Shown: positions 1 through 47,181 of the stretch, piece by piece
Layout of the letters: each line of letters begins with the position of its first letter
Numbering within the stretch: position 1 is the first letter of the stretch
Source of the DNA: a virus
Reading direction: 5' to 3' (one strand)
IMG/VR virus record: IMGVR_UViG_3300024339_001388
Span: 1 to 47,181 of that record
Length of the DNA stretch: 47,181 nt
The notes under the pieces: model-generated
The model's input: only the letters and a program-made list of their open reading frames with translations
Databases searched by the model: none
Told to the model about the DNA's origin: nothing
Program-made: the position numbers and the translations under genes

Positions 1-14
1 CAAAAAGGAGAAGA

Positions 15-146
15 ATGTCAGATAACACAGCAGGCTATTAGTATACAAGCACACCCCAGGGTATTGGGCTTTGGGGAAATTATTTTAAAAGTGGGGGGTT
101 GGGAATCCTGGAAGATGTTTCAGCCACCCACAAAGGAAAAAAATGA
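15..146 (+). pseudogene. possible small gene with an in-frame amber stop
   Basis: An ATG sits 4 nt after a good ribosome-binding site (AAGGAG), but the frame meets TAG at 39-41 after only eight codons. Read past that stop, the frame stays open for another 34 codons and ends in a TGA that overlaps the next ATG as ATGA (143-146), the coupling seen between real genes of this operon. No family is recognised. It could be a decayed gene, a readthrough gene or chance. A competing frame is open from the left edge to 216 without any start codon, so the true reading is uncertain. Confidence 0.2.
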
Positions 147-325
147 AAAAGGTAATCACCAAAATTTTGGTATTTATTGCACTAATCGGGCTCTCGATGA
201 TCGGCCAGGACAGTGACGATATCAAGGTTTTTTATTTTGTTAATATTTTAGGAATAAGCCTGTTTATGAGTGGAGTTGGTTTTTCATATCTTTTGAACAG
301 GAAAAGGAGGGTAGGGGATGGATAA
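143..325 (+). CDS. small two-helix membrane protein
   Basis: This 60-residue protein has two hydrophobic stretches, about residues 5-20 and 28-50, separated by a short acidic loop (QDSDD) and followed by a basic tail (NRKRR). That suggests a hairpin in the inner membrane with both ends on the cytoplasmic side. A weak AAAGGA site precedes the ATG, and the gene overlaps the next one by 8 nt, so it belongs to the early operon. No family is recognised. Small membrane proteins at this position in phage early regions are varied (superinfection exclusion, host modulation), and nothing in the sequence decides between them. Confidence 0.55.
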   Translation: MKKVITKILVFIALIGLSMIGQDSDDIKVFYFVNILGISLFMSGVGFSYLLNRKRRVGDG

Positions 326-2240
326 ATTAACAATTAACAGAATCCGCTATAAAAATTTTAAGGGCTTGGCAGATTACACCCTTGAACCGAATGGGAAAGA
401 TATATCTGTATTCGGTCAAAATGCCACTGGCAAGACAACTCTGATAGATGGAGTTTCATATTTGCTTTTCGGGAAAGACAGCTATGGTAGGGCAGATTTT
501 CAATTAAAACCGGTTGATAAGGACGGTCAGGAAATCCATAATCTTGAGACTGAGGTTGAAGGGGTTTTTGATGTTAACAATAAAACCATAACCCTCAGAA
601 AACGGTTCCAGGAAAAATATACAAAGAAGAGAGGTGAACCCCGGCAGACCTTCACCGGACACACAACAGATTATTTCATTGACGATGTCCCAGCCAAGAA
701 AAAAGAATATGATATAAAAATATCAGAAATTATCGATGTAAACGCATTTAAACTGGTGACAAACCCATTGGAGTTCAACAATCTTCACTGGACCGGCCGC
801 CGCCAGATTCTTCTTGAAATGTGCGGGGATGTTACAGACCTGGACGTCATTGATTCAGATAAAAAACTGAAAAGCCTGTCTGAGATACTGGGTGACTGTT
901 CTATTGATGATCATAAAAAAAAGATCCGGGCCAAAAAACGGGAGATAAACAAAGAACTTGAACAGATCCCTGTCAGGATTGCTGAAAATCAGGAGACTGC
1001 CAAGGATGCCATGCAACCGGACTACAGAGAAAAAACACGGCTGGAAAAGGTTTTGGAAGAAAAAAAAGAAAAACTCCGGTCTCTAAGATCCAATGAGGCA
1101 TTGAGCAGTAAAAAGGTCCGGCTGAATGAGGTTGATTCTAAAATACTGGTATCCAGGAATGAGGCAGATCAGAAACAGGCTGATTTGAAAAAACCGATCC
1201 TACAGGCCATTGAAAAGCTTGAAGCAGAGCGTCGGGATTTAACAGGTAAGATTAAGGACAATGAGTTTAGGATCTTCCAGGATGAAAAGCGGAATAAGGT
1301 GTCTGAAGATGCAATTGTCAAGATCCGGGAAGATTGGCACATAGAAAATAATAAACAGCCGTCAAATGATAACACCTGTCCCACATGCGGTCAGGACCTG
1401 CCGAAAGATATTGTTAAGAATACTATTGGAATGTTTAACCGCTTAAAATCTGACCGGCTGACAATGATCACGGCCACGGGTAAGGAAATGGCGGCCAATA
1501 TAGAACAGCGGAATAAGGATATTGAGGCGGCCAAAGTTGAGATTGCCAAGCTGACTGATATGATCGCCGGTGTTGATGAGATTATTGCAAGGAAAAAAGC
1601 TGAGTTTGAAAAGGTCTATGTCGGTGTGGATATTGATGATCTGGACAGGCAAAAAGATGTGCTTGAGCAGGAAATTGATGCATTGCTCAATGGGTCCGTT
1701 GTGCAGGAAGAAAATACACAGCGTGAAATTTTTGAATCTCAAGAAAAGTTTGACGAATTAAACCAGCTTGAAGCTTCATGGAAGGCTGCCGAATCATGCA
1801 GGATTAGAATTTCAGAGCTTGAGGCCCAGGAAAAAGAGCTTGCCGCAGAATTTGAGCGGCTGGAAGCTGAGATATTTCTTATTGAAAAATTTATTATCAA
1901 AAAGGTTGAAATGCTGGAAGGGCAGATCAATTCAAGGTTCAAGCTGGCCCGGTTTAAGCTGTTTGAGACTCAGATCAACGAAGGAATCAAAGAGTGCTGT
2001 GATGTTCTTTATAACGGAGTGCCATACAACCATGGCCTGAACAGTGGGGCCAGAATAAATGTCGGGCTGGATATCATCCAGACTTTATCCGAGTATTACG
2101 GATTCCAGGCTCCTGTCTTCGTTGATAACAGAGAATCAATTAATAACCTGTTTCCCATTTCTTCCCAGGTGATCAGCCTGGTTGTATCCAATGACAAGGC
2201 ATTATCAATATTAAAAACTGAAACTCAAAAGGCTTCATAA
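318..2240 (+). CDS. SbcC/Rad50-like AAA ATPase with zinc hook
   Basis: This 640-residue SMC-type ATPase probably acts in phage recombination or DNA-end processing. The Walker A is GQNATGKT (residues 33-40), right after an SbcC-like opening in which 'YKNFKGL' precedes the P-loop. Two long charged coiled-coil arms flank a CPTC zinc hook (C354, C357), as in Rad50/SbcC dimers. The C-terminal lobe has a degenerate signature region (LNSGARINVG) and a Walker B-like VFVDN with D603, in the form common in phage ATPases encoded beside RecT. It is much shorter than bacterial SbcC (about 1000 residues), and no SbcD partner is visible; the MBL-fold gene two places downstream may supply the nuclease (inference). 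The start has AGGAGG 7 nt upstream. Confidence 0.85.
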   Translation: MDKLTINRIRYKNFKGLADYTLEPNGKDISVFGQNATGKTTLIDGVSYLLFGKDSYGRADFQLKPVDKDGQEIHNLETEVEGVFDVNNKTITLRKRFQEKYTKKRGEPRQTFTGHTTDYFIDDVPAKKKEYDIKISEIIDVNAFKLVTNPLEFNNLHWTGRRQILLEMCGDVTDLDVIDSDKKLKSLSEILGDCSIDDHKKKIRAKKREINKELEQIPVRIAENQETAKDAMQPDYREKTRLEKVLEEKKEKLRSLRSNEALSSKKVRLNEVDSKILVSRNEADQKQADLKKPILQAIEKLEAERRDLTGKIKDNEFRIFQDEKRNKVSEDAIVKIREDWHIENNKQPSNDNTCPTCGQDLPKDIVKNTIGMFNRLKSDRLTMITATGKEMAANIEQRNKDIEAAKVEIAKLTDMIAGVDEIIARKKAEFEKVYVGVDIDDLDRQKDVLEQEIDALLNGSVVQEENTQREIFESQEKFDELNQLEASWKAAESCRIRISELEAQEKELAAEFERLEAEIFLIEKFIIKKVEMLEGQINSRFKLARFKLFETQINEGIKECCDVLYNGVPYNHGLNSGARINVGLDIIQTLSEYYGFQAPVFVDNRESINNLFPISSQVISLVVSNDKALSILKTETQKAS

Positions 2241-2250
2241 GGAGAAAACT

Positions 2251-3111
2251 ATGGCAATAAATAATTTACCGGCAATTCAAAGAGAGTTGGAAAATCCCGG
2301 GATCGTGGCCAGGATAAACACTCGGTTGGGTGAAAAAGCAGGGACATTTATTACATCAGTCCTTGATCTTTGCGGGGAAGACCAGGCTCTCGCAGAATGT
2401 GATCCAAAACTGGTCATAAAAGAATCACTCAAAGCAGCCGGACTTGATCTGCCAATAAACAAGAATCTGGGGTTTGCTTATGTAATCCCATATAAAAAAA
2501 TTCCCTCTTTTCAGATGGGTTGGAAAGGATACGTTCAGCTTGCTATCAGGACCGGTAAATACAGGCATCTTAATACAGGGATTGTGTATGAGGGTGAGGA
2601 AATGATTGTTGACCGGATCAGAGGTACCCTTGAGATAGGCGGCAAAAGGACTGGTGATAATCCTATCGGATATTACTGCTACATGGAGCTTTTAAACGGG
2701 TTTCAAAAAGCCATTGCCTGGACAAAAGAAAAGGTGGAAGAACACGCCAAACGATTTTCAAAAAGTTACAGTTATTACCTTGATAAAAAAAGAGGACGGA
2801 AACCTGTTTGGGTAACTGATTTCGATGCTATGGCACTTAAAACAATGTTTCTTCAACTGGTTCCCAAATACGGGCCGATGACTATTGAAATGTCCCAGGC
2901 CATATCAGGGGATCGGTCAGACTTTAAAGGGTTTGATAATCAGGTGTCAGAAGAAATCCAGGAGAACGCCAACGAGGAAATAATCGATATCCCTAAAAGT
3001 GGAGATGTCGTGGATGCAGATTTTTGTGACGGTCAGACTTTGACTGATGCTGAAAAGGCTGAAATCGAGCAGGAAGAGGCCAATGCTGCCATGGCAGAAC
3101 CTGGATTCTAA
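2251..3111 (+). CDS. recT: RecT family single-strand annealing recombinase
   Basis: This 286-residue protein matches RecT, which coats single-stranded DNA and anneals complementary strands during phage recombination. Characteristic segments are visible: the 'SLKAAGLDLPI' helix, then 'GFAYVIPY' and 'FQMGWKGYVQLA' (about residues 73-105) and 'YYCYMEL' further on. The C-terminal ~60 residues are acidic and low in complexity, as often seen in RecT and SSB-like proteins. AAGGAG lies 8 nt before the ATG. The gene sits 10 nt after the SbcC-like ATPase and 11 nt before an MBL-fold gene, an arrangement known from many phages. No RecE-type exonuclease is visible. Confidence 0.93.
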   Translation: MAINNLPAIQRELENPGIVARINTRLGEKAGTFITSVLDLCGEDQALAECDPKLVIKESLKAAGLDLPINKNLGFAYVIPYKKIPSFQMGWKGYVQLAIRTGKYRHLNTGIVYEGEEMIVDRIRGTLEIGGKRTGDNPIGYYCYMELLNGFQKAIAWTKEKVEEHAKRFSKSYSYYLDKKRGRKPVWVTDFDAMALKTMFLQLVPKYGPMTIEMSQAISGDRSDFKGFDNQVSEEIQENANEEIIDIPKSGDVVDADFCDGQTLTDAEKAEIEQEEANAAMAEPGF

Positions 3112-3122
3112 AGGGGCCTTGG

Positions 3123-3821
3123 ATGATTGACATTAAAACAATAGCCTCCGGGTCCACCGGGAATTGTTACCGGATATCTGATGGTGAAACCATCATTATG
3201 ATTGAGGCAGGTATCAGTTTTCGTGAGATCCGCGAGGCTTTTGATTTTAGACTTTCACAAGTATCTTGCTGTTTATGCAGCCACGAACATGGTGACCATT
3301 CCAAGGCCATTAAAGATGTCATGAAGGCAGGAATTGACTGTTATATGAGCCTTGGAACAGCAAGGGCATTAAAATTATCCGGACACCGGTTAAAAACCGT
3401 GGAATCAAAGGAATTATTCACGGTTGGAACTTTTAAAATTTTACCTTTTAATACTCAACACGATTGTGCTGAACCATACGGTTATTTACTGCAAAGTAAA
3501 AATGGTAAAAAGCTAATATTTATCACGGATTCGTTTTATTGCAGGTATTGTTTTTCCGGTGTTAATTATTACATGGTTGAATGCAATTATTCCAAGGAAA
3601 TTCTGGAAGAAAATATTAAATCCGGCATCGTTCCCGAAACCATCAGAAATAGAATTGTAAAGAGTCATTTCGAGCTTGAAAACGTGAAAGAATTTTTCAG
3701 GGCAAATGACTTGTCGAAGTGTGATGAAATCCACTTGATACACATGAGCGGAAATAATGCAGACCCCGAATCCTTTAAAATAGAAATACAAAAGCTGACG
3801 GGAAGGCCTGTTTACATATAA
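3123..3821 (+). CDS. metallo-beta-lactamase-fold hydrolase (YycJ-like)
   Basis: This 232-residue protein carries the metal-binding motif HEHGDH (residues 54-59) after the 'SGSTGN' opening typical of the MBL/beta-CASP relatives that include YycJ and cyclic-phosphodiesterase-like phage proteins. A later 'FITDS' strand supplies the usual metal-bridging Asp. Relatives are two-metal phosphodiesterases or nucleases. Its place directly after recT suggests action on DNA ends, perhaps as the nuclease of the recombination module (inference from context). The gap to recT is only 11 nt, and the spacer before the next gene is also short. The substrate cannot be read from the sequence. Confidence 0.85.
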   Translation: MIDIKTIASGSTGNCYRISDGETIIMIEAGISFREIREAFDFRLSQVSCCLCSHEHGDHSKAIKDVMKAGIDCYMSLGTARALKLSGHRLKTVESKELFTVGTFKILPFNTQHDCAEPYGYLLQSKNGKKLIFITDSFYCRYCFSGVNYYMVECNYSKEILEENIKSGIVPETIRNRIVKSHFELENVKEFFRANDLSKCDEIHLIHMSGNNADPESFKIEIQKLTGRPVYI

Positions 3822-3839
3822 TCTTTTTTGGGAAAAAAA

Positions 3840-4991
3840 ATGAACAAAGATTTTAGAGTGAGCGTAACGCTTCCGACACACCCAAAGGCTTTAAAGTTAA
3901 TGAGAAAGCTTGGTGACAGGGCTTTTTATAATTTAATAAGGCTTTGGGCTTTTGTTTCTGCAAATAAGCCCAATGGTGTTCTTTCCGGGTATGATGAGGA
4001 CGATATTGAAATAGCATCGGACTGGAATGGAGAACCCGGGCAATTTGTAAAAATTCTTTTAGATCCCAAAATAAGATTTTTAGAAAAGAGTGATGATGGG
4101 TTTATAATTCATGATTGGCAGGACCATAATGAATATGCTTCCCATGCTGACGAAAGATCAGAAAAAGCAAAAAAAGCTGCAAGAGCTAAATGGGAGACAA
4201 ACGATAGTGAAACAACAGCAGAAAGAAATAAAAAAACACGGGCTCAAAGATTGTCAGACGCAAGAAAAAAAGGAAGGCATTCAAAAGTTGAGTGGGAGGA
4301 GATGTTTTCTTTTTTTAATGATACTTGTGTTAGGTGCGGTGGTGACTCTAATCTTCATGGTGTTGTAAAAGATCATATCATCCCAATTTATCAAGGTGGC
4401 AGTGACGGCATTGATAATTTGCAACCCTTATGTGCTCGCTGCAACTCAGGCAAAGGCCCTGAAAATAAAGACTTTCGAATTGATTGGTGTGAAAAAAATG
4501 GATTAAAAATGCCTGCTAAATGGGTGTCGAATGCCTGCCGAACGTCTGCGAATGCCTGCTCAAATGCCTGCCCTTCTCCCTCTCCTACTCCCTCTCCTGA
4601 TAAATCTAGTTTGACAAATGTCAGCGGTGGCCCGCTGGCTGATAAAAAAAAATCAAATCATTTCCGGGAAAAAACAGGGAATTATTTCAAAGAGATTAAA
4701 GCCGTGTGTGAAAAAATAGCAAATTTAAACCTTGATGGTTTTAATTCATATAAGTTTGTTCAAGCCCAGGTCAATAACAGGGGGCATCCAGGAGCTATCC
4801 TTGATGCCTTAAACGGAATACTTAAAGCCAAATTCCCTATTGAAAAACCATGGGGTTTTGTAAATTCAATCATGAGAAGAGAAAACGGAAATTTTAACGA
4901 GGCAGATGCAATCAAGATCCACCAGGAAATGAAAAATCTTAAACCAGGTGAGCTCAGTAATTTAACTCACGGGCTTTTTGATCAACTTTGA
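3840..4991 (+). CDS. phage replication-type protein with internal HNH endonuclease
   Basis: Residues 1-115 resemble the N-terminal domain of phage replication-organiser proteins (helical DNA-binding, 'DRAFYNLIRLW' then 'HDWQDHNEYAS'). A Lys/Ala-rich linker ends at 'AARAKW'. Then comes a complete HNH module: C163-x2-C166, D178-H179 (DHIIP), 'NLQPLCARCN' with the second Cys pair, and 'SGKGPEN'. After it the usual Ser/Pro linker resumes (NACPSPSPTPSP), followed by a helical C-terminal domain of about 110 residues that could bind a helicase or loader. HNH endonucleases cut or nick DNA. I chose ATG 3840 over an in-frame TTG at 3828 because neither has a strong ribosome site and ATG is the better codon. 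The fusion is discussed as a finding. Confidence 0.75.
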   Translation: MNKDFRVSVTLPTHPKALKLMRKLGDRAFYNLIRLWAFVSANKPNGVLSGYDEDDIEIASDWNGEPGQFVKILLDPKIRFLEKSDDGFIIHDWQDHNEYASHADERSEKAKKAARAKWETNDSETTAERNKKTRAQRLSDARKKGRHSKVEWEEMFSFFNDTCVRCGGDSNLHGVVKDHIIPIYQGGSDGIDNLQPLCARCNSGKGPENKDFRIDWCEKNGLKMPAKWVSNACRTSANACSNACPSPSPTPSPDKSSLTNVSGGPLADKKKSNHFREKTGNYFKEIKAVCEKIANLNLDGFNSYKFVQAQVNNRGHPGAILDALNGILKAKFPIEKPWGFVNSIMRRENGNFNEADAIKIHQEMKNLKPGELSNLTHGLFDQL

Positions 4992-5000
4992 GGAGGCATA

Positions 5001-5432
5001 GTGTTAAAAATAATCTTACCCGGAGTCCCCATCGCAAAACATAGACCCCGCTTTGCCCGCCGTGGAAAGGGGACAACAACTTACAGCGATCAGGAAACCG
5101 AAGAAGGCTTGATGCTTTGGCATGTTAAACAGCAAGCCAATGGCCATAAATTGTTTGAAGATGCGGTCCTCGTTGAGGCAAGATTTTTCATGCCACGGCC
5201 TAAGTCAAATTTTGGAACCGGCAGGAATGCAGGAAAACTCAAGCCATCTGCATCAAAATATCATATCAAAAAACCTGATACTGATAATCTTGTGAAATTT
5301 TTGTTTGATATTTTCAACGGTTCAGTCTGGAAAGACGATTCCCAGGTGATTTATGAGGTTTCAGAGAAGATTTACTGTGGGCCTGGTGAAGAACCCAGAA
5401 CGGAAGTGACAGTCAAGAAACCTGACGAATGA
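5001..5432 (+). CDS. RusA-like Holliday junction resolvase
   Basis: This 143-residue protein fits the RusA family, dimeric endonucleases that resolve Holliday junctions and branched phage DNA. The early 'PGVPIAKHRPRF' strand and the acidic catalytic set are present: PDTDNLVK (D93, D95), D103 and the WKDD motif (D112, D113), with Lys99 nearby. The length is normal for the family (about 120-145). Translation starts at GTG with AGGAGG overlapping the stop region of the preceding gene. Its place at the end of the recombination and replication block fits a role in preparing DNA for packaging. Confidence 0.88.
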   Translation: MLKIILPGVPIAKHRPRFARRGKGTTTYSDQETEEGLMLWHVKQQANGHKLFEDAVLVEARFFMPRPKSNFGTGRNAGKLKPSASKYHIKKPDTDNLVKFLFDIFNGSVWKDDSQVIYEVSEKIYCGPGEEPRTEVTVKKPDE

Positions 5433-5536
5433 TGGATGCAGGAAAAAGATAACCTAAATCCTTCCAAAAGAGTATTATTGCTGAGAAGAAGAATCTGATC
5501 AATGCTGTGTTGGAACTTGGATGTGGTCATAGCTGA
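5432..5536 (+). pseudogene. possible small coupled gene with an in-frame stop
   Basis: An ATG overlaps the rusA-like stop as TGATG, the typical coupled start. After six codons there is an in-frame TAA (5450-5452), then 27 further open codons with a helical, protein-like composition ('AEKKNLINAVLELG') and a TGA at 5534-5536, just before the next gene. No family is recognised. It may be a broken small gene or a coincidence. Confidence 0.2.
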
Positions 5537-5545
5537 GAGGTGTTA

Positions 5546-5800
5546 ATGGTCAAGAATTGCGGGGAGTGCGCTGATTATAGAACCAGTTTTTGTGATCCTG
5601 CAAAATGCCGACCTGGGGATGGATACAGGTGTTTTAAAGACCCTTATGAAATGCCGGATAAGTTCTGTCAGAAATGCAAGGCCAGGCTGGTCAGGAAGCG
5701 ATCAAGAAAGCATTCACAGGCATACAGGGTAGTTGATTTGGTCTGCCCTAATGGATGCAAAAAGACTTATTTGCATGAGGAGGTCCGGAATACTCCGTGA
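5546..5800 (+). CDS. Cys-rich putative zinc-binding small protein
   Basis: The 84-residue product has nine cysteines: C5, C8, C16, C21 and C29 in the first half, then C41-x2-C44 and C67-x3-C71 around a basic stretch (VRKRSRKHSQ). The second half looks like a zinc ribbon or small zinc finger that could bind nucleic acid. The ATG at 5546 is preferred over an upstream in-frame GTG (5540) because GAGAGG lies 5 nt before it. It closes the early operon. No named family is recognised; a role as a transcription or replication accessory factor is only a guess. Confidence 0.6.
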   Translation: MVKNCGECADYRTSFCDPAKCRPGDGYRCFKDPYEMPDKFCQKCKARLVRKRSRKHSQAYRVVDLVCPNGCKKTYLHEEVRNTP

Positions 5801-5927
5801 GCTTGTTTATCTCCAATAAAGAACATTCCGGCAGGTTCTTCCTGAATCAATTATATTTTCATAAAAGTTGATTTTCTTAAATATCCTTACAGATATTCTA
5901 TATGTCGATCCAGTGTTGGAATTAGTT

Positions 5928-5970
5928 TTTTAGTATTTTACTTGACAATACTAAAATAGTTTACTAAATT
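5928..5970 (+). promoter_or_regulatory. promoter with overlapping operator palindrome
   Basis: A -35 box TTGACA (5942-5947) is followed after 17 nt by a weaker -10, TAAATT (5965-5970). A perfect inverted repeat, TTTTAGTATT (5928-5937) and AATACTAAAA (5947-5956) with a 9-nt spacer, covers the -35. A dimeric repressor bound here would block RNA polymerase. The gene starting about 45 nt downstream encodes a ribbon-helix-helix-like protein, so autoregulation is the simplest guess. Confidence 0.55.
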
Positions 5971-6012
5971 TATAGCTGAAATATGGATAATTTTTTTATG
6001 AGGGGGGAGGGG

Positions 6013-7134
6013 ATGATGAAACGGCATACAATAGAAGTGGATGAAATAATTATGAATTACTTAAAGAAAAAGGCTGATCCATTCGTGGATACCCCGAATA
6101 CAGTCCTTCACAAACTGCTATTTAGGGATAGTAAAATTCTCAAGGAGTCATCACCTTTGATTTACAATTCTTTCAAAAGTATTCCCAAGGCACTCTCCCA
6201 GATATTAGAAGTAATCGAAGAGGTGGTTAAAAATGGATTTTCGAGACCGGAAGCAACTACAATTGTAGCAAATCGAAACGACACAGCATTACAAACCATC
6301 ATGGACAAATATTGTCGCCAGTTAGGGAAAACGGCTATTGAGGTGGACATGTTATTGAGTGAGCCTAAATTGGAGGGATTTCGGATTATTTTGACAAAAA
6401 AATTTCCGAATCATAGGGATTTAATCGCAACTTTCTTTAATGGCCTGAACGAGGGGAAGAAAAAAATGGATCAGATCAATCAACATGAAAACTGCTATCA
6501 TAGACCCATTATGGAAAGCACCAAGACACAATCCGATCTTAAAAAGTTGGATGCGGCACTTGATAAAATTCCTAAAGACTATGAAAAAACAGAAATCAAA
6601 GTTAAAGATGAATATATCCCAGTCGAAGTCTGTAAAAATTCTAAGTCTAGCAATTATTTTATTTTTCTTGAAGAACAGAATGATGAAAAAGGTCTTCTAA
6701 TCCTTCCTAATGGAGAAAGTAAATGTTTAGAGTTAGACAAATTTCATGAACTTGAAGAACAGAATCTTCTTGAATTGTTAAAAGACGGAACACTGACTAA
6801 AGAGCAGCTCTTCAAATATGAAGAATATTTAAATAACGATGATCATATAGAAAAACCTATAAATTCTTCAACAAATGAGCCCGCGTACATTGATAAATTT
6901 AGAAAAATGCTAAAGAATGACAACACAGTTCCAACGATAATGTTTGAATTTGTTAAATCTAAAAAAAAAGTAACTTGGTCAGAAATTAAAAATCATCTTA
7001 CAAATCAACATGGTTACTCAGACAGCGGCAGTTACTCTGCCTCATTAAGGGTATTGTTTGTGGATGGTTATATAAACATTGAAGGCAAAGGCGATACAAA
7101 GACAATTTTTTTTAAAAATAAATATAAATCCTAA
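6013..7134 (+). CDS. ribbon-helix-helix-like protein, unknown function
   Basis: The N-terminus (KRHTIEVDEIIMNYLKKK) has the strand-helix look of a ribbon-helix-helix DNA-binding domain, similar in kind to the SeqA N-terminal region. The middle (about residues 160-290) is charged and poorly conserved in appearance. The last ~70 residues, 'VTWSEIKNHL' to 'LRVLFVDGYI', look like a winged helix. I chose ATG 6013 because a strong purine-rich site (GGGGGGAGGGG) lies directly upstream; an ATG at 5983 in the same frame would add ten residues, and 6016 is also possible. The gene has its own promoter and operator-like repeat, is AT-rich and ends facing the convergent protease gene. It looks like an acquired accessory gene; function unknown. 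Confidence 0.6.
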   Translation: MMKRHTIEVDEIIMNYLKKKADPFVDTPNTVLHKLLFRDSKILKESSPLIYNSFKSIPKALSQILEVIEEVVKNGFSRPEATTIVANRNDTALQTIMDKYCRQLGKTAIEVDMLLSEPKLEGFRIILTKKFPNHRDLIATFFNGLNEGKKKMDQINQHENCYHRPIMESTKTQSDLKKLDAALDKIPKDYEKTEIKVKDEYIPVEVCKNSKSSNYFIFLEEQNDEKGLLILPNGESKCLELDKFHELEEQNLLELLKDGTLTKEQLFKYEEYLNNDDHIEKPINSSTNEPAYIDKFRKMLKNDNTVPTIMFEFVKSKKKVTWSEIKNHLTNQHGYSDSGSYSASLRVLFVDGYINIEGKGDTKTIFFKNKYKS

Positions 7135-7278
7135 ATTCAACTTTATTTTTTGACAATTTTAATCAAACACATTTTCCCATAATGTTTTTTATAATATAGC
7201 AAATTGAATGGACCTGGTTGCCAAGAACCCTCGGTTCACAGTGTCGAAAAAAATCAGCTTAAGTATGTATAAAGTGGA

Positions 7279-8193
7279 TTAAATTTGTGGAGGTGGGCCT
7301 ATCGATAAAATTTGCCCCACACCGTTTTGATTTTCAATAACTTTAACCGCATTGGTCATATTAATTGTTTGAATACATGTGTGATGAACACATAAAACTG
7401 CATCTTGAAGATCTTGGTTCTCTTCTAATTCTGTGACATTTATATCCAGCGCTCTAATGTCTTCAAAAGAAAGATGGCGAGAATGAGACAATGTCATTGC
7501 ATGATTTCCCATTTCTTGAATGATACGATCAGCTTTTGTTTCTTTATCCTTATCGTCTTTGAACATACCGGTGCAGAGCCATTTTTTTACTACTTGGTCA
7601 GACCATCTAATTGCCTTGTCACATTCTCCAATTAAAGATGGACTGTATTTTTGTAATATAGGAATCCAAAAACCTTGCAACTGTGGGTTTGCGACTATTT
7701 CCTTTTTCGCCTGTTCGACCTCTTCAAGAATTCCGTGTGCTGGCAAATTGGCTATTTGAGGATCAATAGGACCAAGGTTAGAATGTTTTCCCATAACAAT
7801 TTCATCGCAAGACAAGGAAATCATAGTGCCTGCAGACATGGCAATCTGCGGGATTATCGCACGAATGTTATTGTTAAACATTTTCCTGAGGTAATCCACT
7901 AATGATTCCGTGGCTGCTATACTACCGCCTGGTGTATGAAGAACAAGATCCAGCCCTAAATTTCTATCAAGCTTATGAATAGCGGCCATAAAGCCATTTT
8001 TATCAGAATCGTTGATTGAAAAAACATTGCCAGCTTGGTTGGCAAGATAAGCTTTGTCCAACCAGCCAGAATAATATACTATTACATTTCTACCGGTTTG
8101 TTCAGAAAGTCGCTTGAGATATTTTCTCCTAACACGATCATGAGGGCTACCCGCAGTTTTAATCTCATTTAGTAGTTCAAGCCAACTTGACAT
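7279..8193 (-). CDS. SDH/ClpP-like serine protease (SDH_sah family)
   Basis: This ~304-residue protein fits the family of ClpP/SppA-fold proteins named after serine dehydrogenase proteinase. Visible landmarks are the oxyanion-side HTPGGS (residues 86-91), the nucleophile context MSAGTM (S120) and the downstream 'SNLGPIDPQI' (about 139-147). There is no clear signal peptide or membrane span, so it is probably cytoplasmic. ATG 8193 is preferred over ATG 8205 because GGGGGA lies a few bases upstream of it. It is on the opposite strand to all phage genes and overlaps a small upstream gene by 25 nt. Substrate and role in this element are unknown; a moron or host-interaction gene is the likely class. 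Confidence 0.8.
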   Translation of the reverse strand: MSSWLELLNEIKTAGSPHDRVRRKYLKRLSEQTGRNVIVYYSGWLDKAYLANQAGNVFSINDSDKNGFMAAIHKLDRNLGLDLVLHTPGGSIAATESLVDYLRKMFNNNIRAIIPQIAMSAGTMISLSCDEIVMGKHSNLGPIDPQIANLPAHGILEEVEQAKKEIVANPQLQGFWIPILQKYSPSLIGECDKAIRWSDQVVKKWLCTGMFKDDKDKETKADRIIQEMGNHAMTLSHSRHLSFEDIRALDINVTELEENQDLQDAVLCVHHTCIQTINMTNAVKVIENQNGVGQILSIGPPPQI

Positions 8194-8384
8194 GCATTCC
8201 CCCATGTAATGGTATCAGTCGAATTATTTGTTAAGCTGTATTGGTGCCTTTTGGCTGCATCTTCAGTAGGGACAATCATAAATTCACCAAAAGCATGAAC
8301 TATATCTCCTGGGCGTTGCACATTTATTAAATTTAAAAAAACCTCATCTTCATAGTTTCTAAATGGAATGTTTATATTTGGCAT
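8169..8384 (-). CDS. small protein coupled to the SDH-like protease
   Basis: A 71-residue acidic/neutral protein precedes the protease on the minus strand, and its 3' end overlaps the protease start by 25 nt, so the two are probably co-translated. ATG 8384 is favoured over ATG 8399 because GGGAG precedes it at a normal distance. No signal peptide, membrane segment or known motif is visible, and I do not recognise the family. The segment 'GDIVHAFGEFMIVPTEDAAKR' resembles a short beta-hairpin followed by a helix. An adaptor, substrate or inhibitor of the protease would fit the layout, but this is inference. Confidence 0.5.
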   Translation of the reverse strand: MPNINIPFRNYEDEVFLNLINVQRPGDIVHAFGEFMIVPTEDAAKRHQYSLTNNSTDTITWGNACQVGLNY

Positions 8385-8399
8385 TTTTTTCTCCCACAT

Positions 8400-9067
8400 G
8401 CTAATTCTTTAATAATCAATGAAAACATACTTAGTCACTTAAGACAAAAAAAACAGTATTAAATCTTTAATTAATGCAAATTAGATACCAAATAATTACG
8501 TCAAATGACTATTTCGTATTTAAAATGGTATCAATTCCCCTTGATATGTATTCTATAATTAGAATAATAAGCATTTGCAACAATTATTCCACTTTTTTAC
8601 AACAATTATTTCCACTTTATAGAATATAATCATGAATATTAAAATCGACCAAGATCCGATTTCCCTTTAGGTCAACATACAATTTGTGGCATTTCTTGTT
8701 ACAAAATATGGAAAATAATGCTTAGTTACTGGAACTATTTTACCATTGACACTCCAAAAAGAAAAGGATTAAAGGGGGTTCCATATGTAACCCTATTAAA
8801 CTGACAAACAGGCTATTGAAAAATAAAGTTATTCGCTGGCAAGTTTTCATGCATTGCCCACAGTGTTATTTATAATAAAAAGTGGTCATATTTTCAGACA
8901 TAATTGACTCAACTTTATAGGATATCAAGATCATTTTACCCAAATCACATAATTTGAATTTTTGAAATCCGGTTAAGTATTTAATAAGTGTAATGGCCAG
9001 CCGATTTTTTGACTCTGCTATTTCTCCAAATTAGGAAAATAAAAAAAATGGATTGCCATTTTAGTTT
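8400..9067. other. AT-rich intergenic stretch without a visible gene
   Basis: About 670 bases between the divergently oriented protease operon start and the 3' end of the response regulator. I see no convincing coding frame, tRNA or strong terminator. It holds one tandem direct repeat (separate entry) and a weak dyad GGGTT-N8-AACCC at 8776-8793. It probably contains the promoter of the protease operon near its left end, but I cannot place -35 and -10 boxes with confidence. Confidence 0.6.
8578..8618. repeat. tandem direct repeat, two ~18-bp copies
   Basis: CAACAATTATTCCACTTT (8578-8595) recurs as CAACAATTATTTCCACTTT (8600-8618), with one T inserted and a 22-bp period. This is two helical turns, so two proteins could bind the same face of the DNA. 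It could also be a recombination footprint. No function can be assigned. Confidence 0.6.
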
Positions 9068-9451
9068 TCAAGAATTTGTCTTTTCAAAATACTGGGCAAG
9101 GGCTTCGATGATCTTGGACGGGCTGAAGGGTTTTTCCATAAAAATGGTGTCCTGCATTTCATCGATCCATTTCTGTTCATGGGGATCGATCCGCGCCGTG
9201 ATGATGATGGTAAAAAAAGGGCGGTCTTTTTTTAAGGGATTGGTCATTATGCAAAGTTCTTTGCCGTCAAGCCTGGGCATATTTAAATCAGAAATCACGG
9301 CATCAGGTTTTTGATTCTTGATGATTTCCAGACCCTGCTTTCCATTCTTTGCAGTCAGGGTATCATACCCGCTGAGCTTGATCTTAATTTCCAGTATCCG
9401 CCGGATATGGACATCATCGTCTATAATGAGAATGGTTTTTTTATTATCCAA
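9068..9451 (-). CDS. stand-alone response regulator receiver (CheY-like)
   Basis: The 127-residue product is a single receiver domain. The acidic pocket is DDD (11-13), the phosphoacceptor is D55 in 'SDLNMPRLDG', the switch residue is T85 and the conserved lysine is K107 in 'EKPF'. No output domain follows. The best start is TTG 9451, with GGGAG 9 nt upstream inside the end of the preceding kinase frame; the two frames overlap by 8 nt. Such a receiver passes a phosphoryl signal from a histidine kinase, but here the kinase is reduced to its last codons. This is a bacterial-type gene lying between phage early and late modules. Confidence 0.85.
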   Translation of the reverse strand: MDNKKTILIIDDDVHIRRILEIKIKLSGYDTLTAKNGKQGLEIIKNQKPDAVISDLNMPRLDGKELCIMTNPLKKDRPFFTIIITARIDPHEQKWIDEMQDTIFMEKPFSPSKIIEALAQYFEKTNS

Positions 9452-9554
9452 TGAGTAAATCTCCCTTTGGTACTTTTATCGTGAACTGGCTTCCTTTGTC
9501 AAGTTCACTTTGGACCTCAATTATAATAAAAAAAGGACGGTTTTTGTAAAAATC
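9444..9554 (-). pseudogene. 3' remnant of a histidine kinase (HATPase_c end)
   Basis: The minus-strand frame ending at TAA 9444-9446 reads 'IEVQSELDKGSQFTIKVP' and a short tail. This is the classic last beta-strands of a sensor kinase ATPase domain (compare IEVES-x-G-x-GS-x-F-x-V-x-LP). The recognisable part covers about 9447-9527; beyond it the reading turns into Phe/Ile-rich nonsense and meets a stop at 9555-9557. The rest of the kinase, which should extend to the right, is absent. It overlaps the start of the response regulator by 8 nt, as in intact two-component operons. Confidence 0.7.
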
Positions 9555-9945
9555 TTATTGGTAAAAACTATCACTAAGTCTCTTTGACACGTATTCTCTT
9601 CATGTAATTATCCAGCATCGACCACGGCTCATTCTTTCGAAAAACACAAGCCTCACAATGAAAATTTTCCCAACCATATGAAAAAACCCAGGTAAGGTAT
9701 ACATCATAAAAAACACAAAATAAATATCACAAATCCAAAGAGTAATATCTGACCTTAAACTTTTTGCAAATAGAAAAATCCAATTAGTTCAATCAACTTA
9801 ATAGGATATAAACCTATCACAAATTTTCGTGAGTGAAATGCAATTTTCACGCATTGATTCAATTGTAATCCCCATTTTCCCCTGAAACAATAAGCCCCAA
9901 CTAACAAACTTTGGACTCCGATATGGAAATGAGGGGATTTTTGCT
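9555..9945. other. intergenic region upstream of the late operon
   Basis: About 390 AT-rich bases with no convincing gene. It contains small dyads, ATAGG-N7-CCTAT near 9811-9827 and a nested palindrome at 9828-9851 (separate entry). A late promoter for the packaging and structural operon should lie here, but I could not identify boxes that I trust. GAGGGG at 9931-9936 is the ribosome site of the next gene. Confidence 0.5.
9828..9851. promoter_or_regulatory. nested palindrome, candidate operator for the late operon
   Basis: GTGAAA (9833-9838) and TTTCAC (9845-9850) form an inverted repeat with a 6-nt spacer; CGTGA (9828-9832) and TCACG (9847-9851) form a second, partly overlapping one. The site lies about 95 nt before the first gene of the late block, a plausible position for a regulator of late transcription. 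Function is inferred from symmetry and position only. Confidence 0.3.
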
Positions 9946-10356
9946 TTGATTATTGAGTTGAAACGGCTTGAAAAAACAGACAAATGTATCATCGGATCTC
10001 TACAAATAGATGACCTTGAAGCGTACTCCACGCTTGAAAATCCAGATCTTGAAAATCAGCGATTTATATCTTGTGTCCCACCTGCCACCTACCTTTGCCG
10101 TCGAACCATATCCCCTAAATTTGGCGAAACATTTGAAATATCAGTTCCTGACCGGGATCATATCCTTTTCCATGCCGGAAACACGGCAAAAGATACATCC
10201 GGGTGCATATTAATAGGAAGTCATACCGGGTGGCTGAATGGAAACAGGGCAGTGCTGAGTTCTCGTAAAGCTGTTAAGCGCTTCATGGAGACCCTGGCAG
10301 ATGTTGACTCTTTTACGATAAAAATCACAGAGGATTTCGGCAATGACCATTCTTAA
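9946..10356 (+). CDS. DUF5675 family phage protein, possible lysis role
   Basis: This 136-residue protein fits DUF5675, small phage proteins often found near lysis or packaging genes. The central segment 'HAGNTAKDTSGCILIG' has a His-x-Gly-Asn followed by Ser-Gly-Cys, which recalls the catalytic His/Cys arrangement of YkuD-type L,D-transpeptidases, so an action on peptidoglycan is possible (inference). There is no signal peptide. The start is TTG 9946 with GAGGGG 9 nt upstream; no ATG exists in frame near the beginning. It overlaps the next gene by 14 nt. Confidence 0.65.
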   Translation: MIIELKRLEKTDKCIIGSLQIDDLEAYSTLENPDLENQRFISCVPPATYLCRRTISPKFGETFEISVPDRDHILFHAGNTAKDTSGCILIGSHTGWLNGNRAVLSSRKAVKRFMETLADVDSFTIKITEDFGNDHS

Positions 10357-10762
10357 TATTCCATTCCTTGCTGCAGCCGAGGCCAGTTCAAAAGTAGTTA
10401 CGCCATCAGTACCAACCCCGCTTGATACCAACACAGTTTTTATGGGTGTTGGGTTTCTTTGTCTGGGTGCCATGGTATCGGTCCTGGGCTGGTTTTTAAA
10501 AAAGCAGCTGGAAGAAATATTAGCCGCACAATCGAACATTGTCCGTTCACATCAGTCTTGCCGGGATACGCTGCAAGATCGTTTTGCTGATAAGCAGAAT
10601 ACTTCAGATCATTTTAAAATACTCTATGGCCGGACTGACAAGTACGCAATTGATATCGCCCAGCATGACATGATTTTGTATGGCCGCAGAAAGCATGATG
10701 AACCCGGAGAGATGTCAGTCGTAAACGATCAATATCAGGATGGGCCGGATAGGAGGGGTTGA
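10343..10762 (+). CDS. single-span membrane protein of the packaging/lysis region
   Basis: The 139-residue product has one clear membrane segment (about residues 32-52, 'VFMGVGFLCLGAMVSVLGWFL') after a Pro/Thr-rich N-terminus, then a charged, probably cytoplasmic or periplasmic helical part with 'KKQLEEILAAQ'. Its size and topology match small phage membrane proteins such as spanin or holin partners, but no family motif decides this. It overlaps the DUF5675 gene by 14 nt at its start and the terminase small subunit by one base (TGATG) at its end, so the three are translated together. Confidence 0.6.
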   Translation: MTILNIPFLAAAEASSKVVTPSVPTPLDTNTVFMGVGFLCLGAMVSVLGWFLKKQLEEILAAQSNIVRSHQSCRDTLQDRFADKQNTSDHFKILYGRTDKYAIDIAQHDMILYGRRKHDEPGEMSVVNDQYQDGPDRRG

Positions 10763-11238
10763 TGGGAAAAAGTAAAAAACAAAACCCTGTAAGACTCACT
10801 AAGACAGGTACTAAAGTTATTTATGATCCAGAATTTGTTTCCATGGCCCAGGTTGCTTGTGAGAACGGATTTACCGATCTCAAGTTGGCCAAACTTTTCA
10901 GGGTTTCAAAAAGTTTAATTAACAATTGGAAAAAAGACCATCCTGAGTTCTTGAACGCCATTAAGACCGGAAAAGATAAATATGACACAGAGAATGTTGA
11001 AACAGCTCTGCTAAAACGAGCCCTTGGCTACAGTTATGAAGAAACTACCAAGGAGCTGGATGAAGACGGGGATATGGAAGTCACAAAAAGGGTTCGAAAG
11101 CAGGTAGCAGGTGATGTCAAAGCTCAAACGTTTTGGCTTCGCAACCGTAACCGGGAACGGTGGCCGGATATGAAGAATTTGGATGGTGATTTGAAGCTCA
11201 ATGTAACGCACGAAGATACCCTGGACTATTTGGAATAA
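10762..11238 (+). CDS. terS: terminase small subunit
   Basis: The 158-residue protein has an N-terminal helix-turn-helix ('LAKLFRVSKSLINNWKKDHPE', about residues 40-60) of the kind that recognises phage packaging sites, followed by the helical 'ETALLKRALGYSYEE' region typical of oligomerising terminase small subunits. It would select viral DNA and load the large subunit. ATG 10762 follows AGGAGGGG; a TTG one codon upstream is less likely. It lies 7 nt before the large subunit gene, the normal order. Confidence 0.85.
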   Translation: MGKSKKQNPVRLTKTGTKVIYDPEFVSMAQVACENGFTDLKLAKLFRVSKSLINNWKKDHPEFLNAIKTGKDKYDTENVETALLKRALGYSYEETTKELDEDGDMEVTKRVRKQVAGDVKAQTFWLRNRNRERWPDMKNLDGDLKLNVTHEDTLDYLE

Positions 11239-11245
11239 TTGAACA

Positions 11246-12784
11246 ATGGTAACTGAGATTACAACAGAGAGAGATTTGAGGGCTAAGAGCAGGTTGAAGA
11301 ATGACCTGCTTCATTACGCTAATAGGTGTCTCAAGATCCGAACCAAAAAAGCTGTCCTGGTGGATGGCCGTTTGCAAAAGATCATCCCGTTTATTTTCAA
11401 CCGGGCTCAATTATATCTCCATGACAAATTAGAGCAACAAAAAGCCAAGACCGGCAAGATCAGGGCATTACTGCTGAAAGGCCGTCAACAAGGGTGCAGC
11501 ACATATGTGGGTGGCAGGTATTACAACAATACCACCCACCGGCGTGGAGTTAAGACTTTTATCCTGGCTCACATGGATGATGCCACCACAAACTTATTCA
11601 ACATGGTCAAAAGGTATCATGAGCATTGTCCAAAAAGAGTTCGCCCGTCCACTTCCTTTTCAAATAGAAAAGAGCTGGTGTTTGATAAGATTGATTCAGC
11701 ATATGGCTTGGGCACGGCTGGTTCAAAGAATGTGGGAAGATCCGACACGATAGATTTTTTCCATGGTTCTGAGGTTGCTTTCTGGGAAAATACAGATGAG
11801 ATCAAAACAGGTGTCTTCCAGGCTGCTGAAATGGCTGAAGAGATCATCCTTGAATCCACGGCCAATGGCCTGGGGAATATGTTCCATAAAATGTGGCAGG
11901 ATGCGGAGAAGGGAAAAAGCGAATACATTGCAATTTTTATTCCCTGGTACTGGCAATCGGAATACAGAAAGACTGTCCCGAGTGATGCGGAATTTATCCC
12001 GTCCATAGAAGAGGCAGCATATCAAAAGGCTTACAAGCTGGATGATGAACAGATTTATTGGAGACGGTTCAAAATTGTTGAGCTTGGTGATCCTCTTCTT
12101 TTCAAACAAGAGTATCCCGGGAATGCGGCGGAAGCTTTCCAGACAACGGGTATCAATTCCTTGATATCTGCGGAATCAGTATTGACGGCCAGAAAAACAA
12201 TGGGTGTTCCCAAATATGGTGCTTATGTCGTTGGCTGTGATCCTGCCCGTGAAGGTGACGATGCGACCACATTTATCAGACGTCAGGGTCGAAGAGCCTG
12301 GAATATAGAATCCCACCACAAACTGGATGATATGGCCAAGGCTGGTCAGGCCCGGATGATCTTGGAGAATGAACCCGTTGACAGGATGTTCATTGATCGG
12401 GGCGGCGGATCTGGCATGTATGACCGGCTGGTTGAAATGGGCTTTGGAAATAGAGTAACTCTTGTTAATTTCGGCAGCAAGGCCATGGACCCGGAGCATT
12501 ATAAAAATCGCCGTGCAGAAATGTGGGATGAGATCAGGAAATGGCTTGAGTCGGATGAAGAAGTACAGCTACCCGACGTTGATACCCTTCAAGCTGATCT
12601 TACAGCCCCTGGGTACAAATACACCAGCACAACTCAGAAGCAGCTTGAGCCCAAGGAAGATATCAAAAAAAGAATAGGCAGATCCCCGGATGAAGGTGAT
12701 GGCCTTGCACTGACGTTTGCAGAGCCGGTGCAGATTGTAAAAACCAGATCAAAACGGCGGAGACGCTCAGGGATGGCGGCATAA
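11246..12784 (+). CDS. terL: terminase large subunit
   Basis: This 512-residue motor drives DNA into the procapsid and cuts it. The ATPase half has a Walker A-like 'KGRQQGCST' (K78 to T86) and a Walker B with catalytic acid in 'IDFFHGSEVAFW' (E175). The RNase H-like nuclease half shows 'GCDPAREGDD' (D332), 'FIDRGGGSG' (D384) and 'DEGDGLALTF' (D485). The length is normal. The ribosome site is weak, so translation probably depends on coupling from terS. The stop overlaps the next start as TAATG. Headful versus site-specific packaging cannot be read from sequence. Confidence 0.95.
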   Translation: MVTEITTERDLRAKSRLKNDLLHYANRCLKIRTKKAVLVDGRLQKIIPFIFNRAQLYLHDKLEQQKAKTGKIRALLLKGRQQGCSTYVGGRYYNNTTHRRGVKTFILAHMDDATTNLFNMVKRYHEHCPKRVRPSTSFSNRKELVFDKIDSAYGLGTAGSKNVGRSDTIDFFHGSEVAFWENTDEIKTGVFQAAEMAEEIILESTANGLGNMFHKMWQDAEKGKSEYIAIFIPWYWQSEYRKTVPSDAEFIPSIEEAAYQKAYKLDDEQIYWRRFKIVELGDPLLFKQEYPGNAAEAFQTTGINSLISAESVLTARKTMGVPKYGAYVVGCDPAREGDDATTFIRRQGRRAWNIESHHKLDDMAKAGQARMILENEPVDRMFIDRGGGSGMYDRLVEMGFGNRVTLVNFGSKAMDPEHYKNRRAEMWDEIRKWLESDEEVQLPDVDTLQADLTAPGYKYTSTTQKQLEPKEDIKKRIGRSPDEGDGLALTFAEPVQIVKTRSKRRRRSGMAA

Positions 12785-13161
12785 TGGCGGAAGTAATTAG
12801 AAGAATAGCATATCGGACGATTGACGACGAGCCCGAGCCCGTGCTGCTTATATGCCCAAAATTTCCAAGGGAAGGACACACTGCAAATTTTTGTATCCGG
12901 ATGGAAGATTTATGGATGTACACTCCTGATAAGAACCCGGATTTTACCAAATGGATGTATAACATTACTTCATTAATTTATTATCAATTCAATCTTGGTG
13001 TCGTGACCAGCCAGCGTATGGCCGAGGTTGCCACGGCTATTGAAGACGGCATCGAAGAGTTATTGTCGGCCACACCGGAACCTCTCCTTCCCCCTGCTAC
13101 AACCCCAGGGGGTCGTTCTGGTGATGGAATAAAAATCAATGGAAACAAGGTGATTATATGA
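12784..13161 (+). CDS. hypothetical protein between terminase and portal
   Basis: A 125-residue protein with no recognised family. It has a mixed alpha/beta N-terminus ('AYRTIDDEPEPVLLICP'), an aromatic helix ('WMYNITSLIYYQFNLG') and a Pro/Gly-rich C-terminal linker. It overlaps the terL stop (TAATG) and the portal start (ATGA), so it is a fully coupled member of the packaging operon. Genes at this position in related phages are usually small unknowns; a minor virion or packaging accessory role is only a guess. Confidence 0.6.
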   Translation: MAEVIRRIAYRTIDDEPEPVLLICPKFPREGHTANFCIRMEDLWMYTPDKNPDFTKWMYNITSLIYYQFNLGVVTSQRMAEVATAIEDGIEELLSATPEPLLPPATTPGGRSGDGIKINGNKVII

Positions 13162-15326
13162 GCGAATCATCTGAAAGCCAGGCCATGTTTGCCGACAACC
13201 TCAAGGGTGAAAAGAACAAAGTTTCTCCTGAGATTACAGAAGAACAAAGGGAAAAGCTGAACAAAATCAAGGCGTGGTGGGCATATACAAGGTCAATACA
13301 GGCGCCTGCCCGTGCTGAATGCCTCAAAGACCATGATATCTATGATGGTGATCAATGGGACCCGGACGATAAGGCGGAAGTGGAAGCCAGGGGTCAGATT
13401 GCAACTGTTTTCAATCGTGTTAAGCCCACAATTGACTGGATCATTGGTTCAGAAAAAAAGAATCGGATAGATTTCAGGGTCCTGCCAAGAACTTCAGAGG
13501 ATGCCAAACCTGCCGAGGCCAAAACCCATATCCTTAAATATCTTTCAGACGTCAACAAATTACCGACCGAGAGGTCACAGGCGTTTAAAGATACTGTTAT
13601 ATCAGGATTAGGATGGCTTGAAGCAGGTGTCACAAAAGATGTCACGAAAGAACCTATATTCATTGATTATGAGGACTGGAGAAACATTTGGTATGACCCG
13701 TTGTCCGTTCGTTTGGATCTCAAAGATGCCAGATTTATGTTCAGGCGTAAACGGGTTGATCTGGATGTGGCATGTTCCATGTTCAGTGAGTTTTCAGGGG
13801 CTTTAAAAATATTGGCAAACAGTTCTGTTATTGATGAGGGTGCCTATTCTCAAGAGTATGCTGACGAAGATACAGACCTTGAATCCATGATAGAAATGAC
13901 GGGTTTTGAAGGTACCGACAGAGCCCAGAGAAATAGGCTTGAACTGGTTGAGTGCTGGTATAAAACTCCTGAAAACATTGAAATCATGGACAATGGTACC
14001 CAAGATCTTGGCACGCTTAGAGGGCAGAAATATCATGCTGATGACCCAGCACATAAGGATCTGGTAGAAGGCAGATACGCATCGCTCACAAGCAGCATCA
14101 GAATGGTTATCCGATGCATGATTTTTGCCGGGGATCTGGTTTTACAGGATCAAGAATCACCTTATAACCATAATCGGTTCCCCTTTATTCCCATTTGGGG
14201 GTTCAGGAAAAAGAAAGATAATACTCAATATGGTCCAGTCCGTAATCTAAGAGATATCCAGGACGATCTGAATAAAAGAAGGAGCAAGGCCCTATTCATC
14301 CTTAGTACCAATCAGATCATTGCTGATGATGATGCCGTAACCGATTGGGATGAATTGGCAGACGAAGTTTCCCGGCCGGACGGCATTATAAAAAAGAAAA
14401 AAGGATCTGAGATTGAGATCAACAACGATAGGGGCCTGGCTCAAGAGCATGTTGCACTGATGAACCAGGACGCTGAATATATTGAGGCTGTTGGTGGCGT
14501 AACCGACGAACAGATGGGTCGGGAAACAAACGCCATATCCGGGAAAGCTATCGAAGCCAGGAAGGAACAGGGAAATATTGTCAATTCAGAAGTATTTGAT
14601 AATTTGAGAGTTTCTACCCAAATGCTTGGTGAAATTATCCTCTCCTTGATTGAACAGTATTACACGGATCAGAAAATATTCAGGATTACAAACGAGAAAA
14701 ATCAGCCTGAATTCATTGAAATTAATGGTGTGGACCCGGAAACAAACGACCCTTTAAATGATATCACCAAGGCCCAGGCCGATTTTGTAGTCGATTCTTC
14801 CGCATGGACAGCCAGTATCAGGCAAGCCACCTTTGAAACCCTCATGGAAATGATCAAGGACATGGCACCTGAGATTGCAATCAACCTTCTTGATCTTGTG
14901 GTTGATCTGTCAGATATCCCGGGCAAGGAGGATCTTGTAGCCAGAATCAGAATGGTTAATGGACAAAGTGACCCGGATGCGGATCAGAATGATCCAGACC
15001 TTCAAGCTGAACAGGATGCACAAAGGCAGGCGGATGAAGCCCAGGCCCTGTTTGATGAAACAATGCAAAAGCTTGAAATGAGTAAGCTTGAAAGTGAGAT
15101 TGATAAGAATGTTGAGGATGCAGCGGCAACCAGGGCAGGTGTAAAATTTGATCAAGAAAAACTCAGGATCGACAAGGCCAAGGCCCTGCATGACATCCAG
15201 ATCGGTAATAAAGCTTTAAATCAGAAAGTAAAGCCTGCAGTAACTAAAACAAAAGACAGAGTCATGGCCACTAAACAAGGTGAACATGGCATCAAATCCG
15301 ATAACAAGAAAAAAGGAGCAAAGTAA
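13158..15326 (+). CDS. portal protein, P22-like
   Basis: The 722-residue protein forms the twelve-subunit ring through which DNA enters and leaves the head. The P22-type portal signature is visible: 'ARGQIATVFNRVKP' near residue 75, 'SGLGWLEAGV', and the 'WRNIWYDPLSVRLDLKDARF' segment near 170-190, then 'PFIPIWGFR' and the 'RNLRDIQDDLNKRRSKAL' helix. The C-terminal ~120 residues are Gln/Asp/Lys-rich and helical, matching the barrel or crown of large podovirus portals. The start overlaps the preceding stop as ATGA. The size matches P22 gp1 (about 725). Confidence 0.92.
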   Translation: MSESSESQAMFADNLKGEKNKVSPEITEEQREKLNKIKAWWAYTRSIQAPARAECLKDHDIYDGDQWDPDDKAEVEARGQIATVFNRVKPTIDWIIGSEKKNRIDFRVLPRTSEDAKPAEAKTHILKYLSDVNKLPTERSQAFKDTVISGLGWLEAGVTKDVTKEPIFIDYEDWRNIWYDPLSVRLDLKDARFMFRRKRVDLDVACSMFSEFSGALKILANSSVIDEGAYSQEYADEDTDLESMIEMTGFEGTDRAQRNRLELVECWYKTPENIEIMDNGTQDLGTLRGQKYHADDPAHKDLVEGRYASLTSSIRMVIRCMIFAGDLVLQDQESPYNHNRFPFIPIWGFRKKKDNTQYGPVRNLRDIQDDLNKRRSKALFILSTNQIIADDDAVTDWDELADEVSRPDGIIKKKKGSEIEINNDRGLAQEHVALMNQDAEYIEAVGGVTDEQMGRETNAISGKAIEARKEQGNIVNSEVFDNLRVSTQMLGEIILSLIEQYYTDQKIFRITNEKNQPEFIEINGVDPETNDPLNDITKAQADFVVDSSAWTASIRQATFETLMEMIKDMAPEIAINLLDLVVDLSDIPGKEDLVARIRMVNGQSDPDADQNDPDLQAEQDAQRQADEAQALFDETMQKLEMSKLESEIDKNVEDAAATRAGVKFDQEKLRIDKAKALHDIQIGNKALNQKVKPAVTKTKDRVMATKQGEHGIKSDNKKKGAK

Positions 15327-15328
15327 TC

Positions 15329-16267
15329 ATGGGTGACAGCGACAGCAACGATTTTGATGGACTGTCTGAAGAAGAAATCGCAGCAATCGAAGATGATGAG
15401 GGAGATGCTTCAGATGATCAGAACGATGATGTGCATGAGGATGACGAGGAGAATAAGGGAACCCAAGACCAAGAAGACCAGTCCTCTGATGATGACAAAG
15501 ACGACATCGATGATGGCCAAAATGATGATGCTGATGAGGATGAATCAGAAGATGACGGCACTGATGATGATTCTAAAGACGATGCGACGAAGGATGATGA
15601 AGAGGGCGACGACAAAGAGGATAAGAAGACTGACACAGATGCAGATGATACTGACGCTTCTTCCTCTGATGACGGTAAGCAGTCTGTAGACAACGAATAC
15701 GAGGACAAGATCAAGGCCCTGGATATAAAGCTGGATGAAGGTGACATTGATTTTGATGATTACAAAAAACAATTGCTTGCAGTTGAAAGGGAGCGTACCC
15801 GGGCAATTGTCCGGGAAGAAACAAGCCGAATTTCTGCTGAAAAAACATGGGAGTCTGAACAGTCAGAATTTTTCAGTGACAAGGATAATGCCAAACTTAA
15901 ACAAAATCCTATTGTCTATGATGCCTTTGCCCGTGAGGTCAACCGGCTTCTGGGGGTCAAAGAATGGAAATCAAAAGCCGGTCCTGAGATACTTGCCAAA
16001 GCAAAAGAATCAATCAAGGCTGCCTTTGGAATTCAGGACAGTAAAGAAAGCCATAAAAAAGAGGATTCAGACGGGGAAAAGGCTCTCAAAGCTGCCAAGA
16101 AATCTTCTGGAAAGCGTACAGGACCCAAAACATTAAAAGATGTACCGGCATCCGACAAAAACACGGATGACGGTTATGAATATTTAGATAAGCTTGAAGG
16201 TGCTGAGTATGAGATAGCACTCTCAAAATTATCTGAATCAGAATTGGAAGCATACGCAAAGGCGTAA
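15329..16267 (+). CDS. capsid scaffolding protein with very acidic N-terminus
   Basis: This 312-residue protein lies between portal and capsid, the standard position of a scaffold. Residues ~10-125 are an almost unbroken Asp/Glu/Ser run coded by repetitive GAT/GAC/GAA codons. The middle (about 125-240) is helical with 'ERERTRAIVREE', and the C-terminus ends with a basic patch (AAKKSSGKRTGPK) and a short 'LSKLSESELEAY' helix. Scaffolds guide capsid assembly and then leave; a charged C-terminal helix is their usual coat-binding element. There is no obvious protease gene nearby. Confidence 0.75.
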   Translation: MGDSDSNDFDGLSEEEIAAIEDDEGDASDDQNDDVHEDDEENKGTQDQEDQSSDDDKDDIDDGQNDDADEDESEDDGTDDDSKDDATKDDEEGDDKEDKKTDTDADDTDASSSDDGKQSVDNEYEDKIKALDIKLDEGDIDFDDYKKQLLAVERERTRAIVREETSRISAEKTWESEQSEFFSDKDNAKLKQNPIVYDAFAREVNRLLGVKEWKSKAGPEILAKAKESIKAAFGIQDSKESHKKEDSDGEKALKAAKKSSGKRTGPKTLKDVPASDKNTDDGYEYLDKLEGAEYEIALSKLSESELEAYAKA

Positions 16268-16377
16268 GGCCTTTGGATGTAGTTCTAAAGTTTTAACAAG
16301 GTCAGTGGTTCAGTATAGCTCCTCTGTCAATTGCGGCAGGGTAAGACCGAAAAACAATCAATATAAGGAGCAATACC

Positions 16378-17475
16378 ATGAGTAAAACAATTATCGGTCT
16401 GAATGATCCCAAAGCGGTTAAAAAGTATTCCGCATTTTTAGCAATTGACACCCCGAGAAAATCTTTCTGGTCCAAGAAGTTTACTGGCCCGGAAGGCGGT
16501 TCAACCCCTGTTGTAAAGGTTGACCGTTTGAAGAATGATGCCGGGGAATATGTTTCTTTTGATCTTAATATGCAGTTAGGGATGAAGCCTGTCGAGGGTG
16601 ATGACATTCTGGAGAACAAAGAAGAAAAACTCAAGTTCTACACTGATGGATTATATATCGATCAGATGAGGGGCGGAGTTAATGCGGGTGGACGTATGAC
16701 CCGGAAAAGAACCATCCATGACCTCAGAAAAGTGGCCCGTGCCCGTCAGTCTGACTGGTGGGCCAGAGTGTTTGATGAGCTGCATTTTATGTACGCATCC
16801 GGAACCCGTGGGGTCAATGATGAATTCATCTTTGATGCAACTTACCCCGGTTTTGCCAATAATCCGCTTGCAGCACCGGACAGCCTTCATCACTATTTTG
16901 CGAATGGCAAGGCAAAGGCCACAATAACGGTTGATGATAAAATGTCTCTTTCCGGTGTTGATCGCCTGGTTGCCGAGGCAGATATGATGGGTGGCGGTAC
17001 CCAGGGCACCCCACAGATCCAGCCGATTAAACTTGAGGGTGAAGACCATTTCCTTCTTCTTATGAATCCTTGGCAGGCTTATGACTTAAGAACCGATACA
17101 GCATCAGGAAAGTGGCTCGATATCCAGAAGGCACTTGCAACCTCAGAAGGAAGAAAATCTCCTATCTGCAAGGGTGGTCTTGGTATGTACAACAATGTGA
17201 TCCTTCAGAAACATAAGGGTGTTATCCGCTTCGACGATTATGGTTCAGGCGGAAACGTCAAGGCAGCTCGTGCATTATTCCTTGGTGAACAGGGTCTTGC
17301 AGTCGCATGGGGTTCATCCGGTTCCGGCCTGCGTTTTGACTGGCACGAAGAGTCAAGAGATAACGGGAATATCTTGATTATCAGCACTTACAGTATGTTC
17401 GGGTTGAATAAGGTTGCTTTCAACGGCCTTGATTATGGGCTGATTGCCTATGACACAGCAGCAACAAAAGTTTAA
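16378..17475 (+). CDS. major capsid protein, N4-gp56 family
   Basis: The 365-residue protein fits the N4-gp56/HK97-fold capsid family. Landmarks are 'TPVVKVDRLKNDAG', 'MRGGVNAGGRMTRKRT' near residue 98, 'WWARVFDELHF' and the late 'YDLRTDTASGKWLDIQKAL' and 'RALFLGEQGLAVAWG' segments. It would form the icosahedral shell. AAGGAG stands 9 nt before the ATG and a 110-nt leader separates it from the scaffold gene, which allows a separate strong translation start or promoter. A weak TTAACA/TATAGC pair occurs in that leader with a 15-nt spacer. Confidence 0.92.
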   Translation: MSKTIIGLNDPKAVKKYSAFLAIDTPRKSFWSKKFTGPEGGSTPVVKVDRLKNDAGEYVSFDLNMQLGMKPVEGDDILENKEEKLKFYTDGLYIDQMRGGVNAGGRMTRKRTIHDLRKVARARQSDWWARVFDELHFMYASGTRGVNDEFIFDATYPGFANNPLAAPDSLHHYFANGKAKATITVDDKMSLSGVDRLVAEADMMGGGTQGTPQIQPIKLEGEDHFLLLMNPWQAYDLRTDTASGKWLDIQKALATSEGRKSPICKGGLGMYNNVILQKHKGVIRFDDYGSGGNVKAARALFLGEQGLAVAWGSSGSGLRFDWHEESRDNGNILIISTYSMFGLNKVAFNGLDYGLIAYDTAATKV

Positions 17476-17503
17476 TGAAATAATTTTATAAGGAGTTTTT
17501 AAC

Positions 17504-17962
17504 ATGCCTACATTTAATAGCAATAACTTTGAAAAGTCTATCCTGTCTCCCCATAGTGCCGGGGAGGTGTATGTATCTGATGACATTGTGGCTTTGCCTG
17601 TCACACTGGCCCTAAACGACCTTGCAAAAGTTGGGCATCTCCCTGCTGACTGTATCCCCATTGACGTGGTGGCTATTGCCGATGAGCTGGACGAACACGC
17701 CACAGATACCCTGACCTTTTCCGTGGGAATGATGAATGATGATGGTGATGACCTGGTGACGGCAGAAACCTTTATCACCGGTGCACAAGCAGACACAGAT
17801 CCCACAGTTACCAGGGCAGCCGGGGCAGGTCTCAAGGGGATTGCCAGAAACAAAACCACTGATAGGGTGCTGGGCATCAAAATCACTGCAGCCGCGGCAA
17901 CGAAAGCTGCTGGTAATGTCCGGGTGATAATGACCTATCGTGCTTCTGATTACGGCGCGTAA
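17504..17962 (+). CDS. minor head protein, possible decoration protein
   Basis: A 152-residue protein directly after the capsid gene with its own AAGGAG. It is beta-rich and acidic in the middle, with 'LTFSVGMMNDDGDDLV' and an Ala/Thr-rich end 'ITAAAATKAAGNVRVIMTY'. This is the usual place for decoration or head-fibre proteins, and the composition fits an exterior beta-sandwich, but no named family is recognised. Confidence 0.6.
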   Translation: MPTFNSNNFEKSILSPHSAGEVYVSDDIVALPVTLALNDLAKVGHLPADCIPIDVVAIADELDEHATDTLTFSVGMMNDDGDDLVTAETFITGAQADTDPTVTRAAGAGLKGIARNKTTDRVLGIKITAAAATKAAGNVRVIMTYRASDYGA

Positions 17963-17989
17963 ATATTATTTATAAGGAGATAATCCACC

Positions 17990-18253
17990 ATGATTATGCA
18001 AGCAAATTTTACCCGATGCGGCCAGCCGATCCCCATGCGTGTGGAAAAGTTCGACTACCTGTTCACTGAAAACCAATATGGTGATTTTGTGGCAAGTGTA
18101 GTGTCGGAAGACCACGTGAAGCACCTTCTTGATACCGGTAATTTCAAAGAATACGTTCCTCCCACCATGGAAGAACTAAAAGCCCGTGAGAAAGAAGCGG
18201 CCAAGGCCAATGCCAAGACCAAAGCCAATGCAAAGGATGATGCCAAAAAATGA
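17990..18253 (+). CDS. small head-region protein
   Basis: The 87-residue protein has a compact N-terminal half with two beta-strands ('PMRVEKFDYLFTENQYGDFVASV') and an Ala/Lys-rich helical tail from about residue 60 (KANAKTKANAKDDAKK). AAGGAG lies 10 nt before the ATG. Its stop overlaps the adaptor gene start as ATGA. Small proteins of this shape often sit between capsid and adaptor genes in podoviruses; function unknown. Confidence 0.55.
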   Translation: MIMQANFTRCGQPIPMRVEKFDYLFTENQYGDFVASVVSEDHVKHLLDTGNFKEYVPPTMEELKAREKEAAKANAKTKANAKDDAKK

Positions 18254-18903
18254 TTTTGGAAAAGATATTAACCCGGATTGAAACGGGTATCCAAGATCCC
18301 TCCCTTACAATGGAAGATGATATTTGTCCTTTGGTTAATGAGTTTGTGGCAGAGGTAAGTCAGTTGTTTACCCTGCCAGATCTACAGGAACAAAAAACAA
18401 TTGAGATAGTTGTAGATGAAAATCCAACCACGCTTGTGATGCCGGAGACATTTGCCCATGATCTGTACCGGGTTTACAATGAAACAAGCCGGAAAAAGGT
18501 CAATATTAGATCAAATATTAAAGCTCTTGAGGGATTGTATTCTGGATGGGAATCACCCGGGATGATTCAGGACGCTGCTTTGGAACATAAAACTCTTTGG
18601 TATCGGCCAATACCTGTTCAAGATCAATCGTTGACCCTGTTTTATTACAGAGAGCCTGTACCGGTTGAGTTTGATGATGATGAAGCACTTCTGGACGGAA
18701 TTCCTCCCAACTTTGCTAAGATTGCTGTCGATTACGCATTGAAAGAGCTGTTTGCCCTGGAAGAAGACGGGATTGACGGAAAGAAGGTTAATACCCTCTA
18801 TTATACTGACCGATATAATATCGGCCTGGCTAAATTAGCAAAGCATTGTAAAACTGCCCCTAAGCACACCCCGGTTATCAAACGATCAGCGAGGTTTTTC
18901 TAA
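18250..18903 (+). CDS. head-tail adaptor protein (SU10-like)
   Basis: The 217-residue protein fits the phage adaptor family: an N-terminal helix pair, 'VNEFVAEVSQLFTLP', a central beta part with 'MPETFAHDLYRVYNETSRKK', then 'LTLFYYREPVPVEFDDDE' and 'GIPPNFAKIAVDYALKELFALEED'. Adaptors bind below the portal as a dodecamer and join it to the nozzle. The overlap with the previous gene (ATGA) and the one-base overlap with the next (TAATG) support one assembly unit. Confidence 0.7.
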   Translation: MILEKILTRIETGIQDPSLTMEDDICPLVNEFVAEVSQLFTLPDLQEQKTIEIVVDENPTTLVMPETFAHDLYRVYNETSRKKVNIRSNIKALEGLYSGWESPGMIQDAALEHKTLWYRPIPVQDQSLTLFYYREPVPVEFDDDEALLDGIPPNFAKIAVDYALKELFALEEDGIDGKKVNTLYYTDRYNIGLAKLAKHCKTAPKHTPVIKRSARFF

Positions 18904-20123
18904 TGCGTGAGATTAAGGTTGATGGCTTCAATGGCATGAATAATATTGTCGTAAAAGCAAAAAGGACTATGGGGGAGCCTTCAATAATTTTAAATGCAAA
19001 CGTTGAGCCGGATGGTAGCCTTGTAAGACGGCCAGGGTATGAGAAGGTCATTGATCTGACAGGAGGCCATAGCCTTTGGACAAACAACAAAGGTATTGTG
19101 ATGTGTGCGGCAGAGGGTAAGGTTTATAAGGTGGTTGACGGTATTGCCACAGTCGAATTGACTGATACAGCGCGAGCGGATGCACCTATCTCTTATCTGG
19201 AAATATCCGGAAAAATATATCTTTCAAACAAAAACTGGACAGGGATGTTTGATCCGGAATTAAATTCTATCGTGGAATGGGGAATACCTGTTCCTGTAAC
19301 ACCGATCCTTACCACTGGAACCGGAAGCCTTCCTACCGGTATCTATATGGTTTGTCTTACTGCTATCAGCGAATATGGCAGGCCATCCGGTAATAGTGCC
19401 TTGACTGAAATAACATTGTCAGAGCCAGGAGGTATATCCATTTCAAATCTTCCTGAAGGCGCGAGCGTGTGGATGACAGATCCGAACGGGTCTCAATTAC
19501 TTTATGCCGGGAATAGTTCATTCATCACTAGTCTGCCAGAACATCCAGAACCAATACCTACTATGTGGGGAGAGCCGCCATATCCAATGAGCCATCTATG
19601 TTGGGCTTTTGGAAGGGTTTGGGGATCTCGATTTGAAAAAGTATTTTATAGTGAACCTTATCAACCAGAACTTTTCCGGCTATCGACAGGATTCTTTGAC
19701 TTTGAGGAAACGATCTCTATGGTCGCAAAGACTGATCATGGATTGTTTATTGGAGGTGACGCGAATACTTATTACCTTGCTGGCACAGATCCGGTCGGGA
19801 TGGTGCAATCAACCGCAGGAGTTGGAGTGGTCCCAGGAACTTTATGTTATGTGAGTGATCTTGGGGAGCTTGGAAAGAATGTCCCTGTATGGATAGGCAA
19901 AGACGGTGTATATGCAGGGCTGGCCGATGGCCGCATTCTCAATGTTGTAAAGAACAATCTCAGGATAGACCCACAGCAGGTCCAGGGGGCATCATTCTCA
20001 AGAGTAAAAGATGGTCGTAAACAAATGTTATTTTCCATGAAACACAACCAACCGAGGGGCCAGGTTGTTGGATTCGGAGACTTGGCGGCTTGTGATGTTG
20101 TCAGGGATGGAATGGTAATATAA
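18903..20123 (+). CDS. tail nozzle-like protein
   Basis: The 406-residue protein starts with the 'FNGMNNI...LNANVEPDGSL' type of opening and then 'RRPGYEKV', shared by podovirus nozzle and tubular tail proteins whose core is a beta-propeller. Repeated beta segments continue through 'GRVWGSRFEKVFYSEPYQPE' (about residues 238-257) and 'HGLFIGGDANTYYLAGTDP'. The nozzle would extend the channel below the adaptor. No enzymatic motif is visible. The assignment rests on motif style and gene order. Confidence 0.65.
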   Translation: MREIKVDGFNGMNNIVVKAKRTMGEPSIILNANVEPDGSLVRRPGYEKVIDLTGGHSLWTNNKGIVMCAAEGKVYKVVDGIATVELTDTARADAPISYLEISGKIYLSNKNWTGMFDPELNSIVEWGIPVPVTPILTTGTGSLPTGIYMVCLTAISEYGRPSGNSALTEITLSEPGGISISNLPEGASVWMTDPNGSQLLYAGNSSFITSLPEHPEPIPTMWGEPPYPMSHLCWAFGRVWGSRFEKVFYSEPYQPELFRLSTGFFDFEETISMVAKTDHGLFIGGDANTYYLAGTDPVGMVQSTAGVGVVPGTLCYVSDLGELGKNVPVWIGKDGVYAGLADGRILNVVKNNLRIDPQQVQGASFSRVKDGRKQMLFSMKHNQPRGQVVGFGDLAACDVVRDGMVI

Positions 20124-20152
20124 AAATTAATTTTCAAAAAGGAGTGTGTTTT

Positions 20153-20806
20153 ATGAAGAAGTTTTGGATTGATCTCATCGCAATTGTTGTAGAATTCGTG
20201 TTGAACAACGCACTGGTTCACGCTGTTCTAAGGTTCCGGTTTACCCCTTACGCTCTAAAAAAGAGGATTCTCGGATGGTCGCTCGAAAAGCTTCCATTGC
20301 AGTTTGAGGGTAAAGTCACCACAGAACATTACCGTGGTGGTAAGCTCATACATACCCAGACAGGAACCAACACCTTCACAACTGAAGGCATGGCCAAATT
20401 ATTGAATATTATTTTTCATGATATCAGTAAGGCCGCTTCCCATATCTGGTATGTCGGTATTTTCAAGAATAACATTACCCCGGCGCTGGCTGATACAGCC
20501 GCAAAGCTTGGTTCAGGAAATGCTTATGGAGAATGCCAGGATGCTGATTACGATTCACCTTTGACAAACAGGCCTGCATACACAACTGAAGATACTTCCA
20601 CGGCGGTTATCTCCAATGTTAATGCCAAAGCCCATTTTGTTATGAATGCAAGCATCACCGTTTATGGTGCTTTCCTTGCAGATGCCGCAGCCAAAACAGC
20701 CGCGTCAGGTGTCTTAATGTGTGCTAAACGGTTTGGTACTCCACGAGCTGTAATCGCTGATGATGAGATTTATGTGACTTATCAGATTACGTCTACAACC
20801 TCTTGA
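20153..20806 (+). CDS. virion protein with hydrophobic N-terminal helix
   Basis: The 217-residue protein begins with a strongly hydrophobic helix (about residues 5-27, 'IDLIAIVVEFVLNNALVHAV'), unusual for a soluble virion part, followed by a beta-rich domain with 'GTNTFTTEGMAKLLNIIFHD', 'SHIWYVGIFKNN' and a late 'VYGAFLADAAAKT'. Those segments resemble a common small phage tail or head-fibre domain. ATG 20153 has AAAAAGGAG 8 nt upstream, so the in-frame GTG at 20144 is rejected. The N-terminal helix might insert into a membrane during infection or pack in the tail (inference). Confidence 0.6.
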   Translation: MKKFWIDLIAIVVEFVLNNALVHAVLRFRFTPYALKKRILGWSLEKLPLQFEGKVTTEHYRGGKLIHTQTGTNTFTTEGMAKLLNIIFHDISKAASHIWYVGIFKNNITPALADTAAKLGSGNAYGECQDADYDSPLTNRPAYTTEDTSTAVISNVNAKAHFVMNASITVYGAFLADAAAKTAASGVLMCAKRFGTPRAVIADDEIYVTYQITSTTS

Positions 20807-20830
20807 TTTTTAGTCTTTTTTATATTTGGT

Positions 20831-20875
20831 ATTGGTCCCCCTGTTTCCATCATTAGGGTGGTAACGGGGGCCAAT
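20831..20875 (+). other. long RNA stem-loop between tail genes
   Basis: ATTGG-T-CCCCC pairs with GGGGGCCAAT (10 base pairs, one bulged T). Inside it GTT and CCA pair with TGG and AAC around a T-T mismatch, so the hairpin continues toward a 9-nt loop. No U-run follows, so it is not a standard intrinsic terminator. It could protect or separate mRNA segments, or lower read-through before the large tail gene at 20911. Confidence 0.5.
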
Positions 20876-20910
20876 TTCACCTCAGGCTTTGTTGCTTTAA
20901 AAAGGGCTTT

Positions 20911-23082
20911 ATGTCAAACGCGATCGACCATAAAAATCTTGGGGAAATCCAGCAGCATGAATACCTTGTCGGGACCATAGTAAATGTTTATCCGGAGAAT
21001 GCTGACACTCCCGAAGAGTATTGGGATACAGCCGATGTGTTTATTCAAGAACTTGGCCTTAGCTGGAATTATGCCCCTATCTTTTATCATTGTTCTCCTG
21101 ACTTACCGGCCAGGGATAATGGTTCTGTATTTTCAGGGGCAAAGGGCTTCACCGAGAACGATTCGGCAATCCTGCTTTGTGAAAAACAGACGGCTCAATC
21201 TGGGTCGCTGTCAGTTAAAAACGTAACCGTTGTCGGTCATACCGATGGCTTAAAGAAATGTTCTTATAATTATGTAATCGTTCGTTCCAGTCTAAATCCC
21301 CTTGAACCTTTGGATCTTTCCGATCCATTGGCAAATCTTAATGAATATTGTACTGTTTTCGATGTTGCAGCCGGAGCCATGGCAAGTATTGTCGATCCAG
21401 ATCTTTCCCCTGATCTTATCCAATTTCCCTGCCTTGTATCAAAAATTAAACCATTCTTGCAATTTGTAGAGCTGTCTGGTGTTGCCTTGTTTGAAGAATT
21501 CTCACAGGGAGACGATGACATTGAAATTGCCGGTGTGATTCCCAGTTGGAAAACAGATTGTCAAGGGGAGATCATTCGTGCAGGTGCTGGTGTGGAAGAA
21601 TGGTGGAATACCTATGATGTTGATGGTAATCCGGTCTTGAGTTTTTTTCAGGATCTATACTTCGCCATAATGATGGATGATGAAGGTGCCTCGAACGGAA
21701 CATATCAAGACACAATGGATATTTATGCTGCTGGCTTAACCGATATTGCAGCATGGGAAGTAAGTCCGGCCTTTGGTAAGGATTCAAGAAACTATGCAGT
21801 TACCGGGTCGGTAGATTTGGGGGGCTCCTGTATTGGGCCAACCGGTCAGCTTTCTGACAATGCAACGTCAATACATATTCAAACAGCCTTTGGTGAAGAT
21901 GAAATATGGGAATGTGCTGTAAATACTTATGACGGAATGGTTGTCGGTTATTGTGATTCAATGACAAAATTCGTAAGATTTATAGAAGTTCCTCCAAACA
22001 TACCTATCCCTGGTCTTTATGAAAATATCGCAAATCTTAACAATCAAGCCATAATTGGCATGGCCACGCCAGGTGCCGGAGGTTTATTGCTTACAGATCT
22101 TGGCTCCGTTTTGGCCGGTGAAGCTTCACTTGCAGGCATGGGAGGAGAAAATAGTTTATGGAGTTACGGTCTTCTTAAAAGAATCAATGAAGGCGCCTTC
22201 CATCGGACCATTCATCCAGCAATGACCGGCAGCATGGCTTTTAGAACAACGGCCATTCCAGAAGATGTGCTTCAAGAGCCCGTTTATTTTTGTGCTTTAA
22301 ATAAAAGATGGGACAAAATTGACGCATGGAACCGGTATGATAATTGGCAAAATAGTTTCAATTCAGCGTATGGCTCCTTTGGTGTCGATGTTACTTGGTG
22401 GTTTCGCAGCAATGCCCAGTCATGGGGAGCTGAAACAATATATGCAGATACTCCTTTGGGAAGCATGTGGTTTCAATCCCCTGACTGGAAAGCGGCTGTC
22501 TGGTACATGTATCAATTAGGCAGTTGCTCCACTGTGGCCAGAAGGGACCAGGCCCTTAATCAGGAATTGACCCATTGTTGTAAGCATTCCCGGGCAACTG
22601 TGGCACAATTATATATAGTTCAAAGAACTTCAATTACATTGTGGGCTCAAACAGCAAATATTTTTTCCAAACAAGAAGTTGGCAAAAGTCCGTATGATTC
22701 TATTCCTTTGGATGAATTCGGAGATGACTCAATTGCTTATGTAAAAATGCCGGATGATTCTTTGGTTCATATAGATTCCGTGACCAATGCAGAGATTGAG
22801 AGCGTACTTTCAGAAAGAATTTATATCCGTTCTGTTTGTGATGATGAGGACCCTACCTTGATGCCAGTCAATGAGGCATTTAGATCAAATAGAAATGAAT
22901 TTGAAATAATGGGGGCTGTGGATCTTTATGGGTCTTTGTTGACCGATCATCAAAGAAGAAACCCGATCGATCAAGTCAGGTGTCCCGAATTTGAAAGAGC
23001 TGTAGCAGAATTGCTTGAACAAGTAATGGTAACGGCCTCATTGTCTTTTTCCCAAGTTTATACAGATATGGAGATTATTTAA
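20911..23082 (+). CDS. large tail/virion protein of unknown family
   Basis: This 723-residue protein has no signal peptide, coiled coil or collagen stretch. It is beta-rich, aromatic and relatively Cys-rich, including 'ELTHCCKHSRATVAQ' near residue 557, and has a Gly/Ala-rich middle (about 385-420, 'GMATPGAGGLLLTDLGSVLA'). The last part ends in a helix 'RAVAELLEQVMVTASLSFSQVYT'. Gene order just after nozzle-type genes suggests a tail component that reaches the cell surface. AAAGGG precedes the ATG. No function is assigned. Confidence 0.6.
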   Translation: MSNAIDHKNLGEIQQHEYLVGTIVNVYPENADTPEEYWDTADVFIQELGLSWNYAPIFYHCSPDLPARDNGSVFSGAKGFTENDSAILLCEKQTAQSGSLSVKNVTVVGHTDGLKKCSYNYVIVRSSLNPLEPLDLSDPLANLNEYCTVFDVAAGAMASIVDPDLSPDLIQFPCLVSKIKPFLQFVELSGVALFEEFSQGDDDIEIAGVIPSWKTDCQGEIIRAGAGVEEWWNTYDVDGNPVLSFFQDLYFAIMMDDEGASNGTYQDTMDIYAAGLTDIAAWEVSPAFGKDSRNYAVTGSVDLGGSCIGPTGQLSDNATSIHIQTAFGEDEIWECAVNTYDGMVVGYCDSMTKFVRFIEVPPNIPIPGLYENIANLNNQAIIGMATPGAGGLLLTDLGSVLAGEASLAGMGGENSLWSYGLLKRINEGAFHRTIHPAMTGSMAFRTTAIPEDVLQEPVYFCALNKRWDKIDAWNRYDNWQNSFNSAYGSFGVDVTWWFRSNAQSWGAETIYADTPLGSMWFQSPDWKAAVWYMYQLGSCSTVARRDQALNQELTHCCKHSRATVAQLYIVQRTSITLWAQTANIFSKQEVGKSPYDSIPLDEFGDDSIAYVKMPDDSLVHIDSVTNAEIESVLSERIYIRSVCDDEDPTLMPVNEAFRSNRNEFEIMGAVDLYGSLLTDHQRRNPIDQVRCPEFERAVAELLEQVMVTASLSFSQVYTDMEII

Positions 23083-23083
23083 T

Positions 23084-23446
23084 ATGTTTGAACCACAAAC
23101 AGTAAATTTGACAATATACCAGGGATCATCCTTTAAAAAGTCCTGGCAAATAACAGACGAGGATTCAGCAAATCCCATCGATCTCACCGGATACACGGCC
23201 AGAATGCAGATCCGGGGCAAGATTAAAGACACTGATCCCATCGTGGACCTTACCACCGAAAACGGGGGGATTACAATTTTGGTGGAAGCGGAGACAACGA
23301 CCTTGTCACTTTATATTTCCGCTACGGATACCGCAGCTATCGAGGTTGCAAAGGGAGTATATGACCTTGAACTCATAGACACATCCGCAGATGTTTATCG
23401 GCTCATGGAAGGCAGCGTGACCGTTTCTAAGGAGGTGACAAGATGA
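23084..23446 (+). CDS. small beta-sandwich tail/baseplate-type protein
   Basis: The 120-residue protein has the pattern of a common phage Ig-like tail domain: 'IYQGSSFKKSWQI' at the start, 'IDLTGYTARMQIRGK' (about residues 32-46), and the ending 'YDLELIDTSADVYRLMEGSV' with 'VSKEVTR'. Related domains occur in BppU-type receptor-binding structures, where they link fibres to the tail. It starts 1 nt after the previous stop and overlaps the next gene as ATGA. Confidence 0.65.
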   Translation: MFEPQTVNLTIYQGSSFKKSWQITDEDSANPIDLTGYTARMQIRGKIKDTDPIVDLTTENGGITILVEAETTTLSLYISATDTAAIEVAKGVYDLELIDTSADVYRLMEGSVTVSKEVTR

Positions 23447-23640
23447 CCCAGATCCTATTTGATCCAAACGCTTCAATTGAAATCCTGCCGGTGACAGTCT
23501 CACAGGCAACAATTCTTGAAGTTAGTGCGGGCTTTGGTTCTTCTCTTTTCCAGACTTACCAGGATTATCTGACACTGGATGGAGGAAGGCCCAATGAAGT
23601 TATGACAAATATTGAACCTTTAGACGGAGGAAGACCATAA
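23443..23640 (+). CDS. short linker-type tail protein
   Basis: A 65-residue protein placed between the Ig-like protein and the collagen-like protein and overlapping both (ATGA at its start, TAATG at its end). It contains a repeated 'LDGGRP' (about residues 45-50 and 60-65), possibly a small duplicated turn. It is beta-rich in composition and has no recognised family. The tight overlaps suggest equal production with its neighbours and perhaps a place in the same appendage. Confidence 0.55.
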
Positions 23641-24290
23641 TGGCTATACCTATTCAATTTAGAAAAGGCACTGCCGCAGAATGGGCCGATGCAGATCCGG
23701 TTCTTTTTGAAGGAGAGCTTGGCCTTCTTCTTTCAGACGATCCAGACACCCAGTTAATGAAAATGGGTGATGGAATCCTTAAATGGAGCGAACTCCCTTG
23801 GGCTTCTCGTGGTCCCAGGGGTTTTGATTTTGAATTTGAATGGACAGGCACAGTCCTTGGAGTGAAGACTACTGATGAAGAACTCTTTACAGAAGTCGAT
23901 CTCAAGGGAGAGCAAGGCATCCAAGGAATTCAAGGCATCCAGGGCATCCAAGGTGTTCAAGGTCTTAAGGGCGATACAGGAGATCAAGGACTTAAAGGAG
24001 ATACCGGAGATCAGGGCATTCAGGGCATTCAGGGTGTCAAGGGAGATACCGGGGATCAAGGTATCCAGGGTATCAAGGGTGATACTGGAAGCCAGGGAAT
24101 TCAAGGAATCCAAGGAATCCAAGGCGAAACCGGGGACCCGGGGGCCATGACTGAAGGGAAAATATGGGTCGGGAATAGCGCGGGTCTTGCAGAAGAAAGA
24201 GACGCTTCCCCTATTGTTCTTTCCGGAACCGGAGATCCTCCATCGGTTGTTGGGCTTGCCGTTGGAACCCTATATTTTAAGCATGAATAA
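23640..24290 (+). CDS. collagen-like tail fibre protein
   Basis: The 216-residue protein begins with a globular domain (about residues 1-60) containing '[11 protein letters not shown]' and '[17 protein letters not shown]'. This is the opening typical of phage fibre head domains, including the Mtd N-terminal type that docks a fibre to the virion. Residues 90-170 are 27 uninterrupted Gly-X-Y triplets, mainly GIQ, GDT, GDQ and GLK, expected to form a collagen-like triple helix. A short C-terminal part (about 46 residues) follows, too small for a full receptor-binding head. It would be a trimeric spacer or side fibre. Confidence 0.8.
23907..24149 (+). repeat. collagen-coding GGN-X-Y repeat
   Basis: Twenty-seven 9-bp units code for Gly-X-Y, with a higher-order repeat of about 27 bp (GIQGIQG and GDTGDQG blocks). 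Copies differ mostly at third codon positions, which suggests old expansion rather than recent slippage. The region is nonetheless a likely site of length change by recombination. Confidence 0.85.
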
Positions 24291-24304
24291 GGAGAATACA
24301 GACA

Positions 24305-26065
24305 ATGATTTATGACCTACCATTAATCGGCAGCGCTGCGCGGGCTTCCTGGTATGCTCAACAGGACAATATATGTTCCGTCGAGGCAGATGTTTTTAAA
24401 AATCCCCACGAATTCCTTTTCATAGGGAATGCCGCCGCTCCAACCGCCGGAGCCCCATGGACGTTTACAATGGATTTTCAGTCAGCAATGGCTTTAGAGA
24501 CATTCTACTGGCATATATACAGTACGGACGAACCGCCGAGTGATCTTAAAATTTATGGATCTGCAACAGGGGCATTTGCTGGGGAAGAAACTTTAATTGA
24601 AACACTAACCGGAATTGTCTCAACGTCATCCGACGAGTATGTTGCCTATGCGATAGGCACCCCGCAAAGCTTTAGATACTACATGTTTGAAATATTAAGT
24701 TTTGTGACCCCTTCAACCAAACCAAGTTATTTCTATGGAATCTCCTTTGAATTTGGAACAGGGGATTACACCTTTAACACAACGACGGAATACGTCGAAC
24801 CTTTGAATAAAATAGAAGGCACAGGCTGGATCTATTGTTTAAGGGACGATGTGTACGGAACGGATTATGAGACACGTTGTAAGGCTTTGCTCTCCTTGTT
24901 TGTAGAAGATTTAGGCTGGGATGTTGACATCATAACGTATCCATCAAAACTGCTATTAAAATCGGATGGGTTAAATAATGATCAGCCTTGGGGATATGTT
25001 GTATGTGAAATAGTCAGCGCCGGTGAGTTGGATTTTCAAAAGGCTTACGGATACTGGGATGTTGCGGCAAAAACAGGTTCAATGCTCATAGCACAAGGCA
25101 GTTCTTATGCGTCAGATTATAGTAACGTGGAGGTACAAAATTCGGACCCATGGACTATGATTTGTCGGGGAAACAGAGACTTATTTCAACTGGTGGCGCC
25201 AAACCATGTAACGGGATCTTATGACAGAGGAATGTCTATGATGGGTCATTGGCCTCGTAATGCCGATCTTACCCCGGCACACACGACCTTTGTCGGTGCT
25301 GAGGTTGCGGCAACTGGCCCTAATATTTTAGTGGCCAGTTCTGCTGGCTTTGAAGTGGGTGGCTATTACATGATATGGGGAGCTGATGGAGAAGGTCAGG
25401 ACTATGGTGTTCTATGTACCGCGATTCCAGATGCAACACATGTCACGATTGATTCTCTTCCAAGAAATTATTCCGCTGGGTCTTTCATTGGAAACTCCGT
25501 AATGAACTTTTTCAGGAAATCTGGGGCTATGTATAATCTTGGGCATGGGAAAAAAAGTGGTCTTGTTGAACCGACAACCGCTGATGTCTTTGAGTTTGAA
25601 TATATGGGATACGGCTTTAGGATGCCTGATGGCATTCAAAACAAGAAAATATTGGCCCCTCTTATGGTTAGAAATAATGCCTCTGTTCAAGGCGGCATTT
25701 CTGTCCCGGATAAAATATTATGTGGTAATTATGATACCGACGCCCTGTATATGTACCTGATCGGAACAGTAAACCCGAGAGATATTGGAACAGTGACCAG
25801 TGCAGCCGCCAAGACTTTGACAGATACGGCCAAAGCTTGGACAATCAATGAACATGCAGGGCGCTACGCTTATATTTCTGCGGGAACTGGTTATTCTATT
25901 GCCGGGAATTTCATAAAGATCGTTTCAAATACGGCAGATACATTGACCGTGGAATACGATTGGATAGACGTCCTTGCAGTTGGTGACTCCTTTAGCATTG
26001 CAGATGAAATCTGGCAATCAGGAGTTGGCTATGATCTCATGGCTTTCAAGTGTGGGGGAGCGTAA
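24305..26065 (+). CDS. tail appendage protein with discoidin-like N-terminus
   Basis: In the 586-residue protein, residues ~50-155 have the layout of a galactose-binding/discoidin-type domain ('WTFTMDFQSAMALETFYWHI', 'DLKIYGS', 'FRYYMFEIL'). A second beta unit near 335-405 ('ILVASSAGFEVGGYYMIWG' to 'YSAGSFIG') is echoed near 500-560 by 'TVTSAAAKTLTDTAKAWTIN' and 'GNFIKIVSNTADTLTVEYDW', a small hub-like beta repeat seen in phage tail proteins. Carbohydrate contact at the cell surface would fit. AAGGAG precedes the ATG. The name rests on fold-style pattern, not on a full family match. Confidence 0.6.
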   Translation: MIYDLPLIGSAARASWYAQQDNICSVEADVFKNPHEFLFIGNAAAPTAGAPWTFTMDFQSAMALETFYWHIYSTDEPPSDLKIYGSATGAFAGEETLIETLTGIVSTSSDEYVAYAIGTPQSFRYYMFEILSFVTPSTKPSYFYGISFEFGTGDYTFNTTTEYVEPLNKIEGTGWIYCLRDDVYGTDYETRCKALLSLFVEDLGWDVDIITYPSKLLLKSDGLNNDQPWGYVVCEIVSAGELDFQKAYGYWDVAAKTGSMLIAQGSSYASDYSNVEVQNSDPWTMICRGNRDLFQLVAPNHVTGSYDRGMSMMGHWPRNADLTPAHTTFVGAEVAATGPNILVASSAGFEVGGYYMIWGADGEGQDYGVLCTAIPDATHVTIDSLPRNYSAGSFIGNSVMNFFRKSGAMYNLGHGKKSGLVEPTTADVFEFEYMGYGFRMPDGIQNKKILAPLMVRNNASVQGGISVPDKILCGNYDTDALYMYLIGTVNPRDIGTVTSAAAKTLTDTAKAWTINEHAGRYAYISAGTGYSIAGNFIKIVSNTADTLTVEYDWIDVLAVGDSFSIADEIWQSGVGYDLMAFKCGGA

Positions 26066-26067
26066 TA

Positions 26068-26271
26068 ATGGCCTTTTCATATACAACCAGATATCCCAAT
26101 GTCGGAGTTGATCGTTTTAAATTTGCTACAGATCCAATTCCTGATCCAACGGGGGATGCAATCGCCGCCGGACTCGTAAGGGATACCCGAGTGGTTTCTA
26201 TGAAAACAGATAACCCACCGCCGGACATTTCAAAAAGATTACCTCGAATGAAGGTAATAGGAGGTTCATAA
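26068..26271 (+). CDS. small tail-region protein, MAFS type A
   Basis: The 67-residue protein (starting MAFSYTTRYP) follows the previous stop by 2 nt, with GGGGGAG about 9 nt before ATG 26068. An upstream in-frame GTG lies inside the previous gene and is less likely. It is beta-like, with Pro-rich turns (DPIPDPTGD, NPPPDISKRLP). It shares its opening residues with the next small gene. No family is recognised; probably a minor tail or assembly protein. Confidence 0.5.
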   Translation: MAFSYTTRYPNVGVDRFKFATDPIPDPTGDAIAAGLVRDTRVVSMKTDNPPPDISKRLPRMKVIGGS

Positions 26272-26272
26272 A

Positions 26273-26455
26273 ATGGCTTTTTCACCTGCTATCCGGTTGG
26301 AATTTGAGTTTGATGACGTCCCCTTACCCTGGATTTTAAAAGAAGATGGATGGAAGAAGTGTAATGAAGGATACATTCTCTCTGAGGCTGGATGGTGCAA
26401 GATAGTTACGGGCTCAGTTGTGACAGACGATGGGCTGAAAGTCTTTAAAAACTAA
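26273..26455 (+). CDS. small tail-region protein, MAFS type B
   Basis: The 60-residue protein (starting MAFSPAIRLE) is acidic and Trp-rich, with a repeated short unit: 'WILKEDGWKKC', 'YILSEAGWCKI' and 'SVVTDDGLKVF'. Each is a beta-hairpin-like 'I-L-x-E/D-x-G-W' turn. AGGAGG lies 8 nt upstream. It sits between small protein A and the first large fibre gene. The repeats suggest a small beta-meander, perhaps a fibre connector or tip. No named family. Confidence 0.5.
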   Translation: MAFSPAIRLEFEFDDVPLPWILKEDGWKKCNEGYILSEAGWCKIVTGSVVTDDGLKVFKN

Positions 26456-26467
26456 GGCAGGAGAATT

Positions 26468-28591
26468 ATGCTATTATTTACAGATGGCTTTGAAGGGATC
26501 AGACCCTCAGATATTGGGCGCAAATGGGGCCTTTCCGGATGGAGTTCATATACATACGAAGATGATAAGATCATGCTTTTAACGGGTTATGACACTTCGG
26601 TAAGCCCAAATCAATCGTATTCCAGAAGGGACGGGGGCAGGGCCTTATATAATAATAATTATTCTGCCTTGTCCTTAAAAACATATATAAGAAAATCAAG
26701 GACGGTCTTTGTAGGCTTTGGTTTCCGTCACCGTTCAGACCTGCACACACTCCGTGATCAGGTGATTAACTTTTATACAAGGACATTCCCCGGGGTCCCG
26801 GGTGAAATGTACGGCGTCAGGGAGGATACCCACGCCCTTGTCGCGACCTGTACCCTTTCTGTTAATGACGGAACAACTATAAATATCGTATGGACATTTC
26901 CGAGTGAATATTGCGCCAATGCCTACGGCCAATTAAATTCTAATACTCAGATAGGAAATGGGGACTGGCAATATTTTCAGCTTGGAATAACTCTTCACGG
27001 CAATAATCCAGGTGGAGCCCAGGCGTGGGTTGAAAATAGAATAGGCACCTATATCACAGACAAGATCGATAATATCTATACAGCCGCGCCGGATTCTGAA
27101 AACAGTTATTTTATTGATGCAGTTGAAATTGTTCTTGGCACCTATTCAAATATTGATGATGTCTATATTGCCAATGATGAAGGCAACGTCAACAATGATT
27201 TTCTTGGACCTATTTATATAAGAACAATTTTGCCAGAAACTCAGGGGTCATTAAATAGCGGCGTACCTGTCAATTCCAGTTTGGCAGATAGAGCCCAGCT
27301 TGTGAATACTGACATGATCGGCACATTTGAGACGATGCCGGCAATTCCTCCAACTCCTGATGAGGATCAACATTTTATGGCATGGGAAGATCCAAGGGCA
27401 ATATATTTGAAACTTCCTAAGTCTGGTGACAAGCAGTTGTTTGACTTCTCAAACCCAAACTTTGCAGGATCAGAACCAAAATTTTTCGGTGCCATTGCAT
27501 ATATGATGTCAAGGCCTGGTTATTATGATCAGGGGCAAACTTCCATAAATCCGCTTATGAAAAGTGGGCTTGAATACGTTGATGCGACCGTGCCATTACG
27601 CAGGCCGTTGATGTATTTGTACAATAACGAATGGGAAATGCGACGGGGTGTTTTTGAAAACCCGGACGTCAATGAGGTTTCGGGCTATTTATCTGCCATC
27701 TGGAATCGAGACGCGCTTGCCAATGCCGAATTCGGCTTAGAAGTTATTCGGGCCGTCGATGACCCTGACTCTTATTTGCCTGAACTATTAAGAGTAACAT
27801 ACATATTTGATGATATCCTTGAAGAGAGTATGGATCTCCTGGATGTACCCAATAGATTTTGGGAAGAACTGATGGAGCTTACTCTTGATCTATCCTCAGC
27901 CGTTGAGCTTGATCTAACCTATGCCATATACGATGCTCTTGGCTTGTCTGATGATGATGGCACCATAGGTGTCAAAGGGACCAGGAAATATGTAAATAGT
28001 ATTCTTTATCTCCATGATGAAATCCCGTGGACATACTTGTTTGTGCAGGATGAAATAGGTTTTGCTGATCAAGCACAAATCACATGGTTGCAAGTGATTG
28101 AAGAGGCCTTCAGTGCAATAGATACCGGATATCAATTCTGGGTTGAACAGTTCCAGGACGGTTTTGACATGGCAGATGTAGACAGCCTCAGTAAGGGATT
28201 TACAATCCTGGATGATTTAGGGATGACTGATTCTGTTAAAACAAATCAAGAATTAATAGAAGATGGCTTCCAGATGGATTCATCCTATATTTTTAGCGGG
28301 CATGAGCTGATTGCAGAAACCTTATATCCTGATTCAGTCTCTTTTGTAGGAATACATGAGCTGGTCCCGGAGATATTTGATTTAGAGGAAGAACACTATA
28401 ATGGATGGTTTGTCGCGGTAATAAAAAACCAATTCAGCATTACTGACGAGGTATTAACTCAGCAATGGCGCCACGAATTCTTGCTTGGTCTTTGTATCAA
28501 TAGCTGGCAGATAGAACCCATTGAGCAAGAATCCAATGAGGGTGACAGGACCGGTCAGTTTGCTTCAGAATATGAAGAAAGCTTAGATTAG
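26468..28591 (+). CDS. large tail fibre-type protein, copy A
   Basis: The 707-residue protein begins with 'LLFTDGFEGI' and a beta-rich domain of about 250 residues of concanavalin-lectin style, ending with 'IDDVYIAND...NDFLGPIYIRTILPE', a motif common in phage fibre proteins. From about residue 440 to the end, eleven or twelve degenerate units of 18-20 residues follow the pattern hydrophobic-x-E/D-x-hydrophobic-x-hydrophobic-x-D (for example 'FDDILEESMDLLDV', 'LIEDGFQMDSS'). These would form an elongated shaft. The next gene carries a related head domain. Host-receptor contact is inferred. Confidence 0.7.
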   Translation: MLLFTDGFEGIRPSDIGRKWGLSGWSSYTYEDDKIMLLTGYDTSVSPNQSYSRRDGGRALYNNNYSALSLKTYIRKSRTVFVGFGFRHRSDLHTLRDQVINFYTRTFPGVPGEMYGVREDTHALVATCTLSVNDGTTINIVWTFPSEYCANAYGQLNSNTQIGNGDWQYFQLGITLHGNNPGGAQAWVENRIGTYITDKIDNIYTAAPDSENSYFIDAVEIVLGTYSNIDDVYIANDEGNVNNDFLGPIYIRTILPETQGSLNSGVPVNSSLADRAQLVNTDMIGTFETMPAIPPTPDEDQHFMAWEDPRAIYLKLPKSGDKQLFDFSNPNFAGSEPKFFGAIAYMMSRPGYYDQGQTSINPLMKSGLEYVDATVPLRRPLMYLYNNEWEMRRGVFENPDVNEVSGYLSAIWNRDALANAEFGLEVIRAVDDPDSYLPELLRVTYIFDDILEESMDLLDVPNRFWEELMELTLDLSSAVELDLTYAIYDALGLSDDDGTIGVKGTRKYVNSILYLHDEIPWTYLFVQDEIGFADQAQITWLQVIEEAFSAIDTGYQFWVEQFQDGFDMADVDSLSKGFTILDDLGMTDSVKTNQELIEDGFQMDSSYIFSGHELIAETLYPDSVSFVGIHELVPEIFDLEEEHYNGWFVAVIKNQFSITDEVLTQQWRHEFLLGLCINSWQIEPIEQESNEGDRTGQFASEYEESLD

Positions 28592-28603
28592 GAGGAAACG
28601 ATA

Positions 28604-29974
28604 GTGATTATCCTTTCAGAAAATTTTGATCAAGTGAAAGATACGGCTGATCTTGATGAGCTTTATGGCTACGAAGGAATTATTGGCAACAGCGGCTCCT
28701 ACCCACCAATGGTGATTGCCCCTTCCGATGAATTTTTTAATGCTGAAACGTCAACCCCATTGGAATTAGGGGATCAACATAAACAATCCCTTTATGGTTA
28801 TAAACAAACGAATAATCAGTTTTCCACGCCTCTTCTTCCTGATTCAAGGCGGCTTGTATTTGGGATATCTGTTGGCGGCCTTCAAATGAGAGACGGCGTT
28901 GCAGACGTTATCGCCGGGGGTGACATGCCATTCATGAAATGGACGAAAATGGATATAAAATTTGGGAATGGTATTATCAGTATGTGGGGGGATGACAATG
29001 TTTTGTTTATGATCTCTGTATATTACCGGAAAAATGGGACCATAGATATTCATTATGACAATATGGACGCGACCCTTACAGCAATTGCCCCGGACGAAGG
29101 TATCCCTATTAATAAATTCAGGAAAAATTTCCTTGAGTTTTACTCAGACTCAACCGGTGCCGAAAGCAGCAACGGAACGGTAAAGGTTGCCTTGAATGGT
29201 GTAACTATTGTCACAAAAGAAAATGTAATAAACAGCAATTATAATATTTGGAGTGGAAACCCTTCGGACCCTGGGTCATATTACAACAATGTTGCCGTTA
29301 AGTTCAGATTTCATACACTGGATTATTACCAGGCATATTATTCTTCCGTGAATTGGCTTATTGATCATTTCTATATATGCAACGAAGATGGTGGATACCA
29401 TGATGACTTCCTGGGACCTGTTCATATCACAACCATGTATCCGGACCCGGCACAAACCGGGGATGTAAACAATTGGATTGGATATAAGAATCAAGTTAAA
29501 GCAGATCCTCTTATTGATCCAAACGCTTCCTTGGTTAATACCCCGGCCCTTGATTTTACAGAGGAAGCACAAGATTACATCGAAGCTGACGTCGAATTGT
29601 TGCAGGAATTGTATTATATGAAAAATAATATAGCTCCTGGTCCGATAAGTTTGAGCAATCCAATTGCAGTCAATTTCACAACTTTCATTAAACATATTTT
29701 TAGTTATGATAGCGAAGATTTTGACAAAGGCCTTGTGGCTTTGACTAAGCCTTCAGGCAATATTATTTCCAGGGAAACCGGCAGTAAGATTTCAGTCGAT
29801 CAGCACACATATAAACCATTGGACCTTTATTATGGGGTGGTTCCTAATCTTGCCGTGGACTGGACATGGGAGATGTTAGACGGGACTCAGTTCGGTTTTG
29901 AATCCACACAACTTGTACACCAATTATTTTTAGATGACTCTATTGGTTTGTCCGAAATCGTCACGGAGGCTTAA
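28604..29974 (+). CDS. large tail fibre-type protein, copy B
   Basis: The 456-residue protein starts at GTG 28604 with AGGAGG upstream. It has the same plan as copy A: 'IILSENFDQV' opening, a lectin-like beta domain and the marker 'FYICNED...HDDFLGPVHITTMYPD' near residue 265. It then has a shorter tail that ends with one repeat-like unit ('LFLDDSIGLSE'). Its TAA is directly followed by the ATG of the next gene (TAAATG), which continues the repeat pattern. It is therefore probably a duplicated fibre in which head and shaft are coded by consecutive genes. Confidence 0.65.
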   Translation: MIILSENFDQVKDTADLDELYGYEGIIGNSGSYPPMVIAPSDEFFNAETSTPLELGDQHKQSLYGYKQTNNQFSTPLLPDSRRLVFGISVGGLQMRDGVADVIAGGDMPFMKWTKMDIKFGNGIISMWGDDNVLFMISVYYRKNGTIDIHYDNMDATLTAIAPDEGIPINKFRKNFLEFYSDSTGAESSNGTVKVALNGVTIVTKENVINSNYNIWSGNPSDPGSYYNNVAVKFRFHTLDYYQAYYSSVNWLIDHFYICNEDGGYHDDFLGPVHITTMYPDPAQTGDVNNWIGYKNQVKADPLIDPNASLVNTPALDFTEEAQDYIEADVELLQELYYMKNNIAPGPISLSNPIAVNFTTFIKHIFSYDSEDFDKGLVALTKPSGNIISRETGSKISVDQHTYKPLDLYYGVVPNLAVDWTWEMLDGTQFGFESTQLVHQLFLDDSIGLSEIVTEA

Positions 29975-30925
29975 ATGACTGTATATCAGGATCAGGTAGA
30001 AGATTATTTGTGGTATGCCACTTATATGCAGGGCAATGTCAATATTGCTGGCTTGGTCTATGACGACCTTTTGTATGAATATCTTGACTCTGTTGATGTT
30101 GCATACACTGTGAACGTCGATATGATCGAAGAGTCACTTGCTCTAACAGAATCTTTTGATCCGCACCATTTTATGTTTTTAGAAGAATTTCTTGATTTCA
30201 ATGAGGTCTTTGGATTCCCCTCCAGGATAAAGCAGGTTGCAATTAATGTGATTCATGAGCCCATTGTTTCACCCGTGGATCTTTGTCATATGTCCATTGA
30301 TATTATTCACGGCGTCGATACTTATTGGGAAGAAATTGGGGACAACGTACACTTTCCAACAGATGGAACGGCAACCGTTGGCCTTGCATTTTGGGATACT
30401 CTTTTCGAGAGCCTTGACCTGGAATTTGAAATGGCGCCCGGCACCCCTGGTGTTTGGAAAGCTGTTTATCCTGTATCCTCAGATATTGTCAATATGAGAC
30501 ATGAAGTAGATGCCCTATGGTATTTCAATAATCTATCAGATGAAAAACTGTTTACATACGATAATGTGGCCTTTGGCTGGCATCATTTAGTAGAAATGGG
30601 CATTGTGATCACGGATAATGTACAAAGGCATCTCGGATTCAAAGCCCTCGAACATCTTTTTTTCAATGGCAGATCTGAGGTTTCCTGGTTTGGAAATAAT
30701 TACCTTCAAGACAATTTGTTTATTTATGATGACAGTAAAGGCGTTTATGGGTTTGACGAACAGGCCTTTGAATCTTTACTTCTTGACGAAAGCCTTTCTG
30801 CTCCATTCATTGAAAAACTTACAGAGCTTTTTACCGCAGTGGATGAATTCACCGATACTGGTGTCGCTGGAAATTATACCGAAAACATATCCGAAGTTTT
30901 GGAAATAAATGGGAGTGTAATTTAA
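29975..30925 (+). CDS. fibre shaft repeat protein 1
   Basis: Most of the 316-residue protein consists of degenerate ~20-residue units of the same kind as in the C-terminus of copy A, for example 'LVYDDLLYEYLDSVDVAY', 'MIEESLALTESFD', 'FESLLLDESLSAP', interrupted near residue 125-175 by a non-repeat stretch. It is acidic and aromatic, with no Cys and no head domain. GGAGG lies 6 nt before an ATG that directly follows the previous TAA, and its own stop overlaps the next ATG (TAATG). It looks like a shaft segment of a fibre coded in pieces. Confidence 0.6.
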   Translation: MTVYQDQVEDYLWYATYMQGNVNIAGLVYDDLLYEYLDSVDVAYTVNVDMIEESLALTESFDPHHFMFLEEFLDFNEVFGFPSRIKQVAINVIHEPIVSPVDLCHMSIDIIHGVDTYWEEIGDNVHFPTDGTATVGLAFWDTLFESLDLEFEMAPGTPGVWKAVYPVSSDIVNMRHEVDALWYFNNLSDEKLFTYDNVAFGWHHLVEMGIVITDNVQRHLGFKALEHLFFNGRSEVSWFGNNYLQDNLFIYDDSKGVYGFDEQAFESLLLDESLSAPFIEKLTELFTAVDEFTDTGVAGNYTENISEVLEINGSVI

Positions 30926-31710
30926 TGGGACTTGTTCTTAATTTTACCATTTTAGAAGAAATGGCTTTGTCCGGAGAAAGTTCTAAATTAACCACAACCG
31001 CTTTGATAGCGGAAGATCAGCTCCCGATTGAGGATACGGCAGCACCTACGAACGATGTCATGTTTTTAATTGAAGATGGGATCACAATAATCGATAGCAG
31101 TCTTAATTCAGCAATTTCAATAGACCTGATTGAGGACTCTATTATAAATGCTGATTCGTCATTATTCAATCATTCCCTGCCATTCATAGTGGATGAATCT
31201 TTTGCCATTGATATCAATGGATATATTCAGGGAGTTTTTTCTCCTGTTGTCATGGATTCCTTGAATGTTTTAGCTGGCATCCTTTTGGACGAAGCCCCAT
31301 ATTTAATTCTTTCTCTTGATACGGAAAAGCTTTTGCCGTCTATCCACAGCTTACCTTTCTTTAATTCTTTTATTGAGTTTGATGGAGAAATATACGGATT
31401 AAATGAAAATGGTTTATTTAAGTTTACAGGGGATACCGATGATGGGCAAACAATTCACACCGGTGTTGTCTGGAACAAAACCAATTTTGGACTTCCACGC
31501 AGTAAACGAATTAGAGCGGCCTTTGTAGACGGGATCATTGATAAGACTGTCCTGCAAGCCACAACAAGTTCCGGGTCAGCCATTTGTACTTTAAGAAAGA
31601 ATAAAATCCCTGTCGGCAGGAATCTTTATGGCCGCGACTGGGAGATCAGGTTAGCTGAGTTTGAAAGGCTTGAATTATTTGAAATAATCCCGGTTCTTTT
31701 AAGGAGATAG
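30925..31710 (+). CDS. fibre shaft repeat protein 2 with C-terminal domain
   Basis: Residues ~5-135 of this 261-residue protein are again the ~20-residue units ('LIAEDQLPIEDTAAP', 'LIEDGITIIDSS', 'LIEDSIINADSS', 'IVDESFAIDING'), here more regular than elsewhere. From about 150 a different domain begins ('FNSFIEFDGEIYGLNENGLF', 'GDTDDGQTIHTGVVW', 'SKRIRAAFVDG') that resembles a beta domain found at the end of several phage tail proteins. It ends the fibre block; the next genes are helical. Confidence 0.6.
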   Translation: MGLVLNFTILEEMALSGESSKLTTTALIAEDQLPIEDTAAPTNDVMFLIEDGITIIDSSLNSAISIDLIEDSIINADSSLFNHSLPFIVDESFAIDINGYIQGVFSPVVMDSLNVLAGILLDEAPYLILSLDTEKLLPSIHSLPFFNSFIEFDGEIYGLNENGLFKFTGDTDDGQTIHTGVVWNKTNFGLPRSKRIRAAFVDGIIDKTVLQATTSSGSAICTLRKNKIPVGRNLYGRDWEIRLAEFERLELFEIIPVLLRR

Positions 31711-31714
31711 CAGT

Positions 31715-33304
31715 ATGAGCCAAATTTCAGAAGGGTCTGAATGGTATAGAGGGAAAACTCCTATCATTGAGGATTTTGTCAGCCAACGGCAGGGGCTATT
31801 GAATAATGTTGCCTCTCGTAATTTTACCGCAGTCCCTGGACATCTTATTGGTGGCGCCACTATTTTGGAGCTGAACATTAAACAGGCATTGTCCGGCCTG
31901 AATTATGATATCACGGCCCGGGCCATTGAGCGTGAGCTTTCACAACAGGGGATAGACTATGACCTTTTATACAAAGAATCTGTCACTGTTTGGGAGATTG
32001 AAAAGGCTGGGCTCCTGGACGCTCTTACCCGGGAACTGGCATACAATCAGTCGGTAATGGATGGTAACGAGCAGGCCCTTGCTGCCCTGGCCGTTGAGGT
32101 TGGGTTAAGGCAAATAGCAATCCTTAATGCCAAAACTCTCCTTGAAATTGAAACAGAAGAATTAAAAAAAGAGATTGTTGAGAATCAAGGACAGACATTC
32201 CCATATGAAGTGCAGCTGGCAGAGCAGAAACTTGTAACCGCCCAAAAAAAGCTTGGGATCATCCCATACCTTCAGGATCTCATAACCGCCGAAGAAAGTT
32301 TGGTCACGGCTGAAACGGCCAATCTTGCGCTTAGTGAAGATTTAATTGATGAAAGACTGTCACATGTTTTTATTAAAGAACAAATAGCAGGCCTGAAAGA
32401 ATATTTATTAACGATTAAGGACGCTTTGACTTCCACAAGCTTGGGCGTTGCGGAAAAAAAATTGGCGTTGGCTTCCGCAAGGAATGAATATGAAATAAAA
32501 GCCCAAGGGAAAATTACTCCTACGAATAACCTTGTGACCGCCATGACTGAATTAAACACGGCAATGCAATTGTATGTCACAAAAAAAGGAGAGCTGGTTG
32601 TCCCATACCTGGCGCGGGCCACAAAGATAGCGGAACTGGTTGCACCGGCAACCGCATATTCCGCCGCTTTACTTGCTACACTTCCGTACATTGTCGCGCT
32701 GGCTACAAAAAGAGCAGATCTGGTTACTCCGAGCTTGGCAAAGGCAGCGGCGCTTGCCTTATTGATAGCACCATTACAGGCCAAAGCAGCAAAAACATTA
32801 TTATATGCCGCCGAACTTACTAAACAGAACTTGATTGAACAGGATATCAAAAATATAGCCAAAGACATTGAGAACCTTAAAAAAGACGGGATTGATGCAG
32901 ACCTGGAAGTTTTACAGAAAAGACTTTCTGAGGGTGATTATCAAAAGGCCTTGCTTGAGGCCAATGTTATTTTAAATACTTTATCAGAAAATAATAAAGC
33001 AGACCTTATGGCCTTGAAGGCCACCCAGACCATTGAGTATGTGACCGAAAAAGAAGAAGGTCAGACGGCTGTAGTTGTCAAAGAAAAAGAAGCTGCAACA
33101 GGTCAAGTGGATAGTCATTATGAGGTTGCTCAAATCAGAATGGATACACGATTGGATAGTACAAGAACCACCACAGGGGCCAGGTCTGGTACAAATGGTA
33201 GCATTGAAAGGATTGGCAGGCTTCGGGCCTCCGAGCGGAAACAAACGGCAGATATAGCCGCAGCCGCAAAAATAACAAGTACATTGATTCACCAAATCAG
33301 TTAA
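31715..33304 (+). CDS. long coiled-coil virion protein A
   Basis: The 529-residue protein is almost wholly alpha-helical: after 'EWYRGKTPIIEDFVSQRQGL' come long heptad-like stretches rich in Ala, Leu, Glu and Lys, with an Ala-rich less charged middle (about residues 300-365, including 'YLARATKIAELVAPATAYSA' and 'LAKAAALALLIAPLQAKAAK') that could be membrane-active. The C-terminal ~60 residues are Thr/Arg-rich and end with 'ITSTLIHQIS'. A protein of this type could be a tail needle, rod or ejection protein. It is paralogous at its C-terminus with the next gene. Confidence 0.6.
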   Translation: MSQISEGSEWYRGKTPIIEDFVSQRQGLLNNVASRNFTAVPGHLIGGATILELNIKQALSGLNYDITARAIERELSQQGIDYDLLYKESVTVWEIEKAGLLDALTRELAYNQSVMDGNEQALAALAVEVGLRQIAILNAKTLLEIETEELKKEIVENQGQTFPYEVQLAEQKLVTAQKKLGIIPYLQDLITAEESLVTAETANLALSEDLIDERLSHVFIKEQIAGLKEYLLTIKDALTSTSLGVAEKKLALASARNEYEIKAQGKITPTNNLVTAMTELNTAMQLYVTKKGELVVPYLARATKIAELVAPATAYSAALLATLPYIVALATKRADLVTPSLAKAAALALLIAPLQAKAAKTLLYAAELTKQNLIEQDIKNIAKDIENLKKDGIDADLEVLQKRLSEGDYQKALLEANVILNTLSENNKADLMALKATQTIEYVTEKEEGQTAVVVKEKEAATGQVDSHYEVAQIRMDTRLDSTRTTTGARSGTNGSIERIGRLRASERKQTADIAAAAKITSTLIHQIS

Positions 33305-33313
33305 GGAGCGATC

Positions 33314-34846
33314 ATGACTGTTGAAAATATTTTGACAAGGTTCAGGTTAAGAGAAGATCGCATGTGGACCCCTTTTTCCAATTGTTTTATTGGGGCCCAT
33401 GATACGCAGAGAAGAACCGTTTTATTCGGCTTGTATGCCAGTGGATTTGAAAATGGGTTTGTATATCTTACGGAAATCTCAACGGAAAGGTTGCTGCAAA
33501 TCGTCGCGCAGTATGATTCAAACATGGCCGCGCTTGATGCTGATCAGCAAAGAACAGTCCTTGAAATCGCTGCTAAAAAGTATATGGACCTCTTGGGACA
33601 ACAAATCCATGCACAAAAAATGGATGTTCTACATTCAAAGATTAAGGCAGAGGAATTGGAGTTTGACGCTAAAGAAGCGGCCTTGGAGGCGGATGAAAAA
33701 GCCATAGAAACATTACGGGAAAAACTTCTCCAGGCACAGACAAAAGCAATTGCAGACATCGCTATCATTGAAGCCAAAATAAGTGAAGAGACAATCAAAC
33801 AGAATTATGTTGAAGTTGATATCCTTGAAAAAGAGCTTGCAGTAACGAAAACAGAGCTTAAAACTTCTCAGGCTGGGATTAGAGGCTTGGAAATACAGTT
33901 GGATATTCAGAATGAGGCCACCAAACAATTAGAATATTCCGTTGACCGGCATAATTATCAACAGCAAATAGATTTGGTCCCGGAAGATGCAAAGGATCTT
34001 GAAGCCGCTGGCTTAAGCCTGGATGCCCAGATATTGGGTTCTGCAACGGATAAAAGCTTATTGGATGCAGGAATTGCAGAAATTCAAAATCGAACGGCCA
34101 ATACACTTATCGATGTCGTATCGAAGGGCGTTGATACTTCTCTCCTTGACGTTGATATTGCAAAGGCAAACCTTGATATTGCTATGACCGATGTAGAAAT
34201 CGAAAAGCTTAAAACAAAAACGGCCTATGAAACAGCCAAAAAAACTGACTTGCAGACAGATACAGCACTGGTAGATGTTAAAATTGCTCAACTGCAATTA
34301 GATACAGACAAGGCGGGCGTGCAATTATCTGAAATAGGCGTTGATATGGCCATGCTTGATACAAAGATGCTTAGGACGACACTCTTGGGCCTTGATAAGG
34401 AGATTATCCAGATCCGGGAAAACAACATGGCTTATGAAATCCCGAGCAAAAAACAGGCTCAACTTGATCTTATTTCAAAACAAATTGAAGTGTTAGAGGC
34501 CAAGATAACCGCATCTGAAGCGTACAAAGTTCTTGAAACATCTATGCAGCTTTCCAGGACAGACAAACAAAATGCTGAACATGATTATCGAATGGGCATC
34601 GCCGTCTTGGATGAAGACCTTTCCCTCCATAGAGCAGATGTTAAAATTTTAGGGTATTCAAAAGATGTTGATATCGCAAACGAGCAACAAGATTTTCAGG
34701 AAGACGGAGATGAGGAACAAATTAAAATTCCTTTGGCTCAGATTGAAGCTGCAAGCGATTCTAAAAACGCGGCCATAGATGCAGCCAAAACCATGGCAAC
34801 TGCCAATATAATCAACACACTGGCACATCAAATAGGAACATCGTAA
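33314..34846 (+). CDS. long coiled-coil virion protein B
   Basis: The 510-residue protein is mainly coiled coil from about residue 60 to 490 (heptads of Leu, Ile and Val with Asp, Glu and Lys), after a beta-like N-terminal domain ('TPFSNCFIGAHDTQRRTVLF'). Its ending 'AKTMATANIINTLAHQIGTS' mirrors the end of coiled-coil protein A. A ~13-residue pattern ('ALVDVKIAQLQLD', 'SLLDVDIAKANLD') recurs around 270-350. AAGGAG stands 8 nt before the ATG. The stop is directly followed by the next ATG. A trunk or internal tail component is likely. Confidence 0.6.
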   Translation: MTVENILTRFRLREDRMWTPFSNCFIGAHDTQRRTVLFGLYASGFENGFVYLTEISTERLLQIVAQYDSNMAALDADQQRTVLEIAAKKYMDLLGQQIHAQKMDVLHSKIKAEELEFDAKEAALEADEKAIETLREKLLQAQTKAIADIAIIEAKISEETIKQNYVEVDILEKELAVTKTELKTSQAGIRGLEIQLDIQNEATKQLEYSVDRHNYQQQIDLVPEDAKDLEAAGLSLDAQILGSATDKSLLDAGIAEIQNRTANTLIDVVSKGVDTSLLDVDIAKANLDIAMTDVEIEKLKTKTAYETAKKTDLQTDTALVDVKIAQLQLDTDKAGVQLSEIGVDMAMLDTKMLRTTLLGLDKEIIQIRENNMAYEIPSKKQAQLDLISKQIEVLEAKITASEAYKVLETSMQLSRTDKQNAEHDYRMGIAVLDEDLSLHRADVKILGYSKDVDIANEQQDFQEDGDEEQIKIPLAQIEAASDSKNAAIDAAKTMATANIINTLAHQIGTS

Positions 34847-36268
34847 ATGGAAAACCTTTGGTCAAAAGGAATAGAAACTGCTTCAGGCGTTGATTTATCC
34901 AAAGAAGGGCAAATGTCCGGATCTTTGTCTAATCGCCTGGTCCAGCTATTCAGGATGGCAAATGAAACCAAAGGGTTTACTTATGCCCCTATTGCCGTTG
35001 ACCCTGGGGATTATATTCGGATTGGAGACGATGGGACGCCGGGCCTGGCATTATCCCTGCCAATTGCTTATGACGTCTGGTATCTGTGGAAAACGGTTAA
35101 TGTTCTTTCTGATAATGAAGAAGATCAGCTTCTTTTTGCTCAATTAGTTTTAGATCCATTATTAACCAGGCTTGGAGGGATTACGCCGATTAGAATGGTG
35201 CCTAAAGAAGTGTTGGCGCCAGATCCAAACTCATTATTTCCAATAGACCCACCGGACCTTACTTTTTTCCAGGACAAGGGGTTCTATTTTGTAAAGGAAA
35301 TGCGGTTTGAAACTTTTATTAAAGATCGATCACCTGAATACCCATCACCAGGGCCTCAAAGAATTACCCAAGATGGAATGGATAAACAGGGCATGGGGCA
35401 GGGCGACGTTTATGCAGGATACCTTGCTTTCCCGGTCGGTTCTCTTGGAGTCATGGAAACTATATCTTTTGTTTGTGACAGTCTCCTGGATGTTATTGAG
35501 AAAGATGGCCAGGAATATGACGGTACCTACGATGCTGTTTCAGGCAATGGCCTGCTTCCCCCTGTTGAATCACAGGCGGGCCAATGCAAGGGATTATTAT
35601 TATATGACGAGGCGTATCTTAGAACCTGCATCGATGCCGAATACCCGGCAGCCGAAATGCAAGGCCAGTCTTCTATTGCCCCTCATAATTGGTTAAGGCT
35701 TTGGCTTGATAAGGAAAATACTTATCCGATCCCCGGAGAGTTTGTCGGGATCACTGTAAAACCCCTGGCTGTTCCACCCCATTGCTGGTGGTTCCAGGAA
35801 ACAAGCCCGCTGCTTTATTCCGGGAACTGGTTTGAAACCGATTATTACACATCCGGTATTGTTCTGGCCGTTATTAAAAATACTGATGAAGGGCACTATG
35901 AAGCATCTGAAGTGTCTGACGAACATTCGCAAAGAACCGGGTACGGTGATTATATCGTTTCTGTGGGTGACGTATTCCTGCTTCCTGGAATTGGCAACAT
36001 ATACAAGGTTCGTGTGAAAGATCAGGATTTATATCTGAAAAGCACTGACTTTAAAGAATACCAGGCCAATGAAAGGGTGGCCATTGCCAAAGGTATCGGC
36101 ATTAATATTAACAATTTTAACTGGACCCAGCTTACGCCCGGGAAAATGATCCCAGGAGAAACCGTGGACAGCAGACAGGATTATGATTTGGTTATGTCCG
36201 GTCAGTTATTTGAAATTAATTCAACATGGGTGATAGCACCCATCACATTTTATGAGGATAAAACATGA
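34847..36268 (+). CDS. virion protein of unknown family
   Basis: The 473-residue protein is mixed alpha/beta, rich in Pro, Gly and aromatics, for example 'PPDLTFFQDKGFYFVKEMRF' and 'PPHCWWFQETSPLLYSGNW', and has no recognised catalytic motif. Its ATG follows the preceding TAA without a gap (TAAATG), and its stop overlaps the next start (ATGA), so it is produced with the coiled-coil proteins and the Gln-rich protein. It may be the globular partner of the coiled-coil pair. Function unknown. Confidence 0.55.
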   Translation: MENLWSKGIETASGVDLSKEGQMSGSLSNRLVQLFRMANETKGFTYAPIAVDPGDYIRIGDDGTPGLALSLPIAYDVWYLWKTVNVLSDNEEDQLLFAQLVLDPLLTRLGGITPIRMVPKEVLAPDPNSLFPIDPPDLTFFQDKGFYFVKEMRFETFIKDRSPEYPSPGPQRITQDGMDKQGMGQGDVYAGYLAFPVGSLGVMETISFVCDSLLDVIEKDGQEYDGTYDAVSGNGLLPPVESQAGQCKGLLLYDEAYLRTCIDAEYPAAEMQGQSSIAPHNWLRLWLDKENTYPIPGEFVGITVKPLAVPPHCWWFQETSPLLYSGNWFETDYYTSGIVLAVIKNTDEGHYEASEVSDEHSQRTGYGDYIVSVGDVFLLPGIGNIYKVRVKDQDLYLKSTDFKEYQANERVAIAKGIGININNFNWTQLTPGKMIPGETVDSRQDYDLVMSGQLFEINSTWVIAPITFYEDKT

Positions 36269-37047
36269 ATTTGAATTCGGTGTTAGACCAGGCATGGGAT
36301 TTTTTGGAGGAATCTTTAAAACAGAAACAGACAAATGCCAAAATGGAGAATGACAGGCTGACACAGCTCGGGCTTGAACAGGAAAAAACCAAGAGGATGA
36401 ACATGTCTTCACAGGAAAAAATTCAGAGGCTTATGAATAAAGGCCTTATTGATAGACAAGAACTTGTGAATTCCGGAGCATTGTCACATCAGCAGCTTCA
36501 AAATTCCGGGCTCATGGATAAAACCGAACTTGAAGGCCAAAACAAGCTTGAAGGACAAAGATTGATGAATACGGGTGCCACCGATGTTGAAAAGGAACGG
36601 GGTGCCTGGGATTATAAAAGGTCAAAGCTTGATGCTGATACTGATTTAAAGGTTGAGGCATCAAAAAGCAGAACCGCAAGGGAAAAGTCCAATTTTGTTT
36701 TAGATGAGTATGGAGCCGATGGTGTTAAGATTGGTCAAAAACTTGCCAACCCATACAAAAATGCGATTGGCAGGTCTGACCCGGAAGAAATTGACAACGA
36801 CAATCAGATTGATAAACTTTATGGTGCAGAAAAGAAATTGCCACTATCGTCATCCGGTTCCACGCAAGACCCGCTCCCTGGAGATATGTCATCCATGGGG
36901 AGACATACAAATTCCCGATCATTGCAGCAAACAACCAACCATCCAGGGATCTCCAATCCGGCAATTGGTAAAACTCCGCTTGTCGGGTCATATGAAGACA
37001 AGAAAAAAAGATCTTTTAATCAACCACAAAGAAGGATGTTCTCATAA
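36265..37047 (+). CDS. Gln/Asn-rich helical protein, possible internal virion protein
   Basis: The 260-residue protein is hydrophilic and helical in the first ~150 residues, with an internal repeat of about 10-12 residues ('RLMNKGLIDRQELVNSGALS', 'QQLQNSGLMDKTELEGQNKL'). It then becomes Ser/Pro/Gln-rich and disordered, with a basic end (DKKKRSFNQPQRR). Its position immediately before the giant protein, overlapping its start (TAATG), resembles the small internal or ejected proteins that accompany giant podovirus proteins. This is inference. Confidence 0.55.
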   Translation: MNLNSVLDQAWDFLEESLKQKQTNAKMENDRLTQLGLEQEKTKRMNMSSQEKIQRLMNKGLIDRQELVNSGALSHQQLQNSGLMDKTELEGQNKLEGQRLMNTGATDVEKERGAWDYKRSKLDADTDLKVEASKSRTAREKSNFVLDEYGADGVKIGQKLANPYKNAIGRSDPEEIDNDNQIDKLYGAEKKLPLSSSGSTQDPLPGDMSSMGRHTNSRSLQQTTNHPGISNPAIGKTPLVGSYEDKKKRSFNQPQRRMFS

Positions 37048-40000
37048 TGGCTGCTTTGTCAGACCGGACCATTAGATATTATCATGATTTAATAAATGAT
37101 AATCCTGAAAGAGATAGGACAGCTCTTGTTGAGGGGATTAAACATTTCCATAGAAAAGGCAATGAGACACAGTTTTATCCTACAGTTAATAAGCTGGAAT
37201 ATGAAGGTCGGAAAAAAATGGATCTTCAGGAAGAACAGGTCCGGGAAAAGAAAGATAGTGAACCCGGAGATATAATGACCGGCCTGAAACGTGGGGTTCA
37301 AACAAGTCAGGCCATGTTATACGGGTCAACGGCTTTGGTTGGTCGTGCCATGGAAGGTGCCGGTATGGATAATGCCGGTGCCGCCACGAAAGAGTGGGGG
37401 TTAAAAGGCTATCAGAGGAATATGGCCGAATCTGAAAAGTATAAGGCTAAATATAGTTTTAAAGATGTCTATACCGGGAAAACTGGTTTTGGAGGGGCAA
37501 TTGATTGGGCACAAGGTACTCTTGGCGAACTGGCTCCCTCCATGGCTGAGGCTGCCGTTGGAACCTTGATAGGAACTCTGGCCGCTCCTGGAGCCGGAAC
37601 TGCTATTGGTGCATTTGGGGCAAGGACTCTTTTAAAGAAGAGCATTAATAAATTAACCAAAGAGGCAATTGAATCAGGTGTTAAAGGTGTAACAGAATCC
37701 CAGCTCAAAAAGCAGATCACTGGCCAGGCATTGAAAAAGTTAGGTGGCAGGATCGGTATGGGTGCTGCTGTTATGCCTTTGGAAACTGGTGGTATGTACG
37801 CAGGTCTGCTTGAAGAACATGGGGTGGATGCTCCTTTTACAGCCTTGCTATTTGGTGCAGCGGCTACGTCTCTTGAGTTCTTTGGCGGCAATTCAAGGCT
37901 TATTGACAACCTTGTGGGAGCTATAGGAAAAGGCCAGAGCGGTTTAATAAAGAGAACTGCAAAAGAAATCTTAAAAGGTGTTCCGGAAGAGGCTTTCCAG
38001 GAAGGTGCCCAGGAAATTATGAGCATCTTGAATACCGTTGTTAATACAGATGAAAAATTGCTTACAGTTAAAAATTTTGAATCTATTGTCGAATCCGCTG
38101 CCGCAGGTGCAGTAGGTGGCGGTGCTGGTGCAGTTGTATCCGGTGTATTATCCAAGGGTTCAAAAGACAAGGGTACGGATAAAGAAGATGGGGATGATAC
38201 CAAAGGTCCGTCCGATGCTGAAAAGATACTCATGGATGAAGAGGATCTCGGAAAGTCAGCCGAGGATTTTTTAAAAGATGACATCATGGAACACGAGGAT
38301 GATGTCCGGGCAGCCTCTGAATTCACTGATGAAGAACTTGACCAGGTTATCAGCAAACCTGATGATGCAGACATTGCAAAAAAAGAGGAAAAACCTTCTG
38401 AAAAAATTTCATCCGGACAGACAGTATCATGGGTGAATTCTTCGGGGAAAATAATTACCGGCACAGTTGATTCCCTTGGTGCAAATGCCGCTTCCGTTAA
38501 CGGTAAAGATGGGAAAAAATATCGGATAGGTGTGGATAAATTTAATATTCAGGATGCCAAAGATCAGGGCGAAACTCTTTTGAAAGATGATGTTCCTGAA
38601 ACAGATTTTACAAATAAGACCGAACCAGGAAAAATTAATGCAGTAAAGAAAGCTATCAGTAAAACAGAAAATGGAGATCCCCAGGTTGAAAAAACGCCTT
38701 TAGAACAAAAAGAGATTTCCCTTTCTCCTGATCAGGGTGAAAATAAACTGCCCGATGAATTTTCTCCTGGTAAAACTGTTTCCTGGGAAACCAAAAAAGG
38801 CAAAGAAATCTTTGCCACTCTCGTAAGAAGAGACAAAAATGATAGATGGCATGTGGAAAAATCAGATGGCAAAAAGGCTATTGTTGCTCAGAAAATTTTG
38901 ACCATATCTGATAATTTAATCAATTCCGACAAAAAAGCCCCGATAGACGCCAGGCTGCCGCAAATGCCAAATTCAAAAGAAGAATCAGAACCCTGGGAAA
39001 TGAGCCAGAAAGAATGGACGGACGGCCATATAAAGTCACCCGCTATGCACAAAGATCATGTAAAAAAAGCCATTCAAGACGGCAAGATCAAATCCCATCT
39101 TGATTATCCCGAATTGACGGTAAAAGAAAGCCAGATATCCGGCCAAAAGGATAAGCCAGAATCGATAAAAACACCTGAACGCAAACCAGGCATAAAGGGC
39201 GGCAATGGCAAGGCGTTCCTTAACGATAATTCAGAAATAGAATTTGTTTATGAAATAATTGACTCAAAAGATCTTGTCACATCTCATGATGATAATATGG
39301 CAGTCAACCCAGAGTTCCCTGCAGAACTGCAGCCAAGGGAAAGAAGCCGTAAAGCATCACTGATGCAGGTAGAAAGTATGGCAGCAAAACTCAATCCAGA
39401 AAGATTAGGATCAAGCTCAAGCGTATCTCAGGGTGCACCTATCGTTGGCGGTTTAAATATAGTTGAGTCTGGAAACGGTAGAGTGCTTGCAATCAGGAAA
39501 GCTTATTCCGGTAAGTCTGGAAAACAATATAAGAACTGGCTTATTTCCAAGGCCATGGATTTTGGTGTTACAGATCCCGCATTGAATAAAATTAAAAATC
39601 CGGTACTGGTCAGGAGAAGGACAACTAAGATAGATGACCTTGCCAAGTTTACTCAAAAAGCGAATGAAGCAGATACGGCCAAGTTAAGTTCAACCGAGCA
39701 GGCTGTTGTGGATGGAGGTAATTTAACCTCAGATGATTTGTCAACATTCCGTCCATCCCAGGACGGGGATCTGACCGCTGCAACAAACAAGGTTTTTATT
39801 GACCGATTCTTGGGCAAAATGAGTCCAGAAGAGCAGTCAGGATATCTCACTGAAGATGGCAGAGCAAACAAACAGCTTGTTGATAGAATGCAGGCCTCCA
39901 TTTTTCAAAAGGCATATGGGTCAGACGAATTATTGAAAATGGCGGCAGAAGAAGCAGACCCGGATATAAAAAATATTCTTAACGGCATGACAGCCGCTGC

Positions 40001-43000
40001 AACAGAATTTGCGAAAGCAAAAGGATTGGATGAGGAAATTGCAGATCAGGTTATTATTGATGACCTTATTAAGGGCATATTGTATCTCAGGCAAGCTCAA
40101 AAGGAATACCCGAACCTTAAATCGAGCAAGGGCGGTACAAAAGCCCAGGCGCAATTATCGCAAGCGCTTGCCCAACAAGATATGTTCAATTCCGAGATAT
40201 CAGAGGATGTCAAACAAATATCATCTTTCCTGGCGGAGAATATCAGGAGCGGAAAAAGAATAGGAGAATTTATTTCGGCTCTTGGAAATTATTTAAGAAA
40301 AGGCATTTCTGACTTGAAACAAATGGATATTTTTGAGAAAAAAGAGGGGTTAAGTTCTTCTATACTAATCAGCAAAGCTTTAAAAAAACTGGAGAAAAAA
40401 TATGAAGACAAACAAAGAAATCTTTTTAGCCAACAAATTATCCGAGAGCCAGAAAAGCCGTTTTATGGAACTGATCATGAAGCAGGCAATGGACAAGGCA
40501 AACAGGAAAGATATTCCAGACGAACCTCTTCTGAAGATGCCAAAGAAACCCAAGTAAAGGAGCCGACAAGTGAAGCACCCAAACAACTTGATTTATTTGA
40601 ATATCAAGCAGCACAACTGCCTAAGATCAGGATCACGGGCAAGCTGCGAACCAAACAGGAAGTATCAACTACCTTTGCAGGAAGAGTGGATATTGCCGAA
40701 ACCGGCTACATTATACAAAGTCCACAAGACGCAGCCACATTCTTATCCCACCTTGTTGTAGAACCTCACGAAAACGCATACTTCCTATCGCTGGATGAAG
40801 ACGGAAAAGTCCTTGAAGTTATTAGACACGCCATAGGGGTCAAAGGCTCAAGCCCCATAGATTCCATATCTGCAATTGGTAGATCCTTTAATCTTGGTGG
40901 TGTCAAGCGCATCGTTTTTCTTCATAACCATCCTTCCAACAAAACAGAACCTTCTCCCTCTGACAAAAATATCATAATTCAACTGAGTGATATCGCTGCC
41001 CTGCGAAAGATAGATATCATCCCTATGATAATTGGGAATATGGAGTTTGCGACATTTGATAAATATGGAAATACATCTGCCCCGACACCTATCAAGGATA
41101 CTGTTAGTAAAATAGATGTCCCAATCAGGGAAAGGATATTCACAAAACGGGTAAAAAGAACTGACCCTGTGTTCCAAGGCCATGATGATGCGGTTAAAAG
41201 ATTTAAAGACGAAGAAGACGGGTTTTTGCTTCTTAATTCCAGCAATCAGGAAGTGGGGTTCCTGCCTTTCCCGTCCGGTCTTGAGCAGAGAGAAATTACA
41301 GCCAGACTCTTAGCCGCTATAGAGAAAACAAATGCAACCTCCATACTTATAAATAATAAACCGCCTGCCAACGCAACCGGGAGAGAGGATTTTTTTGAAC
41401 GACTGTCCGATGCTCTACTTGATAATGGTGTATCTCTTTTTGATATTTTTTCTTACACAAAAACAGGCCATGTCAAAAACAACCCGCAGGATATCAGAAG
41501 AGATCCTTATTTCTCCATGGAGCAAATGAATCGGTCAGGGATACAGTTCTCCACAGTTTCATACGATGAATTAACCGCTGCCCAAAAAAAATTATACAAC
41601 AAACGTCTAAAAGAATTGCCAGAAGAAGTTTCTGTCCAGATACAATCGAATATAAAGAAATTTAAAGGCACTTCTTGGGAAAAGCAGGCCACTGCTGGGT
41701 TGCTGGTCAGGCAGGGGATAAATGATTTGTTATCAGGAAAAGACACGAATGATGAAAACCTCAAAAAGTCTTCTATTGTTAAAGAAATTAAAAAGAACGG
41801 TGAAGAAGGTATTTGGAATTATATAATTTCAAAACCGAGTGGTATGATAGGGCATCCTGTAAAACCAGTAAACAGCATCAATAGTTCGTTTTCCAATTGC
41901 AACCCGTCAAAAGCGTGTGCCAAATTCTGTTATGCCACAAAAGGGCATTATGTTTATGCTTCAAACATTATTTCTGGGGAAGTGACAAATTGGGCGATTG
42001 AAAAAGATCCTGTCCGGGCAGCGAACATTGCAGCCAATCATTATACAGTGATGCTTGATTTTAAGCTTAAAAAAGCGTTGAGGCTCCTTGATAAAGGGGA
42101 CTTAGGCTTGAATTGGATTCCGTTTATAAAACAGCTTAACATTAGAGGAATCCGGGTCCAGGTTTTTTCAAAGCGGCCTGAGTTGTTAAGCCAGGTGCCA
42201 AAGCAGAATTTACGGTTGCTTTCGATAGATGAAACTAACCACAAGTTGGCGGATCAAAATCCGGAGCTTCAGGTTGCATACGCCTATGATGGTAGCCAGA
42301 AAAGTATAGATTGGTTAGTCTCGCATAAAGACCAAATTCAATTGATTCTACCGGTTAAAATTGGTAGAAAGGTTCTAAACGAAGAAAAACTTAAAGCATT
42401 GCCTGCCTGGGCAAAAAGAAGATGTTGCCCTGTTAATTCAGGGGCAAAAAAGATTAAATCAAAAGACAATATTGCCGGGTGGACTTGCGCTCAATGCGAC
42501 AAAGACGGCGGCATTGGATGTTTCAGGGGTCAATCTACCGCTACTGTGATGGCAGCAGAGGCCCCGCTGACAATAGAAGGAGCGAATAAATATGGAAAAG
42601 AAATCCGACAGCTTGCAGACCGACTCCCCGAAGAAAGTAGACAGGCATTTTTTGAGGACTTGGATGTACTCTTATCTCAAGTACGGGAGGGTATCAACCC
42701 CGAGTCAGAGGAAAGATACCAGGGACAGGCTGGTCAAATTTCTCAACAGCAAGTAATCCCAAAATTCCAATCCGACCAAACCCCCGGTCAAGGTGTAACC
42801 CTAAAGGATATCCAATCCGTTTTCAAAGGCCAGGACGTTTTCATATCCCCTGACAATAGTATTTCAATCCGTCTTAAAAACGGTCATGGAGTGCATATTT
42901 TAAACGCCACTCAAATGTCCGAGGGAGTTACCCAATACGCCATAGAATCTGGCAGGATGGACGAAAATGGCATTATCCTTGGCACAACCGTTGGCGACAC

Positions 43001-46000
43001 CATCACCTTGAATCAGGATTATGCCGACAAGAAAACTTTAAACCATGAAACCTATCATGTCCTGACCAATCTGGGCATGATTACCGAGTCAGACCGCATG
43101 GTGCTTAACGGCAAGCTAAACTCATTCAACAAAAAAGGCAGACTCAATTTTAAATTCAGCAAACACGCTGACAAAATCATTGCAAAAGAAGAAAATGAAG
43201 CAAATTTGATCTCTCAGTTCCTGGCTGAAAGAGAGCAGTTCCGAGGGACAGCCTTTGGCCGGGTGCTGCAAAAGATAGCTGATTTTTTGGATGGTCTTCT
43301 TCATATAGGCAGAATGTCTGCCACTAAGCTGGCAAGGGAAGTGGAGTCTGGAAAGATTTTTAAGAGAGAGGGCCTTCAGGGAGAATCAAAAAAAAGCAAA
43401 TTACAAACATCTGATGATTTCAATAAGGAACCTGGATCAAAAGTTTCCAAAATAACGGCCCGATTTAACAAAAAAGGTGCCGGATACGAATCTGATCAAT
43501 TCAAGGACATTTTACCAAAGAGTGTTGCTAAGGCTATGCAGAAAGGCCGTGGTATTAAAAAGTCCACCCTGCTTGAAAAATTTCGTAATTTCAAAACAGA
43601 TATGAAAATGGAAATGGATCATTTCCCAGAGCTTACCAGAATGGAACCTGGCAAACAGCGATCATCCGCCAGAGAAATTTTGCGAAGGCACCAGGATATT
43701 TCCAATATTGTCCAGGATAAAGCTGCAAGGAAAATGTCTGGAATGCTGAATAATCTTGACAAGCGGGAGTACGATATGTTTGCCATGGAGCTGATTTTAG
43801 GGGATGAGGTCCGGTCTATTAATGATGGGCTCAGGACAGATTATAACCTGCCATGGGGATTTGAAAGTATGGACCAGGTGATTGAATCCCATAAAAAAAT
43901 TCAAAACATTAACAGGAAAAATAAAACAGTGGCCAAGGCCATTGAAGATCGCCGTAAATTTCACAAAGGTCTTGCCCGAGATCTGGTTAAATACGGAGTC
44001 ATGAAAAAGGAAATCTTGAAATCTGGTGATTATTTCCACCATCAAATTCTTTTGTACTGGAATGAAAAGGCGGCAGAACATCATAAAGGCATGGGCACGT
44101 CATCCAGTGAAATCAGAACCAAATGGCGGCCATGGATGACAGCCCGTAAAGGGTCCCCCTTAGAATATAATACCGAATACATGGAAGCAGAGTACATTGC
44201 CACATCACAACAAATGGCTTTGATAGAAACGGCAAAAAACCTGGCTCAGATTAAAAAAGAAAATGATATTCTCAGGGATTTAAAACAGCAAGCCAAAGCG
44301 GAAAATAAGGCGATCTATGATAAATGGGTTGCCCTGCAGACAAAAAATAATTTCAATTTTGAAGACCCGGCAAAGCCTCATGTAATAAAAATAGCCATGG
44401 GTTTTTCTAATCTTGTCCAGGCAGTAAAAACAGGTGAAATAACCTATGATAGTGAATTCCAGGATGTTGTTGATGCTATTTTGATAGCAGGCCAAGAACG
44501 TAAAATAAACAAAGAAGCCTGGATGGAAGCGGTTGACGACAATCCAAGAGCAGGGTTGGCTATCAATCACCCCAGATTGTTTCCTTTTTTATCTCATCTT
44601 CTTGAAAAACAGCATCAAGGCTCTATGTATGCGGCCATGATTTACAAAGGGATCAAAGGCCGTGACCGGGTTGTGAAAGAAGTCCTTGGAAAGAGTTTTA
44701 AAACCTGGAAACAAATTATCCCAAAAGGATATAAGGAATGGAAGCCAGACCCGAAGAAGGGTGCCTTCTTTGTGAATTCCATCACTGATCAGGTGCTTCA
44801 AAATGTTTTGGCAGGAGAAAAGACCCTGGAAGATAAAGATGTCAGAAAAGTTCTGGCCAGGGGCAATCCTCCTATTTGGATTTTACCCGAAGGATTGGCC
44901 GATACCATGGATAATCTGAAGCCGCATAATACAGAGGGACGGTTAGCAAGAACTTCGGAAGTAGCCATGGCCGCATGGAAACAGTATATCCTTTTGAATC
45001 CATTCTCGGCCCTTAAATATAACATCAATAATATGTCAGGCGATTTGGATATTGTTCTTGCTTATCGACCTGAGATTGCAAACCCAAATGCTTTAAAGAA
45101 ATCCCTTGGTGATCTGATCAATTGGTCCCGGTATAAAAAATTAAATCCGCAATTAAAAATCGAACTGGAAGAGGCCCAGAAATATGGTGTTATAGGCAGC
45201 GGTTTCGCTGTTCAGGAAGTAACCGACACCATGAAGATAATGACAACTAATACTTTTGTAAAAGATATCCTCACAGAAGAAAAGTTAGGACTTGCGGCAT
45301 CATATTGGAAGCACGTTAAAAATGCTTCACAGACAAGGGAAAATATTCTCCGGCTGGCAGCTTTTCGATGGTTTAAAAAACAACTTGAATCCGGGATAAG
45401 CATTTATGGAGTCAGTAAGATCGATGATATCAATAATCTTGTTGACCAGGGGAAAACAATAGAAGCCGCGGCCAAACTTGCAAGAGAACTCCTGGGTGAT
45501 TATGGAAATATTTCCCGGCATGGGGAATTTATCCGGAGAAGGATGATTCCGTTCTATTCCTGGATGGAAATCAATGCCCCCCGGTATGTTTATCTCATGA
45601 AAAATCTTAAATATGAAGGGGAAACCACCAACCGATTAAGTTTTACCTTTGCCCGGCGCGGGGTTGTTTTTGTGGCTAAAGCCTCCATGCTTGCCGGGGC
45701 TGTTATGATATTCAACACCCTTATGTTCCCGGATGAACTGGAAGAACTGGGGCCGGAAAAAAGGCGACAGATGCACCTGATACTTGGCAGACGGGAAGAT
45801 GGTTCCATCATTACATTGAAGTTTCAAGGGGCTCTATCAGATGCCTTGTCATGGTTTGCAAAAGAAGACCTTCCTTCTGATATTAAGGACTTGATGCAAG
45901 GCAAATCAACAATTCAAGAACAATTAATGGATATTCCAAAGGCTGTTCTTAATAAAACAGTTAGCAGCATTAGACCGGATGTGAAGATGTTATTTGAAAC

Positions 46001-46556
46001 CTTGACCGGATCTTCAACGTATCCGGATGCAACATCACCTAAGCCGATTCGCGACAAAGTGGAGAATATCTTAAAGACATTCAAACTTGATATCTTTTAT
46101 AGGAAAGCCATGGGGCGGCCTGGCCGTGGAAAGGACATGGCCGAACATTTCCTCAGTGACCTTTTGAATCTTATCACATACACAACAGAGCCCGGAGTAC
46201 AGGCCTATTATGATACACGCAAACTTGTTTTTACATGGAAAGAAAAGAACGGGTTTGAGTCTGGTGGAGGGAAACCGACAAAAAAAGGGAATGCATTTTA
46301 TTATTACCGGCAAGCCTTGAAATATGGTGATCTGGTTTCAGCAAAAAAATATCTACAAAAATATTATGACTTAGGCGGAACCGCAAAAGGCAAAAAAAGC
46401 GCCATCAGACTTGCCCATCCATTGGCAGGGATTAAAAAAATGGATCGCTATGAATTCAAAAAGACATTATTGCCGGCAGAGAAGAAACGATTAGAGCATG
46501 CCATCAAATGGTACATAAAAACATATGTTGAAAAAGGAAGGGGGGTTTCCAATTGA
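37047..46556 (+). CDS. giant polyvalent phage protein (3169 residues)
   Basis: Regions in order: helical Gly/Ala-rich N-terminus with a membrane-like stretch near 167-193; two small SH3-like units (about 459-500, 576-615); a DdrB/ParB-like domain (751-990); a RadC-type JAMM domain (1202-1345) with H1293-x-H1295 and D1306; a Cys-rich GP88-like domain (1575-1838; C1618, C1624, C1628, then C1793, C1794, C1814, C1817, C1825); a metallopeptidase-like domain with HETYH at 2000-2004 and a Glu-rich helix at 2048-2051; a ~1000-residue C-terminal large-polyvalent-protein region with a hydrophobic helix near 2872-2895. Such proteins are thought to enter the host with phage DNA and act on host defence or metabolism. 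The frame is intact over 9.5 kb. Confidence 0.85.
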   Translation: MAALSDRTIRYYHDLINDNPERDRTALVEGIKHFHRKGNETQFYPTVNKLEYEGRKKMDLQEEQVREKKDSEPGDIMTGLKRGVQTSQAMLYGSTALVGRAMEGAGMDNAGAATKEWGLKGYQRNMAESEKYKAKYSFKDVYTGKTGFGGAIDWAQGTLGELAPSMAEAAVGTLIGTLAAPGAGTAIGAFGARTLLKKSINKLTKEAIESGVKGVTESQLKKQITGQALKKLGGRIGMGAAVMPLETGGMYAGLLEEHGVDAPFTALLFGAAATSLEFFGGNSRLIDNLVGAIGKGQSGLIKRTAKEILKGVPEEAFQEGAQEIMSILNTVVNTDEKLLTVKNFESIVESAAAGAVGGGAGAVVSGVLSKGSKDKGTDKEDGDDTKGPSDAEKILMDEEDLGKSAEDFLKDDIMEHEDDVRAASEFTDEELDQVISKPDDADIAKKEEKPSEKISSGQTVSWVNSSGKIITGTVDSLGANAASVNGKDGKKYRIGVDKFNIQDAKDQGETLLKDDVPETDFTNKTEPGKINAVKKAISKTENGDPQVEKTPLEQKEISLSPDQGENKLPDEFSPGKTVSWETKKGKEIFATLVRRDKNDRWHVEKSDGKKAIVAQKILTISDNLINSDKKAPIDARLPQMPNSKEESEPWEMSQKEWTDGHIKSPAMHKDHVKKAIQDGKIKSHLDYPELTVKESQISGQKDKPESIKTPERKPGIKGGNGKAFLNDNSEIEFVYEIIDSKDLVTSHDDNMAVNPEFPAELQPRERSRKASLMQVESMAAKLNPERLGSSSSVSQGAPIVGGLNIVESGNGRVLAIRKAYSGKSGKQYKNWLISKAMDFGVTDPALNKIKNPVLVRRRTTKIDDLAKFTQKANEADTAKLSSTEQAVVDGGNLTSDDLSTFRPSQDGDLTAATNKVFIDRFLGKMSPEEQSGYLTEDGRANKQLVDRMQASIFQKAYGSDELLKMAAEEADPDIKNILNGMTAAATEFAKAKGLDEEIADQVIIDDLIKGILYLRQAQKEYPNLKSSKGGTKAQAQLSQALAQQDMFNSEISEDVKQISSFLAENIRSGKRIGEFISALGNYLRKGISDLKQMDIFEKKEGLSSSILISKALKKLEKKYEDKQRNLFSQQIIREPEKPFYGTDHEAGNGQGKQERYSRRTSSEDAKETQVKEPTSEAPKQLDLFEYQAAQLPKIRITGKLRTKQEVSTTFAGRVDIAETGYIIQSPQDAATFLSHLVVEPHENAYFLSLDEDGKVLEVIRHAIGVKGSSPIDSISAIGRSFNLGGVKRIVFLHNHPSNKTEPSPSDKNIIIQLSDIAALRKIDIIPMIIGNMEFATFDKYGNTSAPTPIKDTVSKIDVPIRERIFTKRVKRTDPVFQGHDDAVKRFKDEEDGFLLLNSSNQEVGFLPFPSGLEQREITARLLAAIEKTNATSILINNKPPANATGREDFFERLSDALLDNGVSLFDIFSYTKTGHVKNNPQDIRRDPYFSMEQMNRSGIQFSTVSYDELTAAQKKLYNKRLKELPEEVSVQIQSNIKKFKGTSWEKQATAGLLVRQGINDLLSGKDTNDENLKKSSIVKEIKKNGEEGIWNYIISKPSGMIGHPVKPVNSINSSFSNCNPSKACAKFCYATKGHYVYASNIISGEVTNWAIEKDPVRAANIAANHYTVMLDFKLKKALRLLDKGDLGLNWIPFIKQLNIRGIRVQVFSKRPELLSQVPKQNLRLLSIDETNHKLADQNPELQVAYAYDGSQKSIDWLVSHKDQIQLILPVKIGRKVLNEEKLKALPAWAKRRCCPVNSGAKKIKSKDNIAGWTCAQCDKDGGIGCFRGQSTATVMAAEAPLTIEGANKYGKEIRQLADRLPEESRQAFFEDLDVLLSQVREGINPESEERYQGQAGQISQQQVIPKFQSDQTPGQGVTLKDIQSVFKGQDVFISPDNSISIRLKNGHGVHILNATQMSEGVTQYAIESGRMDENGIILGTTVGDTITLNQDYADKKTLNHETYHVLTNLGMITESDRMVLNGKLNSFNKKGRLNFKFSKHADKIIAKEENEANLISQFLAEREQFRGTAFGRVLQKIADFLDGLLHIGRMSATKLAREVESGKIFKREGLQGESKKSKLQTSDDFNKEPGSKVSKITARFNKKGAGYESDQFKDILPKSVAKAMQKGRGIKKSTLLEKFRNFKTDMKMEMDHFPELTRMEPGKQRSSAREILRRHQDISNIVQDKAARKMSGMLNNLDKREYDMFAMELILGDEVRSINDGLRTDYNLPWGFESMDQVIESHKKIQNINRKNKTVAKAIEDRRKFHKGLARDLVKYGVMKKEILKSGDYFHHQILLYWNEKAAEHHKGMGTSSSEIRTKWRPWMTARKGSPLEYNTEYMEAEYIATSQQMALIETAKNLAQIKKENDILRDLKQQAKAENKAIYDKWVALQTKNNFNFEDPAKPHVIKIAMGFSNLVQAVKTGEITYDSEFQDVVDAILIAGQERKINKEAWMEAVDDNPRAGLAINHPRLFPFLSHLLEKQHQGSMYAAMIYKGIKGRDRVVKEVLGKSFKTWKQIIPKGYKEWKPDPKKGAFFVNSITDQVLQNVLAGEKTLEDKDVRKVLARGNPPIWILPEGLADTMDNLKPHNTEGRLARTSEVAMAAWKQYILLNPFSALKYNINNMSGDLDIVLAYRPEIANPNALKKSLGDLINWSRYKKLNPQLKIELEEAQKYGVIGSGFAVQEVTDTMKIMTTNTFVKDILTEEKLGLAASYWKHVKNASQTRENILRLAAFRWFKKQLESGISIYGVSKIDDINNLVDQGKTIEAAAKLARELLGDYGNISRHGEFIRRRMIPFYSWMEINAPRYVYLMKNLKYEGETTNRLSFTFARRGVVFVAKASMLAGAVMIFNTLMFPDELEELGPEKRRQMHLILGRREDGSIITLKFQGALSDALSWFAKEDLPSDIKDLMQGKSTIQEQLMDIPKAVLNKTVSSIRPDVKMLFETLTGSSTYPDATSPKPIRDKVENILKTFKLDIFYRKAMGRPGRGKDMAEHFLSDLLNLITYTTEPGVQAYYDTRKLVFTWKEKNGFESGGGKPTKKGNAFYYYRQALKYGDLVSAKKYLQKYYDLGGTAKGKKSAIRLAHPLAGIKKMDRYEFKKTLLPAEKKRLEHAIKWYIKTYVEKGRGVSN

Positions 46557-46701
46557 TCACACCACATCCTTCCAAAAATTTTGTGTTTCAGGGGCATGGG
46601 CAAAGTGCAAGGAGGAGTTTGTCTGCCTGGGGGAGGCATGGAAAGCAATCAAAGAGGTTTATGTTTTAAAAAATGGGGTTTGGGTTAAAACCAAAAATTA
46701 G
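46525..46701 (+). CDS. 58-residue Trp-repeat phage protein
   Basis: A short frame overlaps the 3' end of the giant gene by 32 nt and ends in TAG. It codes for three tandem units of 12-14 residues: 'FCVSGAWAKCKE', 'FVCLGEAWKAIKE' and 'VYVLKNGVWVKTK', the G-x-W-x-x-x-K-E pattern known from repeats at the ends of phage tail proteins. The repeats make it convincing although it is short. ATG 46525 has no ribosome site. An AAGGAAGGGGGG stretch (46534-46545) stands 6 nt before an in-frame ATT (46552), which may be the true start. Confidence 0.6.
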   Translation: MLKKEGGFPIDHTTSFQKFCVSGAWAKCKEEFVCLGEAWKAIKEVYVLKNGVWVKTKN

Positions 46702-46713
46702 AAAAGGAACTGC

Positions 46714-47181
46714 ATGATGTTTCCCTGGATAACAGCAATACAAGAAACAATTGGTGGCGCATTCGGTATTATAAAAGAGCCGATTGTTGAATGGCAGAAA
46801 AGAAAGACAATTAAAGCACAAGCTGCCACAGAAGTTGAAAAGCTTTATGCCATGGCCGCTGTTAAAAAAGCAGAGGTTGTTGTCGAAATGGCAAAACAGG
46901 GCCAGGCTATTGAGGCTGATTGGGATGCGAAAGCTCAAGAACAGGCAAAATTTTCTTGGAAAGATGAAGCTTTGATGTTGCTGTTATTTTTTCCTGTTTT
47001 AATAATTTTTATTTCCCCGTTTATTCCCGGGGAATACCAGGAGAAAATAATTGATGCTGTTGCTGCCCTGGAAAAATTTCCAACATGGTATGTTGTCATG
47101 CTTTTAGGTATTGTGGCATCTGTTTTTGGGTTGCGGTGGCTGATCGCTCCGTTAGTTCAAAAAATGAATGCAAAAAATTAA
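46714..47181 (+). CDS. holin, three-transmembrane phage/GTA type
   Basis: The 155-residue protein starts with a short amphipathic or membrane-like helix ('FPWITAIQETIGGAFGIIKEP'), continues with a long charged helix (about 28-82), then has two strong membrane spans (about 88-105 'ALMLLLFFPVLIIFISPF' and 124-146). This fits the 3-TM holin family found at the end of structural operons and in gene transfer agents. Holins form the lesions that trigger lysis. AAAAGGA lies upstream; ATG 46714 and 46717 are both possible. The gene is complete and its stop is the last codon of the window. Confidence 0.78.
   Translation: MMFPWITAIQETIGGAFGIIKEPIVEWQKRKTIKAQAATEVEKLYAMAAVKKAEVVVEMAKQGQAIEADWDAKAQEQAKFSWKDEALMLLLFFPVLIIFISPFIPGEYQEKIIDAVAALEKFPTWYVVMLLGIVASVFGLRWLIAPLVQKMNAKN

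Follow-up and report, generated by a model that had tools for sequence, protein, structure and literature searches.

A 3169-residue phage-type polyvalent protein combining ParB, RadC, GP88-like and zincin-type domains with a C-terminal carrier shared by uncultured phages

What kind of protein is a single chain of more than 3000 residues at the end of a phage virion module, and has its set of domains been described before? The window analysed here is the whole stretch of 47,181 nucleotides of a linear IMG/VR virus record (IMGVR_UViG_3300024339_001388), and its giant gene is an ATG-initiated open reading frame at 37047-46556 (+) whose 3169 codons contain no internal stop. The preliminary description had read this gene as one chain joining a ParB-like domain, a RadC/JAMM domain, a cysteine-rich GP88-like domain, an HExxH motif and a long LPD-type C-terminus, all with intact enzymatic sites, and had supposed that the combination may be new and may deliver several activities into the host at once. 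The chain and its first four domains stood up to closer analysis, while the assignment of the C-terminus had to be narrowed. The features are:

37047..46556, + strand: giant polyvalent protein, 3169 aa, single ORF, last gene of the virion module
37047..38186, + strand: N-terminal domain, residues 1-380, Gly/Ala-rich (blastp)
38205..38912, + strand: charged linker with a repeated element, residues 387-622 (blastp to the sister protein)
39225..39623, + strand: DdrB-like ParB domain, residues 727-859 (Pfam, E 8e-35)
40713..41054, + strand: RadC/JAMM domain, residues 1223-1336 (Pfam, E 3.8e-11)
41082..41561, + strand: RadC companion domain, residues 1346-1505, travelling with RadC within the family
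41562..42740, + strand: GP88 block, residues 1506-1898, an insertion relative to the sister prophage, containing all eight Cys
41898..41930, + strand: Cys cluster 1, C1618-x5-C1624-x3-C1628-YA, invariant in 27 GP88 sequences
42423..42521, + strand: Cys cluster 2, C1793 C1794 ... C1814-x2-C1817-x7-C1825 (read directly from the sequence)
42741..43406, + strand: zincin-type metallopeptidase, residues 1899-2120, with H2000, E2001, H2004 and E2049
43467..46553, + strand: C-terminal helical carrier, residues 2141-3169 (59-sequence alignment, AlphaFold, BFVD)
45546..45587, + strand: conserved carrier motif IPFYSWMEINAPRY, residues 2834-2847 (alignment), the insertion point of an intein in three relatives

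Polyvalent proteins join at least two biochemically disparate domains in one chain, and ParB, RadC, GP88 and zincin domains are present here. The ParB domain scores 120 bits against PF18763 (cut-off 27.6 bits), retains the conserved pocket Arg, and its SGNGR at 808-812 is invariant in an alignment that includes P1 DdrB. The region flanking it is conserved as well, with the PHROGs family phrog_5143 extending the module to residues 613-1177. RadC scores 43.4 bits (cut-off of PF04002 22.1 bits) and contains the E...HxHP...S..D pattern, of which E1242, H1293, H1295, P1296, S1303 and D1306 are invariant in 12 aligned sequences; its companion domain had no match in the Pfam scan. The HExxH motif is HETYH at 2000-2004 with the downstream Glu2049 as third, acidic ligand, and all four zincin residues are invariant in 11 aligned sequences, while the curated peptidase models gave no match in Pfam and no relevant match in NCBIfam. 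Thus, the catalytic residues are present and conserved in relatives, and because they are kept across such highly diverged sequences, the alignments argue for functional domains rather than relics. The N-terminal domain is common to the sister prophage (32%), L044 (32%) and L064 (27%), and the linker element has two matching copies in the sister (73% and 34%; both blastp). As processing sites in the linkers, the motif [RKQ][FY]S (122 observed versus 90+-10 in shuffles) was too weak a candidate, and QFSTPP-type motifs were discarded because they belong to methylase domains.

The GP88 block scores 19.7 bits (E 8e-4) against PF17338 in the whole-protein Pfam scan and 24.1 bits (E 3.8e-5) when searched alone, for which the curated cut-off of 24.4 bits is marginally higher. 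The borderline assignment is upheld because the block aligns with GP88 proteins that occur on their own in phages and with one further giant protein: phmmer gave E 2e-6 to stand-alone members and 6e-54 to L111, and Cx5Cx3CYA and RxxDxGD are invariant in the same 27 sequences. The second cluster retains four of its five cysteines in L183, and both clusters look metal-site-like. A search of 395 genomes from the phylum of the host found no relatives of the block. Kinship with DUF5131/three-Cys-motif proteins was suggested by a profile cross-match in bacterial genomes but dropped since hhalign found no relation, and the canonical radical SAM motif CX3CX2C is absent, the block having CX5CX3C instead. 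The structure prediction that the preliminary description had proposed as a check gave, for GP88, a model with a pLDDT of 66 in which strands and helices alternate. Many of its top PDB matches are barrels, yet at E of at least 0.096 and thus not significant; a radical-SAM-like barrel is a hint from the model and no more.

The remaining ~1030 residues form what we call the carrier, which lies at the very C-terminus of long ORFs or close to it and is present in more than 80 proteins of uncultured phages, about 1700-4540 aa long (the best 80 of 111 viral stretches plus eight in genome assemblies). A search of 50,697 phage records did not find it. The 59 aligned carriers share 22 invariant columns in addition to the conserved motif, and in L042, L061/L062 and L077 an intein (Hint, LAGLIDADG; tested on L042) is inserted in this IPFYSW/MEIN motif. 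For the carrier the structure prediction bore out an LPD-type helical C-terminus: the AlphaFold model is nearly all helix (pLDDT 81.7, pTM 0.77), and although neither the fold comparison with the PDB (no significant match) nor a PDB sequence search returned anything, BFVD gave 51 matches (E <= 1e-3), many of them late fragments of annotated large polyvalent, RelA/SpoT, zeta toxin and ART-PolyVal proteins. In contrast, Pfam LPD38 (PF18857) does not match the window protein at the curated cut-off and gave a single sub-threshold match across 26 carrier-bearing records, while the positive control L187 was matched at 1e-41. Homology to LPD38 carriers was not supported by profile comparisons, which were borderline for L183 (E 5.8e-4, probability 29%) and not significant for Pavtok or, by hhalign, for the C-terminus of JC1 gp69. 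Because the LPD38 model finds no match and the BFVD matches lead to polyvalent C-termini, the carrier is, judged by sequence and model, a family separate from LPD38 with a predicted LPD-type C-terminal fold.

The gene neighbourhood is that of a podovirus virion module. Terminase, portal, major capsid and head-closure genes, followed by virion-type genes, precede the giant gene, and SbcC-like, RecT and HNH genes are found upstream of the terminase. Among the scanned ORFs there was no match to a relaxase or T4SS, as would be expected of a conjugative-type neighbourhood. The gene order is similar to that of phage JC1, in which gp69 (4515 aa) occupies the place of the giant gene. The nearest proteins to the portal (about 43% identity, 41-44%) and to the capsid (46-50%) belong to Bcep22-like and related podoviruses. 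With a portal identity of only 41-44% and a capsid identity of only 46%, the close genome-level relatedness expected of a Lessievirus is lacking, and the Bcep22-like podoviruses are only distant relatives of this phage. Its host is most likely Desulfobacula, a marine sulfate-reducing bacterium, because a near-identical phage whose giant protein has a C-terminus 100% identical was found on a contig in a Desulfobacula MAG (L085) and because a syntenic sister phage was found in Ca. Desulfobacula maris. An integrase is encoded at 33.4-34.6 kb of the reversed sister contig, immediately left of the phage region, and the sister is therefore probably an integrated prophage.

The sister provides the closest comparison. 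Its protein (L096:4419-18035, - strand, 4539 aa) stands in the same gene order, the aligned stretches of structural genes are 70-92% identical at the DNA level, RadC with its companion is 67% and the part from the zincin to the C-terminus 82% identical. However, an ADP-ribosyltransferase (ART), an Eco57I methylase and an SNF2 helicase replace ParB, GP88 is missing, and the protein contains no Cys. GP88 is a clean insertion in the window protein, as residues 1505 and 1899 adjoin in the sister. A family-profile search covering 89 carrier- or GP88-bearing proteins found RadC in 18, a zincin in 14 (about 15%), ParB in six and GP88 in two of them. Only the window protein has all four domains, or even ParB and RadC together, and no other instance of the exact combination turned up in these proteins or in annotated phage records, in agreement with the earlier supposition that it may be new. 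In L183, a giant of the LPD38 type, the order of GP88 and RadC is reversed. Other payloads ahead of the carrier are an SNF2-type helicase (L002), a zeta toxin with RadC (L003), GGDEF with a helicase (L005), PBECR2 with a strawberry-notch helicase (L006), a strawberry-notch helicase (L009), a transglycosylase with ParB (L024), and ParB with a helicase and a methylase (L028). The carrier is thus kept nearly constant while the payload is exchanged. The sister pair represents a natural domain-exchange experiment within one host genus, in which the carrier was kept and the cargo changed, and it marks both the domain borders and the mutually replaceable cargos.

The most telling new property of the family is its scarcity of cysteine. 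The window protein contains eight Cys, all within the GP88 block (a chance of about 6e-8 under random placement). In 68 mechanically called ORFs of the carrier family, from which inteins and pre-start codons had been removed, there are 0.43 Cys per 1000 aa and 39 proteins have none, compared to 12.3 per 1000 aa for the remaining ORFs on these contigs and 7.8 for those among them that are 600 aa or longer. The depletion is specific for Cys, which is present at 0.03 of its frequency elsewhere (about 30-fold less), the next most depleted residue being at 0.80. JC1 gp69, Pavtok gp27 (5007 aa), the N4 virion RNA polymerase (vRNAP), and T7 gp15 and gp16 have no Cys at all. Because the depletion mirrors that of the ejected N4 and T7 proteins, the carrier-bearing proteins may be threaded in the same way. 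For N4-like vRNAP, others have suggested that the absence of Cys helps the protein pass through tail and periplasm (PMC3715699, PMC3915230, PMC2784036), while Iyer et al. 2017 do not mention cysteine (PMC5512222). An absence of Cys is not obligatory for ejection, because P1 DarB and DdrB are ejected with nine and two Cys, respectively, and it is not specific to ejected proteins, because some other virion or scaffold proteins of T7 and N4 are also free of Cys.

The four proteins highest in Cys are the window protein, L018, L019 and L040. In the latter three, which are 48-51% identical to each other there, most Cys are contained in one domain, where they form two clusters, the second of the pattern CC..C..C...C. 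This layout resembles GP88 (3+5 Cys), but the hhalign comparison with L019/L040 was not significant, and the two domains are not regarded as homologous. The extra Cys of L042, L061/L062 and L077 come mainly from the intein (tested on L042). As a tentative and rather speculative generalisation, giant ejected phage proteins might follow a rule of Cys exclusion imposed by unfolded threading through tail and envelope, in which case the surviving, metal-site-like clusters could belong to an injected Fe-S enzyme that rebuilds its cluster in the host. To our knowledge, such an activity has not been described for ejected phage proteins. The Cys signature offers a cheap sequence test for likely ejection of uncharacterised giant phage proteins, and the exception to it singles out one domain, GP88, for biochemistry.

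Taken together, we consider it probable that the window protein is a phage-type polyvalent protein of payload plus carrier, which is packaged, ejected with the DNA, released by its zincin and active early in infection through its payload. The carrier would most likely dock the protein in the virion, lead it out with the DNA, or both, because it changes little while different payloads precede it. The synteny with JC1 gp69, which was detected in purified virions by mass spectrometry with 51 unique peptides (PMC9144972), and the selection against Cys suggest that the chain is packaged in the head and ejected unfolded with the DNA via the short tail into Desulfobacula cells; on the same basis, several activities may indeed be delivered at once. 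In the new host, the zincin beside the carrier would cleave the chain and free the payload for the first minutes. Judging from their families, the DdrB-type ParB could be a nuclease regulated by NTP or a sensor of NTP, RadC a JAMM enzyme that processes nucleic acids, and GP88 an enzyme dependent on a metal or an Fe-S cluster; its cysteines, we propose, are tolerated because its site needs them. The roles of zincins as processing enzymes and the ParB and RadC activities were proposed by Iyer et al. 2017 (PMC5512222). The net effect is likely a protection of the entering DNA and a suppression of host defence, because the same place in the sister protein holds an ADP-ribosyltransferase, a DNA methylase and a helicase.

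It is also possible, although considerably less likely, that the protein is ejected but stays in one piece, the zincin being an effector that cleaves host proteins. With a zincin in only about 15% of the carrier proteins (14 of the 89 searched), processing by it is no general need of the carrier, which would fit an effector; in the window protein, the sister and L002, however, it is close to the carrier as a release enzyme would be, and processing is also the role favoured by Iyer et al. (PMC5512222). It is improbable that the chain stays in the virion with a structural or assembly role and that its domains are relics of scaffolding that do nothing in the new host. The position of the gene within the virion module and the Cys-poor state of other virion proteins would agree with this, but even highly diverged relatives have the same catalytic residues, the payloads differ between close relatives whose structural genes are still 70-92% identical, and the Cys depletion goes far beyond that of neighbouring genes, including the large ones. 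Finally, a mis-assembly that joined GP88 and zincin from different genomes is very unlikely: the junction (42544-43160) is spanned by the window record only, both other records of the phage break inside it and the terminal 91 bases of one of them (G003) have no match in the window or the sister, but the frame stays open through the junction, the GC content is even, the independent G003 joins ParB, RadC and most of GP88 at 99.98% identity, and behind the junction the chain enters a linker motif (KFxxDQTPGQGVTL) that is also found in the sister.

Compared to known systems, the payload-plus-carrier protein preferred here belongs to a described class; new, relative to what could be searched, are its set of domains, the family of carriers and the distribution of Cys. 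The phage polyvalent proteins of Iyer et al. 2017 share with it the many disparate domains, the adjoining virion genes, DdrB-ParB, a zincin and an LPD-like C-terminus. In their survey, DdrB-ParB is confined to phages and RadC to conjugative elements, although prophages do appear in the RadC section, and the name GP88 is absent (PMC5512222). In contrast, RadC and DdrB-ParB are here part of a single phage protein, together with GP88 and a carrier outside Pfam LPD38, and the window protein and the other RadC-bearing carrier proteins correct the published split. JC1 gp69, which like the Bcep22 'DarB-like' protein comes from the Lessievirus podoviruses, resembles the window protein in its place behind terminase, portal and capsid and in an HExxH motif ahead of a C-terminal carrier. 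It differs in its payload of SLT transglycosylase, methylase, helicase and LPD3, in its LPD38 carrier and in the absence of ParB, RadC and GP88. The N4 vRNAP and T7 gp15-gp16 are likewise large ejected virion proteins, but not built from swappable payload and carrier, and we know of no domain that they share with the window protein. P1 Dar proteins are co-ejected head proteins (PMC12810830). P1 DdrB has only 995 aa and lacks RadC, GP88 and the carrier, but its ParB and the region following it are 37% identical to the window protein over 344 aa.

The stretch at the junction of the GP88 block and the zincin of the giant protein (window 42544-43160) is where both other records of the window's phage break, and the terminal 91 bases of one of them (G003 38009-38099) have no match in the window or in the sister prophage in Ca. 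Desulfobacula maris. These breaks either mark a polymorphic junction or are a contig-end artefact. One gene region is rearranged between the window and the sister prophage: the one at window 23914-24819, which is 66% identical to positions 87318-88234 of the reversed D. maris contig, belongs to the tail-gene area, while its counterpart in the prophage is located downstream of the giant gene.

GP88 is also present in a further giant phage protein (L183, ORF 2071-7536, minus strand; L186; L187) together with RadC and an LPD38 carrier; the domain order is the reverse of that in the window protein. In addition, a genome from the host's family (L105) contains two adjoining genes (132-1379 and 1444-2190) that we take to resemble TcmP and a three-Cys-motif (DUF5131/Gp37-Gp68) protein, and the GP88 model cross-hits the latter. 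Three giant proteins that are elsewhere nearly devoid of Cys contain a Cys-cluster domain:

L018, residues 1209-1651
L019, residues 1344-1779
L040, residues 1310-1740

This domain has one Cys cluster and one CC..C..C...C cluster, and Pfam provided no significant match for it. Its Cys layout is similar to that of GP88 but homology is not detectable.

In other relatives, inteins with a LAGLIDADG domain are found within the carrier motif IPFYSWMEINAPRY:

L042, ORF residues 2636-2949
L061/L062, about residues 3356-3670
L077, about residues 3250-3570

The motif has two insertion points spaced two residues, between FY and SW and between SW and M. Splicing would remove the intein Cys, leaving proteins nearly without Cys.

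Further genes of the window are:

3123-3821, metallo-beta-lactamase fold, adjoining the RecT and SbcC-like genes
3828-4991, HNH endonuclease, adjoining the same genes
7279-8205, opposite (minus) strand, ClpP-like SDH-type serine protease (Pfam E 6.6e-27)

The ClpP-like gene stands apart from the head-gene cluster.
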